Assembly (NCBI GenBank): GCA_000720805.1
Contig: JODI01000057.1
Span: 43,193 to 107,192 of the forward strand
Direction of reading: 5' to 3'
Length of the DNA stretch: 64,000 bases
Origin: Streptomyces violaceoruber
GTDB lineage: Bacteria; Actinomycetota; Actinomycetes; Streptomycetales; Streptomycetaceae
Of the stretch, positions 1-64,000 are shown piece by piece. Within the stretch, counting starts at the first letter, position 1. Every line of letters begins with the position of its first letter. The notes beneath the pieces are model-generated. The model saw only the letters and a list, made by a program, of their open reading frames with translations, was not told where the DNA came from and made no database searches. Both the position numbers and the translations under genes were made by a program.

Positions 1-313
1 TCGGGCTGACATGCTCCGAGCGCAGGAAACGGGCCGGTGCGTTGTGACCGATGAGGACGAAGAGATGGTCGCTTTCGTCCAAGGTCAGCCGCAATGCCCG
101 GGCGAGAGCCGTGGTGATCTGGACGGAGGGCTGCGGAGCACGCTGCTGCTCCAGCCGGGCGTAGTAGTCGGTGGACATGCCGGCGAGCTGGGCGACCTCC
201 TCGCGGCGCAGACCCTGCGTACGCCTGCGCGGCCCCTCGACCAGCCCGACGTCGCGGGGACGCAACATCTCACGTCGGTGGCGCAGGAATTCCGCCAGTT
301 CTTTCTTGTCCAT
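1..313 (-). CDS. MmyB-like helix-turn-helix regulator, C-terminal part outside window
   Basis: Only the first ~104 codons are inside the window; the gene runs off the left edge. It opens MDKKELAEFLRHRRE and then has the XRE-type helix-turn-helix with the family block RRTQGLRREEVAQLAG and MSTDYYARLEQQR. That block is characteristic of the actinobacterial MmyB-like regulators, whose C-terminal half is a PAS-like ligand-binding domain. It is nearly the same protein as the complete regulator at 6270-7109, differing at scattered residues, so the two are recent paralogues. A CCATGG-centred element lies 35 bases upstream. These regulators often sit beside short-chain dehydrogenases, as here. The visible frame is open; whether the rest is intact cannot be seen. 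Confidence 0.85.
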   Translation of the reverse strand, partial: MDKKELAEFLRHRREMLRPRDVGLVEGPRRRTQGLRREEVAQLAGMSTDYYARLEQQRAPQPSVQITTALARALRLTLDESDHLFVLIGHNAPARFLRSEHVSP

Positions 314-347
314 GCCCCCCATCCTCGCCGCATCCTGCCTGGCTATC

Positions 348-371
348 CAGAGACTGCCGATCCATGGCTGA
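348..371 (+). promoter_or_regulatory. CCATGG-centred promoter/operator element, copy 1
   Basis: The plus strand reads AGAGAC, seven bases, then CCATGG, followed by a pyrimidine-rich leader. Closely similar elements occur at 7143-7166 (plus) and at 1369-1395 and 18661-18687 (minus); a weaker one is at ~1682-1708. Here it lies just upstream of the divergent MmyB-like regulator but points right, where only a SnoaL-like remnant on the other strand follows. The gene it once drove therefore seems to have been replaced. The role as binding site for the adjacent regulator is inferred from its recurrence. Confidence 0.5.
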
Positions 372-404
372 GCCCACCTCTCTCACCCGCGCGAAGCCGC
401 AAAT

Positions 405-700
405 TCACCGACTGTCGGCGGTACGCCGCAGGCTGTCGGTCTGGAAGACGGCCCGCCGCGACGATCCCCCCGTCGAGGACACCCAACGCTTTGACCGGCC
501 CCGGGACTCGTCACCCGGCCCGGCCGACACGACGATGTTCGCCGTGTCAGACAGGCGCTCACGTGCCTCTCGGCGCTCAGGACGGAGCCGGTCGCCTCCA
601 GTGCGACGACCGGGGCGAAGCCGAAGGCGCTTCCTTACCGTTCCGCGTCTCCGGTGAGGACCTCCCCGAGGCGGGTCCAGCTCGCGATCATCCATGATGC
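405..700 (-). pseudogene. SnoaL-like (NTF2-fold) protein remnant
   Basis: Minus-strand pieces match the intact SnoaL-like protein at 1875-2267. MDDRELDRLGEVLTGDA appears near the 5' end in one frame, and TANIVVSAGPG followed by RSK near the middle in another, matching TTNIVVSEGPG and RSK of the intact copy. LRRTAD near the end matches LRRTDD. At least one frameshift separates the pieces, so no complete protein can be made. A shorter version of the same remnant lies at 7265-7430 in the second module copy. Confidence 0.6.
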
Positions 701-752
701 GGCCCGACAGGACCCGCCCGCGTGCTGTTGTTCCGCGTCTGCCACAGATCGG

Positions 753-1379
753 TCAGCTGCCGCTGAGCATGGCGAGGACTTCGCCGTAGGAGCCGTTGGC
801 CACCGCGTCGCGGAGGAACCTGGCTCGCTCCACGACCAGCTCCTTCGCGTCGGGCTTCTCACGCAGCAGGCCGAGAACCTCGGTGAGGAAGTCGTCCAGC
901 GGCATGGACTGGTCGTTGTCCTGCTGGCCCATCAGGGTCGTGCGCACAGCCGGCGGGACCACCTCGATCACCTGGACGCCGGCATCAGCACCGGCGAGTT
1001 GGATGCGGAGGCTCTCGGAGAAGGAGTGCAGCGCGGCCTTGGTCGCACTGTAGGTCGGCGTGAACGGGAGCGGTACGAACGCCAGCGCGGAAGTGACGTT
1101 CACGACGACCGCGTCGTCCTTGCCCACCAACAGCGGCAGGAAGGCGTACGTCATCCGGATCGTGCCGAGCAGATTGGTCGCGACGTGATCCTCGGCGGCC
1201 TGGAGTCCGGCCGGGTCGAGGACGCTCTCCGGCAGCTGAATTCCGGCGTTGTTGACCAGGACGTTCAGCCCCGGGTGGCTCGCCGCCACGGTCTCACGGG
1301 CCCGGGCGATCGAGTCGGGGTCCGCGACATCGAGGACGAGGGGCGCCCGCGAAGGGGCGGGAGAGGACGGTTTATCCAT
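753..1379 (-). pseudogene. Short-chain dehydrogenase lacking its nucleotide-binding N-terminus
   Basis: The frame encodes the C-terminal ~190 residues of a classical SDR: VLDVADPDS, the NNAG motif, the catalytic pair in YSATKAALHSF and the tail to LAMLSGS. The first ~55 residues with the TGxxxGIG cofactor motif are missing. In their place the promoter element at 1369-1395 runs directly into codon VLDVADPDS through a short leader-derived peptide (MDKPSSPAPSRAPL). A fragment at 18405-18575 shows what the normal leader and N-terminus look like, so this is a deletion that joined leader to gene middle. A Rossmann fold without its glycine-rich loop should not bind NAD(P). It may still be translated from the ATG inside CCATGG, but as a dead product. 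Confidence 0.75.
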
Positions 1380-1395
1380 GGACGGGTGGTCTCTG
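1369..1395 (-). promoter_or_regulatory. CCATGG-centred promoter/operator element, copy 2
   Basis: On the minus strand it reads AGAGACC, seven bases, CCATGG, then ATAAACC and a C/T-rich tract. It is nearly identical to the copy at 18661-18687, which precedes an SDR 5' end with normal spacing. Here the leader is fused directly to the middle of an SDR gene. The core is a perfect six-base palindrome, and the flanks make a longer imperfect one. Confidence 0.5.
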
Positions 1396-1874
1396 CCTCG
1401 TGAAGCGAACGCCGGCCGTCGGGCTGGGTCCTGCAGAAGCTGGGCGGCGACCGCGGTCCCGGCCGAGGCGTCGTCCACGCCGTCGACTGCGAGGAAGCAC
1501 TCGCCGGGGCGCCGCTGCTGGCCCTGGACCAGGCACTGGACGCCGCGGAGCATCCCGGGACCCGGCTGTGCTCCCTGTGCAGCCCATGCTCGACGTCCCG
1601 TACGAGCTGGTTGAGCACGTCTCGTAGCTCACGACCGCAGCTCTTTCCTGTGCGCGATCTCCATGGTGGCCGGCTGGGGAGGATTGTCGGTCCATGGACA
1701 TGTGATCCTCTCCCGCCCCCGCCGATACACCCCCATAGTCGAGACTGCCGGGCGCGCCCGGCCCCTGCGGCGAAGGAGAGTATCGCCGAGGTCAACGGCG
1801 CCTGCGACCAGGTGCTGGCCCTGCTGAGCGGTGCCAAGACCTGATCCAGCAACGCACAAAATGGAGAGCCGAAC
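1396..1874. other. Remnant-rich spacer before the SnoaL-like gene
   Basis: There is no intact gene. Plus-strand codons ~1432-1590 read GRGVVHAVDCEEA and later PGTRLCSLC, which looks like the tail of a small cysteine-containing Streptomyces protein and has no start. At 1682-1720 there is a degenerate copy of the CCATGG element followed by the same C/T-rich leader. Codons ~1770-1842 end in CDQVLALLSGAKT and a stop, which looks like a genuine C-terminus of an unidentified gene whose body is gone. The ribosome site for the next gene, GGAGAG, is at ~1863. Confidence 0.35.
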
Positions 1875-2267
1875 GTGAAACCCACGCATGAAGACACCGT
1901 CGAAATCAGCAGGGCCGTGGCGCTGTGGGCGCACATCATGGACGACCACGAACTGGACCGTCTCGGCGAATGCCTCACCGAAGACGCGGTGTGGGACGGC
2001 AGCGTCTTCGGCGGCGACCCGGTCGTCGGGCTGGACGCGATCGCGACCTTCATGAACGCCCCCGGACACGCGAAAGCCCACCACACGACGAACATCGTCG
2101 TGTCGGAAGGCCCGGGCTACGAGGTGCGGGCCCGATCCAAAGGTCTGAGCCTGCTGGAGGGCGGCGGTGTCGCCAGCGTCGTCTACGCCGACGACCTGCG
2201 ACGCACCGATGACGGCTGGCGCATTTCCCGGCGGGTCATCCATCTCACCTGGCCACATCGCTTCTAG
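1875..2267 (+). CDS. SnoaL-like (NTF2-fold) protein
   Basis: A 130-residue single-domain protein. The length, the N-terminal helix containing MDDHELDRLGECLTEDAVWD, the central small-residue loop and the C-terminal DDGWRISRRVIHL strand are typical of SnoaL_4-type proteins. These cone-shaped folds act as cyclases, isomerases or hydrolases on small ring substrates, or as binding proteins. A good ribosome site (GGAGAG) precedes the ATG. The stop codon is made of two target bases (TA) plus the first G of the IS element at 2267. Without the element the stop would be TAA, so the protein is unchanged. The hydrolase at 3191 was originally about 25 bases downstream, so the two probably formed an operon. 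The substrate is unknown. Confidence 0.75.
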   Translation: MKPTHEDTVEISRAVALWAHIMDDHELDRLGECLTEDAVWDGSVFGGDPVVGLDAIATFMNAPGHAKAHHTTNIVVSEGPGYEVRARSKGLSLLEGGGVASVVYADDLRRTDDGWRISRRVIHLTWPHRF

Positions 2268-3168
2268 GGGTGCTTTCAACAAGCCGGGTGCTTGCGGGCG
2301 AGTGTCATGCAGTGGGCGAGTTGCAGTAGGCGTCGTGCATGTCGTCGCGTGCTTCCCACTGGATCCACAGGCGGCGAGGGCCATGGAGCCAGGCGTTGGC
2401 GGACTCGGCGTCCCAGCGGACCTTGCCCGGACCCGAGCCGTGCGGCTGGCTCCGTCGAGCGATCTTCGGTGTGATGCCACGCTCGCGCAGTCGGCGGCGA
2501 TAGAGGTCGTAGTCCTAGCCGCGGTCGGCATACAGCATCCTGGGTTTGCGCCGGGGGCGGCCCCGCTTGCCCCGCACCGACCCAAGGCTGTCGATCAGCG
2601 GCAGAAGCCCGGTGACATCGTGGCGGTGACCGCCGGTCAGCGACACCCGCAGCGGAGTGTCGCGGGCATCGGTCAGCACGTGATGCTTCGAGCCCGGCCG
2701 CCCGCGGTCAACCGGGCTCGGACCGACTTTCGGGCTGCTTCGCCCCCGCTGGGCCTGCACGTGCGAGGCGTCGATGGTGGCGCGGGAGAAGTCGAGACGG
2801 TCCGCCGCCCGCAACCCGTCCAGCAGCACCCGCTGGAGCTCCTCCCACACCCCGGCCTCCTGCCACTCGGCCAGCCGCCGCCAGCAGGCAGGACCGGAAC
2901 CGAACCCCAACTCCTGCGGCAGGAACTCCCACTGGACACCTGTGTACAGGACGAACAACACACCCTGGAGCGTCCTGCGGTCATCGCTCCGCTTACGCCC
3001 CCGGTACCGGAACCGCCGCTCACGCTTCGGCAACAGCGGCTCGATCACCACCCACAACTCGTCACTGATCTCCCACGGCTTCCGCCGCGCCATGGTCACA
3101 CCCCACAGAAAACACGGGATTACGCACATCTCCACCGTGCCACAACACGATCTTCCTGCAAGGACCCC
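2267..3168 (-). mobile_element. IS5-family insertion sequence (902 bp, complete ends)
   Basis: The left end begins GGGGTGCTTTCAACA and the right end, read inwards, begins GGGGTCCTTGCAGGA, giving imperfect terminal inverted repeats. The dinucleotide TA flanks both sides (2265-2266 and 3169-3170), as a target duplication. Inside is one leftward transposase gene filling most of the element. It was inserted in the stop codon of the SnoaL-like gene, between that gene and the alpha/beta hydrolase. Because the transposase has a nonsense codon, the element is probably stuck unless helped in trans. Confidence 0.85.
2305..3093 (-). pseudogene. IS5-family transposase with one nonsense codon
   Basis: It starts MARRKPWEISDELW, the usual N-terminus of this family, and shows DDRRTLQGVLFVLYTGVQW, the DDE-region segments with IDASHVQA, and SLTGGHRHDVTGLLPLID. 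At 2515-2517 the codon after ADRG is TAG where the family has tyrosine. The same frame then continues without interruption (DYDLYRRRLRERGI to WEARDDMHDAYC) to a normal stop at 2305-2307. The gene is thus full length, about 262 codons, with a single point nonsense at codon 193, which removes the catalytic glutamate region. Confidence 0.9.
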
Positions 3169-3190
3169 TAAAAAAGGACGTAACACCGCC

Positions 3191-4129
3191 ATGCACGCTT
3201 TCACCACCGCCGTAGCCGTCGGGTCGGAGGAGCCGCTCAGCCCCGGCTACGACGCGGCAACCAAGGACGACACCGAGTTCAACCAGCACTTCCGGCACGG
3301 CTTCACCACCATCGACGACGTACAGATGCACTACGTCATCGGCGGCGACGGCCCGCAGGTCATGGTGCTGCTGCACGGCTGGCCGCAGAGCTGGTACGAG
3401 TACCGCCCGATCATGCCCTCGCTGCTGCCCGGCCGCACCGTCATCGCCATCGACCTGCCCGGCATGGGCGACTCGACCGGAAACCCGCCCTCCATGACCA
3501 AGACGGTCCTGGCCACCTACGTCCACAAGCTGCTCAACCACCTCGGCCACCACGAGAACGTACACGTCGTCGCCCACGACCACGGCCTCAACGTCGCCTA
3601 CCCACTGGCCGCCCAGCACCGCGACCAGGTGGCGGGCCTGTTCCTCATGGACGCCGCCCTCGTCGGCAAGAACCTGAAGTTCGCCACCCTCGAATCGACG
3701 TTCTGGCACTTCTCCTTCTTCATGCAGAATCCGCTCGCCGAGGAACTGGTCACCGGCCGGGTCGAAACCTTCCTCACCCACTTCTTCCAGAGTGTGAAGA
3801 CCGCCGGCGAGAACGTCTCCGACGACGAACTCGCCGAGTTCGTCCGGGTGTACTCCCGTCCCCAGGTCCTGCACGCCGGCTTCGAGCTCTACCGGACCCT
3901 GACCCAGGACGAGGCCGACAACACCACACTCCAGGACACCCCGCTGACCATCCCGGTCCGCATGATCACCCAGGCTGGCCTCGCCGACATATTCCTGCCG
4001 ACCATCCAGGACGCCGCCCCCCACGCCGCCTCCGCCGTCGTCCCCGGCGCCGGACACTTCCTCGTCCACGAAGCACCCGACCGCGTCCTGGCCGAGATCA
4101 ACGCCTTCTACCCCACCTCAACCCACTGA
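3191..4129 (+). CDS. Alpha/beta hydrolase with Asp nucleophile (epoxide hydrolase/dehalogenase type)
   Basis: 312 residues. The oxyanion-hole motif HGWPQ is at residues 62-66. The nucleophile elbow reads AHDHG with Asp130 as nucleophile, and the catalytic histidine is in GAGHF near residue 289. Asp at the elbow, instead of Ser, marks the epoxide-hydrolase/haloalkane-dehalogenase/fluoroacetate-dehalogenase branch, which forms an ester intermediate that is then hydrolysed. The ATG at 3191 has the site AAAGGACG ten bases upstream, immediately outside the right end of the IS element. Before the insertion the gene followed the SnoaL-like gene directly, so the element may have cut or replaced its transcription. 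No signal peptide is seen. Confidence 0.85.
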   Translation: MHAFTTAVAVGSEEPLSPGYDAATKDDTEFNQHFRHGFTTIDDVQMHYVIGGDGPQVMVLLHGWPQSWYEYRPIMPSLLPGRTVIAIDLPGMGDSTGNPPSMTKTVLATYVHKLLNHLGHHENVHVVAHDHGLNVAYPLAAQHRDQVAGLFLMDAALVGKNLKFATLESTFWHFSFFMQNPLAEELVTGRVETFLTHFFQSVKTAGENVSDDELAEFVRVYSRPQVLHAGFELYRTLTQDEADNTTLQDTPLTIPVRMITQAGLADIFLPTIQDAAPHAASAVVPGAGHFLVHEAPDRVLAEINAFYPTSTH

Positions 4130-4570
4130 CCAAAAAGCACCACACGACCACATGACGCCCAAACCACCCGATGCCAGAACTCGCGCGGTCCCTGAACGGC
4201 GACCTCGAAAGCCGGCACACCGAGGCCAACGTAAACGGCGCCTGACGACGTCTCAGCCGGATCACACCTGCCGGCATCCGCGTACGAGTGGATCCGCACC
4301 CCGGTCGGGGAACACGTCCAGGTGCAGTCCGCGAGTGGTGGGACGGGCGTGGCGACCGCGCTCGTCGGCGGCGCACCGATTCTGCCGGTCCGGCCCGGCG
4401 AGCTGTCCGGTCCGTCCCTGGGTGTCACGCTGGAGGCGTGGGGGCCGGCGGCCGGGCCGGTCCGTGGGCAGACCAGCCGAGCTGGTGATCACCCGACCGA
4501 GGCCGTCCATGCCGCTGCACTTCTGGAACGACGCAGGTGGCAGCCGTCACCGCGTCGGCCCCGTCCCTCC
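4130..4570. other. Spacer without a recognisable gene
   Basis: A short plus-strand stretch near 4171-4245 reads like a protein tail (ending EANVNGA and a stop), but no family is recognised. The remaining frames are low-complexity Arg/Pro/Ala. The two flanking genes converge here, so it may hold their terminators, though no strong hairpin with a T-tract was seen. Confidence 0.3.
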
Positions 4571-5314
4571 TCACATGGAAATTGCGCGGTTCAGGCGGAC
4601 AAGGTATTCCGCGTCTGGTTGCACGCCGGCCCCGAAGCGTTCCCGGATCACGGCAAGCTCGAGGTCGCGCCGCTTCGGTGATCGCGCCGCGTCGGCCGTC
4701 GCCAGTGCGTCCGGCAGCTCCTGACGGGTGAGATCCGTGCAGTAGGCGGGTGTGCCGGGCTGTTGCCGCCACGATTCCGCGAGCGGCCCCGCATCAAAGG
4801 CGTCGAACCCGGTGTCCTCTACGAGTGCCATGGCCAGGTCACGCTCGCGCGGACTGTCGGCCGCGACGGGGAGCGAGATGCGGTCCGCACTTCCCGCCGG
4901 CTTGTTCCTGTGCGCGAACGACTCGGCTCCGATCGAGTTCCACGCCTTGACGATGGGCCGGCCCAGCTGTGTGGCAACCCACATGCTCTCGGCCTGGCCG
5001 GCCTCGATCGCCGCGATTCCGTTGTCCCGGTGCGGGAAGTAGTTCGACGTGTCGATGACCACCGTGTCAGCCGGCACCTTGGCGATCAGCGGCGCGACCT
5101 GCGGAATACGATCGAAGGGAATGGAGAGGATCACGGCGTCGACGTCCACTACGGCTTCCGCCGCGGTCACCGCGCGTCCGCCCGAGGACAGCACGTCCGC
5201 CTCGATCGTCTCCGGGCCGCGCGAATTGGCCGCCTTCACCTCGTGCCCGGCCGCGCTCAACCGCCTGATCAACGTCGTGCCGATGTTCCCGGTGCCGAGA
5301 ATGCCGATCTTCAT
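4571..5314 (-). CDS. NADPH-dependent F420 reductase-like oxidoreductase
   Basis: 247 residues starting MKIGILGTGNIGTTL, a dinucleotide-binding motif at the extreme N-terminus, as in the F420_oxidored family that transfers hydride between NADP and deazaflavin F420. Further family features are AANSRGPET after the second strand, VDAVILSIPFDRIPQ, VVIDTSNYFPHRD and KAWNSIGAESF. The C-terminal helices carry ESWRQQPGTPAYCTDLT. The ribosome site AAGGAG lies eight bases before the ATG. A truncated paralogue follows upstream on the same strand (5532-5822). Cytoplasmic; the actual electron carrier is not proven. Confidence 0.8.
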   Translation of the reverse strand: MKIGILGTGNIGTTLIRRLSAAGHEVKAANSRGPETIEADVLSSGGRAVTAAEAVVDVDAVILSIPFDRIPQVAPLIAKVPADTVVIDTSNYFPHRDNGIAAIEAGQAESMWVATQLGRPIVKAWNSIGAESFAHRNKPAGSADRISLPVAADSPRERDLAMALVEDTGFDAFDAGPLAESWRQQPGTPAYCTDLTRQELPDALATADAARSPKRRDLELAVIRERFGAGVQPDAEYLVRLNRAISM

Positions 5315-5531
5315 GGTGAGACTCCTTGTCCGGAACGGAACCCCGGTTTCGGTGACCGGGATTCCGGGGCTTGGTCCCTGCGGCGCGACTGGGCCTGCGG
5401 CCGACCGCGGACGCGGTGGCGTGAGTGGGTGATGACGACCTTGCCGAAGTGAGCGCCGCTCTTTGTGTTTGTGGTGTGCCGGCGCTGCCGCCGTCGTGTC
5501 CGTTGCGCGCACGAGTGCCGCGTCGGGTGAC

Positions 5532-5822
5532 TCAGCGGTGGGCGGCGCGGTCTATCTCAACGACGTCCTCCAGGGTGGCCGTGGCCGGGAGGGCGGCCAA
5601 ACGCTCCGGCACACTGTCGCGGATACGGGCGTCCTTGACACGGTCGGCCGCGGCCAGCGCCACGGGAAGCTCATCGAGGGTCAGTTCGGTGCAGGAGGCG
5701 GGGCTGTTCGGCTGCTGGCGCCAGGAGTCGGCCAGCATGCCGGCGTCGTAGCCCGTGTCGTCCACGAGCCGCATGGCCGCACGCCGCGCCTCCTCAAAGT
5801 CGGCCGGTGACGGGGATGGCGA
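5532..5822 (-). pseudogene. C-terminal remnant of a second F420-reductase-like gene
   Basis: The frame contains ARRAAMRLVDDTGYDAG, LADSWRQQPNSPASCTELTLDELP and VALAAADRVKD. These align with the C-terminal third of the protein at 4571-5314 (ALVEDTGFDAF, ESWRQQPGTPAYC, LPDALATADA). The N-terminal dinucleotide-binding half is absent. Upstream codons change to an unrelated proline-rich stretch. A few residues are also missing between TGYD and AG. It is a broken tandem duplicate. Confidence 0.65.
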
Positions 5823-6269
5823 GGCGGCCGGACGTTCCGGCCGGAACACCCCGGGTGCGCTCAGGAGGGCAGCGCGGTTGCGCTGGACGTCCGCGCAGGG
5901 CTTGCATCCTCGCTGTTCACCGGCGCTCATGCGCCCTCCTGCCTGCCGTGATCCTGCGGCCGCATCAAAACGGATGCCGCCTCCGTATGTCTGCGAGAGT
6001 AAACGGAGTCGGCCTCCGGTCAAACCGGTGGCCCGACCACGGAGCCCGGACAGCCCAGAGGCCCACCTGTCTGGCCGCCGCAGCGCGCAGGACAAGAGCC
6101 GTGCGGAAGTGGGTGCGCGGGGTGCTGCGCCGCCGGTCCCGACGGCTTCCGGCGTCCTGGACCGTGAACCGCATGCATCACCAGCGCCCTGACCGGGTTC
6201 GGCACACAGGTCTCCAACTTGTTCGGCCCCTCCCGCGCCGAGCCCGGCCCGGTCCCCCGGTCCAGGACG

Positions 6270-7109
6270 TCAGGGGGTGAGCTGCTCGTGCCCGATGACG
6301 GAGAGCAGTTCGAGCTTGCTGTGGCTCTCCGTGCCGGGGCGAGTGGTCAGCACCACCAGGGTCTGCGCGCGGTTCTCAGTGAACAGGAGCTGGGCGTCGA
6401 CATCGATGCGACCGAGTTCGGGATGGAGGAGGGTCTTGCAGTCGTCGTAGCTCTGTGCGACCTCCTGAAGTTCCCACATGCGGACGAACTCAGGGCTGTG
6501 TTCCTGGAGTTCGGTGAGGATCCGGGCGGCTCGGGGGGTGTCGCTGCCGGCTGTCAGCGCGGCCCGCAGGCGCGCTGCATGGGCGCGGCCGTGGTGCTCG
6601 TGGACCTCCTCGGGATACACCAGACGTTCGGCCGGGTCCACGAACCAGCGGTAGTAGCCGCTGCTGGCCAGACCGGTGTGGCGGGTCTGGTCGCCGAGCA
6701 GGGCGATGGCCAAGGGGTTCATCGCGAGGGTGTCGAGCAGGTCGGTCTGCACCAGGGCCGGGGAGTCGTCCAGGCGGTCCAGGACCCGCAGCAGGGTCGG
6801 GCTGACGTGTTCGGAGCGGTGGAAGCGGGCCGGGGCGTTGTGGCCGATGAGGGCGAAGAGATGGTCGCGTTCGTCCAGGGTCAGCCGTAGTGCCCGGGCG
6901 AGGGCTGTGGTGATCTGGACGGAGGGCTGCGGGGCACGCTGCTGTTCCAGGCGAGCGTAGTAGTCGGTGGACATGCCGGCGAGCTGCGCGACCTCCTCGC
7001 GGCGCAGACCCTGTGTACGCCTGCGCGCCCCCTCGACCAGCCCGACGTCACGCGGCCGCAGCGCCTCACGCCGATGGCGCAGGAATTCCGCCACTTCCTT
7101 CTTGTCCAT
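6270..7109 (-). CDS. MmyB-like helix-turn-helix transcriptional regulator
   Basis: 279 residues. The N-terminal XRE helix-turn-helix (residues ~5-70) includes RRTQGLRREEVAQLAG and MSTDYYARLEQQRAPQPS. The C-terminal part carries the family's ligand-binding signature: LFALIGHNAPAR, then DSPALVQTDLLDTLAMNPLA and YRWFVDPAERLVYPEEVHEHH. Members are thought to bind lipid-like or other small hydrophobic ligands and control a neighbouring oxidoreductase. The start was chosen at MDKKEVAEF, matching the paralogue at the left edge. A CCATGG element lies about 35 bases upstream, and an SDR remnant that may be its former target is at 7458-8087. This copy looks intact. Confidence 0.88.
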   Translation of the reverse strand: MDKKEVAEFLRHRREALRPRDVGLVEGARRRTQGLRREEVAQLAGMSTDYYARLEQQRAPQPSVQITTALARALRLTLDERDHLFALIGHNAPARFHRSEHVSPTLLRVLDRLDDSPALVQTDLLDTLAMNPLAIALLGDQTRHTGLASSGYYRWFVDPAERLVYPEEVHEHHGRAHAARLRAALTAGSDTPRAARILTELQEHSPEFVRMWELQEVAQSYDDCKTLLHPELGRIDVDAQLLFTENRAQTLVVLTTRPGTESHSKLELLSVIGHEQLTP

Positions 7110-7142
7110 GCCCCCATCCTCGCCGCATCCCGCCCGGCTATC

Positions 7143-7166
7143 CAGAGACCACCGATCCATGGCTGA
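7143..7166 (+). promoter_or_regulatory. CCATGG-centred promoter/operator element, copy 3
   Basis: The plus strand reads AGAGACC, seven bases, CCATGG, then GCTGAGCCC and a C/T-rich leader, almost identical to copy 1 at 348-371. It lies at the same distance upstream of an MmyB-like regulator and faces away from it. No gene now follows in its direction. Confidence 0.5.
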
Positions 7167-7264
7167 GCCCTCCCCTCCCACCCGCGAAGCCGCTCACACG
7201 GCCGACGCGAGGGCGTTCGCAGCGAGACGCCCCGATGATCACCTGCCCCTGCGTGACCCGCTGG

Positions 7265-7430
7265 GAAGTTCGCCGGCTGTCGGCGGTACGCCGCAGTCCG
7301 TCGGCATGGAAGGTGGCCTGCGGCGAGGGTCTCCGTCGAGGACTCCTGACGCTTTGGAATGGCCCCGGGCCTCGTCGCCCGGCCCGGCCGATAGGACGAG
7401 GTTCGTCGTGTGACGGCCCTCGCGTGCTGT
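7265..7430 (-). pseudogene. SnoaL-like remnant, second copy
   Basis: The DNA is clearly similar to 410-545. Shared blocks include the CTGTCGGCGGTACGCCGCAG run and the GGCCCCGGG/CTCGTC and CCCGGCCCGGCCGA blocks. In copy 1 those positions carry SnoaL-like protein traces. Here the coding signal is even weaker and only the DNA similarity supports the call. Confidence 0.4.
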
Positions 7431-7457
7431 TGTTTCCCGTCGGAAATTACAGGTCGG

Positions 7458-8087
7458 TCAGCTGCCGGCGATCATAGCGAGGACGTCGTCGTAGGAGCCG
7501 GTGGCCACCGCGTCGCGGATGAACCTGGCACGCTCGACGACAATCTCCTTCGCGTCGGGCTTCTCGCGCAGCAGGTCGAGGGCCTCGGTGAGGAAGTCGT
7601 CCAGCGGCATGGCGTGTTCGCTGTCCTGCTGGCCGAGCAGGGTGGTTTGCACGCCCGGCGGGACCATCTCGACCACCTGGACGCCTGCGTCGGCACCGGC
7701 GAGCTGGATGCGCAGGCTCTCGGAGAAGGAGTGCAGCGCGGCCTTGGTCGCACTGTAGGTCGGGGTGCTCTGATAGGGGACGAACGCCAGCGCCGAGGTG
7801 ACGTTCATGACGACCGCGTCGTCCTTGCCCACGAGCAGGGGCAGGAAGGCGTACGTCATCCGGATCGTGCCGAGCAGATTGGTCGCGACGTGATCCTCGG
7901 AGACCTGGAGTCCGGCCGGGTCTAGGAGGTTCTCCCGCTGCATGATGCCGGCGTTGTTGACCAGGACGTTCAGCCCGGGGTGGCTCGCCGCCACGGTCTC
8001 ACGGGCCCGGGCGATCGAGTCGGGGTCCGCGACATCGAGGACGAGGGCGTCGATGCCCGGGTGCTCGGCCGTGATCGGACCGGCGCT
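7458..8087 (-). pseudogene. Short-chain dehydrogenase cut by an IS630-type remnant
   Basis: The C-terminal ~210 residues of an SDR, from ITAEHPGIDALVLDVADPDS through the NNAG motif and the YSATKAALHSF active-site helix, to LAMIAGS. It is very close to the copy at 753-1379. The cofactor-binding N-terminus is missing. At about 8088 the sequence changes to the degraded IS630-type transposase, so the IS insertion or a rearrangement around it removed the front. An internal Met could start a 178-residue product, but that lacks the cofactor site. Confidence 0.75.
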
Positions 8088-8099
8088 CCCTGGCTGATC

Positions 8100-8820
8100 C
8101 GCAGACGACGCTCCTGCCGGTCAGCGCCTCCAGAGCGGGAGCAGCGAGCCACCGGTAGGAGACGGCCCGGCTGGTAGCGGACCATCCCTGCCCCCGACAC
8201 CCGGCCCGATCCTCGCCCGCGTACCCGCACTACGGGCGTGCAGCCCCTGCGGCCCCAGGTCCTGGAGCGCGGCGGCGTCAGCGACTGCCCGGCCTCGTCC
8301 TGGAAGACGATCCAGGCACCGAGAGCCGCCGCGGTGCTTTTACCCGCGGCCAGACGTCCTTCTTCCACAACTAGACCGCCGCGTCGTCGCGTTCGATGGC
8401 CCGGCGGGCGGGCTGCTGCCACGACCAGCCGTGCCGTCTCAGGAGCCGCCACGTGCCTTGGAGCGTGTGCGAGACGTGGAACATGCGACCAATGAGCGTC
8501 TTCACCCGGGCCAGTGTCCACCGCTGATCTGCCCAGCCGTGTGCCAACGGCCCACGCTGCAACTCGCTTTCAAGCCGGGCCACTTGAGCATTGTTGAGCT
8601 TGGGTCGTCGGGGTGATCCCTCGGAGGCGACACCGGCCGCACCGCGTTCGCGCCAGGACCGGCGCCACCGCTCCACGAACCGCTCGCTCACTCGCAGCGC
8701 GGCGGCGACCTCCGGTTCTTCTCCCCGCGCTCGAAGCGGTCCCCGGCCTGCAAGCCGGACCCCCTCCCGCGCTGCCTTCCCAGCGTCGGTCAGCCCGCCG
8801 CCCTGCGCTTATCTCACAAG
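8100..8820 (-). pseudogene. IS630-family transposase remnant
   Basis: Minus-strand segments in several frames, in order, are: an N-terminal GGLTDAGKAAREGVRL region, the winged-helix part VSERFVERWRRSWRERG with GVASEGSPRRPKLNNAQVARLE, and MFHVSHTLQGTWRLLRRHGWSWQQPARRA. A catalytic-core piece follows, GAWIVFQDEAGQSLTPPR and TWGRRGCTPVVRVRG. A frameshift near 8710, a TAG near 8370 and another frameshift just after it break the gene. The C-terminus is missing where it meets the SDR remnant. Terminal repeats were not found. Confidence 0.75.
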
Positions 8821-8931
8821 CCCACAGCTACCTGACCATCGCAGAGGCGTCAGGAGAACGCCCCGACATCACCCGATCAAGTTCAGTAGTATCTCTCTAA
8901 ATTCCTTGAGAGTGTGAGAGAGCGCGAACGA

Positions 8932-9945
8932 TCAGGCTCCTGACAAGCCAAGGAGCGCGTCGGCGTTGCCATGGGCGATCCGCGCCCGATCGGCGGGAGA
9001 AACCGGCAAGTTGTTGAGGAACGCCGTGGCCTCGTCATTGGGGCTGTACGGATAATCGACCGAGAAAAGGATGCGATCCGCACCGAAAGCGGTCAGGGCG
9101 GCAAGGAACGCGGATTGGTCGAAGAAACCACTGGTCGTGATCCACACCTGATCCAAGATGGTCTGCGATACGTCCCGCTTCAGCCCGATTGCCTTTCCCG
9201 GTCCGAACATCGCATCGACGCGCTGGAGCATCATCGGCAGCAGCTCGCCCATATGGCCGATGATCAGCTTCAGATCCGGATTTCGGTCGAGTGCACCCGA
9301 CACGGCCAGGCGCAGAATGTGAAGCCCCGTTTCCGCATGCCAGCCGAAACCGGCATTAGACAAGATGAACGCGGTAAAGTCCGGCAGCCCCTGGAAGTAG
9401 ATGTCGCGCACCACACGTGGCGCGGGTCCGGGATGAATATAGAGGGGGGCGCCGATGGCCTCGGCACGCGACAGGATCGGAGCGAAGCGCGGGTCGTCGA
9501 GGAACAGTCCGTCGGTGGTCCCGTTGATCGAGGCGCCGCGGAAGCCCAATCGGGTCACGCACCGTTCCAGTTCGTCCGCGGCCGCCTCGGGATCCTTCAT
9601 GGGGAGGTGCGCGAACGCCGCGAACCGATCCGGATGCCGTTCGACGACCTGGGCCAGTCGGTCGTTATAGTCGCGCGCAAGGCTCACACCCTCCTCACCG
9701 GCCAGCATCTCGGCGCCCGGGCCCACGGCCGACAGCACCTGCATGGTGATTCCGGCTTCGTCCATCGAGCCGATGCGTTCCTGCCGCGTATCGTCCAGGG
9801 CCCGGTCGAGCGCACTCGGCGCCTCGTCTGCATCAGAGGGCGCCCATCCGGCCGGCACCCATCCGGATGCGGCGACGTCCGCAGCGGAAATCCTCTGCGC
9901 CAGATCAGTGAAAAGGACGTGTTCCTCTAGAGCAACGATTCGCAT
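8932..9945 (-). CDS. Amidohydrolase-family decarboxylase (gamma-resorcylate / 2,3-dihydroxybenzoate decarboxylase type)
   Basis: 337 residues of the ACMSD-related amidohydrolase family. It begins MRIVALEEH; the E-x-H pair (Glu7, His9) replaces the usual HxH and is typical of the resorcylate/dihydroxybenzoate decarboxylases. Further metal ligands are His171 in YIHPG, His231 in IIGHMGE (general base) and Asp297 in FSVDYPY. Such enzymes reversibly decarboxylate hydroxybenzoic acids using Mn or Zn. The start was chosen at 9945 because GGAGAA stands nine bases before it. It is the last gene of a leftward cluster with a tandem-Lrp regulator, an exporter and a molybdenum aldehyde oxidase, which fits processing of an aromatic acid. 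The true substrate is unknown. Confidence 0.8.
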   Translation of the reverse strand: MRIVALEEHVLFTDLAQRISAADVAASGWVPAGWAPSDADEAPSALDRALDDTRQERIGSMDEAGITMQVLSAVGPGAEMLAGEEGVSLARDYNDRLAQVVERHPDRFAAFAHLPMKDPEAAADELERCVTRLGFRGASINGTTDGLFLDDPRFAPILSRAEAIGAPLYIHPGPAPRVVRDIYFQGLPDFTAFILSNAGFGWHAETGLHILRLAVSGALDRNPDLKLIIGHMGELLPMMLQRVDAMFGPGKAIGLKRDVSQTILDQVWITTSGFFDQSAFLAALTAFGADRILFSVDYPYSPNDEATAFLNNLPVSPADRARIAHGNADALLGLSGA

Positions 9946-10004
9946 GATCTTGTTCTCCGTCCAATGGGAATGTGAGTGCGACACAAGGGGGCGGCGCTCG
10001 GCGG

Positions 10005-10978
10005 TCAGCGGCTCGGCTCGTAGGTGAGTTGCTTGACATGCCGCAGGGTCAGGGCGGTTTCCACCACCTGCACTCCGTCGAGGCCGCCGATCTTCTTGCT
10101 GAGGTATGTGTAGAGCTCGCTGGTGCTCGATGTGGCGACGGTGGCGAGGAGATTGGCCTGGCCGGTGGTGGCGCCGGCGAAGCGGACCTCGTGGTGCTCT
10201 GCCAGTTTCCGTCCGGCGGCGTCGAGTGCGGAGGGGGCGACGGTGAGCCAGAGCATCGCGCTGATGCCGTGTCCGAGGGACTCGCGGTCATGCTGCACCT
10301 TGAAGTAGAGGATGCCCGTGGAGCGCAGACGCTCCAGGCGCCGCTTGACAGCCGACTCCGACTGGCCGGTGCTGGTCTGCAATTCACTGAAGGTTGCCCG
10401 GCCGTCGCGCCGCAGCACGGCGAGCAGCGCCTCGTCCTCTCCGCCGAGAGTGATGGGGCGGCTACCGGTTCGCCGTACGGGAGACGCAGTGCCGCCTCCT
10501 GGTCGGGTTCGAGCGCCTGAGTCTTGTCGAGCCAGCCGAGGGGACCGCCGTAGAAGGTGTGCAGCAGGCAGTGGGCGCTGACCGACATGACCTGAGGTGT
10601 GCGTTGCAGGCGGTCGAAGAGAAGTTCGTCGCGATCCTGTCGGCTGCGGGGTTTCATGGCACACAGCACTTCGGTGCCGCCGGAGATGAGATCGACGTGT
10701 GAGGTGTCGGGACGCCGGGCCAGCGCGGTGGCGAGTTGTTCGGCCACGTCGGGAGTGCAGCGCAGCCGGACGATCCAGCTCTGGCGGCCCAGCAGGCTCT
10801 CGTCGGTCATACCGACGATCCTGAGTCCGGCGGTCGTGCGCAGTTTGCGGAAGCGGCGCGCGACGGTCTGGTCGGACACTCCGAGGATCTCGGCGATACG
10901 ACTGAACGGCGCCCGCCCGTCCACCTGGAGCGCGTGCAGCAGCTTCAGATCGAGCGCGTCGGGTGAAGGGGAGTGCAT
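10005..10978 (-). pseudogene. Tandem Lrp/AsnC regulator with a single frameshift
   Basis: The first half (from MHSPSPDALDLKLLHALQVDGR) holds an AsnC helix-turn-helix with LGVSDQTVARRFRKLR and an RAM domain to LPYGEP. The second half, one frame away, has EDEALLAVLRRDGRATFSELQ, a second helix-turn-helix with SESAVKRRLERLRSTG, and a second RAM domain to LTYEPSR. The switch falls at ~10450-10470, where one C seems missing from a GCCGCCCC run (P-I-T-L expected). The two-domain Lrp layout of ~325 residues is common in Streptomyces, so the ancestor was intact. It may be a real null allele or a one-base sequence error. Likely regulator of the adjacent decarboxylase or exporter. Confidence 0.75.
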
Positions 10979-11177
10979 CGATGGCTCCTGCTTCGGCCGG
11001 GTGATGTTCACGTCGTGTCGTACGACAGCGCTGTGTGGCCCGGGACGGGAAGGGTCCGGTCCCTGGCCACTGAGCGGCGCCGTGCCCGTCCCCACGGTCG
11101 GCGCCTGTACCGGCGCGGTGACTCCGCTCCTGAGCCATGCCGGTACGTCTGGTGTCACCTCGGTGCGGGTCCGGGGC

Positions 11178-12818
11178 TCACGAGGGGCGGCTGCCGGTGG
11201 CCGGCAGCGTCTGAGTGCCGGCGGTGGGCATGCCGGGTGTGCGAGGCCCTTGTACGGAGGCCGCAGGGCCGGGTGCCGGTAGGACCGACTGCTGCTGTGG
11301 CCGACGCAGCAGGACGAAGCCCACCACCGCCGCCAGCAGGGTCAGGACGGCCGCGACGACCAGGCAGAGCTGAAGACCGTCGATGAACGCCCGCGACACG
11401 GCGCCGAGGACACGCGGAGTGTCCGCGCCCAGACGAAGCCTGCCGACCGAACGCAGTCCGCCGGCGTCCGCTGCCTCGGTGACACGCCGGATCGTCGCTC
11501 CGCCCAGCCCCGCGTCGGTGAGATGTCCGGGCAGAGCGTCCACAGCCCGAGAGGACAGCAGCGCGCCCAGGACAGCGGGGCCCAGGGCGCCGCCGAGCTG
11601 ACGGAAGGCGTTGTTGGCGGCAGCGGCCATACCGGCCTGGTGGAACGGCACCGAACTGACGGCGGTGGCGGTCATCGGGGTCAGGACGAAGGACACGCCC
11701 AGACCGAGCAGGGCCATCCGCCAGGCCAGTGAACCGAACGAGGTGCCGACGTCGATCGTGGTCAGCGACAGCAGCGCGACCGCCACGACCAGCAGGCCGC
11801 CGGGAATCAGCACCCGAGGAGAGACCCGGTGCACCAGGCGCCCCATGGGGACACCGAGGACAAGCGGCACCATGCACACCATCAGCAGCCGCCAGGCCGA
11901 TTCGAGAGTGCTGAGCTGCTGGACCATGCCGAAGTAGAGGCTCAGGGCGAAGAAGAACCCGATGAGCCCGAGGAAGCTGATCATGGCGATCAGTGAGGTG
12001 GCGGTGAAGGAGGGGCTGCGGAACAGTGTCAGGTCCAGCATCGGGCTGGAGCTGCGCCGCTCCACCCGTATGAAGGCGACCGATGCGGCAACGGCGGTGG
12101 ACAGGGCAAGCATCACCTTGGTGGCGGTGAAGGAGTCGGCGCCGCCCTCGATGATCCCGTAGACCAGAGCGGTGATGGCCAGCGCGGCGGTGATCTGGCC
12201 GGGCCAGTCCAGTCGGCGCGTGCCTGGGGCACGGGAGTCGGTGAGCAGCTTCGTCGAGACGACCAGCGCGAGCAGCGAGGCGGGGACGGGCAGCAGGTAG
12301 AGCCAGCGCCACGCGAAGTGCTCGAGGATCACGCCCGCGATGACGGGGCCGAGTGCGAGGGCGGCCACCAGGGAGGTCGCCCACACGCCGATGAAGTTCC
12401 CGCGCTCGCGCGGATCGGGAACGGCGTGGCTGATCAGGGCCAGAGTCGAGGGCAGCAACGCGGCCGCGCCCAGACCGGCGAAGGCCTGTCCGGCCCAGAC
12501 GACCTCGATCGACTGGGCGCACAGTGCGACCAGGGCACCCAGACCGCTGAAGGCCAGGCCCGCCTGGAAGACCTTCTTACGGCCGTGCACGTCACCGAAG
12601 ACACCCGCGGTGAGGATGAGCGCGGCCATGGGCAGCACGAACGCGACGCTCACCCAGGACAGCTGCGAGGTCGACGTGTCCAGCGCCCGCTGAATGGCGG
12701 GCAGGCTCGCCGAGACGGTGGTCACCGGCAGATAGGCGACGAACACGCCGACGCAGGCCATGACGAGTGTGGGCACCCGCCGCTCCTGCGGCGGGTTCGC
12801 CGTGGTCGTGACGTTCAC
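11178..12818 (-). CDS. DHA2-type MFS drug/metabolite exporter
   Basis: 546 residues with the pattern of 14 membrane helices of the EmrB/QacA family. Motif A after helix 2 reads GVFGDVHGRKKVF, and motif C-like sequences follow in helix 5 (LVAALALGPVIAGVILEHFAWRW). The GTG start is preceded by AAGGAAGGGAG, a strong ribosome site. The C-terminal ~40 residues form a Pro/Thr/Gln-rich cytoplasmic tail. It lies between the tandem Lrp gene and the XdhC-type gene on the same strand. Lrp-type regulators next to DHA2 exporters often respond to the exported compound, so export of an aromatic acid or aldehyde from the neighbouring pathway is a reasonable guess. Confidence 0.87.
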   Translation of the reverse strand: MNVTTTANPPQERRVPTLVMACVGVFVAYLPVTTVSASLPAIQRALDTSTSQLSWVSVAFVLPMAALILTAGVFGDVHGRKKVFQAGLAFSGLGALVALCAQSIEVVWAGQAFAGLGAAALLPSTLALISHAVPDPRERGNFIGVWATSLVAALALGPVIAGVILEHFAWRWLYLLPVPASLLALVVSTKLLTDSRAPGTRRLDWPGQITAALAITALVYGIIEGGADSFTATKVMLALSTAVAASVAFIRVERRSSSPMLDLTLFRSPSFTATSLIAMISFLGLIGFFFALSLYFGMVQQLSTLESAWRLLMVCMVPLVLGVPMGRLVHRVSPRVLIPGGLLVVAVALLSLTTIDVGTSFGSLAWRMALLGLGVSFVLTPMTATAVSSVPFHQAGMAAAANNAFRQLGGALGPAVLGALLSSRAVDALPGHLTDAGLGGATIRRVTEAADAGGLRSVGRLRLGADTPRVLGAVSRAFIDGLQLCLVVAAVLTLLAAVVGFVLLRRPQQQSVLPAPGPAASVQGPRTPGMPTAGTQTLPATGSRPS

Positions 12819-13057
12819 GAAAGACTCCCTTCCTTAGGTGCCAGGCGCCGTGGTCGGCTGGCTTCCGCCGCAACGTTCCGGCTTGCCGGGGAGCCGAGGC
12901 CAGCCACGAGCGCCGGATCCCGGAAATCCGACATCGGGGCCTTCGGTCCGGAGGAAGCCCGACACGGCAGAGAACAACGGCTGGCAGCTCCCGGCGTGCC
13001 CGATGAACTGGCAGAGCCGCGGGTACCGCCGTTCCGGCCGCGCTGCGATGCGGGTCC

Positions 13058-13081
13058 GGGGACGGCGCAGGCGCCGTCCCC
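13058..13081 (-). terminator. Perfect 11-bp hairpin between xdhC-like gene and exporter
   Basis: GGGGACGGCGC and its exact reverse complement are separated by two bases. It lies 67 bases beyond the stop of the XdhC-like gene and 240 bases before the exporter start. No T-tract follows, as is usual in high-GC actinomycetes. It would separate the two transcription units, or act as an attenuator in the exporter leader. Confidence 0.5.
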
Positions 13082-13147
13082 GGCGAGGGCAAAGGTCGTC
13101 ATGATCAGTCCTTGTGTGGGAGGGGCCGTCCCGGAGGGCGTGCCAGG

Positions 13148-14308
13148 TCACGGCGTCACCAGCGGGTTGAGGGCACGATGCACGTCGACTGCCTGGGGAC
13201 CCGGCCGGTGGATCGGGCCCGTGCCCAGGGTCAGGGACAGGCCCGTGCCCTGGTTGGCGTGGGCGATGATCTCCGCGGTGATGGAGACCGCCGTCTCCTC
13301 AGGCGTGCACGCTCCGAGGTCGAGACCGATCGGGGAGCGCAGCCGAGCCAGTCGGTCCTGCGCGACGCCCGCCTCGCGCAGGAGACGCAGGCGTTCGTCG
13401 TGAGTCCGGCGGGATCCCATCGCGCCCACGTAACCGACGGGCAGATCGAGTGCCAGCTGCAGCAGGGGGATGTCGAACTTGGCGTCGTGGGTGAGGACGC
13501 AGACGGCGGTACGGCCGTCCACCTCGGTGCGTTCCAGGTAGCGGTGGGGCCAGTCGACCACGACCTCGTCCGCGTGGGGGAAGCGGGCCGCGGTGGCGAA
13601 TACGGGGCGGGCGTCGCACACGGTGACCCGGTAGCCGAGGAAGCGGCCGGCCTGGCTGAGCGCGGTGGCGAAGTCGACCGCGCCGAAGATCAGCATGCGG
13701 GGGCGGGTCGCGGCCACATGGACGAGGACGGAGAGCCGGTCGGGGCAGGTGTCCGCATCCCCGCCGAGCGAGACGAGCGCGGTGCGTCCCGCCCGCAGCT
13801 TGGCTGTGGCGCGGTCCGCCACCGCCTGGCCTGTCGGCCCTGCGGCCAGCGTCCCGTCGGCGATCCAGCTGTCACCGAGAACGCTCAGGGTGGCGCCGAT
13901 CAGTCCGTCGGAGCCGCCGACGACCTGTGCCACAGCGGCGGGCCGGCCCCCAGCAACCTCGGCGAGGGCCGCGCCGAGATGCGGCCGGGTCGCGGGGGCG
14001 ACGCGCTGGACGAGGACGTCGAGTTCGCCGCCGCAGGTCAGACCGACCGCGAAGGCGTCGTCGTCGGAGTAGCCGAACCAGGCGCGCTGGGGTGGACCCT
14101 GGTCGTGGAGGACCTGTCGGCACAGTTCGTAGACGGCGCCCTCGACGCAGCCGCCGGAGATGCTGCCGACGGCGTTGCCGTCCTCGTCCACCGCCACCGA
14201 CGTACCGACGGGCAGGGGCGCGCTGCCGGTGACGCCGACGACGGTGGCCAGGGCGAAGGGGCGTGCCTCGCGGCACCAGCGGTGCAGTGTGTCCGCGATG
14301 TTCAGCAT
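13148..14308 (-). CDS. XdhC/CoxI-family molybdenum-cofactor maturation protein (PaoD-like)
   Basis: 386 residues starting MLNIADTLHRWCREARPFALATVVGVTGS, the N-terminal XdhC_CoxI domain with GTSVAVDEDGNAVGSISGGCVEGAVYE. A C-terminal Rossmann-type domain holds RMLIFGAVDFATALSQAGRFLGYRV and YVGAMGSRRTHDERL. XdhC-like proteins bind the molybdenum cofactor, help insert the terminal sulphido ligand and deliver it to the apo-enzyme. It is the fourth gene downstream of the three oxidase subunits, as paoD is in the E. coli paoABCD operon. The start at 14308 is chosen by GGAGAACG upstream. A 12-bp hairpin lies in the 200-base gap from the large subunit. Confidence 0.85.
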   Translation of the reverse strand: MLNIADTLHRWCREARPFALATVVGVTGSAPLPVGTSVAVDEDGNAVGSISGGCVEGAVYELCRQVLHDQGPPQRAWFGYSDDDAFAVGLTCGGELDVLVQRVAPATRPHLGAALAEVAGGRPAAVAQVVGGSDGLIGATLSVLGDSWIADGTLAAGPTGQAVADRATAKLRAGRTALVSLGGDADTCPDRLSVLVHVAATRPRMLIFGAVDFATALSQAGRFLGYRVTVCDARPVFATAARFPHADEVVVDWPHRYLERTEVDGRTAVCVLTHDAKFDIPLLQLALDLPVGYVGAMGSRRTHDERLRLLREAGVAQDRLARLRSPIGLDLGACTPEETAVSITAEIIAHANQGTGLSLTLGTGPIHRPGPQAVDVHRALNPLVTP

Positions 14309-14440
14309 GGGTCGTTCTCCGGGTTCGCCGTGGGGAGGGAGGGAGTACGGGAGTGCGGGCGGGTTGCCGCCACGCGCGGACGCTGAGCGCATACGCGGGG
14401 AGACCCTGGTAGGTCCGGCGGTCGGACGGGGGCCGACGTT

Positions 14441-14468
14441 GGTCGGTGCGACGTCGGTCGCACCGACC
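14441..14468 (-). terminator. 12-bp perfect hairpin between large oxidase subunit and XdhC-like gene
   Basis: GGTCGGTGCGAC pairs exactly with GTCGCACCGACC around a 4-base loop. Its position 40 bases after the large-subunit stop suggests a partial terminator or RNA-stability element. That would let the three enzyme subunits be made in excess over the chaperone. There is no T-tract. Confidence 0.45.
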
Positions 14469-14507
14469 AGGCACTCCTGCTCGCAGTGATCCTGACGGGT
14501 TGACGGC

Positions 14508-16682
14508 CTACATCACGTGCTCGATCCGGATGGGCAGCCGGTTCTGTCGCTGTCCGGTGGCGTGAAAGACCGCGTTCGCGACAGCGGCTGCCGCGCCGAT
14601 CATCGTGACCTCGCCGAGGCCCTTCACACCGACGTCGTTGAGGAGCAGATCGGGCTCGTCGATGAAGTCGAAGTCGATCTCCTGTATGTCGGCGTTGACC
14701 ACGAAGGGGTACTCCTCCAGCGTGGTGTTGAGGAATCCGCCGAAGCGCGGGTCGACCTCGCTCGACTCCCGGAGCGCCTGGCTGATACCCCAGGTCACGC
14801 CCCCGCGGACCTGACTGGCCGCGGTGACCGGGCTGGCGACCCGTCCGCAGTCGACCACACAGAGCGCCCTGGGCACACTGATGCGCCGTGTCGTGGCCTC
14901 GATGCGGACCTCGACGAAGTGAGCGACCCAGCTGAAGGCCGTGAAGTCCGGGAAGACCGGACCCGCGGCGGAGAACAGGCCGGCCCGTGAACGGTCCAGC
15001 ATCTCGGGGGGCTGGCCCGGTCCCACGGAGGTCACCTCCACGTCCGTCGCCCCGCCTCCGGTGGCCCGGACCGCGGCTGCCACATCCACGGTCCCGGTGT
15101 CGCCCGCGCCGAGCTGCTTGCGCAGCTCGCGCAGTGCCTTGTGCACCGCGGGCAATGCCGTCGTGGTGCCCCACGCACCGGCGGTGAGATGCTGCGGCGC
15201 GAAGCGCGTGTCACCAACCTGCACGACGACGTCCCGCACGGGAACACCGAGGTCCTCCGCGACCAGGAGAGCGATGGCCGAGCGGATGCCCTGCCCCATC
15301 TCGTGACCGTCGACGCCAACGGTCACCCGGCCATCGACCGCCGCGGACATACGGGCCACGGCCGGAGCGACCAGGACCGGGTGGGCGCCGACAGCGACGC
15401 CAAGGCCCACGAACGATCCGTCAGCGGCACGCATCGACCCCGGCCGCGGATCGCGTTTGTCCCATCCGAACCGCTCCGCACCCCGCGTCAGACACCGCGC
15501 CAGGTGGCGGGAGGAGAAAGGCAGCCCGGTGACCGGGTCCGTGCCGGTGTCGTTGGCCAACCGCAGCTCGACGGGATCCCGGCCGGTGGCGTAGGCCAGT
15601 GCGTCGATCGCCGACTCGAACGCGAAGCTGGCCGGGCCCTCCATCGGAGCCCTCATGAATCCCGGCGTCTGGACATCGGTCTGAACCAGGCGCTGACGTC
15701 CCCCGAAATTGGGTACGCCGTACAGCCTCGACGTCATCTCCGTGAACATGGCGGGGTACAGGTCGTGGCGGGACGTCTGGTGCTCCGCGTCGTGGAGGGC
15801 GGCCAGGAGCCGTCCCGACGGGTCGGCGCCGAGCCGGATGCGGTGACGGCTGACCGGCCGGAAGCTGCCGGCGTGGAACGTCTGCGGGCGCGGAACGACC
15901 AGCTTGACCGGACGCATCAGTCGGCGTGCGGCGAGCGCCAGCGGCCCGATGTGCGGCTGCAGTGCGTTGCGGGAGCCGAAGCCGCCTCCGGTGTAGGGCG
16001 AGATCACTTCGACATCCGCCGGATCGAGGTTCAGCTGCGTGGCAACTCCGTGGCGCAGTGCGCCGGCGTTCTGGGTGCCCTCGTGCACCACGAGCCTGTC
16101 GCCCCGCCATTCCACGACCGAGCTGGTCAGTTCCATCGGGACCTGGTGCTGGGCCGGGTGCAGGTAGGTCTCGTCGATCTGCACCGGGCTCGCTGCGTAT
16201 GCGCTCTCGGCGTCGCCCACCTTGATGTCGGGAAACCAGGGCAGGGCTTCTTCCTGGATGACGGAGGTGGCGCCTTCGTCGTCGAGTCCGACGGCGAACG
16301 GCTCGGTCTCGTAGCGTGCCCGGACGAGTTCCGCCGCCTCGGTTGCGGCGACCAAGGTGTCGGCGACGACCAAGGCGATCGGCTGTCCCCGGTAGGCGAC
16401 GACATCGCTGAGCAGCGGCTGCAGGCTCTGGAAGGAGAAGCCTCCACCCATCAGGAACCCGGGTCCACGCAGTTCGTCCTCGGTGAACCGGGTCAGGACC
16501 AGACGGACTCCGGGGACCGCCTCGGCCGCGGCGGTGTCGATGGCCAGGGTGCGGCCCTTTCCGATCGTGGCCAGGGCGAACATGGCATACGCCAGGTCGT
16601 CCGGGACGCGGTCGGCCCCGTAGCGTGCGGTGCCGGTGACCTTTTCGTGGGCGTCGACGCGGCGCAGGTCTGGGGTCTTCAT
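14508..16682 (-). CDS. Molybdopterin-binding subunit of an aldehyde/xanthine-oxidase-family enzyme (PaoC/YagR-like)
   Basis: 724 residues. The N-terminus MKTPDLRRVDAHEKVTGTARYGAD is the hammerhead domain of the family. Cofactor-binding segments follow: GGGFGSRN, the FMRAPMEGPASFAFESAIDALA stretch, and GHEMGQGIRSA. The catalytic glutamate lies in GVKGLGE near the C-terminus. The short length and missing N-terminal extension match the PaoC/YagR group (about 730 residues). The start ATG overlaps the stop of the FAD subunit by four bases, so translation is coupled. It should hydroxylate aldehydes to carboxylic acids, with water as oxygen source. The substrate range is not determined. Confidence 0.9.
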   Translation of the reverse strand: MKTPDLRRVDAHEKVTGTARYGADRVPDDLAYAMFALATIGKGRTLAIDTAAAEAVPGVRLVLTRFTEDELRGPGFLMGGGFSFQSLQPLLSDVVAYRGQPIALVVADTLVAATEAAELVRARYETEPFAVGLDDEGATSVIQEEALPWFPDIKVGDAESAYAASPVQIDETYLHPAQHQVPMELTSSVVEWRGDRLVVHEGTQNAGALRHGVATQLNLDPADVEVISPYTGGGFGSRNALQPHIGPLALAARRLMRPVKLVVPRPQTFHAGSFRPVSRHRIRLGADPSGRLLAALHDAEHQTSRHDLYPAMFTEMTSRLYGVPNFGGRQRLVQTDVQTPGFMRAPMEGPASFAFESAIDALAYATGRDPVELRLANDTGTDPVTGLPFSSRHLARCLTRGAERFGWDKRDPRPGSMRAADGSFVGLGVAVGAHPVLVAPAVARMSAAVDGRVTVGVDGHEMGQGIRSAIALLVAEDLGVPVRDVVVQVGDTRFAPQHLTAGAWGTTTALPAVHKALRELRKQLGAGDTGTVDVAAAVRATGGGATDVEVTSVGPGQPPEMLDRSRAGLFSAAGPVFPDFTAFSWVAHFVEVRIEATTRRISVPRALCVVDCGRVASPVTAASQVRGGVTWGISQALRESSEVDPRFGGFLNTTLEEYPFVVNADIQEIDFDFIDEPDLLLNDVGVKGLGEVTMIGAAAAVANAVFHATGQRQNRLPIRIEHVM

Positions 16683-17680
16683 CGGGCGGCTCGCTTCCCG
16701 GCGGTGAGCAGTGCGTCGGTGACGGTGCGGATGCCCAGTTCGACCCGGAACGCGCCGGTGCGAGGGGCGCGGGCCTCGTGGAAGGCGACTTCTCCCGCGT
16801 GGCGGGCGGTTTCCCTGGTGAGTCGCTCGCCGATCAGCGAGCGTTCCGCTTCCGTCGCCCGCCAGGGGCGCGTGGCGACCCCTCCCAGACCGATCCGGCA
16901 GTCCGTGACCATTCCTCGTGCGTCCAGCGTCACGGCGGTGGCGGCCGAGGTGAGGGCGAAGGCGTAGGACTCCCGGTCACGGATCTTGTGGTAGGTGGAG
17001 CCGCGACCGGCGGGTGTCGCGGGAACGCGGATCCGCAGGATCAACTCATCGGGGGCCAGGGTGTGTTCGAGCAGGGGGTTGTCTCCCGGTTCGACGTGCA
17101 GGTCGCCGAGCGGCAGCGTCCGCTCGCCGCCTGGGCCGACCACGTCGAGTACGGCGTCGAACGCGATCAGGGCTACGGCCCAGTCGCCCGGGTAGGTGGC
17201 GATGCAGGTGCCACTGGTGCCCAGCAGCGCGTGGGTGCGGTCTAGTCCCTCGAGAGCCGCACAGCCGCTGCCGGGATTCCTCTTGTTGCAGGGGAACTCC
17301 GCTCCGCCGCGGAAGTAGCCGCATCGCGTGCGTTGCAGCAGGTTCCCGCCGACCGTCGCCATGTTGCGCAGTTGCTGGGACGCCGCCCGCCACAGGGATT
17401 CCGACAGCGCCGGATAGTCACGGCGTACGACCGGATGGTCGGCGACCTCGGCCATTTTCACTCCCGCACCGAACGACAGTTCGTCCTCACCCGTGCTGAT
17501 CTCGGTCAGCTCGGCGAGACGGTGAATGTCGATGACGGCCGGCGGCGCCTCGATGCCGAGCTTCATCAGGTCGTACAGGGTCGTGCCACCGGCCAGGATC
17601 TTGGTGCCCGGCTCGGCGGCGGCCAGGGCATCGACGGTCCCGGCGACGCTGTCGGGCACCACATAGGCGAATGAGCGCAC
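16679..17680 (-). CDS. FAD-binding subunit of the molybdenum hydroxylase, with extra [4Fe-4S] site (PaoB/YagS-like)
   Basis: 333 residues of the FAD_binding_5/CO_deh_flav_C type. AGGTTLYDLMK and TVGGNLLQRTRC contact FAD. Cys120, Cys131 and Cys140 (RTRCGYFR, then PCNKRNPGSGC) form the insert known from E. coli PaoB to bind an additional [4Fe-4S] cluster, absent from ordinary xanthine dehydrogenase FAD subunits. The C-terminal domain includes YHKIRDRESYAFALTSAA. It starts 3 bases after the small-subunit stop and overlaps the large subunit by four bases. Electrons would pass from Mo through the Fe-S centres to this FAD. Confidence 0.9.
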   Translation of the reverse strand: MRSFAYVVPDSVAGTVDALAAAEPGTKILAGGTTLYDLMKLGIEAPPAVIDIHRLAELTEISTGEDELSFGAGVKMAEVADHPVVRRDYPALSESLWRAASQQLRNMATVGGNLLQRTRCGYFRGGAEFPCNKRNPGSGCAALEGLDRTHALLGTSGTCIATYPGDWAVALIAFDAVLDVVGPGGERTLPLGDLHVEPGDNPLLEHTLAPDELILRIRVPATPAGRGSTYHKIRDRESYAFALTSAATAVTLDARGMVTDCRIGLGGVATRPWRATEAERSLIGERLTRETARHAGEVAFHEARAPRTGAFRVELGIRTVTDALLTAGKRAAR

Positions 17681-17683
17681 CGT

Positions 17684-18211
17684 CTACACCTCGCTCTGCG
17701 CGGCCTGGGCGGCTTGGTCGGCCACCCGGCGTATGGCGGCGGTGATGCCGACATACGCGCCGCATCGGCACAGGTTGCCGCTCATGTACTCACGGATGTC
17801 GCCGTCGGTCCCGGTGTGGCCTTCGGCCAGGCAGGCCAGGCCGGACATCACCTGCCCAGGTGTGCAGTAGCCGCATTGCAGGGCGTCGCAGTCGACGAAC
17901 GCCTGCTGCAACGGGTGCAGTGTGCCGTCGGGGGCCGCGACGCCTTCGATGGTCGTCACGTCCTGTCCCGCGACCTGGACCGCAGGGGTCAGACAGGACA
18001 CGACGCGACGGCCGTCGATGTGCACCGTGCAGGCGCCGCACTGCCCCTGGTCGCACCCCTTCTTGGTTCCGGTCAGCACGAGACGCTCGCGCAGCACGTC
18101 GAGCAAAGACTCACGAGGATCCAGAGCGAGGCACACTTCCTCGCCGTTGACGGTGAAGGCCGTCTCGACAAGGCCGGTCGGCGGTCTAGCGGTCGTCGAT
18201 ATCCTCATCAT
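17684..18211 (-). CDS. [2Fe-2S] subunit of the molybdenum hydroxylase (PaoA/YagT-like)
   Basis: 175 residues. A plant-type ferredoxin domain has Cys53, Cys58, Cys61 and Cys73 (GCDQGQCGACTVHIDGRRVVSC pattern). The helical second [2Fe-2S] domain has Cys113, Cys116, Cys148 and Cys150 (LQCGYCTPGQ, NLCRCGAYVG). The start is chosen at the tandem ATG-ATG (18211), where a weak GGATGA site is present. A longer frame to 18325 would add a poorly conserved stretch. Unlike E. coli PaoA, no twin-arginine leader is visible, so the complex probably stays in the cytoplasm. First gene of the three-subunit operon. Confidence 0.87.
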   Translation of the reverse strand: MMRISTTARPPTGLVETAFTVNGEEVCLALDPRESLLDVLRERLVLTGTKKGCDQGQCGACTVHIDGRRVVSCLTPAVQVAGQDVTTIEGVAAPDGTLHPLQQAFVDCDALQCGYCTPGQVMSGLACLAEGHTGTDGDIREYMSGNLCRCGAYVGITAAIRRVADQAAQAAQSEV

Positions 18212-18404
18212 GACTTCGTCATCCTTTGCGACAGGGCCCCGACGAGGAGGGAGCGGGAGGGACTGGCAACCGCTTTCCTCTCGATTCCGACGCCCGAGTA
18301 GTCCTTCGTCATCATTGCTCGCCATCCGGAAAGGTCGATGTCGGCGATCAACTCAGCGGCCGTGGCTTCGAAGCCCAGCCTGGTCCGGATCCGCGCCGGG
18401 GGTT

Positions 18405-18575
18405 CGCTCTGGCGAGTCGATACCCGGGTGCGCAGTCGTGATCTCGTCGAGGAGTTCCCTGCGCCGGCCGGCGACGACCGTCTTGGTGTCGGCCTCGTGC
18501 AGGCGCAGGGCCGGCCCGGTGCCCGATGCCCGAGGTTCCGCCGTTGATCAGGATCGTGTTGCCGGTCATTTTCAT
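18405..18575 (-). pseudogene. 5' fragment of a short-chain dehydrogenase with intact leader
   Basis: It starts MKMTGNTILINGGTSGIG with ribosome site AAGGAGCGAGG just upstream. One frameshift later it continues ALRLHEADTKTVV, AGRRRELLDEIT and HPGID, then stops resembling an SDR near 18405. This is the cofactor-binding piece that the SDR remnants at 753-1379 and 7458-8087 lack. Together the three pieces outline one ~245-residue gene, but no copy is whole. Confidence 0.7.
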
Positions 18576-18660
18576 GGGGGCCTCGCTCCTTCGTTGTGAC
18601 GGGCCGGTGAGCGCCTCCGGCCTCGACCGTAGGGGCGCCCACGCAGTGGCGGGAGGGGAA

Positions 18661-18687
18661 GGTTTATCCATGGATCGGCGGTCTCTG
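18661..18687 (-). promoter_or_regulatory. CCATGG-centred promoter/operator element, copy 4
   Basis: On the minus strand it reads AGAGACC, CCATGG and ATAAACC, followed by a C/T-rich leader and the SDR ATG about 85 bases downstream. This is the natural layout of the element, leader and gene. Upstream it is fused directly to a truncated serine recombinase. Confidence 0.5.
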
Positions 18688-18699
18688 CCTGAGGTTCCG

Positions 18700-18965
18700 A
18701 CTAGGCTGTGGGCGGTGAAGTGGTCGGCGAGCGCGGTGAGTTCGGCGGCGTCGTGGCCCAGGCGCTTCGTCTCGTACACGGTGAGGATGACGCGACAGTG
18801 CGGGGCGTGGGCCTTGACCTGGCGGGCGAGTGCGAGCGCGGCCTCGAACCGGGGCCGTACCCGGACACGGGTGCTGATCTTCTCGGAGAGGGCTTTGTCG
18901 CGTGGGATGCCGTGCTTGGCGAGGGCCTCGAACTGGGACTGGAGTTCCTGGGCCGTCGTCGGGCG
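18700..18965 (-). pseudogene. Serine recombinase (resolvase/invertase) fragment
   Basis: The minus frame reads TTAQELQSQFEALAKHGIPRDK, then EKISTRVRVRPRFEAALALAR, HCRVILTVYETKRLGHDAAE and LTALADHFTAH, the middle of a resolvase catalytic domain. The N-terminus with the catalytic serine and the DNA-binding C-terminus are absent. The right-hand part (18966-19180) contains another short coding-like piece (TATLEALGGSVTALALVSVDADRLER) of unknown family. Confidence 0.65.
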
Positions 18966-19271
18966 ATCTGTCCGCCGGCTCGGGCAGGCAGCCCGCGCAG
19001 GTGACCTCAGGAAGGACCGTTCGAGACGGTCGGCGTCGACTGAGACGAGGGCGAGGGCGGTGACCGAACCGCCCAGCGCCTCCAGCGTGGCTGTCAGCTG
19101 AAAGACCGCGCTGCCCGCCGCGGGACTTCGACCCGAACGGTCATCGAGTAGGAGACGCTGGGTGTGCTCACGGGAAGGGCCCTCATCTGTCCTGGTGCAC
19201 GGCGGCCTGGAGGATGCCGCCGGTGGGTGACGTATATGCCGTCGAGGGGTGACTGCACTCGACGGGCACGG

Positions 19272-20618
19272 TTACTTGCCCGCGCCGACCTTGGCGGTGT
19301 CCGAGTCGGCCTGCGGCGGCGTGGTGGTGCGGGAGTGCAGGACCTTGCGGGCCTGTTCGGTGTCGAAGTCGTTCTCCCACTTGCCGATCACGATGGCGGC
19401 GACGGCGTTGCCGAGGACGTTGATGAAGACGCGGCCCTCGTTGAGGATCCGGTCGACGCCGACGATCAGGGAGAGGGCGGCGAGCGGGATGTGGCCGACC
19501 GCGGTGACGGTGCTGGCGAGGACGATGAACGCGCCGCCCGCAATCCCGGCGGTGCCCTTGCTGGTGAGCATCATGACGCCGACCATGACCAACTGCTGCT
19601 GCCAGGACAGGTCGATGCCCATGGCCTGGGCCAGGAAGAGGGAAGCCATCGTGAGGTAGACCGCGGAGCCGTCCAGGTTGAAGGAGAACCCGGAGGGGAT
19701 GACGATGCCGACCACGGGCCGGCCGATGCCGAGGATCTCCAGTTTGCGTACCAGCTGGGGCAGTACGGCCTCGCTGGAACAGGTGCTGAGGGCGACGAGC
19801 AGTTCGGCCTTGAGGAAGCGGATGAGGCCGAACAGGCTCAGGCGGCAGGCCCGCATGATGGCGCCGAGGACGACCAGGACGTAGACGACGCAGGTCGCGG
19901 TGAACAGGATGATGAGGTAGCCGAGCTGTGTGAGGCTCTCGGCGCCGTAGGTGGCGACCACGGTGGCCAGGGCGCCGAAGGTGCCCAAGGGTGCGAGCCG
20001 CATCACCCAGCCCACGATGCGGAAGACGACGTCCGACAGCGCCTTGATGCCGCGGGTCAGCGGTGCCCCTTCCTCGCCGGCCATGTTCAGGGCCACACCG
20101 AAGACGATCGAGACCATCAGCGCGGCCAGGATCGCGTCCCCGGTGATCGCGCCCAGCAGGGAGGCGGGGATGAGGGAGGAGACGAAGCCGGTGAAGGTGG
20201 CGTGCTCGGTGGCGGCCTTGGGCACGTCGTCGGCGTTCAGTGACGAGGGGTCGACGTGCAGGCCGGAGCCGGGCTGGAAGATGTTGGCGACGACCAGCCC
20301 GATCAGCATGGACACCAGGGACAGCACCAGGAAGTAGCCGATCGCCTTCACACCGATCCGGCCCGCCTTGCGCAGGTTGTCCATGGAGGCGATGCCGGTG
20401 GTGACCACACAGAAGACGACCGGGATCACGATCATCTTGACCAGCGCGATGAACCAGTCGTTGAGCGGCTTCAGGTCCTCACCCAGCCCGGGCGCGAGGA
20501 TGCCGACGGCGATGCCGAGGACGGCGGCCAGTACGACCTGGAACCACAGCTCCCGTATGAGACGGCTCAGCCGTGACCGCTGCGGGCGGCCGGCGGCGGT
20601 GGTGGCGGTGCTTGTCAT
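19272..20618 (-). CDS. Dicarboxylate:cation symporter (DAACS/DctA family)
   Basis: 448 residues with the glutamate/dicarboxylate transporter fold. It shows NDWFIALVKMIVIPVVFCVVTTGIASM, the serine-rich re-entrant loop LVALSTCSSEAVLP, then GFSFNLDGSAVYLTMASLFLAQAMGI, the SKGTAGIAGGAFIVLAST loop and DRILNEGRVFINVLGNAVAAIVI. These are the substrate- and sodium-binding regions of the family. The start was chosen at 20618, with AAAGGAG nine bases upstream. It sits downstream of the tartrate-dehydratase-like gene on the same strand, separated by a perfect palindrome. Import of tartrate or another C4-dicarboxylate is the obvious role. Confidence 0.9.
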   Translation of the reverse strand: MTSTATTAAGRPQRSRLSRLIRELWFQVVLAAVLGIAVGILAPGLGEDLKPLNDWFIALVKMIVIPVVFCVVTTGIASMDNLRKAGRIGVKAIGYFLVLSLVSMLIGLVVANIFQPGSGLHVDPSSLNADDVPKAATEHATFTGFVSSLIPASLLGAITGDAILAALMVSIVFGVALNMAGEEGAPLTRGIKALSDVVFRIVGWVMRLAPLGTFGALATVVATYGAESLTQLGYLIILFTATCVVYVLVVLGAIMRACRLSLFGLIRFLKAELLVALSTCSSEAVLPQLVRKLEILGIGRPVVGIVIPSGFSFNLDGSAVYLTMASLFLAQAMGIDLSWQQQLVMVGVMMLTSKGTAGIAGGAFIVLASTVTAVGHIPLAALSLIVGVDRILNEGRVFINVLGNAVAAIVIGKWENDFDTEQARKVLHSRTTTPPQADSDTAKVGAGK

Positions 20619-20724
20619 CGTTGGTGCTCCTTTGCACGACGATCGGGTGTAGCCCTGTCCCGTGGGGGTTCGGGGACGCGACACGGCCCGGGCGTCCCCG
20701 CTCTCGTGTGTGGCGCCCGTATCC

Positions 20725-20746
20725 GGCGGCGTCGGCCGACGCCGCC
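20725..20746. terminator. 22-bp perfect palindrome between dehydratase and symporter genes
   Basis: The half-site GGCGGCGTCGG is followed immediately by its exact complement. It lies 37 bases after the dehydratase stop and 107 bases before the symporter start. It could fold as an intercistronic hairpin that protects or partly terminates the transcript, or be a binding site. Confidence 0.4.
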
Positions 20747-20782
20747 CGCCCGGTGGCGGGCGCGTCCGCGGTGGGGTGGCGG

Positions 20783-21949
20783 TCAGCTGTGCAGGGCGCG
20801 CAGCACCTTGTAGAAGGCGGCCTTGCTCTCGAAGCCGATGCCGGGGGTCTCGGTCAGGCCGACGCGGCTCTTCTCGACGACGGCGTCGTCGGCGAAGCCG
20901 CCGGTGGGCTGGAACTCGCCCGGGTAGGACTCGTTGCCGCCGAGCTTGAGGGCAGCTGCGATGTGCAGGGAGAACTGATGCCCGCCGTGCGGGATGCAGC
21001 GCCTCGATGACCAGCCGTGCTGACGGAGCATGTCCTGGATGCGCAGGTACTCCACCAGACCGTAGGAGAGCGCGGGGTCGACCTGGATGGTGTCGCGGTC
21101 GGGGCGCAGGCCGCCGTAGCGGATCAGGTTGCGGGCGTCCTGGAGGGAGAAGAGGTTCTCGCCCGTGGCGATGGAGCCGGTGTAGTGCTCGGCGACGGTG
21201 GCGTTGAGGTGGTAGTCGAGCGGGTCGCCGATCTCCTCGTACCAGAACAGCCCGTAGGGCTCGATGGCCCGCCCGTACTCCAGGGCCGTATTGAGGTCGA
21301 AGCGGCCGTTGACGTCGACGGCCAGCCGGGAGCCGTCGCCGTCCAGGACGTCGATGACGGCCTCGATACGGCGCAGGTCCTCCGCCAGGTCGGCGCCGCC
21401 GATCTTCATTTTGACGACGTCGTAGCCCAGGTCGAGGAAGCCGCGCATCTCGTCCTGGAGGTCGGTGAGGGTCTTACCGGGGGCGTAGTAGCCGCCGGCG
21501 GCGTAGACGAAGACGGAGTCGTCGGGCTGCCCGTCGCCGTAGCGCTCGGACAGATACCGGTACAGCGGCTTGTCCTCGATCTTGGAGGCCAGGTCGAACA
21601 GGGCCATGTCCACCACACCGACCGCGACCGAGCGCTCGCCGTGCCCGCCGGGCTTCTCGTTGGTCATCATCACGTCCCACGCCTTGGCGTGGTCCAGGCC
21701 GCCCCGCTCGTCAAGCAGGCTGCCGGGCTCGGCCTCCAGGAGGCGGGGCAGGACCCGGCGGCGCAGGATCTCGCCGGCGCTGTAGCGGCCGTTGGAGTTG
21801 AAGCCGTAGCCCACCACGGGCCTGCCGTCCCGGATGACGTCGCTCTCGATCGCCACGATCGAACAGTCCATGGAGCTGAAGTCGATCCAGGCGTTGCGGA
21901 TCGATGAGCTGATCGGAACGACGCCCTCGTAGACGTTGGTGATCTTCAC
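20783..21949 (-). CDS. Enolase-superfamily dehydratase, D-tartrate dehydratase-like
   Basis: 388 residues of the mandelate racemase/muconate lactonizing group. The general-base pair is in VVKMKIGG. Metal ligands follow in DVNGRFD, WYEEIGDP and TGENLFS, and the second catalytic base is in CIPHGGHQFSLHIAAAL. The PHGGHQ histidine, GGNESYPGEFQPTGGF and the N-terminal MKITNVYEGVVPISSSIRNAWIDFSSM closely recall D-tartrate dehydratase, which converts D-tartrate to oxaloacetate. GTG at 21949 is chosen as the start, with GAGAGAGG upstream. It is the first gene of a leftward unit with a dicarboxylate symporter, and its promoter is shared with a divergent GntR regulator. Confidence 0.82.
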   Translation of the reverse strand: MKITNVYEGVVPISSSIRNAWIDFSSMDCSIVAIESDVIRDGRPVVGYGFNSNGRYSAGEILRRRVLPRLLEAEPGSLLDERGGLDHAKAWDVMMTNEKPGGHGERSVAVGVVDMALFDLASKIEDKPLYRYLSERYGDGQPDDSVFVYAAGGYYAPGKTLTDLQDEMRGFLDLGYDVVKMKIGGADLAEDLRRIEAVIDVLDGDGSRLAVDVNGRFDLNTALEYGRAIEPYGLFWYEEIGDPLDYHLNATVAEHYTGSIATGENLFSLQDARNLIRYGGLRPDRDTIQVDPALSYGLVEYLRIQDMLRQHGWSSRRCIPHGGHQFSLHIAAALKLGGNESYPGEFQPTGGFADDAVVEKSRVGLTETPGIGFESKAAFYKVLRALHS

Positions 21950-21966
21950 TGCGGAGCCTCTCTCAT

Positions 21967-21978
21967 ATCTTATAAGAT
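21967..21978. promoter_or_regulatory. Palindromic operator for the divergent GntR regulator
   Basis: ATCTTATAAGAT is a perfect 12-base palindrome in an AT-rich patch, which is exceptional in this DNA. It is centred between the dehydratase start (21949) and the GntR gene (22059). FCD-type GntR regulators bind palindromes of this kind and usually repress both their own and the neighbouring gene until the substrate binds. Confidence 0.55.
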
Positions 21979-22058
21979 GCAACGCCTGTTAGAGTGAGCT
22001 GGTCCGCTGCGGGATGTCAAGGGGTGGGGAAGCTCCGGAAAGGAATGGTCAGGGGGCT

Positions 22059-22742
22059 ATGGCAGGACAGAACCTGTTCTTCAGCAAGAGCGACCTCGCC
22101 TACGCAGAACTCCGCGATCGGATCCTCTCCGGCACTCTTCCTGCCGGGTCACGGCTCGCCCAGTACGACCTCGCCGAGTCCCTCAAGATGAGCATCACGC
22201 CCCTGCGCGAGGCCATCCGCCGCCTCAGCAGCGAGGGACTCGTCACCGTCGAAACCCACCGCGACGTCCGGGTTTCCGTCATGAACTCGATCGAAGCCCG
22301 CCAGCTGTTCGAGGTCCGCCTGTCCCTGGACCCGACCGCCGCCGAACTTGCCGCCCAGCGACGCACCGACGACGACATCGCCGCCATGCAGGCCGCTGTC
22401 GACAGGCTCCTCCCCGTCACCCGCCAATGGGGGGAAGAGGCGCTCACGGCCCACCGCGCCTTCCACCAGGCGCTGTACCGGGCCTCGCACAACGACGTCC
22501 TCATCCGTCTCCTGGACGACCTGTGGGACAAGTCCGACCGCTACCGTCGCCTCGGCCTCGAACTCCCGCCCGGCGACGAACCCCGCACCCGGGACCTGCA
22601 AGAACACCACCAACTTGTCTCCCTCATCGTGGATGGCCGCGCCGCCGAAGCCGCCCAGCTGATGCGAGGCCACATCACCCACAGCCTCACCGCCACCGCC
22701 ATCAGTGCCCTCGAAGACCGCGAGGGCCTTCGCGTGACGTGA
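22059..22742 (+). CDS. GntR-family regulator, FCD subfamily
   Basis: 227 residues. The N-terminal winged helix (residues ~10-75) includes AYAELRDRILSGTLPAGSRLAQYDLAESL and TPLREAIRRLSSEGLV. The all-helical FCD domain follows, with FEVRLSLDPTAAELAA and conserved Asp/His positions (FHQALYRASHN, LQEHHQLV) that bind a metal and carboxylate effectors. It is divergent from the D-tartrate-dehydratase-like gene. ATG at 22059 has AGGGGG just upstream; an ATG at 22014 in the same frame is possible but adds an unlikely leader. Likely represses the tartrate genes. Confidence 0.87.
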   Translation: MAGQNLFFSKSDLAYAELRDRILSGTLPAGSRLAQYDLAESLKMSITPLREAIRRLSSEGLVTVETHRDVRVSVMNSIEARQLFEVRLSLDPTAAELAAQRRTDDDIAAMQAAVDRLLPVTRQWGEEALTAHRAFHQALYRASHNDVLIRLLDDLWDKSDRYRRLGLELPPGDEPRTRDLQEHHQLVSLIVDGRAAEAAQLMRGHITHSLTATAISALEDREGLRVT

Positions 22743-23624
22743 CGCGCGGCGACCGGCGCCGTCGTGATGCATCCGGTGCAGCCTGGCCTCCTACGAGCGT
22801 CCGCGTCGGGCACCGCGTGCACGGCGTCCCGGACACCGGGCAGAACGTGGCCTGACGGTGCTGGATAGAGATCTACTTCGGCCTCACCGACGACCCCGCG
22901 GACCTCCACGAGCTCCTCCAGGTGACAGCGTTCACCGGAGCCGTTGCGGTGAGAGTGCGCCCCCCGTTCCGTCACGGAACACCAAGGCCGTTCCAAACCG
23001 GAAACAGGCCCTGTGAGCGATTCCTGAGTGAACGGGTCCGATCCGGGGGCGGCCACGCCAAGACTGCGCTGAAGCAGTCGCACTGTGGGCCGCAGTCAGG
23101 GGCACGTCTCCCGATCTCACTGGATTGGCGTGTGGCGTCGTCCGGGTACTCGATAGCCCACCGGAGCACCGACGAAAGTGCTGCTGCAGGCGATGATCCG
23201 CAGGCGGAGAACAGCCCACGCACGAGCGGCCCGCTTCTTTACATCCGTTTCGCCCCCGAACCCTGCGGCAGTGAGCCCTCCGTCCTGTCGCGTGGAGAGC
23301 CAGTGTTGGCCATCTTTCTCCAGGCCGGGAAGATCACTGGGCACAGTGTGGCGAGCAGATACACACCGCCAACCTGACGCCTGTCGGCGACGCCGATTCG
23401 TAATCACCGAGCTATACCTTAAATCGACCTATGGATAGATCACTTAGTAGTTAGTTCACCTGATCGCATGAACTCCGCCGTCCTAGTTCGGCATTGCGCA
23501 GGACCGGGTGGTGTTGGGGCCGATCGTTCTTCGGGCGTTGGCAGGTGGGCCGTACGGGGCGAGGACCGCCGTACTCCCTCCTGCAGGGTGTTGGCCCGTT
23601 CCTCGTCGGCACGAGGCTTCGGCG
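22743..23624. other. Spacer of ~900 bases without a recognised gene
   Basis: A short plus-strand piece near 22864-22925 reads EIYFGLTDDPADLHELLQV, which looks coding but is isolated. The remaining frames are not protein-like. The segment 23400-23460 is AT-rich (CTTAAATCGACC, then ATAGATCACTTAGTAGTTAG) and might be a promoter or a foreign insertion end. Confidence 0.3.
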
Positions 23625-23649
23625 CTCGGGCGCGTGGCACGCGCCCGAG
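23625..23649. terminator. 12-bp hairpin upstream of the 71-residue ORF
   Basis: CTCGGGCGCGTG and its exact complement CACGCGCCCGAG flank a single G, so the hairpin would have a small loop. It lies 50 bases before the start at 23700. It could terminate upstream transcription or regulate the small ORF. Confidence 0.4.
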
Positions 23650-23699
23650 AGGCGGGAGCTTCTGTGTTCGCCCGGCACGCCGGGTGAAAGGACAACACC

Positions 23700-23915
23700 A
23701 TGGTCGCGAAACGACCTGACGGCATTTTCCCGCGTATCGGCACCGACGCCTATGGCCGGAACCTCGCGGACGCCATCGAGAACACCTGCGCGGAACACGG
23801 GGTCGTCCCGCCTCCCCGACAGGCGATCACCGAGGGGCTGGCCACCGCTCTCCCGGACACCGAGATCAAGGGTCTTATCGCCAGCCGGAGCGGCAAGAAG
23901 GTGCTCAAGCCCTGA
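23700..23915 (+). CDS. Small hypothetical protein, 71 residues
   Basis: It starts MVAKRPDGIFPRIGTDAYGRN with a fair ribosome site (AAAGGAC) seven bases upstream and an ordinary amino-acid mix. The sequence ends IASRSGKKVLKP. No family is recognised. It could be a free-standing small protein or the start of a longer gene that was cut, since only degraded sequence follows. Real translation is plausible because the frame is short but well formed. Confidence 0.45.
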   Translation: MVAKRPDGIFPRIGTDAYGRNLADAIENTCAEHGVVPPPRQAITEGLATALPDTEIKGLIASRSGKKVLKP

Positions 23916-24359
23916 TGGCGTCCCTTGTCGTGGTGTAGGCGACCTTGCTCGACGCGTTCCGGTAAGCCGCGCGTCGGCCACCCCATGGGACACGGCTCCC
24001 GGGTCGCGCAGCGGCTGACCTGCCGTCAGCACTATGCGCGGCCCTGAACTGCGCCTACGCGGCGATGACCTGCGAATTCCGGCGCCTTGATCCGCTACAC
24101 CACGTGGCGGGACGCCACCCAACACGTCCCCTGCCCAGCCAAGGACCGTGAGTAGGGCAATCGTCGATGTTTTCGCGACGTAGGCCAGGCGGTCCGAGGT
24201 GTCGAGCGTGTCCAATACCGTGTCGAGGACATCGGACTCGGCCTTCCAATGGGGGCTTCGGCCGTCGTACTGTCGGCCACCCCATGACTTATCTGGTACC
24301 CACCGCTCGACCAAATCCGTCACACCCGGTTCAACGGAGAACCGGGCCATGAGAAAGGA

Positions 24360-25631
24360 GCTGGGAGTGAGGGGGGCTCGACTGCGGCGGTTCGCTCGAG
24401 GGGCGGAAGAGTACGGGGGGGCTTGGCCGGTGAGGGCAAGCATCGGCATCCAGGCCAGCAGGTCCAAGGCGATCTGGACGATCTCCAGCCAGATCTTGTT
24501 CTGCGCGGCGTCGCGCAGGGGGAGATTGCGCAGGCCGGTGGCGCGGGCGGCGCGAATACGGTCCTTGGGGCGGGCCCGCTGACGGTGCCGCAGCTCCAGC
24601 CCGGCGATCGGAGCGTTCTTGTTGTTGGTGGCGAAGCGGGTCAGCCGCACGCCGTCGGCATCGGTGAGTCGCAACTGGGCGCCGGGGTGCGGCCGTTCCT
24701 TTCACACGACCAGCCGCATCCCCTGGGGCCAGTCCTTGAGGCAGTCGCCGTCGAGCTCGGCCACCCAGGCCCCGTCGCGGATCTCGCCGTCGGGCTCGAC
24801 GGCCGGCGTCCAGGCCGATGCCGGGACCTTCAGGACTGCCTGGTGGATGGCATCGGTAATGGTCATGCCGACCGAGTACGACAGCCACCGGCCGCGGGCG
24901 GCAAGGCAGTCGGCGAACTGGTGAGTGCCGCCACCGGAGTCGGTGCGGATCAGCGTCTGCCGTCCCCGCCGGTACTTCTCCGGCAGCCGCGCCAGCGCGA
25001 GCCGGGCAGCTTCGAGGTGGTAGGCGGCGGTATTGCTGCCCGCCTTCCCGGGCCGCAGCAGCCCGGCCACCGGCTCCCCGGACCCGCCCCGGCCGTGGTC
25101 GACGAACCCCTTCAGCGGATGGTGTCCGAAGGCCTTCTTCCAGGTCGCGGCCGCATCCTGCTTCTCGGAACGCGCTATTACCAACACCCCGTCCAGGTCC
25201 ACGACCACCTGTCCGGCCGCGTCCGGCGCCGCGTCACCGGCCAGCATCCATACATGTTCACGGACTTGAGCGCGGGCCTGGCGCAGTGCGGTCAGCGCGA
25301 ACTTCCCGCCCGCTGCCAGCGTGTCGATCAGCCGGGACACCGTCGGATCGGAGGCCACCGGCCCGAACACCGCCGGTTCGGCCCGCAACGTGCCGACGTC
25401 TGCCAGGCAGGCTCCGCCCAGCGCGACCGCGAGCGCCACATCCAGCAGGATCTTGCCCGGATCATGCACCGCCTGCGGCTTGCGCCACGGCGTCAACGCC
25501 GCCGATATGACCTGATCCGGACCGGTCTTGGGGACCGTCTCCACCAGCAGTCCTCCGCCGGCCTGGGAGACCACCGCGCGCCCTCCGCCTTCAGTACGGA
25601 CACGAGGGTAGGACCCGAGACGCTTCTTCAC
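24360..25631 (-). pseudogene. IS1380-family transposase with an in-frame nonsense codon
   Basis: It reads from GTG 25631 (VKKRLGSYPRVRTEGGG) through SQAGGGLLVETV, ISAALTPWRKPQAVHDPGKI, ILLDVALAVALGG, VVVDLDGVLVIARSEKQ, TDSGGGTHQFADCLAARG and PQGMRLVV. There a TGA at 24702-24704 stands for arginine. The same frame continues KERPHPGAQLRLTDADG, NNKNAPIAGLELRHR and QNKIWLEIVQIALDLLAWMPMLALTG before the family resemblance is lost near 24430. It is a nearly complete transposase with one point nonsense and an altered C-terminus. Confidence 0.85.
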
Positions 25632-25708
25632 CCGGAGAGTGCTTCTTCCCTGCGGCGACCTGGACCCTGGACAAGTCCCATCGTTGCAGGTCAGGAGCAC
25701 TCTCCGGG
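25631..25708. repeat. Inverted repeat at the start of the IS1380-type element
   Basis: CCCGGAGAGTGCT (25631-25643) and its exact complement (25696-25708) flank about 50 bases. They mark the 5' end of the element and overlap the transposase start codon, so the terminal repeat probably also forms a hairpin that limits transposase translation. Confidence 0.5.
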
Positions 25709-25752
25709 TTTTTGGTCACCCACCGGACGCCCTATCGCGTGAAAGCGCGAGA

Positions 25753-27252
25753 TTAGTGGACGATCACGGGCTCGCCGTCCGACGGTGCCAGAGGCGAATT
25801 CGGCATCAGGAACGCCGCGAGCACCGCGCCGACCACGAAGATCCCGGCACCCCACGCCAGGGTGGCCGTGTAGCTCTCGACCCCGGCCTGGGCCACGGTC
25901 AGCGCGCCGGGCTTGTGTGAGGACAGGTAGTCGGTCGCGGCGGATGAGGCAACGGTGGTCAGTAGCGCCGTGCTGATCGAGCCGCCCACCTGCTGGCTGG
26001 TGTTTATCAGCGCCGAGGCGACGCCCGCGTCCTCGTGGTGCACGCCTGCGGTCGCACCCTGGAACGCGGTGGTCATCACCGCACCGATGCCGAGGCCCAG
26101 CAGGATCATGCCCGGCATGATGTCGGCGACGTAGGTGCTGTCCAGCGCGAGCCGGGTCAGCAGGGCCATACCGGATGCGGAGACCAGGAAGCCGGCGCTG
26201 ACCACGACCTTCGGGCCGACCCTGGGCAGCAGCAGTGAAGGCACCGTGGTCGACGCGGCAACGATGCCGCCGACCAACGGCAGGAAGGACAGACCGGCCT
26301 CGATCGGCGAGTAGCCGATGCTGGCCTCCAGGTAATAGGTCAGGAACAGGAAGATCGAGAACATCCCCATGCCCAGGACGAACACGGCCAGGAACGAACC
26401 ACCTCGGGTCCGGTCCAGCACGACTCGCAGCGGCAGCAGCGGATGCGCGACCCTGAGCTCCAGCCAGACGAACACCGCGAGCAGCACCACGCCGCTGATC
26501 ATGGAGCCGAGGGCGACCGGGTCGGTCCAACTGGTGGATTCGACGTGCGCGAATCCGTAGACGATGCCGAACAGTGCGGCGCTCACCACGACGGTGCCAG
26601 GAATGTCGATCTTAGGTCGTTCGGTGACCACGGGCTTGGCGAGCAACAGCAGCGCACCGGCCAGCGCGACGCCCGCGAAGATGACGTTCACGTACATCAC
26701 CCAGCGCCATGACGCCCACTCGGTGAGCATGCCGCCGAGCAGGAGTCCGACCGCGGCGCCGGCACCGGACAACGCACTGAAGATGCCGAACGCCTTCGGC
26801 CTTTCCGCCGGGTCGGTGAAGGTCACGCTGAGCAGTGAGAGCGCCGCGGGCGCGAGCAGCGCGGCGAACAGACCCTGAGCCACGCGTGCCGCGACGAGGA
26901 TCTCGAAGCTGCCGGCCGCGCCGCCGACGACGGACGCGGCCGCGAAACCGATCAGGCCGGTCACGAAGGTGGTACGCCGGCCGAACAGGTCACCGAGCCG
27001 GCCCCCGAGCAGCAGCAGGCTGCCGAACGCCAGGGCGTAACCCGTGATGACCCACTGCCGGCTGCCGTCGCTGAAACCGAGGTCATGTTGCGCTTCGGGC
27101 AGCGCGATGTTCACGACGGTCGCATCGAGCGTGACCATGAGCTGCGCCACACCCAGCACGACGAGCACCCACCAGCGCGTGGCATGTGAGCCACGGCGGC
27201 CCGAGTCTGGTTTCCCGGAGGCGGGTGCTTCGGGGTCGAAGGTGGTAGTCAT
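25753..27252 (-). CDS. DHA2-type MFS multidrug exporter under a TetR-type operator
   Basis: 499 residues. The N-terminal helix has VLGVAQLMVTLDATVVNIALP, the motif of the EmrB/QacA family. Motif A is LGGRLGDLFGRRTT, helix 5 has GIFSALSGAGAAVGLLLGGMLTEWASWRW, and 14 hydrophobic segments can be counted. The ATG at 27252 follows AAGGGAAG. The promoter carries two facing copies of GGAAACCGATCTGTTTCC, and a broken TetR gene starts divergently at ~27370. It most likely exports a toxic compound sensed by the TetR. A piece of this gene's 3' end was copied to ~35.5 kb. Confidence 0.9.
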   Translation of the reverse strand: MTTTFDPEAPASGKPDSGRRGSHATRWWVLVVLGVAQLMVTLDATVVNIALPEAQHDLGFSDGSRQWVITGYALAFGSLLLLGGRLGDLFGRRTTFVTGLIGFAAASVVGGAAGSFEILVAARVAQGLFAALLAPAALSLLSVTFTDPAERPKAFGIFSALSGAGAAVGLLLGGMLTEWASWRWVMYVNVIFAGVALAGALLLLAKPVVTERPKIDIPGTVVVSAALFGIVYGFAHVESTSWTDPVALGSMISGVVLLAVFVWLELRVAHPLLPLRVVLDRTRGGSFLAVFVLGMGMFSIFLFLTYYLEASIGYSPIEAGLSFLPLVGGIVAASTTVPSLLLPRVGPKVVVSAGFLVSASGMALLTRLALDSTYVADIMPGMILLGLGIGAVMTTAFQGATAGVHHEDAGVASALINTSQQVGGSISTALLTTVASSAATDYLSSHKPGALTVAQAGVESYTATLAWGAGIFVVGAVLAAFLMPNSPLAPSDGEPVIVH

Positions 27253-27292
27253 GTCTTCCCTTTGCTGCTGGTCGTGGCGGTGGGCACCGGTA

Positions 27293-27334
27293 GGAAACCG
27301 ATCTGTTTCCACTTAGGAAAACAGATCGGTTTCC
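27293..27334. promoter_or_regulatory. TetR-type operator A (two facing sites)
   Basis: GGAAACCGATCTGTTTCC at 27293-27310 and its near inverse GGAAAACAGATCGGTTTCC at 27316-27334. Leftward, TTGCAC precedes the second site and TAAGT follows, fitting -35 and -10 hexamers around the operator. It serves the exporter at 25753-27252 and the divergent TetR remnant. The same palindrome recurs at five other promoters up to 39.2 kb. Confidence 0.7.
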
Positions 27335-27369
27335 TTGGTGCAAGTGAACGGTGGGCCTCTCACCTGTGA

Positions 27370-27600
27370 GTGATCCGACAATGAGGCCGGCCGCGTCGGC
27401 CTCCGGTGCCGTCTCGACGCGCGATCGGTTGCTCGACATCGCCGCGCGGCCCTTCCGCGGAGTGGGCGTCCGCAGTGGTGTCGACGAGTCGTGTCGCGCC
27501 GCCGGGGTATCGAGGCGATCGATGCGCCAGCTGTTCGACTGTCGCGGTGCCCGCCGTGCTCGCCGTCATGGGGCCGAAGGTCAAGGCCTTCTCGCTGCGC
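27370..27600 (+). pseudogene. TetR-family regulator, truncated
   Basis: The frame shows STRDRLLDIAARPFRGVGVRSGVDESCRAAGVSRRSMRQLFD, a TetR helix-turn-helix similar to the intact regulator at 35854 (GVGIGVDALCRAAGVSKRSMYQLFE). After the helix-turn-helix the frame is lost, and from ~27640 the DNA belongs to a transposase end. No ligand domain remains. It faces away from the exporter across operator A, the classical local-repressor position. Confidence 0.7.
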
Positions 27601-27639
27601 CGCCGCGAGAAGGCCGGAGACCTCCGCGGGTCAGCTCCG

Positions 27640-27987
27640 GCGCGCCCACTTCTTGGACGTGCTGCACCGCTCCCACGTCGGCGTGGAAGGCCGGGTGCGC
27701 ACCAACAAGGCCATGGGGCTGGACAACTTGACCTCCGCATCGTGGGAGGTGAACCGCGGATGGGTGCTCGCCGCGCACCTCGCTGTCGATCCCGACGCGT
27801 GGCTGCGGCTGCTGGCCTTGCGCGACATGGACAACCTGGCCTGCGCGGGGCCGGACACCATGCGCCTCCGCCTCAATCGCTCTGCGCGCCCGCCTCGCCG
27901 ACCGCGCCCGCCGCCGCTTCCTGTGGTTCGAACGAACCTGGCCCAGGGCTGTCAACGGCCTTCGTTCTTCCCGCCGTGACTGAGTGA
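27640..27987 (+). pseudogene. C-terminal fragment of an IS1380-type transposase
   Basis: Plus-strand reading gives FLDVLHRSHVGVEGRVRTNKAMGL, ASWEVNRGWVLAAHLAVD and WLRLLALRDMDNLACAGPDTMRLRL. After a one-base shift it continues LRARLADRARRRFLWFERTWPRAVN and a stop. This is the conserved tail of actinobacterial IS1380-type transposases. It interrupts the TetR remnant before it. Confidence 0.6.
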
Positions 27988-28149
27988 GGGGGGTCACCAT
28001 CTGCTTGTGCTGGTGGACGGCGCTGCCCGCCGTCACCTGAAGACCAGACGCTTGCCCGGCACGATACGGAAAGGAGCAGACCCTCAAGACCCTCGGGGTG
28101 CCATGGAACCCCGGCGCTGCCGCAGCGAAACGCGAAGGCGCCACCTGCG

Positions 28150-28413
28150 ATGACGCGGAACAGGGCGAACCGGCGGCACGGTCATGCACTCACGATCGCT
28201 GAAGAATCGAGGCCGGCCTTCACGTTCGAGTCGAGTTCGGCTGACGTCGAACCTGTGGACAATGCCACGCTCGCCGAACTGCGCGCTGTGTGCAATGAGA
28301 TGAGAACGCGGCATCTCGGAGCACCCGTCGTTCACCTCTGGCTTGGTCACCTGGGCAGGTGTCCGGTCAGGGTCCCTGTGCGCGCAACCGTCGCTCAGAT
28401 GTGGGAATGGTGA
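28150..28413 (+). CDS. Possible small hypothetical protein, 87 residues
   Basis: An open frame from MTRNRANRRHGHALTIAEE to VAQMWEW. The central part (TLAELRAVCNEMRTRHLG) looks protein-like, but the ribosome site is weak and no family is recognised. It lies between a transposase tail and operator B, so it may be chance or a remnant. Confidence 0.25.
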   Translation: MTRNRANRRHGHALTIAEESRPAFTFESSSADVEPVDNATLAELRAVCNEMRTRHLGAPVVHLWLGHLGRCPVRVPVRATVAQMWEW

Positions 28414-28481
28414 ACCGGCGATTGACCTCAACGCGCTCAGACCGCTGGAGTGACGAGGGCACCTGAGTACCGGCGCCGGGC

Positions 28482-28532
28482 TTGACACCTGGAAACCGAT
28501 CGGTGCACCCTAGAGGAAACCGATCGGTTTCC
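28482..28532 (+). promoter_or_regulatory. TetR-type operator B in a promoter
   Basis: A TTGACA hexamer at 28482-28487 is followed by GGAAACCGATCGGTGCAC (28491-28508) and a perfect GGAAACCGATCGGTTTCC (28515-28532). The first site fills the -35/-10 spacer. It drives the NmrA-like gene at 28675. A bound TetR would exclude RNA polymerase. Confidence 0.7.
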
Positions 28533-28674
28533 GAGTCTCGTGGCCCACGGACAGCGGCACAGTGTCAGCCGGTCGGCGCCGTCGGTCGCCAAGCTGATGC
28601 AGCGACAAGCCCCGAACGTGCCGCGTCCATCGCGTGCTGATCGCGTGCGTACTCAACTTCTGGAGTGAATAACC

Positions 28675-29772
28675 ATGTCTTCTCACGCCACCTCCACCAT
28701 CTTCGTCATCGGCGGTACAGGGGCCCAAGGGATTCCCATCGTCCGCGCCCTTGTCGCAGACAAGAAGTACTCCGTCCGGGTCCTCACTCGGGATGCCACC
28801 TCCCCCCGGGCCCAGGAACTCCTCGCACTCGGCAACGTCTCCGTCCTCGAAGGGTCATTCGCCGACGAGGACGTGCTGCGCGAAGGATTTCGCGGCTGTG
28901 ACGGGGCGTTCGTCAACATTGACGGGTTCAACACCGGCGAGAAGGCCGAGACCTACTGGGCCATCCGCACGTATGAGATAGCGATCGAGGAAGGAATCAA
29001 GTTCTTCGTCTACGGGAACCTCGACTACGCCCTCAAGAAGTCGGGCTACGACTCCAGGTTCCGTACCGGCCACTATGACGGCAAGGGCCGCATGGCCGAA
29101 TGGGTGCTGTTCCAGAACGAAAAGAACAGGGACCGGATGGGAGCGGCGGTCTTCACCTCGGGCCCCTACATCGAGATGGTCATCTCACCGCTCACACCCA
29201 TGACGCCCAGCATCGAGGACGGGGTCGTCACCTGGCGAGTCCCACTCGGCGACGGGGCCGTTCCGCACGTGGCCCTGGAGGACTGCGGATTCTATGTCCG
29301 CTGGCTCTTCGACCACCCGGAACGGGCCAACGGCATGGACCTCGAAGTCGCTATCGAGCACATGACCTACACGGATATGGCCGCAGCATTCGAGAAGGTC
29401 ACCGGGCATCCGGCGCAGTACATCGACACCGATCTGGACACCTACTGGAACAGCCCGGACCTGAGCGGGCTCGCTGACCATCCTGCCGGATACAACGCCG
29501 ATCCCAACGACAAGAGCACCATGAGCTTCCGCGACAATTTCACGGGCTTCTGGAATGTGTGGAAGCACGGAATCATCACCCGGGACTACGCCCTGCTCGA
29601 CGAAATTCACCCCAACAGGATCAGGAGCGCTGAGGAGTGGTTCCGCCGCGAAGACCAGCTGGGAAGGGAGCTCGGCAAGGGAAGTCTCTGGGAGAGGGTT
29701 CAGCCGGAGAACTGGACCATGGAGTCCGCGGTTCTCAAGAGCAGCGCGGATCTCAGGACGGGCACGCTGTAG
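28675..29772 (+). CDS. NmrA-like NAD(P)-binding protein
   Basis: 365 residues. The N-terminus has IFVIGGTGAQGIPIVRALV, the GGTGxQG Rossmann loop of NmrA/HSCARG proteins, followed by VRVLTRDATSPRAQELLALG and VSVLEGSFADEDVLREGFRGCDGAFV. These atypical short-chain dehydrogenases lack the YxxxK catalytic pair and serve as redox sensors or as reductases. There is a long C-terminal region to LRTGTL. The operator-containing promoter is 150 bases upstream, so it belongs to the TetR regulon. Its codons end in A or T somewhat more often than its neighbours, hinting at a separate origin. Confidence 0.83.
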   Translation: MSSHATSTIFVIGGTGAQGIPIVRALVADKKYSVRVLTRDATSPRAQELLALGNVSVLEGSFADEDVLREGFRGCDGAFVNIDGFNTGEKAETYWAIRTYEIAIEEGIKFFVYGNLDYALKKSGYDSRFRTGHYDGKGRMAEWVLFQNEKNRDRMGAAVFTSGPYIEMVISPLTPMTPSIEDGVVTWRVPLGDGAVPHVALEDCGFYVRWLFDHPERANGMDLEVAIEHMTYTDMAAAFEKVTGHPAQYIDTDLDTYWNSPDLSGLADHPAGYNADPNDKSTMSFRDNFTGFWNVWKHGIITRDYALLDEIHPNRIRSAEEWFRREDQLGRELGKGSLWERVQPENWTMESAVLKSSADLRTGTL

Positions 29773-29775
29773 CAG

Positions 29776-30425
29776 GACGATCTGGTTCTGGCCGAGGAAC
29801 CGGCGGCCCGGGCGGCCGTCTGTGTCGACAACGCCCGCCGCTACACCCGTGAACGCGGTACGGCGGTGATGCCGCGGCGCGGCCTGCTGCCTCAGCGGCT
29901 GCCCGAGCAGGCGGCGGTGGAGGTCGCCTCCCGCTGTCTCCCGGCCGGCGCGCACGTCGGCGTGGGCAGCGACTGGTTCGACGTGATCCCGCTGTCGGGG
30001 GCGCGGGTGGCACCGGTCGTCGGCGACATCGTCGGACACGGCATCGGTGCCTCCGCGACCATGGGCCGTTTGCGTACGGCCGTACGTACGCTCGCCGACA
30101 TCGACTTGCCCTCCGACGAGCTGCTCACCCATCTCGACGACCTGGTCGCCCGCCGTCCACTGAGCAGGAGGGCGACCAACCGGCCGACTGGTACCCGAAG
30201 ATCGGCGGCGAGGTGGGCGCGACCTGTCTGTACGCCGTGTACGCCCCGATCTCCCGACGCTGCTCACTCGCCAGGGCCGGACATCCGCTACCGGCCGTGG
30301 TGAGTCCCGACGGCAGCGCTGAACTCGTCGACCTCCCGGCAGGCCCTCACTGGGGCTGGGAGGCCTGCCCTTCGAGGCGACCGAGATCGACCTGCCCGAG
30401 GGCAGCCTGCTCGCCCTCTACACCA
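29776..30425 (+). pseudogene. GAF/SpoIIE-type phosphatase remnant
   Basis: The frame begins inside a GAF domain (AARAAVCVDNARRYTRERGTAV) and enters a PP2C/SpoIIE domain: LLPQRLPEQAAVEVASRCLPAGAH, VGSDWFDVIPLSGARVAPVVGDIVGHG, MGRLRTAVRTLADIDLP. A frameshift near 30170 leads to GATCLYAVYAPISRRCSLARAGHPLPA, and a further one precedes the end near LPEGSLLALYTNG. The start and end are missing, and a transposase remnant follows at 30433. Confidence 0.75.
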
Positions 30426-30432
30426 ACGGCCG

Positions 30433-30690
30433 ATCTCGTTGAACCGGTGGATCACGTCCCGCACCGTGTCCTCGTCGGCCTGCACCAACTGGGCGATCCC
30501 CGGCACGCGGTTCCCGCCGGCCGACGCCAGCAGCATCATCGCCCGCCGGTAGCGCACCGAACTGGTGCTGCCCCGGCGCACGATCCGCTGTAACTGCCGG
30601 CCCTCCTGGTCGGGCAGCCTCCGAACCCTGACCGGCTCTGCCGTTTCCGCCTCCCGGCACCGTGCCTGAACGTCCCCGGACATCCAAGCG
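30433..30690 (-). pseudogene. IS630-family transposase N-terminal remnant
   Basis: The minus frame reads VRVRRLPDQEGRQLQRIVRRG, SVRYRRAMMLLASAGGN and AQLVQADEDTVRDVIHRFNEIG, the DNA-binding N-terminus of a Streptomyces IS630 transposase. The catalytic part is absent; the sequence passes straight into the phosphatase remnant. Confidence 0.6.
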
Positions 30691-30743
30691 CGCCACACCC
30701 CAGGAAGCCACCAGCAACCCGGTGAACCCATGCGGTCACAGCA

Positions 30744-31178
30744 CTAGCGAGGTGCCGCGAGTACGTCCCGGAGTACGTTCTCGAGCGTGACGCGGGCCAG
30801 CTCGTGTCTCAGGGTCTCCTCGATGCCCTCGTAGATGCCCTGCATCGCCGGCTGGATGCCGTAACCCACCACGCATCCCTGGTCCGGGGTAGTGCGGTGC
30901 ATCGCGAACAGCGGGCCGGGTTCCACTGCCTCATACACGTCGAGCAGGGTCATCGACTCCAGCTCGCGCGCCAGCGACCAGCCCGCGCCCACGCCCCGCC
31001 GGGACTCCACGAGCCCGGCCCTGCGCAGCTCGCCGAGCAGTCGCCTGATCACCACGGGATTGGTGTTCGCGCTGGTCGCGATCTGCTCGGAGGTGGCGAC
31101 CTCATGGCCCTGGCGCTGGTACAGACCGATCCAGGCCAGCGCGTGGGCGGCAATGGTCAACCGGCTGTTGGCACTCAT
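30744..31178 (-). CDS. Rrf2-family transcriptional regulator
   Basis: 144 residues starting MSANSRLTIAAHALAWIGLYQR. The winged helix includes VATSEQIATSANTNPVVIRRLLGELRRAGLVESRRG and GAGWSLARELESMTLLDVYEAVE, the classical Rrf2/YwnA pattern. Only one cysteine is seen (QGCVVG), so a three-cysteine Fe-S cluster is unlikely and it may sense small reactive molecules through that residue. It is divergent from an SDR at 31307, with palindromic TTACGAC sites between them. Confidence 0.85.
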   Translation of the reverse strand: MSANSRLTIAAHALAWIGLYQRQGHEVATSEQIATSANTNPVVIRRLLGELRRAGLVESRRGVGAGWSLARELESMTLLDVYEAVEPGPLFAMHRTTPDQGCVVGYGIQPAMQGIYEGIEETLRHELARVTLENVLRDVLAAPR

Positions 31179-31203
31179 GAACCCGTCCTCTCGGCCGCAA
31201 CGC

Positions 31204-31262
31204 TTTATGTTACGACAGCACAGTCGTAACAGTGAAGGTTGCAACAGCCTGTCGTAACAATT
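31204..31262. promoter_or_regulatory. Rrf2 operator region with repeated TTACGAC half-sites
   Basis: TGTTACGAC and GTCGTAACA face each other across five bases at 31209-31231, and another GTCGTAACA is at 31253-31261. The region also holds AT-rich promoter-like parts for both directions. The repeats most likely bind the adjacent Rrf2 protein. Confidence 0.6.
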
Positions 31263-31306
31263 AGCGTTGCGACTGCCAGGAAGGGTCAATCAACGAGGTG
31301 AGAAGA

Positions 31307-32056
31307 ATGAGCAAGCCACTCATGGGCAAGGTCGCCCTGGTCACCGGGGGGTCGCGCGGGCTGGGAGCCGCGACCGTACGGCTGCTGGCCGAGCACGGCG
31401 CCGACGTCGCCTTCACCTACGTCAGCTCCGAGAAGCAGGCGCAGGCCGTCGTCGACGAGGTGCACGGCAAGGGAGCCAAGGCCGTCGCCTTCCAGTCCGA
31501 CCAGGCGGACATGAGTCGGGCGCCGGCGCTGATCGACGACGTGGTCGCGCACTTCGGCGGCCTGGACATCCTCGTCAACAACGCGGCGATCTCCGTGGCC
31601 GGCACGGTGGACGACCCGGACGCCGACACCGCCGCACTGGACCGGATGCACGCCACCAACTACCTCGGCGTGATCGCCGTCATCCGGGCCGCCTCCCGAG
31701 TGCTGCGCGCGGGCGGCCGCATCGTCACAGTGAGTTCCGGACTCGGCTCCCGGGTCGGTGTCCCGGGAGTTGCCGACTACTCGGCAACCAAGTCAGGGAT
31801 CGAGAGGTACACCATGGGGGTCGCACGAGACCTCGGGCCCCGGGACATCACGGCCAACGTCGTGGAGGCCGGACTGATGGAGAGCGGCATGGAACCGCCG
31901 GACCCCGAGACCCTCAAGGCCCTGGTCGGCTCGCTGTCCCTGCAACGTATGGGGCACCCCGACGAAATCGCCGCGGCGATCGCCTTTCTGGCGAGCCCCG
32001 CCGCGTCGTACGTCACGGGCGCGGTGCTGGACGCCCACGGTGGTTACAACGCCTGA
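31307..32056 (+). CDS. Classical short-chain dehydrogenase/reductase
   Basis: 249 residues, complete. TGGSRGLGAAT (cofactor loop), NNAAI, the catalytic Ser in TVSSGLGSR, YSATK with Tyr and Lys, and PASYVTGAVLDAHGG at the C-terminus match the FabG-like SDR family of 3-oxoacyl-type reductases. ATG 31307 is preceded by GAGGTGAGAAG. It is divergent from the Rrf2 gene and probably controlled by it. This pairing is frequent in Streptomyces and is often linked to quinone or electrophile stress. The substrate is unknown. Confidence 0.9.
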   Translation: MSKPLMGKVALVTGGSRGLGAATVRLLAEHGADVAFTYVSSEKQAQAVVDEVHGKGAKAVAFQSDQADMSRAPALIDDVVAHFGGLDILVNNAAISVAGTVDDPDADTAALDRMHATNYLGVIAVIRAASRVLRAGGRIVTVSSGLGSRVGVPGVADYSATKSGIERYTMGVARDLGPRDITANVVEAGLMESGMEPPDPETLKALVGSLSLQRMGHPDEIAAAIAFLASPAASYVTGAVLDAHGGYNA

Positions 32057-32228
32057 ACCGGAACCCGTGCAGCGCGCCCCGGAGGACATCGCGCCTTCGG
32101 GGCGCGCACCCAGGAGAGCGGCTCCTGACGAACGATCTCCTCCGCGGACTGCCGCCCACGACCAGGGCGAGTTCCCCGAGTACGGGTCACACCAGCCTTT
32201 CGACCTGCCCCTTCAAGTTGGCGGAGGC

Positions 32229-32605
32229 TCAGTGCTGATCGCCCCACATCGATGTGTACGCCGGGTCCACGGCAACGATCGACAGGCCGTGTTCGGACGC
32301 CATGGACACGAGCCGGGCCTTGAGCTTGCCGGTGGGGACGTTGGAGATGAGCTGCCGGAAGCGCTTACGTCTGCCGTGCTTCTCGCGGGTCTTCTCGGCG
32401 GCGAAGTCCAGGTTCTCCAGGCCGATGGCTTTGGCGCCGCACCGGTCGGCCCAGTGCGGCAACTGGCTGATGGCGTGCCGGACCTGGGCGTCAGAAGCGT
32501 TTGCCGGACTCGCCGTCCGCGGTGAGGAACCACCGTTCGGCTTCCCACCGCTTACGCCACTGCTCGGCGGTGAGCTGGGCGGCTTCGAGGTTTATGAAGC
32601 CGCGC
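32229..32605 (-). pseudogene. TnpB (IS200/IS605 OrfB) fragment
   Basis: The minus frame has HAISQLPHWADRCGAKAIGLENLDFAAEKTREKHGRRKRFRQ, then SNVPTGKLKARLVSMASEHGLSIVAVDPAYTSMWGDQH. This is the RuvC-like domain with the conserved glutamate in GLENLDF and the beginning of the zinc region. Just upstream, after a frameshift near 32500, are AAQLTAEQWRKRWEAERWF and LTADGESGKRF from an earlier part. The start, the REC-like region and the zinc ribbon end are missing, so it is inactive. Confidence 0.65.
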
Positions 32606-32785
32606 CTGGCCGCCGCCAGGGGATCGAGGAAGGCGACCGCCAGGGGCAGCTGCTTCCCGTACGGCAGCCGGCTCGGCCAACACCGGCCACGACCCGGAAC
32701 CGCCGGGCCGGTAGGCATCGGCGCGCAGCACCGTGCCATCACGCATCTGCGCCGGGACATCGAACTCGATCTGCATCTCCGCCAT
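32606..32785 (-). pseudogene. CocE/NonD-type hydrolase N-terminal fragment
   Basis: MQIEFDVPAQMRDGTVLRADAYRPGGSG is the start of an X-Pro dipeptidyl-peptidase (S15)/CocE hydrolase. After a one-base shift it goes on RLPYGKQLPLAVAFLDPLAAARRGFI, where it switches in frame to TnpB sequence (NLEAAQL). The rest of the hydrolase is gone. Confidence 0.65.
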
Positions 32786-32887
32786 GTGCCGCTTCTTTGC
32801 GTGCCAAGACGTCTTCGCTCGTCATGGTCGAGTCGGCCCCGCACGCACCACCCCCGAATGGAGGTGGCCACGGCGCTCCCGGGGCAG

Positions 32888-33757
32888 TCACGCCAGCGGG
32901 TTCAGCAGACCGGCCAGCACGTCGGGCCTCTCCAGGGCAATGAAGTGGCCCGCTCCCTGCACCTGTGTGAAGTCGGCGGCCGGCAGCAGCTTCTTGTTGG
33001 CTTCCCGGTCCGAGGGCCGGGACCAGTCCTTCTCGCCGTAGACGAGGTGGACGGGGGCCTTGACCTCGGGGTAGCGCGAGCGGGCCGCGATGAGGCTGGG
33101 CAGGCTCTGGTACACCGCTCGGGCGACGGTCGGGTAGCCGGGGCGGCGGCCCACCTGGAGAAGTTCGTCGACGTAGTCGTCGCGCAGGGCGGTCTTGTCG
33201 CCCAGGCCGCCCTGAAGGACCTTGCTGAGGACGGGCTTGGGCTCCACCCCGGCGATCACCGGGCCCACTCCCGGTGCGAGGACACCGGTGACCACGAACC
33301 GGGCGAGGAGGCTGGACCGGGCGATTCCGCCTCGGAAGTCGTAGGTGTTGACCGCGACGACGCGCCGGACGCGCTCCGGGAGATCGGCCGCGGTGGTCAG
33401 GGCGAGCACCGCGCCCATGGACTCCCCGACCAACGTCACGTCGTGGAGGTCGAGTTCGGTCAGGAGCCGCTCGACGCCCGCGCGCATCGCCGGCTCGTCG
33501 TAGGACGCGCCGGGCACGATCTCGGAGTAGCCCATCCCCGGCAGGTCGAGGGCGTACACGGTGTAGTGGTCCGCGACCAGCGGGATGAGCTGGCGGAAGT
33601 GCTCGGCCTGGGTGCGCACGGTGTGCAGCAGGACCAGAGGAGCGCCGGTGCCCGCCCTGAGGTAGCGCAGCTGTCCTCCGCGGCCGCTGCGAGAGGCGAT
33701 GGTGTGGCTGGTGGTCCCCGGAATGTGAATCGTGGGATGTGACTCGTGGCTGGGCAT
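32888..33757 (-). CDS. Alpha/beta hydrolase (Ser nucleophile)
   Basis: 289 residues. LVLLHTVRTQAEHFRQLIP provides the oxyanion region (a non-standard LHT in place of HG). The nucleophile elbow is VGESMGAVLAL with Ser, the acid is in VYGEKDWS and the catalytic histidine in QGAGHFIALERPD. It resembles carboxylesterases and haloperoxidase-type hydrolases. The gene follows a broken SDR by about 26 bases on the same strand, so it probably shares the promoter with operator C. Cytoplasmic. Its own start ATG at 33757 has a GGAGACGG-type site. Confidence 0.85.
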   Translation of the reverse strand: MPSHESHPTIHIPGTTSHTIASRSGRGGQLRYLRAGTGAPLVLLHTVRTQAEHFRQLIPLVADHYTVYALDLPGMGYSEIVPGASYDEPAMRAGVERLLTELDLHDVTLVGESMGAVLALTTAADLPERVRRVVAVNTYDFRGGIARSSLLARFVVTGVLAPGVGPVIAGVEPKPVLSKVLQGGLGDKTALRDDYVDELLQVGRRPGYPTVARAVYQSLPSLIAARSRYPEVKAPVHLVYGEKDWSRPSDREANKKLLPAADFTQVQGAGHFIALERPDVLAGLLNPLA

Positions 33758-33782
33758 GTCGCCGTCTCCTGTGTGAAGGGTC

Positions 33783-34310
33783 CTACGTGGTCAGTTGGGC
33801 ATACCGTGCCGCGAGCTCGCCGGCGAGGCCGTTATTGACCTGGCGGGAGATGTCGTCGGCGAGGATTTCGTGGGCGCCGGTCTCGATGCCGTCGAGAGCG
33901 AGAGCGAGGGCGGCGACGTTGCGGGGCCGGACTTGGGTTCGCTGACGCCCGCTGCCAGGTCCGTGTCGACGTAGTCGACTTGAAGTGTTGGTCTGCGACC
34001 GCAGAGCCGCCTTGGAGGCGTTGTAGGAGCGGGCCGCTCAAGGCCACCCAGGACGGCACCGGGTGCGCGTCGAGGCCGCTGCACCGACGTTGTTGATCAG
34101 TATGGCCTTCCGTGGCGGCGGCCGCCACGGAGACAGGGCGGTGATCTCCAGCGCCACCGGGACCGCGTCGGGGTGCGTCATACCGCGCGGCCGGCGAGCC
34201 GTGGCGTACACCTTGTCGGCGCCGCGCGTGTACAGATCCTCCGCCGGCGCCTTGCCCAGGCCGCGGCTGCCGCCGGTGGCAAGGGCGTTCGCGCCCTTCA
34301 AAGCGGTCAT
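33783..34310 (-). pseudogene. Short-chain dehydrogenase with internal losses and frameshifts
   Basis: It begins MTALKGANALATGGSRGLGKAP and EDLYTRGADKVYATARRPR, with THPDAVPVALEITALSPW and ILINN. It ends, in another frame, LALDGIETGAHEILADDISRQVNNGLAGELAARYAQLTT and a stop. The central part with the YxxxK active site is missing, and several frameshifts occur. Operator C stands 18 bases upstream, so the regulated transcript would still reach the intact hydrolase behind it. Confidence 0.75.
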
Positions 34311-34327
34311 GAGTGCCTCCACAGAGC

Positions 34328-34370
34328 GGTAAACCGACCGCTTTCCATCATGGTAAACCGGTCGGTTTCC
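34328..34370 (-). promoter_or_regulatory. TetR-type operator C (two sites)
   Basis: GGTAAACCGACCGCTTTCC at 34328-34346 and GGTAAACCGGTCGGTTTCC at 34352-34370. Read leftwards, TTGCGC, 16 bases and TACCAT form a plausible promoter with one operator filling its spacer. It controls the SDR remnant and the alpha/beta hydrolase. Confidence 0.65.
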
Positions 34371-34397
34371 AGGCGCAAGCCTGTCAAGGTCCCAGCT

Positions 34398-34631
34398 TCA
34401 CGGAGACGTTCCGTACCCGTGGATCCCAGGGATGACGAGCCCTCCACCTGTCTGTCCGGCCTGGTCGAGGTCGGCGTCGGCCAGGCCGAGTTGGAGCCTG
34501 ACGCCCAGCTTCCCGGCCATGTCGTAGAGCCACTCCGGGACGGTGTCGGGGGTGAGGTGGAGGCGCGGGAGTGGGGGCGGGGAAATGCCTTCGACGCCGG
34601 ACAGGGTGCCCGTCAGGCTCTCGACGTACAT
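34398..34631 (-). other. Coding-like remnant of unknown family
   Basis: The minus frame from ATG 34631 reads MYVESLTGTLSGVEGI, LTPDTVPEWLYDMAGKLGVRLQLGLADADLD and ends GIHGYGTSP. Its composition is protein-like, unlike the other frames here, but no family is recognised and the upstream part is unrelated. It may be the tail of a lost gene, divergent from operator C. Confidence 0.3.
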
Positions 34632-34711
34632 GGTGACGCGGCCGCCTCGCGGCGTGGACGTCGAGCCGGGCGCTCCGTCGATGTGCTGGATCTGCGGGCC
34701 GACGGTCCGGG

Positions 34712-35345
34712 GTGCCGGTGGCGACCATCAAGACTACCGCCGGGAGGGGCTGCTCCTCGAGGGACGGGCGCTGAACCCGACCACGGTCGAGTACGACGAG
34801 GGGCACATCCAGCGGCTGCGTCTGATCCGTTCCCTCATCCAGCTCGGCGGGCTGTCCGTCGCCCGCACCCGGGAAGTGCTCGAAGCCGTCGAGCAGCCGC
34901 TGGACGCGTTCGAGACCTGGCCGTCGTCCACCACGCCCTGCCCGTTCCTGCCGCAGGGACGAGCGGGAAGGGTGGCGAGGACCATGCGGATGCCGCCGAC
35001 GAGGCGGCATCCGGCAGAGCCGTCGCGCGGGTCGAGGCCCTCGTCGAGAACATGGGCTGGCAGATCTCCGGCGCGTCAGCGCACCGCCCGGCACTCGCCG
35101 AAGGTCTCGCGGCGCTGAGCCGCCTCGGCACCGACTGCACGGCCGACGACCTCATCCCCTACGCACGGCTCGCCACCTCCACCGCGGACCTTGATTTCGC
35201 GCAGCTCGAAGGGATCGAGGACCAGATCGCCCTCGCCGAGCGGGCGGTGGTCCTCAGCGTGCTGTTCGATCCGGTCGTCAGGCTGCTGCGGCGCCCGGCC
35301 CAGGAGGACGCCAACCATCGCCGCCATGGTCGGCACGCGTGGGGG
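34712..35345 (+). pseudogene. MerR-family regulator with frameshifts
   Basis: After VATIK a base is missing, then YRREGLLLEGRALNPTTVEYDEGHIQRLRLIRSLIQLGG and LSVARTREVLEAVEQPLDAFE form the MerR helix-turn-helix. A second shift near 34915 leads to LAVVHHALPVP, ALVENMGWQISGASAHRP, LGTDCTADDLIPYARLATSTAD and AERAVVLSVLFDPVVRLLRR. With two single-base corrections a ~210-residue regulator would result. It may have been a local regulator of the SDR/hydrolase unit. Confidence 0.7.
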
Positions 35346-35482
35346 AGGGGGGAGTCGCCGGCGGAGAGTCCCAGGCGTGGTGCCGACGGGTCAGCGGCAC
35401 CGTGCTCGCGGGGTTCAGTGCACGGTGGCGGGTATCGGCGATGTCGGCGGTCGGCATGTCGGCCTCCTTGATACCGAACCGT

Positions 35483-35650
35483 GGGCGGCTCCACCAGCGC
35501 GGCGCTACTGACCACCGTCGCCTCATCGGCCGCGACCGACTACCTCTCGTCGCGCAAGCCGGGTCCACCGAGCGCGGTGGGCGATCACGGGCTCGCCCTC
35601 CGACGGCGCCAAAGGCGCATTCGGCATCGGAAGCGCCGAAAGGACAGCAC
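35483..35650. repeat. Two head-to-head fragments of the MFS exporter 3' end
   Basis: Plus-strand 35483-35571 reads GGSTSAALLTTVASSAATDYLSSRKPG, matching VGGSISTALLTTVASSAATDYLSSHKPG of the exporter at 25753-27252. The following 35580-35640 is the inverted copy of the extreme 3' end (minus-strand MPNAPLAPSEGEPVIAH versus MPNSPLAPSDGEPVIVH). Two neighbouring pieces of one gene have thus been joined in opposite orientations, and the stop codon was lost at the joint. Confidence 0.7.
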
Positions 35651-35804
35651 CGACGCCGCTCCTTCTCCCACGGAGATCCATCAGAAGGGCCCTGGCCCGG
35701 TCTGGAGATGATGCCTCGGCCTCATTGCGGCCGCGCTCTTCGGCTTGGGGTGACCCCCAGGGACGGCACCGCGTCCTGACGCCGTGGATCACCTCGGCAG
35801 ATTT

Positions 35805-35823
35805 TATAAACCGATCGGTTTCC
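35805..35823 (+). promoter_or_regulatory. TetR-type operator D
   Basis: TAAACCGATCGGTTTCC with the perfect 14-base core at 35808-35821. It lies 31 bases before the intact tetR start and is a single site, suggesting autorepression. The sequence from here to the ATG is repeated, with changes, at 39226-39274. Confidence 0.7.
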
Positions 35824-35853
35824 GATGGGCTGGAATCGAGCTAACCTCGCAAT

Positions 35854-36420
35854 ATGACCAGTGAGGCGAAGTCAAGCTCCCGAGCGCGGCTGCTGGAGGC
35901 GGCGGCCACGCTCACCTATCGAGACGGTGTCGGCATCGGCGTCGATGCGCTGTGCAGGGCGGCGGGGGTGTCGAAGCGCTCCATGTATCAGCTGTTCGAG
36001 AGTAAGGGTGAGCTGCTGGCGGCGGGCCTGGAGGAACGTGCCGCCGACTATGTGGCGACGCTCCTGCCCGCGGCCGACGGCCGTTCACCCCGTGAGCGGA
36101 TCCTGCACGTCTTCGAGCAGCTCGAATCACAGGCGGGTGCACCCGACTTCCAGGGTTGCCGGTATCTCGCGGTGCAGATCGAGCTCAAGGATCAGAGCCA
36201 CCCTGCGAGCCAAGTGGCCCACGGGGTCAAGGAGAATCTGACAGCCTTCTTCCGCGCCGAGGCCGAGCGGGGAGGGGCGAGCGCCCCGGACCTGTTGGCC
36301 CGGCAGCTGATCCTGGTCTTCGACGGCGCCAGCGCTCGCGCGGGAATCAAGGCCGACACGCCGGCGGGGCTTATCGCTCCCACGGTGACCGCCCTGCTCG
36401 ATGCGGCGGAAATGCGCTGA
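35854..36420 (+). CDS. TetR-family transcriptional regulator (likely master of the AAACCGATCGGTTT sites)
   Basis: 188 residues. The helix-turn-helix is RARLLEAAATLTYRDGVGIGVDALCRAAGVSKRSMYQLFESKGELL (residues ~9-55). The C-terminal ligand domain has GCRYLAVQIELKDQSHPASQVAHGVKENLTAFF and ends DAAEMR. It is the only complete member of three TetR paralogues in the window. An operator just before its start and the same site at five other promoters make it the probable repressor of the exporter, NmrA-like, SDR/hydrolase and iron-sulphur/membrane genes. The ligand is unknown. Confidence 0.88.
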   Translation: MTSEAKSSSRARLLEAAATLTYRDGVGIGVDALCRAAGVSKRSMYQLFESKGELLAAGLEERAADYVATLLPAADGRSPRERILHVFEQLESQAGAPDFQGCRYLAVQIELKDQSHPASQVAHGVKENLTAFFRAEAERGGASAPDLLARQLILVFDGASARAGIKADTPAGLIAPTVTALLDAAEMR

Positions 36421-36565
36421 CGTAGCGCGCGTGCGAGCACTCCCTGGGGCGGATGCACCCGCCGAAGGTGACGTCGGCCTCCGGCGGCACCCGGCCGGTG
36501 CGCGACCCTACGTAACGTCGCCCGGCCGGCTCCCGCCGAGAGGCAAGTGGGGTGGCCTCTCGGGC

Positions 36566-36614
36566 TTGCGATCGGAAACCGATCAGTCTACGGTGATAAA
36601 ACTGATCGGTTTCC
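36566..36614 (+). promoter_or_regulatory. TetR-type operator E (two sites)
   Basis: TTGCGA (36566-36571), GGAAACCGATCAGTCTAC (36574-36591) and AAAACTGATCGGTTTCC (36598-36614). A -10-like TACGGT lies 17 bases from TTGCGA. It drives the QueG/RdhA-like gene at 36659 and the coupled membrane protein. Confidence 0.65.
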
Positions 36615-36658
36615 CGCCGTGGGGCGGGTCTCACGACGAGACTCACGAGGAGTGCCGG

Positions 36659-37786
36659 ATGACGACCCCCGCGCACGACACCGAGGGGCAGTCGGCGGAA
36701 CCGAGGCTGCCGGCGAAGCTGGCCGCTCACCCGTCGGTGCGGGCTGTGCTCGCCCGGCGCAGGGCCGGTGACGCGGTGAGACCGCCGACGGTGATCGACG
36801 CGGCCTGGCTGCGCGAGCTGTGCCTCTCGGCCGGCGCGGACGACGCCGCCGCGGTCAGCCTGGACCACCCCGACCTGGCCGGCGAGCGCGAGTACGCACA
36901 GTCCGCGCTGCCCGGCACCCGCACCCTGATCGCCATGGCGGTCCGGATGAACCGCGACAACTGCCGCTCCCCGGCCCGCAGCGTGGCCAACCAGGAGTTC
37001 CACCAGGCCGACGAGCAGGCCAACCACGCCGCCCGCAGCGTCACCCGGGCACTGCAGGACGCCGGATACCGCGCACTCAACCCGTCGGTCGGCTTCCCGC
37101 AGGAGATGGACCGCTTCCCCAGGGAGCGGATCTGGGTGGTGGCGCACAAGACGGTCGCCGTGGCCGCCGGACTCGGCGTGATGGGCCTGCACCGCAACGT
37201 CATCCACCCGAAGTTCGGCAGTTTCATCCTGCTCGTCACCGTCCTGGTGGACGCGGAGGTCGGCGAGTACGGACAGAAGCTGGACTACAACCCGTGCATC
37301 GACTGCAAGTTGTGCGTCGCCGCCTGCCCGGTCGGCGCCATCGCCAAGGACGGCGCCTTCGACGCGCTGGCATGCACCACGCACAACTACCGCGAGTTCA
37401 TGAGCGGGTTCACCGACTGGGCGCAGACCGTGGCCGACAGCGAGGACGCCGCCGACTATCGCTCGCGGGTCACTGATTCCGAGAGCGCCTCCATGTGGCA
37501 GAGCCTGAGCTCGCCCCCCGGCTACAAGTCCGGCTACTGCCTTGCCGTCTGCCCCGCCGGCGAGGACGTCCTGGGCCCGTACCTGGATGACCGCAAGTCG
37601 TTCATGGACACCGTCCTGCGACCGCTCCAGGACAAGCAGGAAACCCTGTACGTCCTGCCGGGATCCCACGCGCAGGAGTACGCAAAGCGCCGTTTCCCCC
37701 ACAAGCCCGTCAAGGAAGTCACCGGTGGTTGGCATCCTCCGGCGAAACGTTCCGCGTCCCCCGACCGAGAGACACGTACGTCATGA
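36659..37786 (+). CDS. QueG/reductive-dehalogenase-like double [4Fe-4S] protein
   Basis: 375 residues. The N-terminal half has GTRTLIAMAVRMNRDNCRS, and HKTVAVAAGLGVMGLHRNVIHPKFGSFILLVTVLVD resembles the corrinoid-binding region of epoxyqueuosine reductase and reductive dehalogenases. Two ferredoxin-type clusters follow, CIDCKLCVAACPVGAI and CLAVCPAGED (the second lacking the usual first two cysteines in tight spacing). No Tat signal, so cytoplasmic. The ATG has GAGGAG eight bases upstream, and the stop overlaps the next gene by four bases. A TetR-type operator pair precedes it. Reduction of a xenobiotic or quinone is possible; the reaction is not known. Confidence 0.75.
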   Translation: MTTPAHDTEGQSAEPRLPAKLAAHPSVRAVLARRRAGDAVRPPTVIDAAWLRELCLSAGADDAAAVSLDHPDLAGEREYAQSALPGTRTLIAMAVRMNRDNCRSPARSVANQEFHQADEQANHAARSVTRALQDAGYRALNPSVGFPQEMDRFPRERIWVVAHKTVAVAAGLGVMGLHRNVIHPKFGSFILLVTVLVDAEVGEYGQKLDYNPCIDCKLCVAACPVGAIAKDGAFDALACTTHNYREFMSGFTDWAQTVADSEDAADYRSRVTDSESASMWQSLSSPPGYKSGYCLAVCPAGEDVLGPYLDDRKSFMDTVLRPLQDKQETLYVLPGSHAQEYAKRRFPHKPVKEVTGGWHPPAKRSASPDRETRTS

Positions 37787-39081
37787 GTGGCATTCCCCCC
37801 TTCCGAGTCCTGCGCGCCAAGCCTCTGTGGATCGCCAACGGCGTCATCACGGGCGTACTCGCGCTGCTGTTCACCGTGTTCTACGTCGGCGCCAACATCG
37901 ATCCCGTCGATCACATGACCAAGCTGCCCGTCGGCCTGGTCAACGCCGACAAGGGAGCAGCCGTCGGCGGAAGGCAGGTCAACCTGGGGACAGGGATCAC
38001 CGAGTCGATCAAGAAGTCCGCCGTGAGCGGGGACAGGATCGACTGGAAGGTGATGGACGAGAAGGAGATGAGGGAGGAGCTCGGCAAGGGCAAGCTGTTC
38101 GGCGCGCTCGTCGTGCCGGCCGACTTCACTGCCTCCGCCACCGCGCTGACCGGCACCGCGGCCATCGGGACCCCGGTTCGCCCGACGCTGACGGTGCTGA
38201 CCAACCAGTCCGCGGGAAGCATCGGCTCCGGTCTGGCTCGGACGGCGACGACCCAGGCGGCTGAGAACGCCTCGCTCCAGGTGGGCAAGGAGCTGACCGC
38301 CCAGACGGGCGCCCGGCAGGCGAAGCTGCCCGCCGCGGCCCGCCTCCTCCTCGCCGACCCGGCCGCCGTCACGGTCGAGGACGGCCATCCCCTCGGCTCG
38401 CACAGCGGCCTGGGCCTGACGGCGTTCTACTACGCACTCACCCTGGTGGTCTGCGGCATGCTCTCCGCCAACGTCATCAGCGGCCAGGTCGACCACGCCC
38501 TCGGCTACACCCACAACGACATGGGCCCGCTGCGCCTCAACCGCCCGCTGATCCGGGCGACCCGGGTCCAGACACTCGCCATCAGCAGCACCCTCATGGC
38601 CGGACTGTCCCTGCTGATGGGCACCCTGGTCATGGCCGGCGCGGTCGGCATCATGGGCATGGACGCCGCCCACCTGTCGCTGCTGTGGCTGTACTCGGTG
38701 TGCGCCATCGCCGTCACCGGCATCGGCGCACTCACCCTCCTGGCGGTCTTCGGCACGCCCGGCATGCTGGTGGTCACGCTGGTCTTCATCGGGATGGCGG
38801 TACCCACGGCCGGTGCCACCACCCCCATCGAGGCCCTGCCCGGCTTCTACCGCTTCCTCGCCGAGTTCGAGCCGCTGCGCCAGCTCACCGGCGGCCTCCG
38901 CTCGATCCTCTACTACGACGCCCAGGGCGACGCCGGACTGACGCGAGGCTGGGTGATGATGGCCGTCGGCCTCGCGGTGGCCACGCTGTTCGGCTTCGGC
39001 GTGACGGGCTGGTACGACCGCAAGGGACTGCACCGCATCCCGGTCGAGACGAAGCCCGGCAAGACCGCCGTCCCGGCGTAA
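37783..39081 (+). CDS. YhgE/ABC-2-like integral membrane protein
   Basis: 432 residues. One N-terminal membrane helix (LWIANGVITGVLALLFTVFYVGA) is followed by a ~200-residue external domain with VGLVNADKGAAVGG and LFGALVVPADFTASATALTG, as in YhgE/Pip and DUF3533 proteins. At least five C-terminal helices follow (LTAFYYALTLVVCGMLSA to MMAVGLAVATLFGFGV). Such proteins resemble ABC-2 permeases without their ATPase. Translation is coupled to the iron-sulphur protein (ATGA overlap), so the two act together or are needed under the same inducer. Confidence 0.83.
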   Translation: MSGIPPFRVLRAKPLWIANGVITGVLALLFTVFYVGANIDPVDHMTKLPVGLVNADKGAAVGGRQVNLGTGITESIKKSAVSGDRIDWKVMDEKEMREELGKGKLFGALVVPADFTASATALTGTAAIGTPVRPTLTVLTNQSAGSIGSGLARTATTQAAENASLQVGKELTAQTGARQAKLPAAARLLLADPAAVTVEDGHPLGSHSGLGLTAFYYALTLVVCGMLSANVISGQVDHALGYTHNDMGPLRLNRPLIRATRVQTLAISSTLMAGLSLLMGTLVMAGAVGIMGMDAAHLSLLWLYSVCAIAVTGIGALTLLAVFGTPGMLVVTLVFIGMAVPTAGATTPIEALPGFYRFLAEFEPLRQLTGGLRSILYYDAQGDAGLTRGWVMMAVGLAVATLFGFGVTGWYDRKGLHRIPVETKPGKTAVPA

Positions 39082-39223
39082 CGGCAGGTCACCCAGGACG
39101 GGCCACTCCTCGGAGTGGCCCCGGTGTGTGTCACCCTGCCGGGGACGACAGGCGCGCACACCCTCATGGCTCGGCGGCGACCCTTCCCCCAGGCCGTCGC
39201 CGAGCCCCTGTCCGGAACCCACT

Positions 39224-39241
39224 GGAAACCGATCGGTTTTC
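39224..39241 (+). promoter_or_regulatory. TetR-type operator F
   Basis: GGAAACCGATCGGTTTTC, then about 30 bases to an ATG. The stretch to the ATG is similar to the intact tetR promoter at 35805-35854 (both contain TAACCTCGC). It is the promoter of the truncated TetR copy. Confidence 0.65.
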
Positions 39242-39271
39242 ATTTTCTCCGCTTCGGGTTAACCTCGCGAT

Positions 39272-39330
39272 ATGACCACCGAAGTGAAACTCAGCCCCAG
39301 GGAGCGACTGCTGGAGGCGGCGGCCACAGG
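39272..39330 (+). pseudogene. TetR N-terminal fragment
   Basis: MTTEVKLSPRERLLEAAAT matches the first 19 residues of the intact TetR (MTSEAKSSSRARLLEAAAT), then diverges into GVLTRS and non-TetR sequence. With its promoter it is a duplicated 5' end. The remaining ~300 bases to the next gene hold two direct copies of CCTCTGACTG-CTCCGA (39393, 39451) and no gene. Confidence 0.7.
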
Positions 39331-39626
39331 AGTCCTGACCCGTTCGACACCGCCCCGGCCTTGGCCGACTCGGGGCCGAACAGAGGGCCATTGCCTCTGA
39401 CTGGCTCCGAGCATCCCGGGTCGAATCGGGGTCGAGTCAGAGCGGTTTCCTCTGACTGCCTCCGATCGCCTCTGCAACCCGACCTAGCAGGTCACAGCCG
39501 ATCCGGCCCATATAAGCGCAGGTCAGACGGGTGCGTCAGAAATACCTGGGCGTACAGCCCGACTCGTCCGCCCGTACCGTCCTCCGAGCTGATCGTGTTG
39601 TCAGTCCCACCTGTCATCATCCCGCC

Positions 39627-42170
39627 ATGTTGTACGACGCCTTGGTGGCCGAATCCCGTAGGAACGACTCGCTCGACGACGTAAGGGCCGCCGCGCTCCA
39701 CCGCGTCCGCTGGCTCGTCGACCTCCTGGAAGGCCAGCGGACCGAGTTCCGCCGTTTCATGGGCCACGAGCACCGGCGATCCAGGGCGGCGGGCGCGGCG
39801 ACCCAGGCCGAGATCGACGGGCGGCTCGCAGCCTGCGCGGACGAGGAGGGCAGGGCCGCGGTCCTGTGCCTCATGATGGCCGACCGCTTCGACAACACGA
39901 GCTATTGGCAGTACGACGCCGAGATCGGGCCCCTGATCGCGCGGGTGCGCGGCTGGACACCCGACGAGGTCGCCGTGATGCTGCTCCGCGCCACCGAGTA
40001 CGCCATGGGCTACCGGTTCGCCCATGCGCTGGGGCTCGTGCTGAACGCCGTCGACCAGCTCGACGCCGACGGCCGCCGTGCGGTCACGCCCTGGCTGCGG
40101 CACGCCCACACGCAACTCATGGACACCACTGTCGAGGCACGCCTGCGCACGTCGCTCGTCCAGCGACTCCGCGCGCTGCTCGCGAGCGTGGACGAGGCGC
40201 ACATCCCCGAGGGACTCATCCCCGCAGACGCTCCCTGGGCCGCCCCGCTGAGGGACCGTGCTAAGACCTCACCGACACCCGAACTGGCGTGCCTCGTACG
40301 GCACTTGGTGAGCCTTTCGGGACCGCGTCCCACGCAGAAGTGGCGGGGGACGTGCCTCGAACTCGCGGACGCGGCGTCGGCGCGGGACGTCGTGGCCGAT
40401 GTCCTGCGGTCACTGGCCGGTGACGAGGTGCTGTGCAGCACGGGAAGCGGTGCGCACACCGCCTGGATCCACGGCGATCACCACTACCACTACGTCGTCC
40501 ACCAGAACGACGGGGACCTGGCGCGCGGCGTCGTCTGGGCCGCCGCGCTGACCGGCGGCCCGGCCGCGGTGCGACACCTCGGCGCACTCGCTCTACGGAC
40601 CGGCGGCCAGGGAAACGGCGTGATCGAGGACCTCAAGCTCGCGGGCGCGGCGATCAACGCGCTGGCCGAGACCGACGATCCGGCCTCGCTGGACACCCTG
40701 TGGCGATTGCGGTCCCAGATCAAGCACCGGGCTCTGCGCAAGCAGCTCGACACCGCGCTGGTGACGGCAGCCGGCAAGCAGGGCATCACGGCAGGGCAGC
40801 TCATCGAGCGCAGCGTGCCGGACCACGGCCTGGCGCCGGACGGCTCGCTGGAACGGGAGTTGGGCGAACACCGGGTACGGGTGGCGATCGAGGACGCGAC
40901 GACCGTACGGCTCACCTTCACCCGCCCCGACGGAGGGACCACCCGCACCGCTCCGGCGGCCGTGAAGGACGGCTTCCCGGACGAGCTCCGGGAGTTGAAG
41001 GCCCTGGCCAAGGAGGTGCGGGGCACGCTGTCGGCCGAACGGGCCCGCGTAGAGGCGCTGATGTCGGCCGGCCGCGAGTGGCCGTACGACGAGTGGTGCC
41101 GCTACTACCGCGACCATCCGGTCACCGGGGTTCTCGCCCGCGGCCTGATCTGGGAGTTCCGCGACGTCGGGAACGCTGACGGCGAGTGGCATGCGGTGGC
41201 ACCGGCACCGATGGCGGAACCGCCCGGCGAGCCCGAGCGCGGCGTCCCCCGCGATGGCGGTCGCGCCCGCGTCCGGCTGTGGCATCCCATCCGGGCGTCG
41301 GCGGACGAGATCAGGGCGTGGCGGGAGCGGCTCGTCGCCGAGCGGCTGCGACAGCCGTTCAAGCAGGCCTTCCGGGAGATCTACCTTCTCACCCCGGCGG
41401 AGGAGGAGACCGGCGTCTACTCCAACCGGTTCGCCGCCCACATCGTCCACTACCCGCAGCTCTACGCGCTGTTCAAGGAACGCGACTGGCAGGCCAACTT
41501 CCTCGGCCGCCACGACGGCGGCTACGACGGAAAGGCGCGGACCGAGTTCGGCGACGGCGACTGGCGGGCCTGCTTCCACCACGAGCCCGCCGCGGACGAC
41601 GACAACGGCGGCTACGCGCCGGAGCACGCCGCGACGGACCAGGTCCGCTTCGAGCGACGCGAGGGCAGACGCTGGCGGGAGGTACCGCTGACGGAGGTGC
41701 CCCCGCTGGTGTTCAGCGAGGCGATGCGCGACGTGGACCTCTTCGTCGGCGTGACCTCGATCGCCGCCGATCCCGACTGGACCGACCGGGGCGAGGACCG
41801 CCACGCCGCGTACTGGCGCACGGCCACGTTCGGCGCGCTGACGGCGAGCGCCGAGGTCCGCCGCGAGACGCTGGAACGGATCCTGCCACGCCTGAAGATC
41901 GCCGGCCGGTGCTCGCTCGACGGCCGCTTCCTGGTGGTCCGGGGCGACCTGACGACGTACCGGATCCACCTGGGCTCGGCCAACATCCTCATGGAACCCG
42001 ACGACGCCTACCTGTGCATCGTCCCGGCGCGGCGCTCGGGGGACGGCAAGGTGTTCCTGCCGTTCGAGGACGAACGGCTCTCCTTGATCCTCAGCAAGGC
42101 GTTCCTGCTGGCCGCAGACACCAAGATCACCGACGAGACCATCCTCCACCAGATCAAGCGAGGTGCCTGA
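39627..42170 (+). CDS. DUF4132 domain protein
   Basis: 847 residues. The N-terminal ~300 residues are helical. The C-terminal ~270 residues form the DUF4132 domain: RLWHPIRASADEIRAWRERLVAERLRQPFKQAFREIYLLTPAEEETGVYSNRFAAHIVHYPQLYALFKERDW, ATFGALTASAEVRRETLERILPRLKIAGRCSLDGRFLVVRG, and a tail with LSLILSKAFLLAADTKITDETILHQIKRG. The family is related to the MolR/WGR group and is of unknown biochemical role. The start at 39627 was chosen because earlier codons are out of character; the ribosome site is weak. The next gene starts on its stop codon (TGATG). Confidence 0.85.
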   Translation: MLYDALVAESRRNDSLDDVRAAALHRVRWLVDLLEGQRTEFRRFMGHEHRRSRAAGAATQAEIDGRLAACADEEGRAAVLCLMMADRFDNTSYWQYDAEIGPLIARVRGWTPDEVAVMLLRATEYAMGYRFAHALGLVLNAVDQLDADGRRAVTPWLRHAHTQLMDTTVEARLRTSLVQRLRALLASVDEAHIPEGLIPADAPWAAPLRDRAKTSPTPELACLVRHLVSLSGPRPTQKWRGTCLELADAASARDVVADVLRSLAGDEVLCSTGSGAHTAWIHGDHHYHYVVHQNDGDLARGVVWAAALTGGPAAVRHLGALALRTGGQGNGVIEDLKLAGAAINALAETDDPASLDTLWRLRSQIKHRALRKQLDTALVTAAGKQGITAGQLIERSVPDHGLAPDGSLERELGEHRVRVAIEDATTVRLTFTRPDGGTTRTAPAAVKDGFPDELRELKALAKEVRGTLSAERARVEALMSAGREWPYDEWCRYYRDHPVTGVLARGLIWEFRDVGNADGEWHAVAPAPMAEPPGEPERGVPRDGGRARVRLWHPIRASADEIRAWRERLVAERLRQPFKQAFREIYLLTPAEEETGVYSNRFAAHIVHYPQLYALFKERDWQANFLGRHDGGYDGKARTEFGDGDWRACFHHEPAADDDNGGYAPEHAATDQVRFERREGRRWREVPLTEVPPLVFSEAMRDVDLFVGVTSIAADPDWTDRGEDRHAAYWRTATFGALTASAEVRRETLERILPRLKIAGRCSLDGRFLVVRGDLTTYRIHLGSANILMEPDDAYLCIVPARRSGDGKVFLPFEDERLSLILSKAFLLAADTKITDETILHQIKRGA

Positions 42171-42659
42171 TGGCCACCGTGACGTTCCGGGACGAGACCG
42201 CGACGGGCAAGCCGCTCACCGACTGGGAGGTCGCCGGACTGCCCGAACAGATGCCCGTCCGGCAGCTGAGCAGGCTCCGGATCCGCGAGGAGGCCGCCCG
42301 CCACAACACCCGCCCCAGCGACCGCTTCAACGGCCTCGTCCGCCCCGACGACGCCGAGACGGACCTGAACGGCTACCGCCTGCGCGAGCCCCGCCGCATC
42401 GACTGGCAGCACCAGGCCGAGATCGCCGAGCGCGCCTTCCTGAGCAACGGGGTTCTTCGTGCTGGCCGGCGAGCGTCAGGTCGTGGATCTCGACGAAGTC
42501 GTGGATCTCTCGGCCGATCCCGACCTGGTCTTCATCAAGCTGATCGCGCTCGTTGGCGGCTGGGACCTGTCGATGATCGCCTCCTTCCCCAGCGGCTGTG
42601 CAGTCCACATCCATCCACCATCAGCGTGCCGCCTCCGGAGACGTGACAGTCCGAATTGA
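42170..42659 (+). pseudogene. Small partner of the DUF4132 protein, frameshifted at a G run
   Basis: The start ATG shares a base with the previous stop. The product begins MATVTFRDETATGKPLTDWEVAGLP, with RLRIREEAARHNTRPSDRFNG and LREPRRIDWQHQAEIAERAFLSNG. At a GGGG run near 42449 the frame shifts by one. The continuation in the other frame, FFVLAGERQVVDLDEVVDLSADPDLVFIKLIALVGG, is clearly the same protein. Either one G too many is real, giving a truncated product, or it is a homopolymer read error. The end beyond LVGG overlaps the convergent ATPase gene. Confidence 0.65.
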
Positions 42660-43115
42660 GGACTGAGCGGAGGCGGCGGTTACACCTCTCGTGGGGCAGG
42701 GCAGTGGGATCTCCGCCCACACGACCTTGCCGGACGGCAGCCATGGTTCGGTGCCCCACCGTGCTGCCAGCGCATCGATGAGGATCAGTCCGCGGCCGCT
42801 CTCATCGCCGGGGTGCGCGCTACGACGGGGGAGGGGTCGGCGGTCGCCTCGCGGGTCGGCGACTTCGATACGGAGCGTGTCCGAAGGTTCGACAGCGAGG
42901 GTGAGTCTGAAACCGCGTCCTTTCACGAACCCATGCGTGACCGCATTCGTCGCCGACTCGGCGACGACCAGCGCCACGGATTCGCTCACCTCGCAGCTGG
43001 GTGGCCAGTCCCACTCGCTGAGCTGATGCACAGCCAGGAGCCGGGCAAGGCGGGCGCCGCGAGGCGTGGCGCTGTAGAGCCGGGTGAACCGTCGGGTGGA
43101 GATTTCTGACTTCAT
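42621..43115 (-). CDS. Anti-sigma-like histidine-kinase-type ATPase (RsbW family)
   Basis: 164 residues. VALVVAESATNAVTHGF is the N-box, DTLRIEVADPRGDRRPLP the G1-like box, and GDESGRGLILIDALAARWG the G2 box of the GHKL ATPase fold. Free-standing proteins of this type (very common in Streptomyces) act as anti-sigma factors or serine kinases. No dedicated sigma or antagonist gene is next to it. The C-terminal Ala/Ser tail is not conserved. Confidence 0.82.
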   Translation of the reverse strand: MKSEISTRRFTRLYSATPRGARLARLLAVHQLSEWDWPPSCEVSESVALVVAESATNAVTHGFVKGRGFRLTLAVEPSDTLRIEVADPRGDRRPLPRRSAHPGDESGRGLILIDALAARWGTEPWLPSGKVVWAEIPLPCPTRGVTAASAQSSIRTVTSPEAAR

Positions 43116-43451
43116 GTCACTGAGCGTGGCCGCCCCGCTCTACCCTGACCAGGAAGTCTCTCGGTACGCAGGGTGGGTGTACCGGCACGGACGGTGCCCT
43201 GTGCGGGGTGTCGGCCGTCACCTCGTGAAGTGAGCGCGACAGCAGAGCGGGTGCTGGGATGACGGCAACGGAGCCGCAGGAGACGTACGACGAAGGCGAC
43301 CAGGCGAGCGACCTGAACCGAGCAATGAGCAATGCTCAGGACCTGTGGATCGGTCTTCGGGATGGGACGCGAAGGGCGTACCTTCCCGAATGATCCTGTG
43401 ATGGTCACCGAGTAGGCCCGCGTTCGCAGCGCGGGTCGGGAAGGCGCGCCC

Positions 43452-43580
43452 GTGCTCAGCGTAGTGAATGCCGACGGTTCCACCGAGTCCGGCTCCCTGA
43501 TCGACGAGATCGTCCGCGAGGGCGCCCGCTTCGAGAACGGTCAACTCGTCGAACGCCCCGAGGAACCCGCCGCAGCATGA
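43452..43580 (+). pseudogene. IS256-type transposase start joined to a foreign tail
   Basis: From GTG, LSVVNADGSTESGSLIDEIVREGAR is the start of actinobacterial IS256 (mutator) transposases. After ~26 residues it switches in frame to FENGQLVERPEEPAAA and a stop, which belongs to another unknown protein. The 42-codon chimera is open and could in principle be translated. Confidence 0.6.
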
Positions 43581-43626
43581 CGCACCTCAACCGACCTGAA
43601 ACTCCTGGCAGTTGCCTTTGTAACCA

Positions 43627-44634
43627 GTGCCGGTGCCGCTAGGCTGCTGTGTCGTGCAGGAGACGCGTCTCGACACTGCTCGGATCCGGGCGGCTCGCCG
43701 GGTAATCGACCCGATGTTTCTCGACACTCCGTTGTACCGCTGCGAGGCGCTGGAGCCCCACCTGGGATGCGCGGTGAGCGTCAAGCTCGAAACGGCGAAT
43801 CCGGTCCGCAGCTTCAAGGCCCGCGGCACCGAGGTGGTCGCGAGCCGACTCGCCGGTGACGGCTCGCGAGCCGTGGTGTGCGCGAGCGCGGGCAACCTGG
43901 GTCAAGCCCTCGCCTGGTCCGGTCGTGGCCGGGGGCTCGACGTCACCGTCGTGGCATCCCGCTTCGCGACTCGGGCCAAGCTTGATCGCATCCGCGCATT
44001 GGGTGCCGGGTTGGAGCTGGTGGACGGCGACCACGAGATGGCTCGCGAGCGGGCAGCAGACATCGCGCGCCGCGGGGGCATCCGGCTGGTTGAGGACAGC
44101 CTGGACATCGAGACCTGCGAGGGCGCTGCGACCATCGGCCTGGAGCTGGTGGACACCGCATCGTCGTTCGACGCCGTTCTGATCGCTCTCGGCGGCGGGG
44201 CGCTGGCCACCGGTGTGGGTCATGTGGTGAAGGCTTTGGCGCCCGGGGTCGAGGTGATCTGCGTCCAGCCGCTGGGCGCACCGGCGCTGACACGCTCCTG
44301 GCACCGGCGGCGCGTCGTCACCACCGACTCGACCGACACCATAGCCGACGGCGTTGCTGGCCGACGTCCCATCCCGGCCGTCCTGGACGACCTGCTCCTG
44401 GTCGCTGACGACGCCGTCCTGGTCCAGGAGGCGTCGATCATCGCCGGTATGCGGATGCTTCTCGACCACGCCGGCCTCGTCGTCGAACCGTCGGCCGCGC
44501 TCGGTATCGCGGCGATCCTCGAAGACCGTGACCGCTTCGCCGGCCGACACGTCGCCACCATCGTGTGCGGCAGTAACGTCGACGTAGACGCCTACCACCA
44601 ATGGGTCGGCCCGGCTCCCATCCACAGGTCTTGA
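43627..44634 (+). CDS. PLP-dependent threonine/serine dehydratase-like enzyme
   Basis: 335 residues of fold type II. The PLP lysine is in ETANPVRSFKARGTEV, the phosphate/carboxylate-binding loop in CASAGNLGQALAWSGR (in place of SSGNHAQ), and the glycine-rich phosphate loop in ALGGGALATGVGHV. The C-terminus has CGSNVDVDAY. The length and lack of an ACT domain fit catabolic threonine ammonia-lyase or serine racemase-like proteins. A GTG at 43651 is a possible alternative start; neither has a strong ribosome site. No neighbour points to a pathway. Confidence 0.82.
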   Translation: MPVPLGCCVVQETRLDTARIRAARRVIDPMFLDTPLYRCEALEPHLGCAVSVKLETANPVRSFKARGTEVVASRLAGDGSRAVVCASAGNLGQALAWSGRGRGLDVTVVASRFATRAKLDRIRALGAGLELVDGDHEMARERAADIARRGGIRLVEDSLDIETCEGAATIGLELVDTASSFDAVLIALGGGALATGVGHVVKALAPGVEVICVQPLGAPALTRSWHRRRVVTTDSTDTIADGVAGRRPIPAVLDDLLLVADDAVLVQEASIIAGMRMLLDHAGLVVEPSAALGIAAILEDRDRFAGRHVATIVCGSNVDVDAYHQWVGPAPIHRS

Positions 44635-44664
44635 CAATTGCTCCGAACCGGCACGGACGTGCGT

Positions 44665-45165
44665 GAAACCCGTAGTCGAACTCGACCGTTTGTCGGGCGA
44701 AGGCACTCCACTCAATCGGCGCACTCCTTACGGACATGGTCGCCGGTATCGCCTGGCAGGAGATCGGCGGACAGCCCGGCATTCCTGGACGACATGACCG
44801 ACACCATCCGCGAACAGGCGGACTCTCCCTTGAGTCCGATCGCTCCTGAAACCCTGCCGTGGCGACTCGGCGGTGACCCGGACAACACGTCCGTGGGCCC
44901 CATCGCCATCCAGGTGCGACGCGGCGCCGAGGTTCTCGGTTACGACCCCGAGCACCTCACCGACCAGCAGCGCGGCATGGTGGAAACGGCCCTGCAGGAC
45001 CCCGCGCAGAACATGTTCATCGCCTCGGAGTACCTGGCGCAGCTCAAGGCGGAGAGTGAGTTCGCCGATGTGCCGGCCGAGGAGATGACACCGGCCCAGT
45101 ACCAGGAACTCGCCGCGCGTTACAACGGCGGGCCGTACTGGGAGACGGACGACGCCCAGGCGTAC
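44665..45165 (+). pseudogene. Lysozyme/transglycosylase-like protein remnant
   Basis: One frame reads AKALHSIGALLTDMVAGIAWQEIGGQP. A shift near 44782 leads to AFLDDMTDTIREQADSPLSP, GPIAIQVRRGAEVLGYDPEHLTDQQR, NMFIASEYLAQLKAESEFADVP and TPAQYQELAARYNGGPYWETDDAQAY. The QEIGG, IQVRRGAEVLG and AARYNGGP blocks look like a goose-type lysozyme/transglycosylase fold. The N-terminus and end are missing. It runs in frame into an unrelated membrane segment. Confidence 0.5.
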
Positions 45166-45400
45166 TTCTGCTGGACGGCACTGACCATCACTCCGTCAGG
45201 CACCTGGGACGACGACGGGTACGCCGGAATCGTTCTGTCGTGCGTCTGCGTCGTCACCATCGCGGCCGCCGGAGCCGCGGCGGCACTGTGGCTGGTGCCT
45301 TCGGTGCGGAGGGCCATGCCGTGGCTTCCCGCTCTGCTGCTGGGCGTGGTTGCGGGAGCGCGATGGGCCGTGGGCGGTCAACCCACCCGCAGCGTCGCGC
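45166..45400 (+). other. Membrane-protein fragment fused in frame to the lysozyme remnant
   Basis: WTALTITPSGTWDDDGYAGIVLSCVCVVTIAAAGAAAALWL and VPSVRRAMPWLPALLLGVVAGARWAVGG give two hydrophobic helices. It is a piece of a small two-helix Streptomyces membrane protein, joined without a stop to the preceding remnant. After 45400 the frame becomes random. Confidence 0.4.
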
Positions 45401-45439
45401 GTACATCCGCCCGCGCCCCAAGCGATCCGGACATCCCGG

Positions 45440-45512
45440 ACGGCCGCTCGACCGCAAGGTGTTCATCGCACGGCTCGAGGAGATCCGTAGGATCCGCAAC
45501 AACGTCATGCAC
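45440..45512 (+). pseudogene. HEPN-domain C-terminal scrap
   Basis: LDRKVFIARLEEIRRIRNNVMH contains the RNxxxH motif of HEPN ribonuclease domains, as found in Swt1-like proteins. Only about 24 residues remain, and directly after the histidine the sequence belongs to the antisense of another remnant. It indicates that a HEPN-type defence or toxin gene once lay nearby. Confidence 0.4.
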
Positions 45513-45996
45513 GGCGGCAGCCCCGAGTTCCGTGCCGCGGCCTTGATGATCTCCTTGTTCGCCGCGATCCAGTCGGCCCGGTCCTGTGCGGTGGACGGTG
45601 GACGGTGGACTCCAGTAACTGTCCTGCGCGCCCGGGAGGTTGGAGACCTGGAGGCGGATGTCCCGCAAGGCCGGAGGGACGATGTCGTCGCCGGCGATGG
45701 GGAGTAGTCCCGCTTGGGGCCGCTGCCGGGCAGCCGCGTCAGCGGGTTCGTGCTCGCCTCGGCTGCCTTTCGCCGCAACTCCGAGATCGCCGAGACGACG
45801 TCGACACGTTGGATGCAACCCATCCGGAAGTCCGGCAGCAGGTCGTAGGCCTGCTTGAGCTCGTGCACGCAGATCTCCCGCGCCTCGTGCTCGTGAAATT
45901 CGCCAGGTGGAAGTCCCCACCGGCGGCGTCGTTCTGCCGGTTCGCGTCGTCGCGGATGTCGTCGACATCCATGGTCAGCTCGGCGAAGAAGTCCAT
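45513..45996 (-). pseudogene. Unidentified gene remnant with a 7-bp repeat slippage
   Basis: Minus-strand parts are MDFFAELTMDVDDIRDDANRQNDAAGGDFHL, EFHEHEAREICVHELKQAYDLLPDFRMG, RVDVVSAISELRRKAAEASTNPL, LPIAGDDIVPPALRDIRLQVSNLPGAQDSYWSPP and AQDRADWIAANKEIIKAAARN. They lie in alternating frames. One change coincides with three tandem GGTGGAC units at 45590-45610, a likely slippage site. No family was recognised; the protein is acidic and seems cytoplasmic. Confidence 0.45.
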
Positions 45997-46937
45997 GACA
46001 CGGCCGCCAGTGACTCACCGCCTGGAACGACGTATTGGACCCTTGGTTCTCGGATTGACATCTCAGGCAACCGCCATCCATTCAACGTGCGTGTATTCGG
46101 CGCGTGAAACAGGTCACATGCCCTGAAGGGATCGCCACTCCCTGCTCATGTCGCGTGGGAAACCTTCAACCTCGCTCCGCTGTGATGTTCGACTGAAAGT
46201 CACAAGCTCGGGCGCCCCGGGCGGATTGCCCTCGCGGCATCCCAATCTGCTGTCGCTGAAGGTTCTTGCCACCTCACTGACGCCCATCCGGGCCATGACC
46301 ATGAGGAGACAGAGGCCTGCATGTGGGCATGTGGGCACGTGGAGAAGTGGCTGAAAATCTCCGACTTGATTGCGGCAACTCGCCAGGAAGCCGGTTAATG
46401 CGAGGAAGAGGTCACAAACGGCGATGAAGGAGACGCGCAGAGGACTTTGAGTGACGGCGGCCTTCAGTAGCTGCTGCCCGGCGAGTTGTAACCCTTCTCG
46501 CGCGTCCCGCGTTGATCTAGGCTCCTCGCGACCGTGAAGCGTGGGGGCACGTGCAGTCCGGCGTTCTCGGATCCGGATCCTCCTTGCGGTCGTGGGCGTT
46601 CGGCGCTCATGGAGGGGGAACGGGGAGGGGGAAGTCATGCGAGTCGATGCCGTCGTTCGTCGTTTTCGGCGCCGTGCTGTCAGTCCGTCAAGGGTTCTCC
46701 GGAATCCCTGCTCAGGACTCTGAAATCGAACCGAACCTCAACTCGGCAACGGGATTCCAGGAGCCGGAAAAGTGTCAGGCAGCAGCAGCCTGTTTCCGGC
46801 AGGGGCCGCCCGTATGTCCCATCTCCGGCATGTCCGCCTCTCCCCTCAGAACCCGCCCTATCCGGTACTTTCCGTGGCATCGCGTCCCCGGATCCATTCC
46901 TCAGCAACACGCTCACCCCCCCCAGAAAGGACGGACA
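45997..46937. other. Spacer before the DUF1906 gene
   Basis: About 900 bases without a convincing gene. It contains a low-GC patch for this genome (46140-46460) and no repeats that stand out. The promoter of the DUF1906 gene must be in the right part. The last 20 bases hold the ribosome site AGAAAGGACGG. Confidence 0.35.
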
Positions 46938-49355
46938 TTGGACGAGAAAGTCCTCGACGCGCAGAAGTGGGTCAACTCCACCTACGGCGGCGTCTCCGGA
47001 TACGTGCGCTGCCCGGAGGACGGCCGTACCGGGTGGTCCACCATGTACGCGTTGACCATGGGGCTCCAGCGCGAGTTGGGCATCAGTCCGGTGGTCGCCA
47101 GTTTCGGTCCGACCACGCTGGCCAAGCTCTCGGCGCTCGGTGACATCGGGTTCGGGTGGGACAAGAACGCGAATATCGTGCGCATTCTGCAGCACGGGCT
47201 GTTCTGCAAGGGGTATTGGGGGGCCAACGGCTACGGCGAGTACGGGGCCGTGACCACGGAGGCCGTCAAGGCTCTCCGGGTCGATATGGGGCTGCCCGAC
47301 GGGGGGACGGGTACGACCGGCGGGGTCACCACCGCGAAGATCTTCAAGTGCATCCTGAACATGGACGCCTATATCCGGGTCTCCGGCGGTACGGACGAGG
47401 TGCGCTCGATCCAGCGGTGGCTCAACGGGCGTTACTGGACGAAGGACGCCTACAGCATCGGGCCGGCCGACGGGATCTACTCCCGTGACGTGCAGAAGGC
47501 GCTGATGATCGCCATCCAGTACGAGTTGGGGATCGCCTCACCCAACGGCAACTTCGGGCCCGCCACTCAGGACGGGCTGAAGACGAAGAACCTCGGCGAG
47601 GGCGACTCCGGGTTGTGGGTCGAGTTGTTCTCGGCCGCCTGTGTGTTCAATTCTCCCGTGCCGACCGGGACGAGTGACACGGGCACGCCCACCACCTGGC
47701 GCAACAGCTACGACGGCAAGCTTCGCGAATGGGTCGAGATATTCCAGCGGTTCTCCAAGCTGACCGCCAACGGCCGCGCCGACTTCCAGACCTGGGCGCA
47801 GTTGCTGGTCTCGACGGGCGACCCGGACCGGCCCGCCAGCGGCAGCGACACGCGGTTCGAGATCACCGCGTCCCGCGCCCAGTGGCTGCGCGACAACGGC
47901 TTCGCGGTCGTGGGCCGTTACCTCTACGACCCTCCCGGCTCAACCCTGGACAAGGAGATCAAGCCGGGAGAGCTCCAGACCATCTTCAGCAACGGGCTGA
48001 AGGTGTTCCCCATCTACCAGGACAACGCCCGCGCACTGGCCGACTTCACCTACGCCCAGGGCTACCAGCACGCGCTCAACGCCCACAAACTGGCCTCGGA
48101 GTACGGCCTCAACCGCGGCACCGTCATCTACTTCGCGGTGGACTACGACGCCACCCGCGAGGAGATCGACGCCGCCATCGTGCCGTACTTCCACGGTGTG
48201 GCCGCTGGACTGGCGTACAACGGCAAGCGCTATGTGCACGGCGTCTACGGGTCGCGGAACGTGTGCACGGTCGTCAGCCGGCAGACCGGCGCCCGCTACT
48301 CGTTCGTCTCGGGCATGTCGTGGGGCTTCTCCGGCAACCTCGGCTTCCCGATCCCGGCGAACTGGTCCTACAACCAGATCAAGGAGTTCAAGGTCACCAA
48401 CGGGTCGGACACGTTCGACCTCGACCGTGACGTCGTCTCCGGCGCCGACCCCGGCCAGAGCAGCGTCAACAAGCCGTCCGGCCCGGCCGACGAGTTCATC
48501 AACTACGTCCAGCGGCTGTACGACCTCGCGCTCACCTACACCGGCAGCGACCGGAACAAGTCCCAGCTGGTGATGGAGTACATCCGGCACCAGAAGTACG
48601 GCGGCGGCGACTGGGAGTTCCTGATCGGCGGCGTCGACGGCGGGTTCGTCGACTACGCCAACAGCAACGGTTTCTCGGTGATGACCGACTTCACCGACCC
48701 GTACACCGCGTACGAACTGGGCGCCGAGCACCTCATGGCCTCCGCCAACGGGCACTTCGTCGCCTGGATGCCCTCCAACCCGAAGTCGGTGAACGAGGGC
48801 GACATCGCGGGCTGGGGCGGCGACCTGCTCACCCTCTACGTCGACTGGCGGCGCGCGTCCGGCCAGTATCCCGACGGCCGTGACTTCGTGCAGCTGAAGA
48901 TGGCCAAGGTGGGGGTCGCCTCCAGCTTCGGCTACAACGACCTCATCGAGGACGCCGACGCCTGGCTGCTGGCCAAGGCGGTCCGCGACGGCAGGACGAT
49001 CGTCCAGGCCGTCCGGGACCTGTACAACGGCGGCGGCGGTCTGCGGCGGTTCAACAGTTACTGGTCCGGACGCTTCAACGGGAACACGGAGGACGCCAAG
49101 TTCCTCGCGCACAATATTCTGACCGCCGCCGATGACAAGGAAGTCGTGGCCGGCCAGGTCGGTCTGGTGACGGTCCGCGGCGGCATCGCGACCCTTCCGG
49201 CCATGCTCGGCTACGACGAACTGGAGCCGTTCGAGCAGGGCTTCGTCGATGTGCTGCTGGCCCGGACCGGAACCGAGCAGCGCCTTCAGGCGACGTATGA
49301 GGCGAACCACGAGAAGTACCTGAAAGCCGCCAAGGCCCGCGCGGCCCGAAACTGA
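46938..49355 (+). CDS. DUF1906 glycoside-hydrolase-like protein with peptidoglycan-binding-like repeats
   Basis: 805 residues from TTG (LDEKVLDAQKWVNSTYGG), chosen for the AAAGGACGG site. Residues ~1-290 hold about three peptidoglycan-binding-like units (ALTMGLQRELGISPVVASFGPTTLAKL, NIVRILQHGLFCKGYWGANGYGEYGAVTTEAVKAL, ALMIAIQYELGIASPNGNFGPATQDGL). Residues ~306-502 are a DUF1906/Rv2525c-like TIM barrel (FEITASRAQWLRDNGFAVVGRYLYDP, VIYFAVDYDATREEI, HGVYGSRNVC, DLDRDVVSG). Residues ~520-805 are an unassigned helical domain. No signal peptide is visible, so export must be unusual, by lysis or by another route. Genes for a small membrane protein and an M15-like protein follow. Confidence 0.82.
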   Translation: MDEKVLDAQKWVNSTYGGVSGYVRCPEDGRTGWSTMYALTMGLQRELGISPVVASFGPTTLAKLSALGDIGFGWDKNANIVRILQHGLFCKGYWGANGYGEYGAVTTEAVKALRVDMGLPDGGTGTTGGVTTAKIFKCILNMDAYIRVSGGTDEVRSIQRWLNGRYWTKDAYSIGPADGIYSRDVQKALMIAIQYELGIASPNGNFGPATQDGLKTKNLGEGDSGLWVELFSAACVFNSPVPTGTSDTGTPTTWRNSYDGKLREWVEIFQRFSKLTANGRADFQTWAQLLVSTGDPDRPASGSDTRFEITASRAQWLRDNGFAVVGRYLYDPPGSTLDKEIKPGELQTIFSNGLKVFPIYQDNARALADFTYAQGYQHALNAHKLASEYGLNRGTVIYFAVDYDATREEIDAAIVPYFHGVAAGLAYNGKRYVHGVYGSRNVCTVVSRQTGARYSFVSGMSWGFSGNLGFPIPANWSYNQIKEFKVTNGSDTFDLDRDVVSGADPGQSSVNKPSGPADEFINYVQRLYDLALTYTGSDRNKSQLVMEYIRHQKYGGGDWEFLIGGVDGGFVDYANSNGFSVMTDFTDPYTAYELGAEHLMASANGHFVAWMPSNPKSVNEGDIAGWGGDLLTLYVDWRRASGQYPDGRDFVQLKMAKVGVASSFGYNDLIEDADAWLLAKAVRDGRTIVQAVRDLYNGGGGLRRFNSYWSGRFNGNTEDAKFLAHNILTAADDKEVVAGQVGLVTVRGGIATLPAMLGYDELEPFEQGFVDVLLARTGTEQRLQATYEANHEKYLKAAKARAARN

Positions 49356-49445
49356 ACAGCCGCGGCTGAACGGCCGTGACCGAATGGCCGCGGTGAACGG
49401 CCGTCACCGAATGGCCGCGGCTGAATGGCCGGCACCGAACGGCCC
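49351..49445 (+). repeat. Imperfect ~28-bp tandem repeats
   Basis: About three and a half units of GCCGCGGCTGAACGGCCGT followed by GACCGAATG, starting inside the DUF1906 stop region. The copies differ at a few bases. They contain inverted halves (CGGCCG, GGCCGCGG) and may form a terminator-like structure between the DUF1906 gene and the next gene. Confidence 0.6.
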
Positions 49446-49488
49446 GCAACTGAACTACCCGCAATGGAACGAAGGGACCCGGTCGTCA

Positions 49489-49926
49489 GTGGACACCCTC
49501 TCGGCACCGGACGCCATCGCTGTGCCCCTGCTTCTGCTGGCCGTGCTCGGACTGCGCGTGTGGAAGACCGCGCGCGGTCCGCGTCCCCGCAGGTGGGAAC
49601 GCCCCGGATGGTGGATCCTCCCCGCGGTGGTCCTGGCCGCCGTCGGCTTCGTCACCTGGTTCGTCGGGATCTTCTCCGGTGGGCTCGACCCCGGGGAGGC
49701 CTGTGCGCAGCGTGGCATCCGCTACGACTACGCCTACCGGGCGGAGCACTGGCGTGAACCGTCGCGCTGGTTTCCGCTGCACGACAAATGCAACGCCCAT
49801 TACGACCTGGTCCCCGCCTTCGTCAATCCCACTCTCGTCGCTGTCGCCGTCCTGCTCCTCGTTTGTGTGGCGGGGGCCGTCGCGGCAGCGGTCATCGGAA
49901 GGAACAAGCGTGAGACACGAGTTTGA
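49489..49926 (+). CDS. Small membrane protein, three helices
   Basis: 145 residues from GTG (VDTLSAPDAIAVPLLLLAVLGL), chosen for the GAAGGGA site. Helices are at ~10-25 and ~48-70 (WWILPAVVLAAVGFVTWFVGIF), and ~112-135 near the end (TLVAVAVLLLVCVAGAVAAAVIG). A loop between helices 2 and 3 has two cysteines (GEACAQRG, HDKCNAHYD) and would face outside, probably disulphide-bonded. The stop overlaps the following Tat-exported protein by 17 bases, implying coupled expression. Function unknown. Confidence 0.65.
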   Translation: MDTLSAPDAIAVPLLLLAVLGLRVWKTARGPRPRRWERPGWWILPAVVLAAVGFVTWFVGIFSGGLDPGEACAQRGIRYDYAYRAEHWREPSRWFPLHDKCNAHYDLVPAFVNPTLVAVAVLLLVCVAGAVAAAVIGRNKRETRV

Positions 49927-50605
49927 CCGGCGCGGCGTCCTCATGGCCGGTGCCGCCCTCGGAGCCACCACGGCTCTGACCGCAGCCCTGCCCGGCACCG
50001 CCCACGCGGACCAGATCGCCCAGGCGGCCGAGGGTGCTCAGCCGCCCGCGGCCCCGCGTTGGTCCGGCGGGACGTCGGCGAACGGCTGGCCCGTCCTGGA
50101 GGAGGCGAAGGCGTTCCGGATCGAGGGCTCCGGCCAGTCCGTGCGCCTCGCCGACGGCGACGCGGCGGTGATCCTGCTGCACGTGGCCCGCCGGTTCCAC
50201 TACGAGGTGGACCAGCTGCGCGCCGGCGACGTCACCGGCCACTCCACGGACCGCACGGTCACGCAGGAGTACGAGTCCAACCACCTGTCGGGCAGTGCCC
50301 TGGCGATCCGGCCGCACGCCTACCCGGCCGGCGTCAAGGGCGGCCTGTATCCGCAGGAACTGGTCGTGGTGCGGGACATCCTGGCCGAGTTGGACGGCGT
50401 GATCGCGTGGGGCGGTGACTTCGGCATGCCCAAGGAATCCCACTTCGAGATCGCGTACCGTCCGGGCCACCCGAAGGTGAAGGGCGTGGCCCGCACGATC
50501 CGCGGCTGGCGGGACGGCCCCGGCAACGAGGGCGCGGGCACCGTCGACGCCTTCGACCCCCGCCGACGTCGGCGGGCCCAGGCGTTCGCACGGCGCGGCG
50601 CCTAG
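49910..50605 (+). CDS. Tat-exported M15-like peptidase homologue lacking a zinc ligand
   Basis: 231 residues from GTG, with GGAAGGA upstream. The twin-arginine signal FDRRGVLMAGAALGATTAL ends near the PGTAHA site (residue ~33). The mature part resembles M15 peptidases (D-alanyl-D-alanine carboxypeptidase / phage endolysin type). SNHLSG with His125 matches the first zinc motif, and WGGDFGMPKESHFEI with His178 the second. Where the family has Asp in SxHxxGxAxD, here Ala132 stands (SNHLSGSALAI). The enzyme may be inactive, or use another ligand, and may just bind peptidoglycan. It is the last gene after the DUF1906 and membrane genes; a hairpin follows. Confidence 0.75.
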   Translation: MRHEFDRRGVLMAGAALGATTALTAALPGTAHADQIAQAAEGAQPPAAPRWSGGTSANGWPVLEEAKAFRIEGSGQSVRLADGDAAVILLHVARRFHYEVDQLRAGDVTGHSTDRTVTQEYESNHLSGSALAIRPHAYPAGVKGGLYPQELVVVRDILAELDGVIAWGGDFGMPKESHFEIAYRPGHPKVKGVARTIRGWRDGPGNEGAGTVDAFDPRRRRRAQAFARRGA

Positions 50606-50626
50606 TCAGGCCGGTTTCTGTCCGGT

Positions 50627-50663
50627 GCTGCCCCGGCTTGACGCCGCCGACCGCCGGGGCAGC
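50627..50663 (+). terminator. 11-bp hairpin terminator after the M15-like gene
   Basis: GCTGCCCCGGC pairs exactly with GCCGGGGCAGC around a 15-base loop, 22 bases after the stop. Further right (50685-50775) a loosely repeated GACCGCCGTG/GACTGCCGTG motif occurs in several copies without a gene. Confidence 0.6.
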
Positions 50664-50926
50664 GTCCCGTTCGCCTCCTCACTCGTGCGCGACCGCCGTG
50701 CGGGACCGCCGTGAGAGACTGCCGTGCGTTGACCGCCGTGATGGGCTGCGTCGAGGGCTGCCGTGCGGGACAGTGCTCCGTGTCCATGTCCCGCGTCTTC
50801 CACGTCTACGTGGGCCCGCACCGAATGCGCTGCGTGCCTTTGCCGACGCCGTGCAACCTTCCACCCGACTCGGGCGTGACAAGGCGGTGAGGGCACGACC
50901 CCTCAACCAGTGATGTGGAGGGGGCA

Positions 50927-51547
50927 ATGCGTGATGCACGCGTCTTCGACGACTTCTACGCCGGCCATGTGCGTCGGTTGACCAGCCAGATGTACGCGAT
51001 GACAGGCAGTCTCGCCGAGGCCGAGGACCTGGTGCAGGAGGCCTTCGCCCGGGCCTGGCAGAACTGGGAGAAGGTTTCCGGCTACGCGGATCCGGAGGCA
51101 TGGGTGCGTTCGGTGGCCTGCCGTATCCGGGTGAGCCTCTGGCGGAAGGCGGCCAACCGGCTCACAGCCCACCGCCGCCACGGCATACCCGACGAGGTTC
51201 CGGGCGTCAGCTCTGACTACGTCGCCATCGTCGCGGCGTTGCGGCGCATCCCCTACGAGCAGCGGCGGGCGATCGTGCTGCATCACCTGGTCGGGCTGTC
51301 CGTCGAGGAGACCGCGCGGGAAACCGAAGTCGCGCCGGGAACGGTCAAGGCCCGGCTGTCGCGCGGACGCCAGTCGATGGCGCGCCATCTGTCCGACCTC
51401 GCGGGCGAGGGCCCGGACGGTGCCGCCCGCCCACCCGGTTCGCCCCCACCCGGTTCACGGCCGGCCGTCTCGGCACCCGGCATCGCTCCCGCTGTCGCAA
51501 CCGACGTCCCCGGCTCCGCCGGCCAGGAGGTGCACCACCATGACTGA
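50927..51547 (+). CDS. ECF (SigE-type) RNA polymerase sigma factor
   Basis: 206 residues. Region 2 is DDFYAGHVRRLTSQMYAMTGSLAEAEDLVQEAFARAWQNWEKVSGYADPEAWVRSVACRIRV. Region 4 is LRRIPYEQRRAIVLHHLVGLSVEETARETEVAPGTVKARLSRGRQSMARHL. This is the layout of the many SigE-type ECF factors of Streptomyces. A Pro/Ala-rich tail ends in HHHD. ATG 50927 follows GGAGGGGG directly. It overlaps the next gene by eight bases, so that gene probably encodes its membrane partner or anti-sigma factor. Confidence 0.88.
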   Translation: MRDARVFDDFYAGHVRRLTSQMYAMTGSLAEAEDLVQEAFARAWQNWEKVSGYADPEAWVRSVACRIRVSLWRKAANRLTAHRRHGIPDEVPGVSSDYVAIVAALRRIPYEQRRAIVLHHLVGLSVEETARETEVAPGTVKARLSRGRQSMARHLSDLAGEGPDGAARPPGSPPPGSRPAVSAPGIAPAVATDVPGSAGQEVHHHD

Positions 51548-52232
51548 GGACTTCGAAGCCATCCTCCAGGCGGGGTCCCAGGAGCTCGCCACGCGAACCG
51601 GCGCCCGGCCCGCCGCGATGGTCCGGGCTCGCGGCGACGTGCTGCGGCGCCGTCACCGGATGGCGACCGCCGCACTGGCCGTCGCCCTGGTCGCCGCGGT
51701 GGGCGGCGGTGCCTTCGCCGTCACCGGCCGTTCCTCCCACGATTCTTCGCCCGAGGCGGTCGTGAGCCCGACCACAGCGCCCACGTCCACGGCCCCGCCG
51801 ACCGTGACCCCGACGAACTCCGCCGGGAAGCCGGACGGCTCGGCGGCCTCACCCCCGTCGCCCTCGTCACCGGCGTGCCGTTCCCTGGTGGTGCCACAGG
51901 AGGTCAAGGACGCGGTGACCCTGGCGTACCGGCGATCGCAGCCGGGACTGGTGCACATCGCCCCGGTCAAGGGCACCTTCTACTACGGCCAGTGCGACGG
52001 CGTCTTCTACGCGGGGACCTCCTTCACACCGACGGCCGACGCCACCGAGAACGAACTGGTCCAGCTACAGGACGCGGGGGGCGCGGAGAAGTACTTCACC
52101 AAGGCCGAGGGCAGTGCGTGGTCCTTTGTGGACGGTGACGGGCTCCCGCGCGATCCCCGGGGCTGCGCCGCCATCCCCGAGATCCCGGCACGGCTGGCCG
52201 CACTCTGGGGTGACTGCCTCGGCCGGCCCTGA
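51540..52232 (+). CDS. Single-pass membrane protein coupled to the ECF sigma factor
   Basis: 230 residues. The N-terminal ~38 residues (MTEDFEAILQAGSQELATRTGARPAAMVRARGDVLRRRHRM) form a short cytosolic helix. One membrane helix follows (ATAALAVALVAAVGGGAFAV), then a Ser/Thr/Pro linker. The external domain (CRSLVVPQEVKDAVTLAYRR, GTFYYGQCDGVFYAG, FVDGDGLPRDPRGCAAIPEIPARLAALWGDC) has four cysteines. The position and overlap suggest an anti-sigma or sigma-accessory protein, but it lacks a zinc-finger (ZAS) motif. Confidence 0.78.
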   Translation: MTEDFEAILQAGSQELATRTGARPAAMVRARGDVLRRRHRMATAALAVALVAAVGGGAFAVTGRSSHDSSPEAVVSPTTAPTSTAPPTVTPTNSAGKPDGSAASPPSPSSPACRSLVVPQEVKDAVTLAYRRSQPGLVHIAPVKGTFYYGQCDGVFYAGTSFTPTADATENELVQLQDAGGAEKYFTKAEGSAWSFVDGDGLPRDPRGCAAIPEIPARLAALWGDCLGRP

Positions 52233-52326
52233 AAACAGCCGGACGGCGCACCGCCGGATCTCAGGACGTGGCCGATGACCCGTCGGCGGGGAGGGCCGAC
52301 GGGCCATCGGCAGACCCGGTCGTTGG

Positions 52327-52395
52327 TCAGGGGGCGATGTCCCACTGCTGGCACGTGTTGTCGAGTTGCTGCCACCGCCGTCCAGCTGTGGCGCG
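52327..52395 (-). pseudogene. Ricin-B (CBM13) tail fragment behind the GH51 gene
   Basis: In a frame different from the GH51 stop, the minus strand reads RRWQQLDNTCQQWDIAP and a stop. It matches the very end of the GH54 enzyme (RQWQQLDNACQQWDIAP). It is what remains of a carbohydrate-binding module, lost by a frameshift/deletion or copied from the neighbour. Confidence 0.65.
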
Positions 52396-52403
52396 GCTCA
52401 GTG

Positions 52404-55031
52404 TCAGGTCAACGTCAGTTCCAGGATCGTCACCGACAGCGGTGGCAGTGTGCTCGTGAAGGTTGCCGCCGCGCCCGTCACCGTGGTGGATCTCGGTGCG
52501 AGTGTGTCGGGCTCGGTCAGGGTGTTGGTCGTGGTGGGGGACGGGCCCGTCAGGACGGTGGCCCTGGCGTTCTTCTTGACCCCCTTCGCCAGGCCCTGGA
52601 GTTCCACCGGCACATCCACCGTCTGCGTCCCGTAGTTCACCACCGCGAGGTACAGGTGATTCCCGGAGCGGGTGGCGACCGTGGCCAGGCCGGGTAGCGC
52701 GCGTGCCGTGGCCGGAAGGACCGTGTCGCCCAGGTTGCTCGTCAGCATCTGCTGGGCCCAGTAGCTGGGGGAGACGTAACTGGACTGGTTGTCGTAGGCG
52801 ATCAGGTTGGTGGCCCAGACGTTGTTCTTCACGTGCGAGAAGAGCGGGGCGTAGCACTCCATCAGGACCTGGTCCGAGTTGCGGATCAGACCGGCCAGCC
52901 AGGCCGCGTCGCCCAGCGCGGCGTTGAGGTCGGGGGTAGGGCGGCCCTCCTGGGCGGCCCACTCGCCTACGAAGACCTTCGTCGAGGCACGGTCGCGGTT
53001 GTCGTACTTGTGGGTGGAGGCCTGGGCGGCGGACGGGGCCAGGTAGTAGTGCTCGTCGATCAGGTCCGGGGTGCGGCTGGTGACGGTCGTCGTGGCGATC
53101 AGCTTCAGGTGCGGGTACTTCGCCTTGATCGCGTCGTGGAAGGCCGTGAACCGGGCGTCGTAGGAGCCCGAGGAGTCGAACCAGTCCTCGTTGCCTATCT
53201 CCACGAACTCCAGGGGGAACGGCTTCGGGTGGCCGTCGGCGGCACGCTTCGCGCCCCACGTGCTGGTGACCGGACCCGTGACGTACTCGATCTCGTCAAG
53301 GGCGTCCTGGACGATGGGGTCGAGTGCGGCGCCGGTCACGTGTTCGCCCTTCAGCGTGTAGCCGGCGAACACCGCCAGGACCGGCTGGGCGCGCATGTCC
53401 TCGACCCAGTGCAGGTATTCGAGGAGGCCGAGGCCGTCAGTGGACCAGTAGCCCCACGCGTCGTCCAGGTGGCCGGGGCGCTCCCAGACCGGGCCGATGG
53501 TGTTCTTCCAGTTGAAGCGGGTTGCGATCGTGTTGCCCTCGAGGAAGTTTCCGCCGGGGAAGCGCAGGAACTTCGGCTTCAGGGCGACCAGCTTCTCCAT
53601 CAGGTCGATGCGCAGGCCGTTGGGGCGGTTGTTGTAGGTGGGCGGGAAGAGGGAGACGTGCTGGAGCCACAGGGTCTCGCCCGCGGCGGCCGGGTCGGTG
53701 GTCGTGACGGTCAGTCTCGCGTCGCCGGTGACCGGGGCGTCCGCACCTGTGAGCAGGGTCAGTTCGAAGGGGCGGTCGGGGAATGCGGTGCCGATGTCCG
53801 AGATCCGCGCGGAGGCGTACACCGTCGCGCCGTCCGCCGACTCCATGGCCACCGTGAGCGGGCCGATGCGGCGCGACGCCTTGGCGAACAGGCGGGCGGT
53901 GTAGGTGGTTCGGGGGCGTACGGGTATGCCCCAGAAGCCGTCGTTGGACACGCCGGCCCGGTTCCCGGCGCCTGTGCCACCCGGCAGCGCGACCTTGAGG
54001 GAGCGGTTCAGCGCGGCGTTGAGCGGGGTGGCTGTGTCCAGCGTCAGGGTCGTGCCGCCCACCGCGGACCAGTGGACGGGCGACGTGTCGCTGGCCATCA
54101 TCGACCGGTTCTGCACCAGTTCGGCATAGATGCCGCCCTCGCCGGAGTGGTTGATGTCCTCGAACATCAGGCCCGGGAGGATGGGAGACACCGCGTGCGC
54201 CGGGTTGGCGACGTCCACGCTCAGCAGCGGTGTCGTGGTCTCGACGGGCACTCCGGCCAGCGTCGCCACCTGGTCCGAGGTGAGGGCGGTCGGGAACAGC
54301 TGTACGTCGTCGATCAGGCCGTGCCACTGGTCGACCTGACCGCCGCCGTAGAGCGCGCGGCCGATGGCGGTGGCGCCGGTACCGGCCCAGCCCGCGGTGT
54401 AGGCGGTCTCGCCTTCGAGTACGCCGTCGACGTAGAGGCGGGTGGCGCCGGCCGAGGGGTCGCTGACGCCGACCAGGTGGGTCCAGGTGCCGGCGGTGGG
54501 GGCCGAGGCAGCCGCCGCCACGGCCGCGTTCTGGGTGGCGTCCGAGTTGAGCCGGGCGAAGGCGAACGTGCCGGTGTCGTCTCGTAGCCCCAGGTAGAAG
54601 GCGCTGACGACCTTGCCGTCGATGCTGACGGCGGTCTGGTAGCCGCCCAGCTGGGCGAGGTTGACCCAGGCGGCCACCGAGAACGCCTTCGAGGTGTCGA
54701 CGACTGGTCCGGACGTGGTGGCGTTGCCGCCCGCCGTGAGGCTCAGGCTGTGGGCGCCGACCTTGCCGGTGTCCCAGCCGGCCGCACCCTGGAGGGTGGC
54801 GGTGTGAGCGTTTCCGGACGAGTCGGCGGCGGAGGTACCGGAACCCTCGTCGAAGCTCCAGTGGGCGGCCGCGGCGGGGAGGTCGACGGCGGTGGTGTCC
54901 GCGGTCGTGGCGGAGCGCTCGGCGGCCGAGGCGGAAGCGGCGGGAGCGGTGGCGGCGAAGGTCCCGGCCAGCGATGTGACACCGAGGGCGGTCAGGACGG
55001 TCCTGCGGGACGGTCCGGGTTCTGAGGGCAT
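52404..55031 (-). CDS. GH51 alpha-L-arabinofuranosidase with N-terminal LamG-like domain
   Basis: 875 residues. A Tat-type signal (PSRRTVLTALGVTSLAG, cleavage near ASASAAE) is followed by a LamG/concanavalin-like domain (HWSFDEGSGTSAADSSG to GQVDQWHGLIDDVQLF, ~55-260). The GH51 part (~285-870) begins LSVDVANPAHAVSPILPGLMFEDINHSGEGGIYAELVQNRSM. The acid/base Glu lies in FVEIGNEDW (~615) and the nucleophile Glu in KVFVGEWAAQEG (~690). A C-terminal beta-domain completes it. It removes arabinose side chains from arabinoxylan/arabinan outside the cell. The ATG is at 55031; no LacI site was seen before it. Confidence 0.9.
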   Translation of the reverse strand: MPSEPGPSRRTVLTALGVTSLAGTFAATAPAASASAAERSATTADTTAVDLPAAAAHWSFDEGSGTSAADSSGNAHTATLQGAAGWDTGKVGAHSLSLTAGGNATTSGPVVDTSKAFSVAAWVNLAQLGGYQTAVSIDGKVVSAFYLGLRDDTGTFAFARLNSDATQNAAVAAAASAPTAGTWTHLVGVSDPSAGATRLYVDGVLEGETAYTAGWAGTGATAIGRALYGGGQVDQWHGLIDDVQLFPTALTSDQVATLAGVPVETTTPLLSVDVANPAHAVSPILPGLMFEDINHSGEGGIYAELVQNRSMMASDTSPVHWSAVGGTTLTLDTATPLNAALNRSLKVALPGGTGAGNRAGVSNDGFWGIPVRPRTTYTARLFAKASRRIGPLTVAMESADGATVYASARISDIGTAFPDRPFELTLLTGADAPVTGDARLTVTTTDPAAAGETLWLQHVSLFPPTYNNRPNGLRIDLMEKLVALKPKFLRFPGGNFLEGNTIATRFNWKNTIGPVWERPGHLDDAWGYWSTDGLGLLEYLHWVEDMRAQPVLAVFAGYTLKGEHVTGAALDPIVQDALDEIEYVTGPVTSTWGAKRAADGHPKPFPLEFVEIGNEDWFDSSGSYDARFTAFHDAIKAKYPHLKLIATTTVTSRTPDLIDEHYYLAPSAAQASTHKYDNRDRASTKVFVGEWAAQEGRPTPDLNAALGDAAWLAGLIRNSDQVLMECYAPLFSHVKNNVWATNLIAYDNQSSYVSPSYWAQQMLTSNLGDTVLPATARALPGLATVATRSGNHLYLAVVNYGTQTVDVPVELQGLAKGVKKNARATVLTGPSPTTTNTLTEPDTLAPRSTTVTGAAATFTSTLPPLSVTILELTLT

Positions 55032-55226
55032 GCGCGGATCCTTTGTTCGGACGAGTCGAGGCGGATCGATGAGCGGATCGATGAGGTGACCAGTCCCGCC
55101 CGCGGTCTGCGGCGAACGCGGGCCCGTCGGTGGGGAGGCCCGACGGGCCCGCGGTGGCTCGGTCGTTCGGTCAGCGGGCCTCGGTCCGGAGGCCTCGGTC
55201 AGAAGGCGTCCGTCAGGAGGCGTCCG

Positions 55227-56723
55227 TCAGGGGGCGATGTCCCACTGCTGGCAGGCGTTGTCGAGTTGCTGCCACTGGCGGACCGCGGTGCCGTTGGCCG
55301 TCGCGCAGTTCGCGACGTCCAGCGTCATGCCGGTGTTGACGTTGGTGAGGGTGTAGTGGCTGCCGGCCCTGGTGACGTCCCACTGCTGGCAGGTGTTGCC
55401 GAGCGACGCCCACAACTGGACGGCGGTGCCGTTGCTCTGCCCGCAGTTCTTGTCGTCCAGGACCGTGCCGCTGTTGACGTTGGTGATGGTGTAGTGGCCG
55501 TTGCCCGCGGCGGCGAACTTCCACTGCTGGCAGGTGTTGCCGAGCGATGCCCAGATGTCGATGGACGTCCCGTTGGCGGTGCCGCAGTTCACCGCGTCCA
55601 GGACCTTGCCGGAGTTGGTGTTGGTCAGGCGGTAGGCGGTGCCGGCGACGGGGAAGCCGGCGGACGGGGTGGTGTAGCCGACGGAGGTGACGTTGGCCTG
55701 TACGGCGTTGTCGGCGGCGTCCGTCGGGTAGCCGGAGGTCATGACGCCCTCGAAGAAGGAGCCGTCGGACCCGTTGCTGTCGTCACCGCCGGTGCCGAGG
55801 ACGATGGCGCCCTCCATGTGCATCGGGGTGTATCCGCCGAGGTTGGGCAGGGCGCCGTTGTACCAGGTGGTCAGGGCACCCGACTGTGCGTTGCCGCCCT
55901 TGATGGCGTAGGCCGTCGTGCCGTTGTTCTTCTCCATGGCGGTGACGTACTCGCTGGAGTTGCCCTTGTTGTTCGTGTTCGAGCCGTTGCCGCCGGCGAA
56001 CAGACCGTTCTCCAGGTCCGCCTGGACCCACGGCCCCGATCCCGAGCAGGGGGAGAACCAGCACTCCGTACCGAAGTTGATCGCGTCCATGTGGCCGTTG
56101 CCGGTGTCGTTGCCGGACGTCTCGGCGTTGCCGTAGTCGAAGCAGCACCGGTTGTTCACGTGGTGGCCGCTGGTCACCATGTACGCGCCCTCCGGGGAGC
56201 CGCCGGTGGCGATGCCCGTGGTGCTGTTGTCGCGGTAGCCGACGCCGGCCGACACGAAGACGCCGTACGCCGCATGGCCGCCGACCGTGACCGGCAGGGC
56301 GTTGGCGATCGCGCCGACGTCCTGTCCGCCGTTACCGCCGGGTCCCTCGATGGTCAGGTCGTTGTGGTTCGGGCTCTGGTCGTAGATCTTGGTGATGACG
56401 CAGGTGGTGCCGGAGCAGAAGGAGTCCTGCGCCGCCGCGTTCGCGTAGCCGCCGGCGGAGAGTACGCCGATGTTGGTGGTTGCGGAGTCGGAGGAGCGCT
56501 TGACCTGGTAGAGAGCGCCGTTGTAGGAGGCGTAGAGCGCCCGCGTGGTGCTGTGCGCCGCGGCACAGGGCGTCCCCGCGGAGGCGTAGATGTCGCACGG
56601 CAGGGACGAGGCGGCCTGGGCCGCGCCCGCGGTGCCGATGACCCCGGCCAGGACGCCGGCGAGCAGCGCGAGGACCGCGCCCACCACCCTCAGCCGGAGT
56701 CCTCTCAGATGTCTGGCTGTCAC
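55227..56723 (-). CDS. GH54 alpha-L-arabinofuranosidase with C-terminal CBM13 (ricin-B) domain
   Basis: 498 residues. A Sec-type signal (LRVVGAVLALLAGVLAGVIGTAGAAQA, ~residues 11-37). The GH54 domain (~39-340) contains CDIYASAGTPCAAAHSTTRALY, the vicinal cysteines 193-194 in NNRCCFDYGNAETS, nucleophile Glu238 in ADLENGLF and acid/base Asp314 in LGTGGDDSNG. The C-terminal ricin-B lectin domain (~355-498) has three QxW repeats (QQWKFAAAG, QQWDVTRAG, QQWDIAP). It acts on arabinan outside the cell. A LacI-type site at 56755-56768 lies about 30 bases upstream of the ATG at 56723. Confidence 0.92.
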   Translation of the reverse strand: MTARHLRGLRLRVVGAVLALLAGVLAGVIGTAGAAQAASSLPCDIYASAGTPCAAAHSTTRALYASYNGALYQVKRSSDSATTNIGVLSAGGYANAAAQDSFCSGTTCVITKIYDQSPNHNDLTIEGPGGNGGQDVGAIANALPVTVGGHAAYGVFVSAGVGYRDNSTTGIATGGSPEGAYMVTSGHHVNNRCCFDYGNAETSGNDTGNGHMDAINFGTECWFSPCSGSGPWVQADLENGLFAGGNGSNTNNKGNSSEYVTAMEKNNGTTAYAIKGGNAQSGALTTWYNGALPNLGGYTPMHMEGAIVLGTGGDDSNGSDGSFFEGVMTSGYPTDAADNAVQANVTSVGYTTPSAGFPVAGTAYRLTNTNSGKVLDAVNCGTANGTSIDIWASLGNTCQQWKFAAAGNGHYTITNVNSGTVLDDKNCGQSNGTAVQLWASLGNTCQQWDVTRAGSHYTLTNVNTGMTLDVANCATANGTAVRQWQQLDNACQQWDIAP

Positions 56724-56754
56724 TGTGAACCTCTTCCGTGTGCGTGGGGGGAAA

Positions 56755-56768
56755 TGTGAGCGCTAACA
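56755..56768 (-). promoter_or_regulatory. LacI-type operator upstream of the GH54 gene
   Basis: TGTGAGCGCTAACA, with the central GCGC palindrome typical of LacI-family sites and one mismatch to symmetry. It is 30 bases before the GH54 start. A matching site is at 57153-57166. Confidence 0.65.
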
Positions 56769-57152
56769 ATGAAGACGTCTCTGATGCCGCCACTCATCCG
56801 AGCTGCATGGAGACGGGGGTACGGTCGGCTTGTCGGTCGCTCTGTGGAGCTGGACCGCGGTGTGGTGCCTGCACCGTTCTCAGTGGTCGGTGACTGGTCG
56901 ACCGGTCCCGGTGACTGGTCGACCGGTCTCGCGACACCATCTTTTTACGCCGCGGTGAACTGCGGGCAACACAGTGGGGACAGTCAAGAGTGTGGAAACA
57001 AAGGTCATGCGCTCCTTTGGCTCCGGTGTTCGGTCGGCAACCACCCCGCCGCGCCATGGGTGTGAATGAGCAGGTCAGGGCGGCTTGTGGTCCTGACGGG
57101 TGCGGTTAAGAATTCCGAAAGACAGTGGGTGGAGCGATTGACCCGCCCAAAA

Positions 57153-57166
57153 TGTGTGCGCTAACA
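57153..57166 (+). promoter_or_regulatory. LacI-type operator upstream of the lacI gene
   Basis: TGTGTGCGCTAACA, the same palindromic site as at 56755, with two mismatches to symmetry. It lies 75 bases before the LacI start, so the regulator probably controls itself as well as the GH54 gene. The ~400 bases between the sites have no gene. Confidence 0.6.
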
Positions 57167-57240
57167 ATTCCCCACGACGCCTCCGGTGCCGACCGGGGAA
57201 CGCACAGCTCGAAACGTGAAGCCGCATGAGGAGGTGGAGC

Positions 57241-58278
57241 ATGGAAGGGGATCGTGATCGTGCCCCCGTGATGGCGGACGTGGCCCGGATCGCCGGCGTC
57301 TCGCACCAGACCGTCTCACGCGTCCTCAACGACCATCCGAACGTGCGGCCCGCCACCCGGGACCGTGTGCTCGTGGCGGTCCGCGAACTCGGCTACCGCC
57401 CCAACGCCGCCGCCCGCACCCTGGCGACCCGCCGCACCCGCACCCTGGGTGTGATCAGCTTCAACACCACGCTGTACGGCCCGGCCTGCATGCTCTACGG
57501 CATCGAACAGGCGGCCCGGCAGCACGAGTACTTCGTCACCGTGGCCGCCCTCGGCACGCTCGACCGGCGTTCGCTGCTGGACGCCGTCGACCGGCTTCGG
57601 GACCAGGGCGTGGCGGGGATCATCGTCATCGCGCCGCAGACCGCCGCGGTCGGCGCACTGGCGAACGTGCCGCCGGAGGTGCCCTTGGTCGCGGTCGGCT
57701 GCGGCACCCATACCGCGCTGGCCTCCGTCGCCGTGGACAACGAGGCGGGCGCCGAACTCGCCACCTCCTACCTGCTCGACCTCGGCCATCACACGGTGCA
57801 CCACCTGGTCGGGCCGCGTTCCTGGCTCGACGCCCAGGAGCGGGAGGCCGGATGGCGCAACGCCCTGGAGAAGCGGGGCGCCGCGGTGACCGAGCCGCTG
57901 GTCGGCGGAGACTGGACGGCCCGCACCGGATACGAGCACGGTCAGCGGATCGCCGCCAACCCCGAGGTCACCGCGGTGTTCTGCGCCAACGACCACATGG
58001 CGCTCGGCCTGCTGCGCGCGCTGCAGCAGGCCGGGCACCGAGTGCCCGAGGACATCAGTGTCGTCGGTTTCGACGACACGCCGGAGGCCGAGTACTTCGG
58101 CCCGTCACTGACCACCGTCCGCCAGGACTTCGACGAACTCGGCCGACGTGCCCTGCGTGCGCTGATCAAGATCGTCGGTGATCCCGACGCCGGGATCCCG
58201 GCGGCCGACGGGACACCCCACATCGTCATCCCGCCCAGTCTGGTGGTGCGAACCTCGGCGACCCGCCCCAGACACTGA
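57241..58278 (+). CDS. LacI-family regulator of the arabinose locus
   Basis: 345 residues. The helix-turn-helix is VMADVARIAGVSHQTVSRVLNDHPNVRPATRDRVLVAV, followed by the hinge RELGYRPNAAARTLATRRTRTLGV. The periplasmic-binding-type core has AVFCANDHMALGLLRALQQAGHRVPEDISVVGFDDTPEAEYF. ATG 57241 with GGAGGTGGAG was chosen over the ATG at 57226. Its C-terminal codons (TRPRH) lie in the first unit of a tandem repeat that continues past the stop. It likely senses arabinose or a related sugar. Confidence 0.88.
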   Translation: MEGDRDRAPVMADVARIAGVSHQTVSRVLNDHPNVRPATRDRVLVAVRELGYRPNAAARTLATRRTRTLGVISFNTTLYGPACMLYGIEQAARQHEYFVTVAALGTLDRRSLLDAVDRLRDQGVAGIIVIAPQTAAVGALANVPPEVPLVAVGCGTHTALASVAVDNEAGAELATSYLLDLGHHTVHHLVGPRSWLDAQEREAGWRNALEKRGAAVTEPLVGGDWTARTGYEHGQRIAANPEVTAVFCANDHMALGLLRALQQAGHRVPEDISVVGFDDTPEAEYFGPSLTTVRQDFDELGRRALRALIKIVGDPDAGIPAADGTPHIVIPPSLVVRTSATRPRH

Positions 58279-58605
58279 CCCGCCCCAGAATCTGACCCAC
58301 CCCAGACACTGACCGACGCGCCCCAGACGCTGACCGACGCGCACCGGCCGAACCGCCGTCGGAGTCTCGCCCGTCGCCTCTCGCCCGCCAGCTCGCGGCC
58401 CGCGGCCCGCGGCCCGCCGCCCCGCCACGGTCACCGCGGCCGGCACCCACCCGGCGACATTCCTCTGCCATCTACGCCATCTACGCCATCTACGCCACCC
58501 ACCGGTCCGCTCACCGGCCCACCCGCGATCCCCTGCAACCAGGCCGACCACCCGTCGGCCGATCGCTCGTCGATCGCTCGCCGATCGCTCGTCGATCGCC
58601 CGCCG
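58262..58605 (+). repeat. Three low-complexity repeat blocks behind the lacI gene
   Basis: 58262-58345 has about four copies of a ~17-base CCGCCCCAGACACTGAC motif; the first contains the lacI stop. Near 58469-58497 CATCTACGC is repeated four times. Around 58558-58605 GATCGCTCG(T/C)C occurs about five times. The three blocks differ, so several slippage events, rather than one, made this 500-base spacer. Confidence 0.65.
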
Positions 58606-58780
58606 GCGACCCCCGAGTGGACCACCAGCCAACCGCCCCAACCGTCCCCCCGCCCCCGAGTACCGGTGTGCCGTCGGCCCGGCCCGGCGGACGGGACCGC
58701 GATCCAGTCATCCCGAGTTGCCCACATCCGTTCCCGGCCGTGGGCTCCCCCCGACACGCCTAGAAGGGCGCTGATCAACG

Positions 58781-59932
58781 ATGATTCGCACCAGACGAGC
58801 CCGCACTGTGGCCGCCGCGACCGCAGTGCTCATCTCGCTCACCGCTGCCGGCTGCTCCAAGAGCGCGGGCGGCTCCGACTCCTCCAGCGCGGCCGGACCG
58901 AGCGCGGGCTCCGGCGCGGCCCCGGTCGCGCTGGCCGGTTCGGTCACCTTCAACCAGACGAACCTCGCCAAACTCGACGCGGCGCTGAAGTCGGCGCTGG
59001 CCGGCAAGGACGTGTCCAAGGTCGACATCGCGATGGTCGTGAACGTGGCCGCCGACTACTGGAAGGCCGGTCAGGTCGGATTCCTCAAGGGCTGCTCCGA
59101 CCTCGGCGTCCCGAAGAGCAAGTGCACCTACTTCGCCCCGGCCAACGGCAAGTTGACCGAGCAGAACTCGGAGTTGGAGACCCTGCGCTCGCAGGGCGTC
59201 ACCGGCTACTCGATTTCGGCGATCGACCCGACGTCGGCTGCGGGGACCATCCACTCCGACGTGCAGAAGGGCATCAACGTCCTGGCGGTCGACTCGCCGC
59301 TGCCCGGTACCGACGCCGCCTCGCTGTACCTCGGGACCCCGAACTACACCGCCGGCTTCCAGGCGGGCACCGCGATGAAGCAGGTGCTCGGCGGCAAGGG
59401 CAAGGTGGCGATCCTGGTCGGCTCGCTCACCGCGTCGAACGCCACCCAGCGCATCGCGGGCTTCGAGGCCGCGCTCAAGGGCACCAAGATCACGGTCGCC
59501 CAGAAGGTCAACGACAACCTCCAGGCCAGCACCGCGACCTCCGACGCCGAGACCATCCTGGCCAACAACCCCGACGTCAACGGCCTGTACGGCGTCTACT
59601 CCTACGACGGCCCCGCGCTGGCACAGGCGGTGACCTCGGCGGGCAAGACGTCCTCGGTGCACATCGTGTCGGACGACTCCGACGCCCAGACCCTGAAGTT
59701 CATCCAGTCCGGCGTCATCTCCGGCACGGTGGTGCAGATGCCGTACCAGCAGGGCTACACCGGGGCGTACATCCTGGCCGCGGAGAAGGTGCTGGGCAAG
59801 GCCAAGACGATGGCGCTGGTCAAGCCCTACCTGGAGAAGGACGGTTCGACCCTGAGCTCCGGCGTGGGTCTGGTCACCAAGTCCGACCTGAGCGCGTACC
59901 AGTCCCTCCAGTCGAAGCTCGGGATCGGCTGA
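58781..59932 (+). CDS. Sugar ABC transporter substrate-binding lipoprotein
   Basis: 383 residues. A lipoprotein signal ends in LTAAGC with Cys25 as the lipid-modified residue. A Ser/Gly linker follows, then a periplasmic-binding domain of the ribose/galactose class (IAMVVNVAADYWKAGQVGFLKGCSDLG, YSISAIDPTSAAGTIHSDVQKGI, LYLGTPNYTAGFQAGTAM, GKVAILVGSLTASNATQRIAGF, NGLYGVYSYDGPALAQAV). It binds the sugar outside and delivers it to the permease at 61554. Probable ligand L-arabinose from the locus context. It starts at ATG 58781 with a weak AAGGG site. Confidence 0.88.
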   Translation: MIRTRRARTVAAATAVLISLTAAGCSKSAGGSDSSSAAGPSAGSGAAPVALAGSVTFNQTNLAKLDAALKSALAGKDVSKVDIAMVVNVAADYWKAGQVGFLKGCSDLGVPKSKCTYFAPANGKLTEQNSELETLRSQGVTGYSISAIDPTSAAGTIHSDVQKGINVLAVDSPLPGTDAASLYLGTPNYTAGFQAGTAMKQVLGGKGKVAILVGSLTASNATQRIAGFEAALKGTKITVAQKVNDNLQASTATSDAETILANNPDVNGLYGVYSYDGPALAQAVTSAGKTSSVHIVSDDSDAQTLKFIQSGVISGTVVQMPYQQGYTGAYILAAEKVLGKAKTMALVKPYLEKDGSTLSSGVGLVTKSDLSAYQSLQSKLGIG

Positions 59933-59934
59933 GC

Positions 59935-61557
59935 ATGACGGCCACGAAGAGCGCCCCGGGCCGCGCGATCACGGCGCGGCTTCGAGGAGTACACAAGTCC
60001 TACGGCCCGGTGCGCGTCCTCGACCTGCCGGAGCTCGACCTCTACGCCGGCCAGGTGATCGGCGTGGTCGGCGAGAACGGCGCCGGAAAGTCCACGCTGA
60101 TGGGGACACTGGCCGGATCGGTCCACCGGGACGGCGGCGAGATCCTGATCGACGGCGAGCCTCTCGTCGCGGGGTCCACCGAGGCCGCCGGGCAAGTCGG
60201 TGTCGCCCTGGTCTCCCAGGAGTTCCCCCTGGTCGGACAGCTGTCGGTGGCGGAGAACCTGCTGCTGGGCCGTCGGCCGCGGAAGTCGAAGCGGCGGTTC
60301 CTGGTGGACCGTGCCGCACAACGGGCCGAGGCCGAGGCGATGCTGACGGAGATCGGTCTGTCCGCGGAGGCGATCGCGGTGGGCCGGGAGGTGCGCACCC
60401 TTCCGGTGCCGACACGGCAGCTGATCGAGATCGCCAAGGCGTGGGGCCGCGAGCCCAAGCTGCTGATCCTTGACGAGCCGACCTCCTCCCTGGGCCCGGT
60501 CGAGGCCGAGATGGTGCTGGGCCTGGCCCGGCAACTGGCCGAACGCGGCGGCACGGTGCTGTTCATCGGGCACCGGCTCGACGAGGTGCGGGACATCAGC
60601 GACCGCGTCCTGGTGTTGCGCAACGGCAGGCTGGTCGCCGACCTCGAACCGGATCAGGCCACCGAGGAACGGCTGATCCGGGAGATGGTCGGCGGCGAGG
60701 TCACGCAGGGCGAGCCGAAGGCGCCGGCGGCGAGCCCGGTCCTTCTGCAGGTCGAGGGCCTGACCGCGGACGGTCTCGGTCCGGTGGATCTGGAGGTGCG
60801 CGAGGGCGAGATCCTGGGCGTGGCCGGACTGATGGGCTCGGGCCGCAGCCGCCTCGTCCACACGATCGCCGGCGCGCAGCCCTCGACGGGCGGCCGGATG
60901 CGGCTGGGTGGCGAGCCCTACCAGCCGCGGGGCGCGGGTGACGGCGTGGCGGCCGGGATCGCACTGATCCCCGAGGACCGCAAGGAGCAGTCGCTGGTGC
61001 TGTTCGCGTCCATCCGGTCGAACGTCGTCGTCTCGGTGCTCAAGCGGATCAGTACCCGGGGCCTGCTCGGACCGGGGCGGGAACGCGCCGAGGCACGGAA
61101 GATCACCGAGAACGTGAACGTGCGGATGCAGTCGGTGGAGCAGCCGATCGGCTCGCTGTCCGGGGGCAACCAGCAGCGCGCCATCTTCGGCCGCGCCTTC
61201 GCCGCCGAACCGCGTCTGCTGCTGCTCGACGAGCCGACCCGCGGCGTGGACGTGGGCGCGAAGGCGGAGATCTACAAGCTGATCGACCGTGCGGCCGAAC
61301 AGGGCATGGCTCTGGTGGTCGCCTCCTCCGAACTGGAGGAGCTGCTGTGGATCTGCCATCGCATCGCCGTGATGAACCACGGGCGGGTGATCACGGTCCT
61401 CGACCGGGCCGACGCCACCAAGGAACGCATCATGACGGCCGCGGCCGGAACGTCCCCCCTCAACCAGGCAACGCCCGGCCAGACCAAGCCCGGCCAGACC
61501 AAGCCCGGCCAGGCAACACCCGGCCAGGAACAGCTGACGAACGGAGCCACAGCATGA
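59935..61557 (+). CDS. Sugar ABC transporter ATPase (RbsA/AraG type, two nucleotide-binding domains)
   Basis: 540 residues. The first NBD has GENGAGKSTLMG (Walker A), SQEFPLVGQLSVAENLLLGR, and PKLLILDEPTSSL (Walker B). The second has the degenerate GLMGSGRSRLVHT, LSGGNQQRAIFGRAFAAEPRLLLLDEPTRGVD (signature and Walker B), as in all RbsA/AraG/MglA proteins. The C-terminal tail contains a run of related ATPGQ and TKPGQ units (61473-61533), from a DNA repeat. It overlaps the permease by four bases (ATGA). ATG at 59935. Confidence 0.9.
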   Translation: MTATKSAPGRAITARLRGVHKSYGPVRVLDLPELDLYAGQVIGVVGENGAGKSTLMGTLAGSVHRDGGEILIDGEPLVAGSTEAAGQVGVALVSQEFPLVGQLSVAENLLLGRRPRKSKRRFLVDRAAQRAEAEAMLTEIGLSAEAIAVGREVRTLPVPTRQLIEIAKAWGREPKLLILDEPTSSLGPVEAEMVLGLARQLAERGGTVLFIGHRLDEVRDISDRVLVLRNGRLVADLEPDQATEERLIREMVGGEVTQGEPKAPAASPVLLQVEGLTADGLGPVDLEVREGEILGVAGLMGSGRSRLVHTIAGAQPSTGGRMRLGGEPYQPRGAGDGVAAGIALIPEDRKEQSLVLFASIRSNVVVSVLKRISTRGLLGPGRERAEARKITENVNVRMQSVEQPIGSLSGGNQQRAIFGRAFAAEPRLLLLDEPTRGVDVGAKAEIYKLIDRAAEQGMALVVASSELEELLWICHRIAVMNHGRVITVLDRADATKERIMTAAAGTSPLNQATPGQTKPGQTKPGQATPGQEQLTNGATA

Positions 61558-62573
61558 GCGCGCAGAGCACGCTCGTACCCGACGAGGTCGCGCCGCCTTC
61601 CCGCCCGGCCGTGTCGAACCTCGCCCGCAGGCTCGCGGCCTCCCCGGAGGCCGGCGTGATCATCGCCTGCGTGCTGGTGTTCGCCGGGATCGCGGCCAAC
61701 GCGGACACGTACACCGCGGTGGGCAACCTTCAGGTGATGGGCCGTGACCTGTCGCAGGTCGGCATCCTGGCGATCGGCGAGTCGCTGGTCATCCTGACCG
61801 GTGGCATCGACCTCTCGGTGGGAGCGCTGGCCGGTCTGGCCGGCATCCTGGCCGCCTGGATGAACGTGAACGAGGGCCTGCCCGCACCCCTCGCCATGCT
61901 GCTCACGCTCGTGATCTGCGGCGGGGTCGGCCTCTGGCACGGCGTCATGGTCACCCGTCTGAACGTGCCGCCCTTCGTGATCACCCTGGTCACCTACACC
62001 GTCGCCCAGGGCCTGGCGCTCGCGATCACCAGCGGCTCGCCCATCAACAACCTGGACCCGATGTTCAGCAACCTGAGCCAGTACTACATCGGCCGAGTGC
62101 CGGTTCCCGCGCTGTTCTTCGTGGGAGCCGCCGCCGTCGCCTGGTTCGTGCTGGAGCGCACCTACGTGGGCCGCCAGATCTACGCGGTCGGCGGCAACAA
62201 GGAGGCTGCCCGGCTGGCCGGCATCCCGACCGCCCGCCGGATCACCTCCACCTACGTCGCCAGCGCCGCGCTGGCAGGGCTGGTCGGCATCATGGTGATC
62301 GGCCGGATGAACGTGGCCGATCCCTCGGTCGGCGCGGGCTGGGAACTGACCGCGATCGCCGCCGCGGTGGTCGGCGGGATGTCGCTCTCCGGCGGCGAGG
62401 GGCGTATCGCCGGCATCGCGGCCGGCGCGATCCTGCTGGAGTTCATCACCAACGGCCTGCTCGCGCTCAAGGTCAGCCCGTACGACCAGCAGGTGGTGCA
62501 GGGAGCGGTCCTCGGTGTCGCCATCCTGCTCGACCGGGTACGCGCCCGCTACTTCGGCCGGAGCCGGAGCTAG
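61554..62573 (+). CDS. Sugar ABC transporter permease (RbsC/AraH type)
   Basis: 339 residues with about eight to ten membrane helices. Characteristic segments are GESLVILTGGIDLSVGALAGL, RLNVPPFVITLVTYTVAQGL, YAVGGNKEAARLAGIPTARRITSTYV (EAA-like loop), and SVGAGWELTAIAAAVVGGMSLSGGEG. It forms the membrane channel with the ATPase at 59935. The four-base overlap with that gene shows an operon. The 102-base gap to araB has no terminator hairpin, so araB may be co-transcribed. Confidence 0.9.
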   Translation: MSAQSTLVPDEVAPPSRPAVSNLARRLAASPEAGVIIACVLVFAGIAANADTYTAVGNLQVMGRDLSQVGILAIGESLVILTGGIDLSVGALAGLAGILAAWMNVNEGLPAPLAMLLTLVICGGVGLWHGVMVTRLNVPPFVITLVTYTVAQGLALAITSGSPINNLDPMFSNLSQYYIGRVPVPALFFVGAAAVAWFVLERTYVGRQIYAVGGNKEAARLAGIPTARRITSTYVASAALAGLVGIMVIGRMNVADPSVGAGWELTAIAAAVVGGMSLSGGEGRIAGIAAGAILLEFITNGLLALKVSPYDQQVVQGAVLGVAILLDRVRARYFGRSRS

Positions 62574-62675
62574 TACGTCGGTCCAATCCGCCGGTCCCGG
62601 CGCAGGTGCCGCCTCGGCGTCTTCAGGAGATCGAACAGTGATCGACATATCGAATACCTCAATGTGGAGGAGCTG

Positions 62676-64000
62676 ATGGTGAACGCCGGAGACGAGACAG
62701 CCGGGAACCCGGAACCCTGCGTCGTAGGAGTGGACTTCGGGACGCTGTCCGGGCGGGCCGTGGTGGTCCGCGTCCGGGACGGCGCCGAACTGGCGGTGGC
62801 GGAGCACCCGTACACGCACGCCGTCCTCGACCGCGAGCTCCCGGACGGCACCCGGCTGCCCCCGGACTGGGCCCTGCAGGTGCCGTCGGACTACATCGGC
62901 GTCCTGCGCACCGCCGTACCCGAGGCCCTGGCCATGGCTGGGGTACGTCCGGACCAAGTCATCGGCATCGGCACGGACTTCACCGCGTGCACGGTCCTGC
63001 CGACCCTCGACGACGGCACGCCGTTGTGCGAGCTGCCCGGCCTGGTCGACCGCCCGCACGCCTATCCCAAAGAGTTCGCCAAGGCGCTGCAGGTGCTGGA
63101 GGAGGACCCGGAGGTCTACCGCCGGACCGAGCGCTGGCTGGAGGCGGCGGACTGGATCGTGTGGCGCCTGTGCGGCAGGTACGTCCGCAACGCCTGCACC
63201 GCCGGCTACAAGGGCCAGTTGCAGGACGGCGCCTACCCCTCTGCCGACTATCTGGCGGCTTTGAACCCCGCCTTCGCGGACTTCGTGACCGCCAAGCTGG
63301 AGCAGCCGATCGCCCAACTGGGCGAGGCGGCGGGCACGTTGACGGCGGAGGCGGCGGTCTGGACTGGTCTGCCGGAGGGCATCACGGTCTGTGTCGGCAA
63401 CGTGGACGCGCATGTGACGGCGCCGGCGGCGAAGGCGGTTCAGCCGGGGCAGATGGTGGCCATCATGGGCACCTCCACCTGTCACGTCATGAGCTCCGAC
63501 CGTCAGGCGTCGGTGCCGGGCATGTGCGGGATCGTCGACGGCGGCATCCTGCCGGGGCTGTGGGGATACGAGGCCGGACAGAGCGGTGTCGGTGACATCT
63601 TCGGCTGGTTCGTGCGCACCGGGTTTCCCGCGTCGTACGCCGAGGAGGCCGCCGCACTGGGCCGTGACCCGCACGAGCACCTCACCGCGCTGGCCGCCGG
63701 GCAGAAGGTCGGCGAGCACGGCCTGATCGCGCTGGACTGGCACAGCGGCAACCGTTCCGTGCTGGTCGACCACGACCTGAGCGGTGTGCTGGTGGGTCTG
63801 ACGCTGTCGACCCGCCCGGAGGACGTCTACCGGGCGCTGCTGGAGGCCACCGCGTTCGGTACCCGCACCATCATCGAGGCCTTCGAGAGCGCCGGAGTGC
63901 CGGTGGAGGAGCTCATCGTCGCGGGCGGCCTGATGAAGAACCCGCTGCTGATGCAGATCTACGCCGACGTCACCCGCCGCCCGCTGGGTGTCATCGGCTC
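62676..64000 (+). CDS. araB: Ribulokinase, partial at right edge, with an internal deletion
   Basis: 441 residues are visible. CVVGVDFGTLSGRAVVV is the N-terminal phosphate motif of FGGY kinases. DYIGVLRTAVPEAL, GIGTDFTACTVLPTLDDGTPLCELPG, CTAGYKGQLQDG, GNVDAHVTAPAAK, IMGTSTCHVM, GYEAGQSGVGDIFGWFV, DWHSGNRS and GGLMKNPLLMQIYADV match AraB. At residue ~129 HAYPK is joined directly to EFAKALQVLEEDPEVY. The family has about 40 more residues here, with the W-K-H/D-H substrate-binding segment and SSEW. The reading frame is preserved. The start ATG has GGAGG upstream. It would phosphorylate L-ribulose, unless the deletion inactivates it. Confidence 0.9.
   Translation, partial: MVNAGDETAGNPEPCVVGVDFGTLSGRAVVVRVRDGAELAVAEHPYTHAVLDRELPDGTRLPPDWALQVPSDYIGVLRTAVPEALAMAGVRPDQVIGIGTDFTACTVLPTLDDGTPLCELPGLVDRPHAYPKEFAKALQVLEEDPEVYRRTERWLEAADWIVWRLCGRYVRNACTAGYKGQLQDGAYPSADYLAALNPAFADFVTAKLEQPIAQLGEAAGTLTAEAAVWTGLPEGITVCVGNVDAHVTAPAAKAVQPGQMVAIMGTSTCHVMSSDRQASVPGMCGIVDGGILPGLWGYEAGQSGVGDIFGWFVRTGFPASYAEEAAALGRDPHEHLTALAAGQKVGEHGLIALDWHSGNRSVLVDHDLSGVLVGLTLSTRPEDVYRALLEATAFGTRTIIEAFESAGVPVEELIVAGGLMKNPLLMQIYADVTRRPLGVIG

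Follow-up and report, generated by a model that had tools for sequence, protein, structure and literature searches.

A paired palindromic operator associated with TetR repressors and an exporter-plus-detoxification gene set in Streptomyces

In Bacillus subtilis, the LmrA/QdoR (YxaF) regulon is governed by two TetR paralogues with shared paired boxes and autoregulation; it comprises one operon for an exporter and one for catabolism, and release is brought about by an aromatic ligand (flavonoids). In Thermus thermophilus HB8, the TetR-family repressor TTHB023 (PfmR) has CTGACCGATCGGTCAG as its best site and binds a site with central ACCGATCGGT at 2 nM, and a second TetR repressor, TTHA0167, was proposed to share some of its sites (accessible part of PMC7022988). 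In Streptomyces avermitilis, the TetR SAV151 represses the dehydrogenase/hydrolase operon sav152-154 (accessible part of PMC10933834). Here, a locus of Streptomyces violaceoruber is compared with these systems; the 64,000-nucleotide stretch of DNA that was analysed is referred to as the window throughout.

Operators, promoters and genes of the window

The palindrome GGAAACCGATCGGTTTCC, with at most 3 mismatches, was matched 10 times in the window and 0 times in 100 dinucleotide-preserving shuffles, and the exact operator core is the 14 bp AAACCGATCGGTTT. The matches start at 27293, 27317, 28491, 28515, 34329, 34353, 35806, 36574, 36597, and 39224. An initial annotation of the sequence had placed the palindrome at six sites, all of which were recovered with starts 0-2 bases from its numbers; the genes that it named were found as well (identified here as MFS exporter, NmrA, broken SDR with hydrolase, intact TetR, and QueG/RdhA-like protein with DUF3533), as were its two broken TetR copies (Table 1).

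Table 1. Genes, remnants and operators in the window (positions within the window)
Feature	Position	Strand	Evidence
MFS (DHA2-type) exporter, predicted regulon target	25753..27252	-	Pfam MFS_1 1.1e-49; operator pair upstream
Exporter promoter operator pair, 24 bp apart; -35 TTGCAC	27293..27334	-	
TetR HTH remnant, family residues 8-49	27414..27539	+	tblastn 55-60% identity over 42 aa
NmrA promoter operator pair; -35 TTGACA, -10 region CACCCT	28491..28532	+	
NmrA-like NAD(P)-binding protein, predicted regulon target	28675..29772	+	Pfam NmrA 2.6e-30
Alpha/beta hydrolase, intact, distal gene of SDR-hydrolase operon	32888..33757	-	
SDR remnant of SDR-hydrolase operon	33792..34310	-	tblastn 45%, gapped match to residues 1-231
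SDR-hydrolase promoter operator pair; -35 TTGCGC (34378-34373), -10 TACCAT (34355-34350)	34329..34370	-	
Remnant, C-terminal end of second exporter copy; two pieces, opposite strands	35475..35654		tblastn 83%/30 aa, 77%/26 aa
tetR single operator; core start 46 nt before ATG	35806..35823	+	
Predicted TetR repressor, a-type, intact	35854..36420	+	Pfam TetR_N 8.2e-08; PDB 3jsj_A 3.6e-90
QueG-like operon operator pair, 23 bp apart	36574..36614	+	
QueG/RdhA-like Fe-S protein; modelled fold nitroreductase-like, of B12 type	36659..37786	+	
DUF3533 / YhgE-Pip membrane protein; ATGA overlap with QueG-like gene	37783..39081	+	
Single operator of lost second repressor (b-type)	39224..39241	+	
b-type tetR remnant, first 19 codons	39272..39328	+	94.7% identical to C9 TetR

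The target promoters have a common layout, consisting of a TTGC -35 element, operator 1, usually a TAnnnT -10 element, and operator 2, with the operators mostly 23-25 bp apart. The layout was tested on 167 operator pairs, 8 of 175 being left out for a spacing outside 22-27 bp. TTG[ACT] was found 9-11 nt ahead of operator 1 in 162/167 pairs, and at -10 or -11 in 161/167 in an offset control, while the predicted -10 element was TAnnnT in 133 of 162 promoters (5/167 pairs without TTG and 3/162 without an ORF were dropped from these counts). The spacing was 23 bp in 22/25 QueG promoters and 24 bp in 40/51 SDR promoters, the "SDRfab" class (29-32% identity, 16 promoters) being mainly a second SDR family; these layout and spacing counts, like those for the cluster, are biased towards the pattern, because loci L098-L113 were chosen by operator and L114-L190 by TetR.

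In the promoter of the QueG-like operon, -35 TTGCGA (36566-36571) and -10 TACGGT (36589-36594) enclose a 17 bp spacer. TAnnnT is absent from the usual -10 place in the window exporter promoter and in most of the MFS promoter class, and five other NmrA promoters compared have TACnnT at -10, unlike the CACCCT of the window. When 27000-40000 was scanned with a strict sigma-70 consensus, zero promoters were returned; the suggestion that the sites lie between -35 and -10 elements thus draws no support from consensus matching and is based on conservation, as the paired sites do have this placement and relatives preserve it. At the start of tetR, TAACCT is followed by 6 nt and the ATG, and the mRNA is probably leaderless.

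The exporter, whose ATG is at 27252 on the minus strand, has LmrA-type efflux as its best NCBIfam model, with a score under the cut-off of that model. The QueG/RdhA-like protein resembles the QueG/RdhA superfamily in sequence and, by model, in fold, and it reaches neither the equivalog level of NCBIfam QueG TIGR00276 (51.3 bits, cut-off 200) nor the cut-off of RDH TIGR02486 (24 bits, cut-off 160.35). Compared with QueG and the reductive dehalogenases NpRdhA and PceA, its model (confidence 64.5) gave Foldseek TM-scores near 0.3, with matches spanning mainly model residues 34-251 and an Fe-S part of low confidence. In the alignment, eriw of the query stands opposite VDTG of 5d6s, a segment that probably holds the catalytic Asp of QueG.

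Judged by its sequence, the window carries an old cluster in rearranged and partly decayed form, with an SDR, a copy of the exporter, and two copies of tetR reduced to remnants. The SDR remnant has an intact paralogue (L016:12999-13697), the hydrolase is 79% identical to that of the intact operon (L016:13809-14687), and the operator and start of the b-type tetR remnant are 87.6% identical to C9 tetR over 105 bp.

Occurrence in the genome and in the genus

Operators outside the window were found in the same genome at C57:36131, C9, and C108, so the regulon is not the compact one first supposed. The site at C57:36131 lies 43 kb left of the window tetR, at the head of an intact SDR-hydrolase operon. 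The C108 pair (L018:8809/8835) is followed by a DDE transposase, and at the similar site L201 the nearest 250 bp hold no convincing ORF, so no target is claimed for the pair. A weak match at C182 (L019; 5 mismatches in the 18-mer) was discarded as probably due to chance.

The window TetR contains an N-terminal TetR HTH domain (TetR_N, 32.4 bits, cut-off 24), and its sequence matches that of a close relative, the putative TetR-family regulator PDB 3jsj_A, from end to end (E 3.6e-90); "3JSJ" and "TetR" were never found together in the open-access text searched. The statement that a single complete TetR remains is right for the window but not for the genome, since an intact TetR at C9:11140-11706 is 80% identical to it, with the exact core likewise 46 nt before the ATG. 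The recognition-helix region and the operator are common to both proteins, and two paralogous TetRs with one operator occur in the same genome, as in LmrA/QdoR; the window TetR keeps a-type residues, and the C9 TetR is of the b-type. The latter is 97% identical to a copy in S. cellulosae NRRL B-2687, so its gene looks like a resident one. Four more distant TetR paralogues (30-37% identity) are also present: those at C42 and C30 have palindromes related to, but different from, the operator, that at C75 has another palindrome, and that at C181 has nothing beyond a 3-mismatch match to the operator.

Among 199 Streptomyces genomes, the exact core and the TetR (E 1e-40 or better) occurred together in 52, the site only in 6, the TetR only in 2, and neither in 139 (Fisher p 1.9e-38), where the searches scored part of the first-look candidates and a zero count is not proof of absence. 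The repressor was thus present in 54/199 sampled genomes, with up to four matches per genome. The core lies within 150 bp upstream in 109/112 distinct TetRs of at least 70% identity, the window's included, and its start is exactly 46 nt from the ATG in 106 of the 112; 5/5 TetRs from Actinomadura, Nonomuraea, Saccharothrix, and Pseudonocardia are among those with the core. Genus-wide searches not anchored on TetR revealed an operator pair upstream of SDR genes at 29/29 usable loci (one of 30, L252, was excluded as cut by a contig end) and upstream of 11/12 QueG-like genes; full-length NmrA homologues in the genus had a pair within 300 bp in 7/7 and within 230 bp in 6/7 (partial or ~60% matches L223-L225 and L233 are excluded from the QueG-like and NmrA counts). 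In G146, the operators ahead of QueG are the pair oriented to a divergent SDR. In G108, QueG with its operator is 5.2 Mb from the sole TetR found, which argues that the regulon acts in trans.

Several relatives keep one cluster of exporter, TetR-a, QueG/RdhA-like and membrane protein, TetR-b, SDRs, and hydrolase. The units there, two TetR genes among them, already have the same operator, contrary to the earlier idea of once separate units brought under a single repressor; the sharing of the operator looks ancestral. Five sites were looked at from the six genomes with a site and no TetR at the threshold: the site heads an NmrA gene in G165, adjoins a 37% TetR in G047, and has no clear target in G074, G099, and G113. 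The G047 site was the only exact core beside an unrelated TetR gene among the sites examined, an arrangement which, if common, had been expected to speak against the regulon. Altogether, 6 of the 19 remote or TetR-less sites examined lacked any regulon target gene directly downstream.

Proposed repression and alternative readings

Operator, promoter layout, co-occurrence, target set, and decay are established at the level of the DNA itself. Very probably, the sites are operators of the window TetR and its paralogue(s), which would repress the exporter and the detoxification set until ligand release. The initial proposal of one operator, one TetR family, and an exporter-plus-detoxification set agrees with the co-occurrence in 199 genomes, the near-invariant tetR operator, and the same target families genus-wide. 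Because a site with an identical centre is bound by TTHB023, sites of this class are suited to the dimer of a TetR protein.

As to binding, repression, ligand, and cross-action of the two repressors, we infer the following. A dimer of the TetR/AcrR-family repressor (35854-36420) would bind AAACCGATCGGTTT; operator 1 would occupy the spacer of 17-18 bp that separates the -35 (TTGC..) from the -10 element (mostly TAnnnT), and operator 2, usually 23-25 bp on, would cover the transcription start, so that two dimers exclude RNA polymerase. The single operator upstream of the -10 element of tetR would allow the repressor to limit its own expression. The dimers would leave the DNA on binding a ligand, in all likelihood an aromatic or electrophilic compound that is toxic, and the exporter, the oxidoreductases (SDR, NmrA, QueG/RdhA-like), the hydrolase, and the membrane protein would be turned on jointly. 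The set is probably an old cluster of Streptomyces whose two repressors use a common operator, rearranged in the window, and the second intact repressor, that at C9, is likely to act there as well.

The C9 paralogue might even be the working repressor at all sites, with the window TetR redundant or sensing another ligand there. Its 97% identity to the S. cellulosae copy and the shared recognition-helix region and operator fit this possible, though rather doubtful, reading; against it, the window TetR is intact, its gene is preceded by the conserved operator, and its a-type residues are retained. A wider proposal is speculative and somewhat unlikely: the layout (-35, operator, -10, operator) would be a portable cassette drafting unrelated detoxifying genes, whatever their genomic location, into a single dispersed regulon. 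Several repressor paralogues, interchangeable and with one operator in common but sensing different compounds, would read it, and the gate would be set by how many tetR copies are present and of which kind. Among the effectors would be a B12/Fe-S reductive enzyme, as yet undescribed, that acts on natural products with toxic effects. It is improbable that the palindrome, although the operator of the window TetR, is truly regulatory only at its own promoter and one neighbour, the rest being duplication relics spread with flanking DNA: the window does hold many duplicated and broken pieces, and sites L192, L194, L201, and L207 have no recognisable target, but the class-specific spacing and the retention of operators at intact targets in many genomes point to selection per promoter. 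That the TetR activates the target promoters, as some TetR-family proteins do, is very improbable, as the placement of the operators, between -35 and -10 and across the start region, is one of occlusion.

For a proposed regulon with its repressor in 54/199 sampled Streptomyces genomes, the analysis provides an operator and a promoter layout that are unusually precise and can be tested. It ties a little-studied QueG/RdhA-like enzyme to exporter and detoxification genes, a pointer to where its substrate may be sought, and the repressor paralogues with one operator provide a natural case for the study of cross-regulation.

Comparison with described systems

SAV151 was considered as a characterised orthologue, as it also controls a dehydrogenase-hydrolase operon, and was ruled out by its operator: its sites in the accessible part of the source, GAACTGACA..TGTCAGTTC and TCTGACA..TGTCAGA, form a different palindrome (PMC10933834). 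The best site of TTHB023 has its ten central bases in common with the window operator, and its targets are, as here, several promoters and its own; the outer bases differ (CTG..CAG against GGAA..TTCC here), the window operator does not match the full TTHB023 best site, the targets of TTHB023 are fatty-acid genes in another phylum than Streptomyces, and the paired -35/-10 cassette is not seen for TTHB023 in the accessible part of the paper (PMC7022988). In the open-access text searched, 12-14-base lengths of the operator had no match, and the ten central bases matched, beyond the TTHB023 paper, articles on other subjects by title; among the matches listed in gene-content searches of the open-access literature, none describes this regulon by title.

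LmrA/QdoR differs in operator sequence, and here, unlike there, QueG/RdhA-like, NmrA, and SDR-hydrolase genes are present in an actinobacterium. In its two TetR paralogues, shared paired boxes, and exporter and catabolic operons, it resembles the system of the window, as it would in autoregulation and in release by an aromatic ligand. The kind of system is a familiar one, with TTHB023 and LmrA/QdoR as its precedents.

Operators and adjoining genes in the window

The palindrome GGAAACCGATCGGTTTCC, referred to here as the operator, had been placed by the initial annotation at six positions beside named genes, and this arrangement was borne out: with up to three mismatches it has 10 matches in the window versus 0 expected. 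The adjoining genes encode an MFS exporter, an NmrA-like protein, an intact hydrolase downstream of a broken SDR, an intact repressor (TetR-a, 35854-36420), and a QueG/RdhA-like Fe-S protein whose gene overlaps that of a DUF3533 membrane protein; the remaining site adjoins a tetR remnant. A divergent Rrf2 regulator and SDR (30744-32056) lie within this region without the operator and are an apparent insertion. Close to the cluster, at 24702-25700 and 29866-30731, lie a transposase (DDE_Tnp_1_4) and fragments of a SpoIIE phosphatase and of an HTH, which is consistent with rearrangement.

Operators and gene remnants in the window
Feature	Position	Remark
Paired operators	27293/27317, 28491/28515, 34329/34353, 36574/36597	four places
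Single operators	35806, 39224	two places
Exporter C-terminus fragment	35475-35654	left behind in window
TetR-b remnant	39272	19 codons left
Another TetR remnant	27414-27539	part of its HTH

Distribution of the operator, the repressor and the targets

The proposed genome-wide scan was run with the 14-bp centre of the operator (the core) on the whole genome (10.53 Mb, 350 contigs), in which the window spans C57:43193-107192, and it assigned the sites mostly, but not entirely, to the window's own contig: with at most one mismatch, 11 places were found, nine on C57 (seven inside the window, two left of it), one on C9 and one on C108. A further 17 carry exactly two mismatches, and the reversed-core control gave 1 match at up to two mismatches. 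A clean pair at C57:36131/36155 stands ahead of an intact SDR-hydrolase operon, the counterpart of the broken one in the window (hydrolases 79% identical). The core at C9:11094 precedes a second intact repressor (TetR-b), 80% identical to TetR-a and likewise 46 nt from the ATG, so the window does not hold the only complete TetR, as had been supposed. An additional C9 site, with two mismatches, precedes what appears to be only the final 35 or so codons of a gene for DUF3533; gene loss therefore seems to have affected this locus too. The contigs of the genome's SDR paralogues of 54-56% identity (C24, C190, C122) hold no core at up to two mismatches.

The operator pairs of the C108 locus (L018:8809-8848) and of a locus in a second genome (L201:4882-4921) have the same unusual -35, TTGAAT, and share a downstream stretch without a convincing ORF, which in the own genome is followed by a DDE transposase. 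On another contig (G000:C42:57216 and 57249, L023), the palindromes AAACAGATCGGTAT and ATACAGATCGGTAT lie 33 bp apart upstream of a more distant TetR (33% paralogue), which may point to paired operators resembling CGATCGG across a wider TetR subfamily.

Of 199 Streptomyces genomes, 58 contain the exact core (the control gave no match in any genome) and 54 contain the TetR at E 1e-40 or better; both occurred in 52, the site only in 6, the TetR only in 2 and neither in 139 (Fisher p 1.9e-38). The TetR-only genomes have a stop inside the TetR gene (G148) or a 3-mismatch core version at 46 nt (G169, L095). Five of the six site-only genomes were inspected (all except G031): the core heads an NmrA gene in G165, and in G047, which lacks the close TetR, it lies ~120 bp before a TetR of only 37% identity (L193:5438); no clear target was seen around the site in G074, G099 and G113. 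The core was located within 150 bp upstream of 109 of the 112 distinct TetRs of at least 70% identity (99 exact, 10 with one or two mismatches), starting exactly 46 nt before the ATG in 106 of those 109. These 112 proteins hardly vary in the recognition-helix region SKRSMYQLFESK, and in their genes GTTAACCTCGC immediately precedes the ATG, which suggests a leaderless tetR message. The exact core also stands at 46 nt in 5/5 relatives from Actinomadura, Nonomuraea, Saccharothrix and Pseudonocardia, and it occurs in 20/61 genomes and 6/17 genera of a family sample (own genus included).

The target proteins themselves were also used as queries against the same 199 genomes. An operator pair was detected within 230 bp in 11/12 QueG-like homologues (at least 78% identity, nearly full length). 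The exception (L221, G181:C6:286818-287900) has an internal stop, no TetR at threshold and no exact site; the G180 copy has an internal stop as well, yet its operator and TetR are kept, and in G146 the pair faces a divergent SDR. The TetR was present in 13/14 QueG genomes (p 1.5e-7). Full-length NmrA genes have a pair within 300 bp in 7/7 cases and within 230 bp in 6/7, with NmrA and TetR on different contigs in G177 and G097, and with a pair and no TetR at threshold in G165. For the SDR of the SDR-hydrolase operon, 60 of the 61 matches listed at 69% identity or more, some partial, were in TetR genomes, the remaining one being a fragment in G139; of 30 SDR loci examined, all 29 usable ones have the pair. 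At remote or TetR-less sites, a target family was present in 13/19 usable regions (at L200, only a 33% SDR).

Promoter layout and proposed mechanism

The layout was described from the window, L016-L018 and L098-L190, using pairs closer than 60 bp; since loci were picked by operator (L098-L113) or TetR (L114-L190), the counts serve to describe the layout and carry a selection bias. The 175 distinct pairs are spaced by 24 bp (113), 23 bp (29), 25 bp (17), 26 bp (6) or other distances (10), with 23 bp in 22/25 QueG promoters and 24 bp in 40/51 SDR promoters. On one side, TTG[ACT] lies 9-11 nt before operator 1 in 162 of the 167 pairs of 22-27 bp spacing; scanning 45 nt either side placed 161/167 at -10 or -11, with no other offset exceeding 24. 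The hexamer closing operator 1 is TAnnnT in 133 of these 162 pairs (commonest TACGGT), though mostly absent in MFS-class promoters, and the -35/-10 spacer is 17 bp in 124, 18 bp in 37 and 16 bp in 1. A strict sigma-70 scan of window positions 27000-40000 found no promoter.

The operator/promoter layout is strongly supported by sequence, and TetR binding, repression and a ligand are what we infer. In the most likely mechanism, two TetR dimers at each target promoter would obstruct the start site as well as the -35/-10 region, a single dimer at the tetR promoter would dampen tetR, and an inducing compound would relieve both blocks. Because the two intact repressors of this genome have the same operator, both may have to be relieved for full release.

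Cluster history and comparison with known systems

Seven relatives (L098, L114, L116, L117, L121, L122, L154) retain most of one gene order, whose units carry operators. It runs from a hydrolase, an SDR or both, pointing leftward, through the exporter, TetR-a and the QueG-like gene (accompanied in some by DUF3533) to TetR-b; most relatives then have a second SDR, and some also an ABM-like gene and one further SDR. By majority rule, eight positions separate the TetRs before QueG (a-type, n=15) from those before the second SDR (b-type, n=34). The window TetR agrees with the a-type at 6/8 (exceptions 78 and 90) and the C9 TetR with the b-type at 7/8 (exception 153); the remnant at 39272 starts MTTEVKLSP, like b-types. 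Given its inverted exporter, broken SDR, and exporter and TetR remnants, the window looks like a rearranged, decaying copy of this cluster. The C9 TetR shares 97% identity with one from S. cellulosae NRRL B-2687, and the nearest to the window TetR are those of S. fildesensis and S. regalis (89-90%), a difference from which separate acquisition of the window cluster may be surmised.

The operator, in lengths of 12-14 bases, was not found in the open-access literature searched. LmrA/QdoR is a regulon of the same type as that described here. In a study on TTHB023, a TetR protein of Thermus thermophilus, the best site holds the operator's ten central bases, and control shared with a second TetR is suggested (PMC7022988). 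The TTHB023 precedent together with LmrA/QdoR shows that neither this type of site nor this type of regulon is new, and the present regulon is well supported as a further member of a familiar type.
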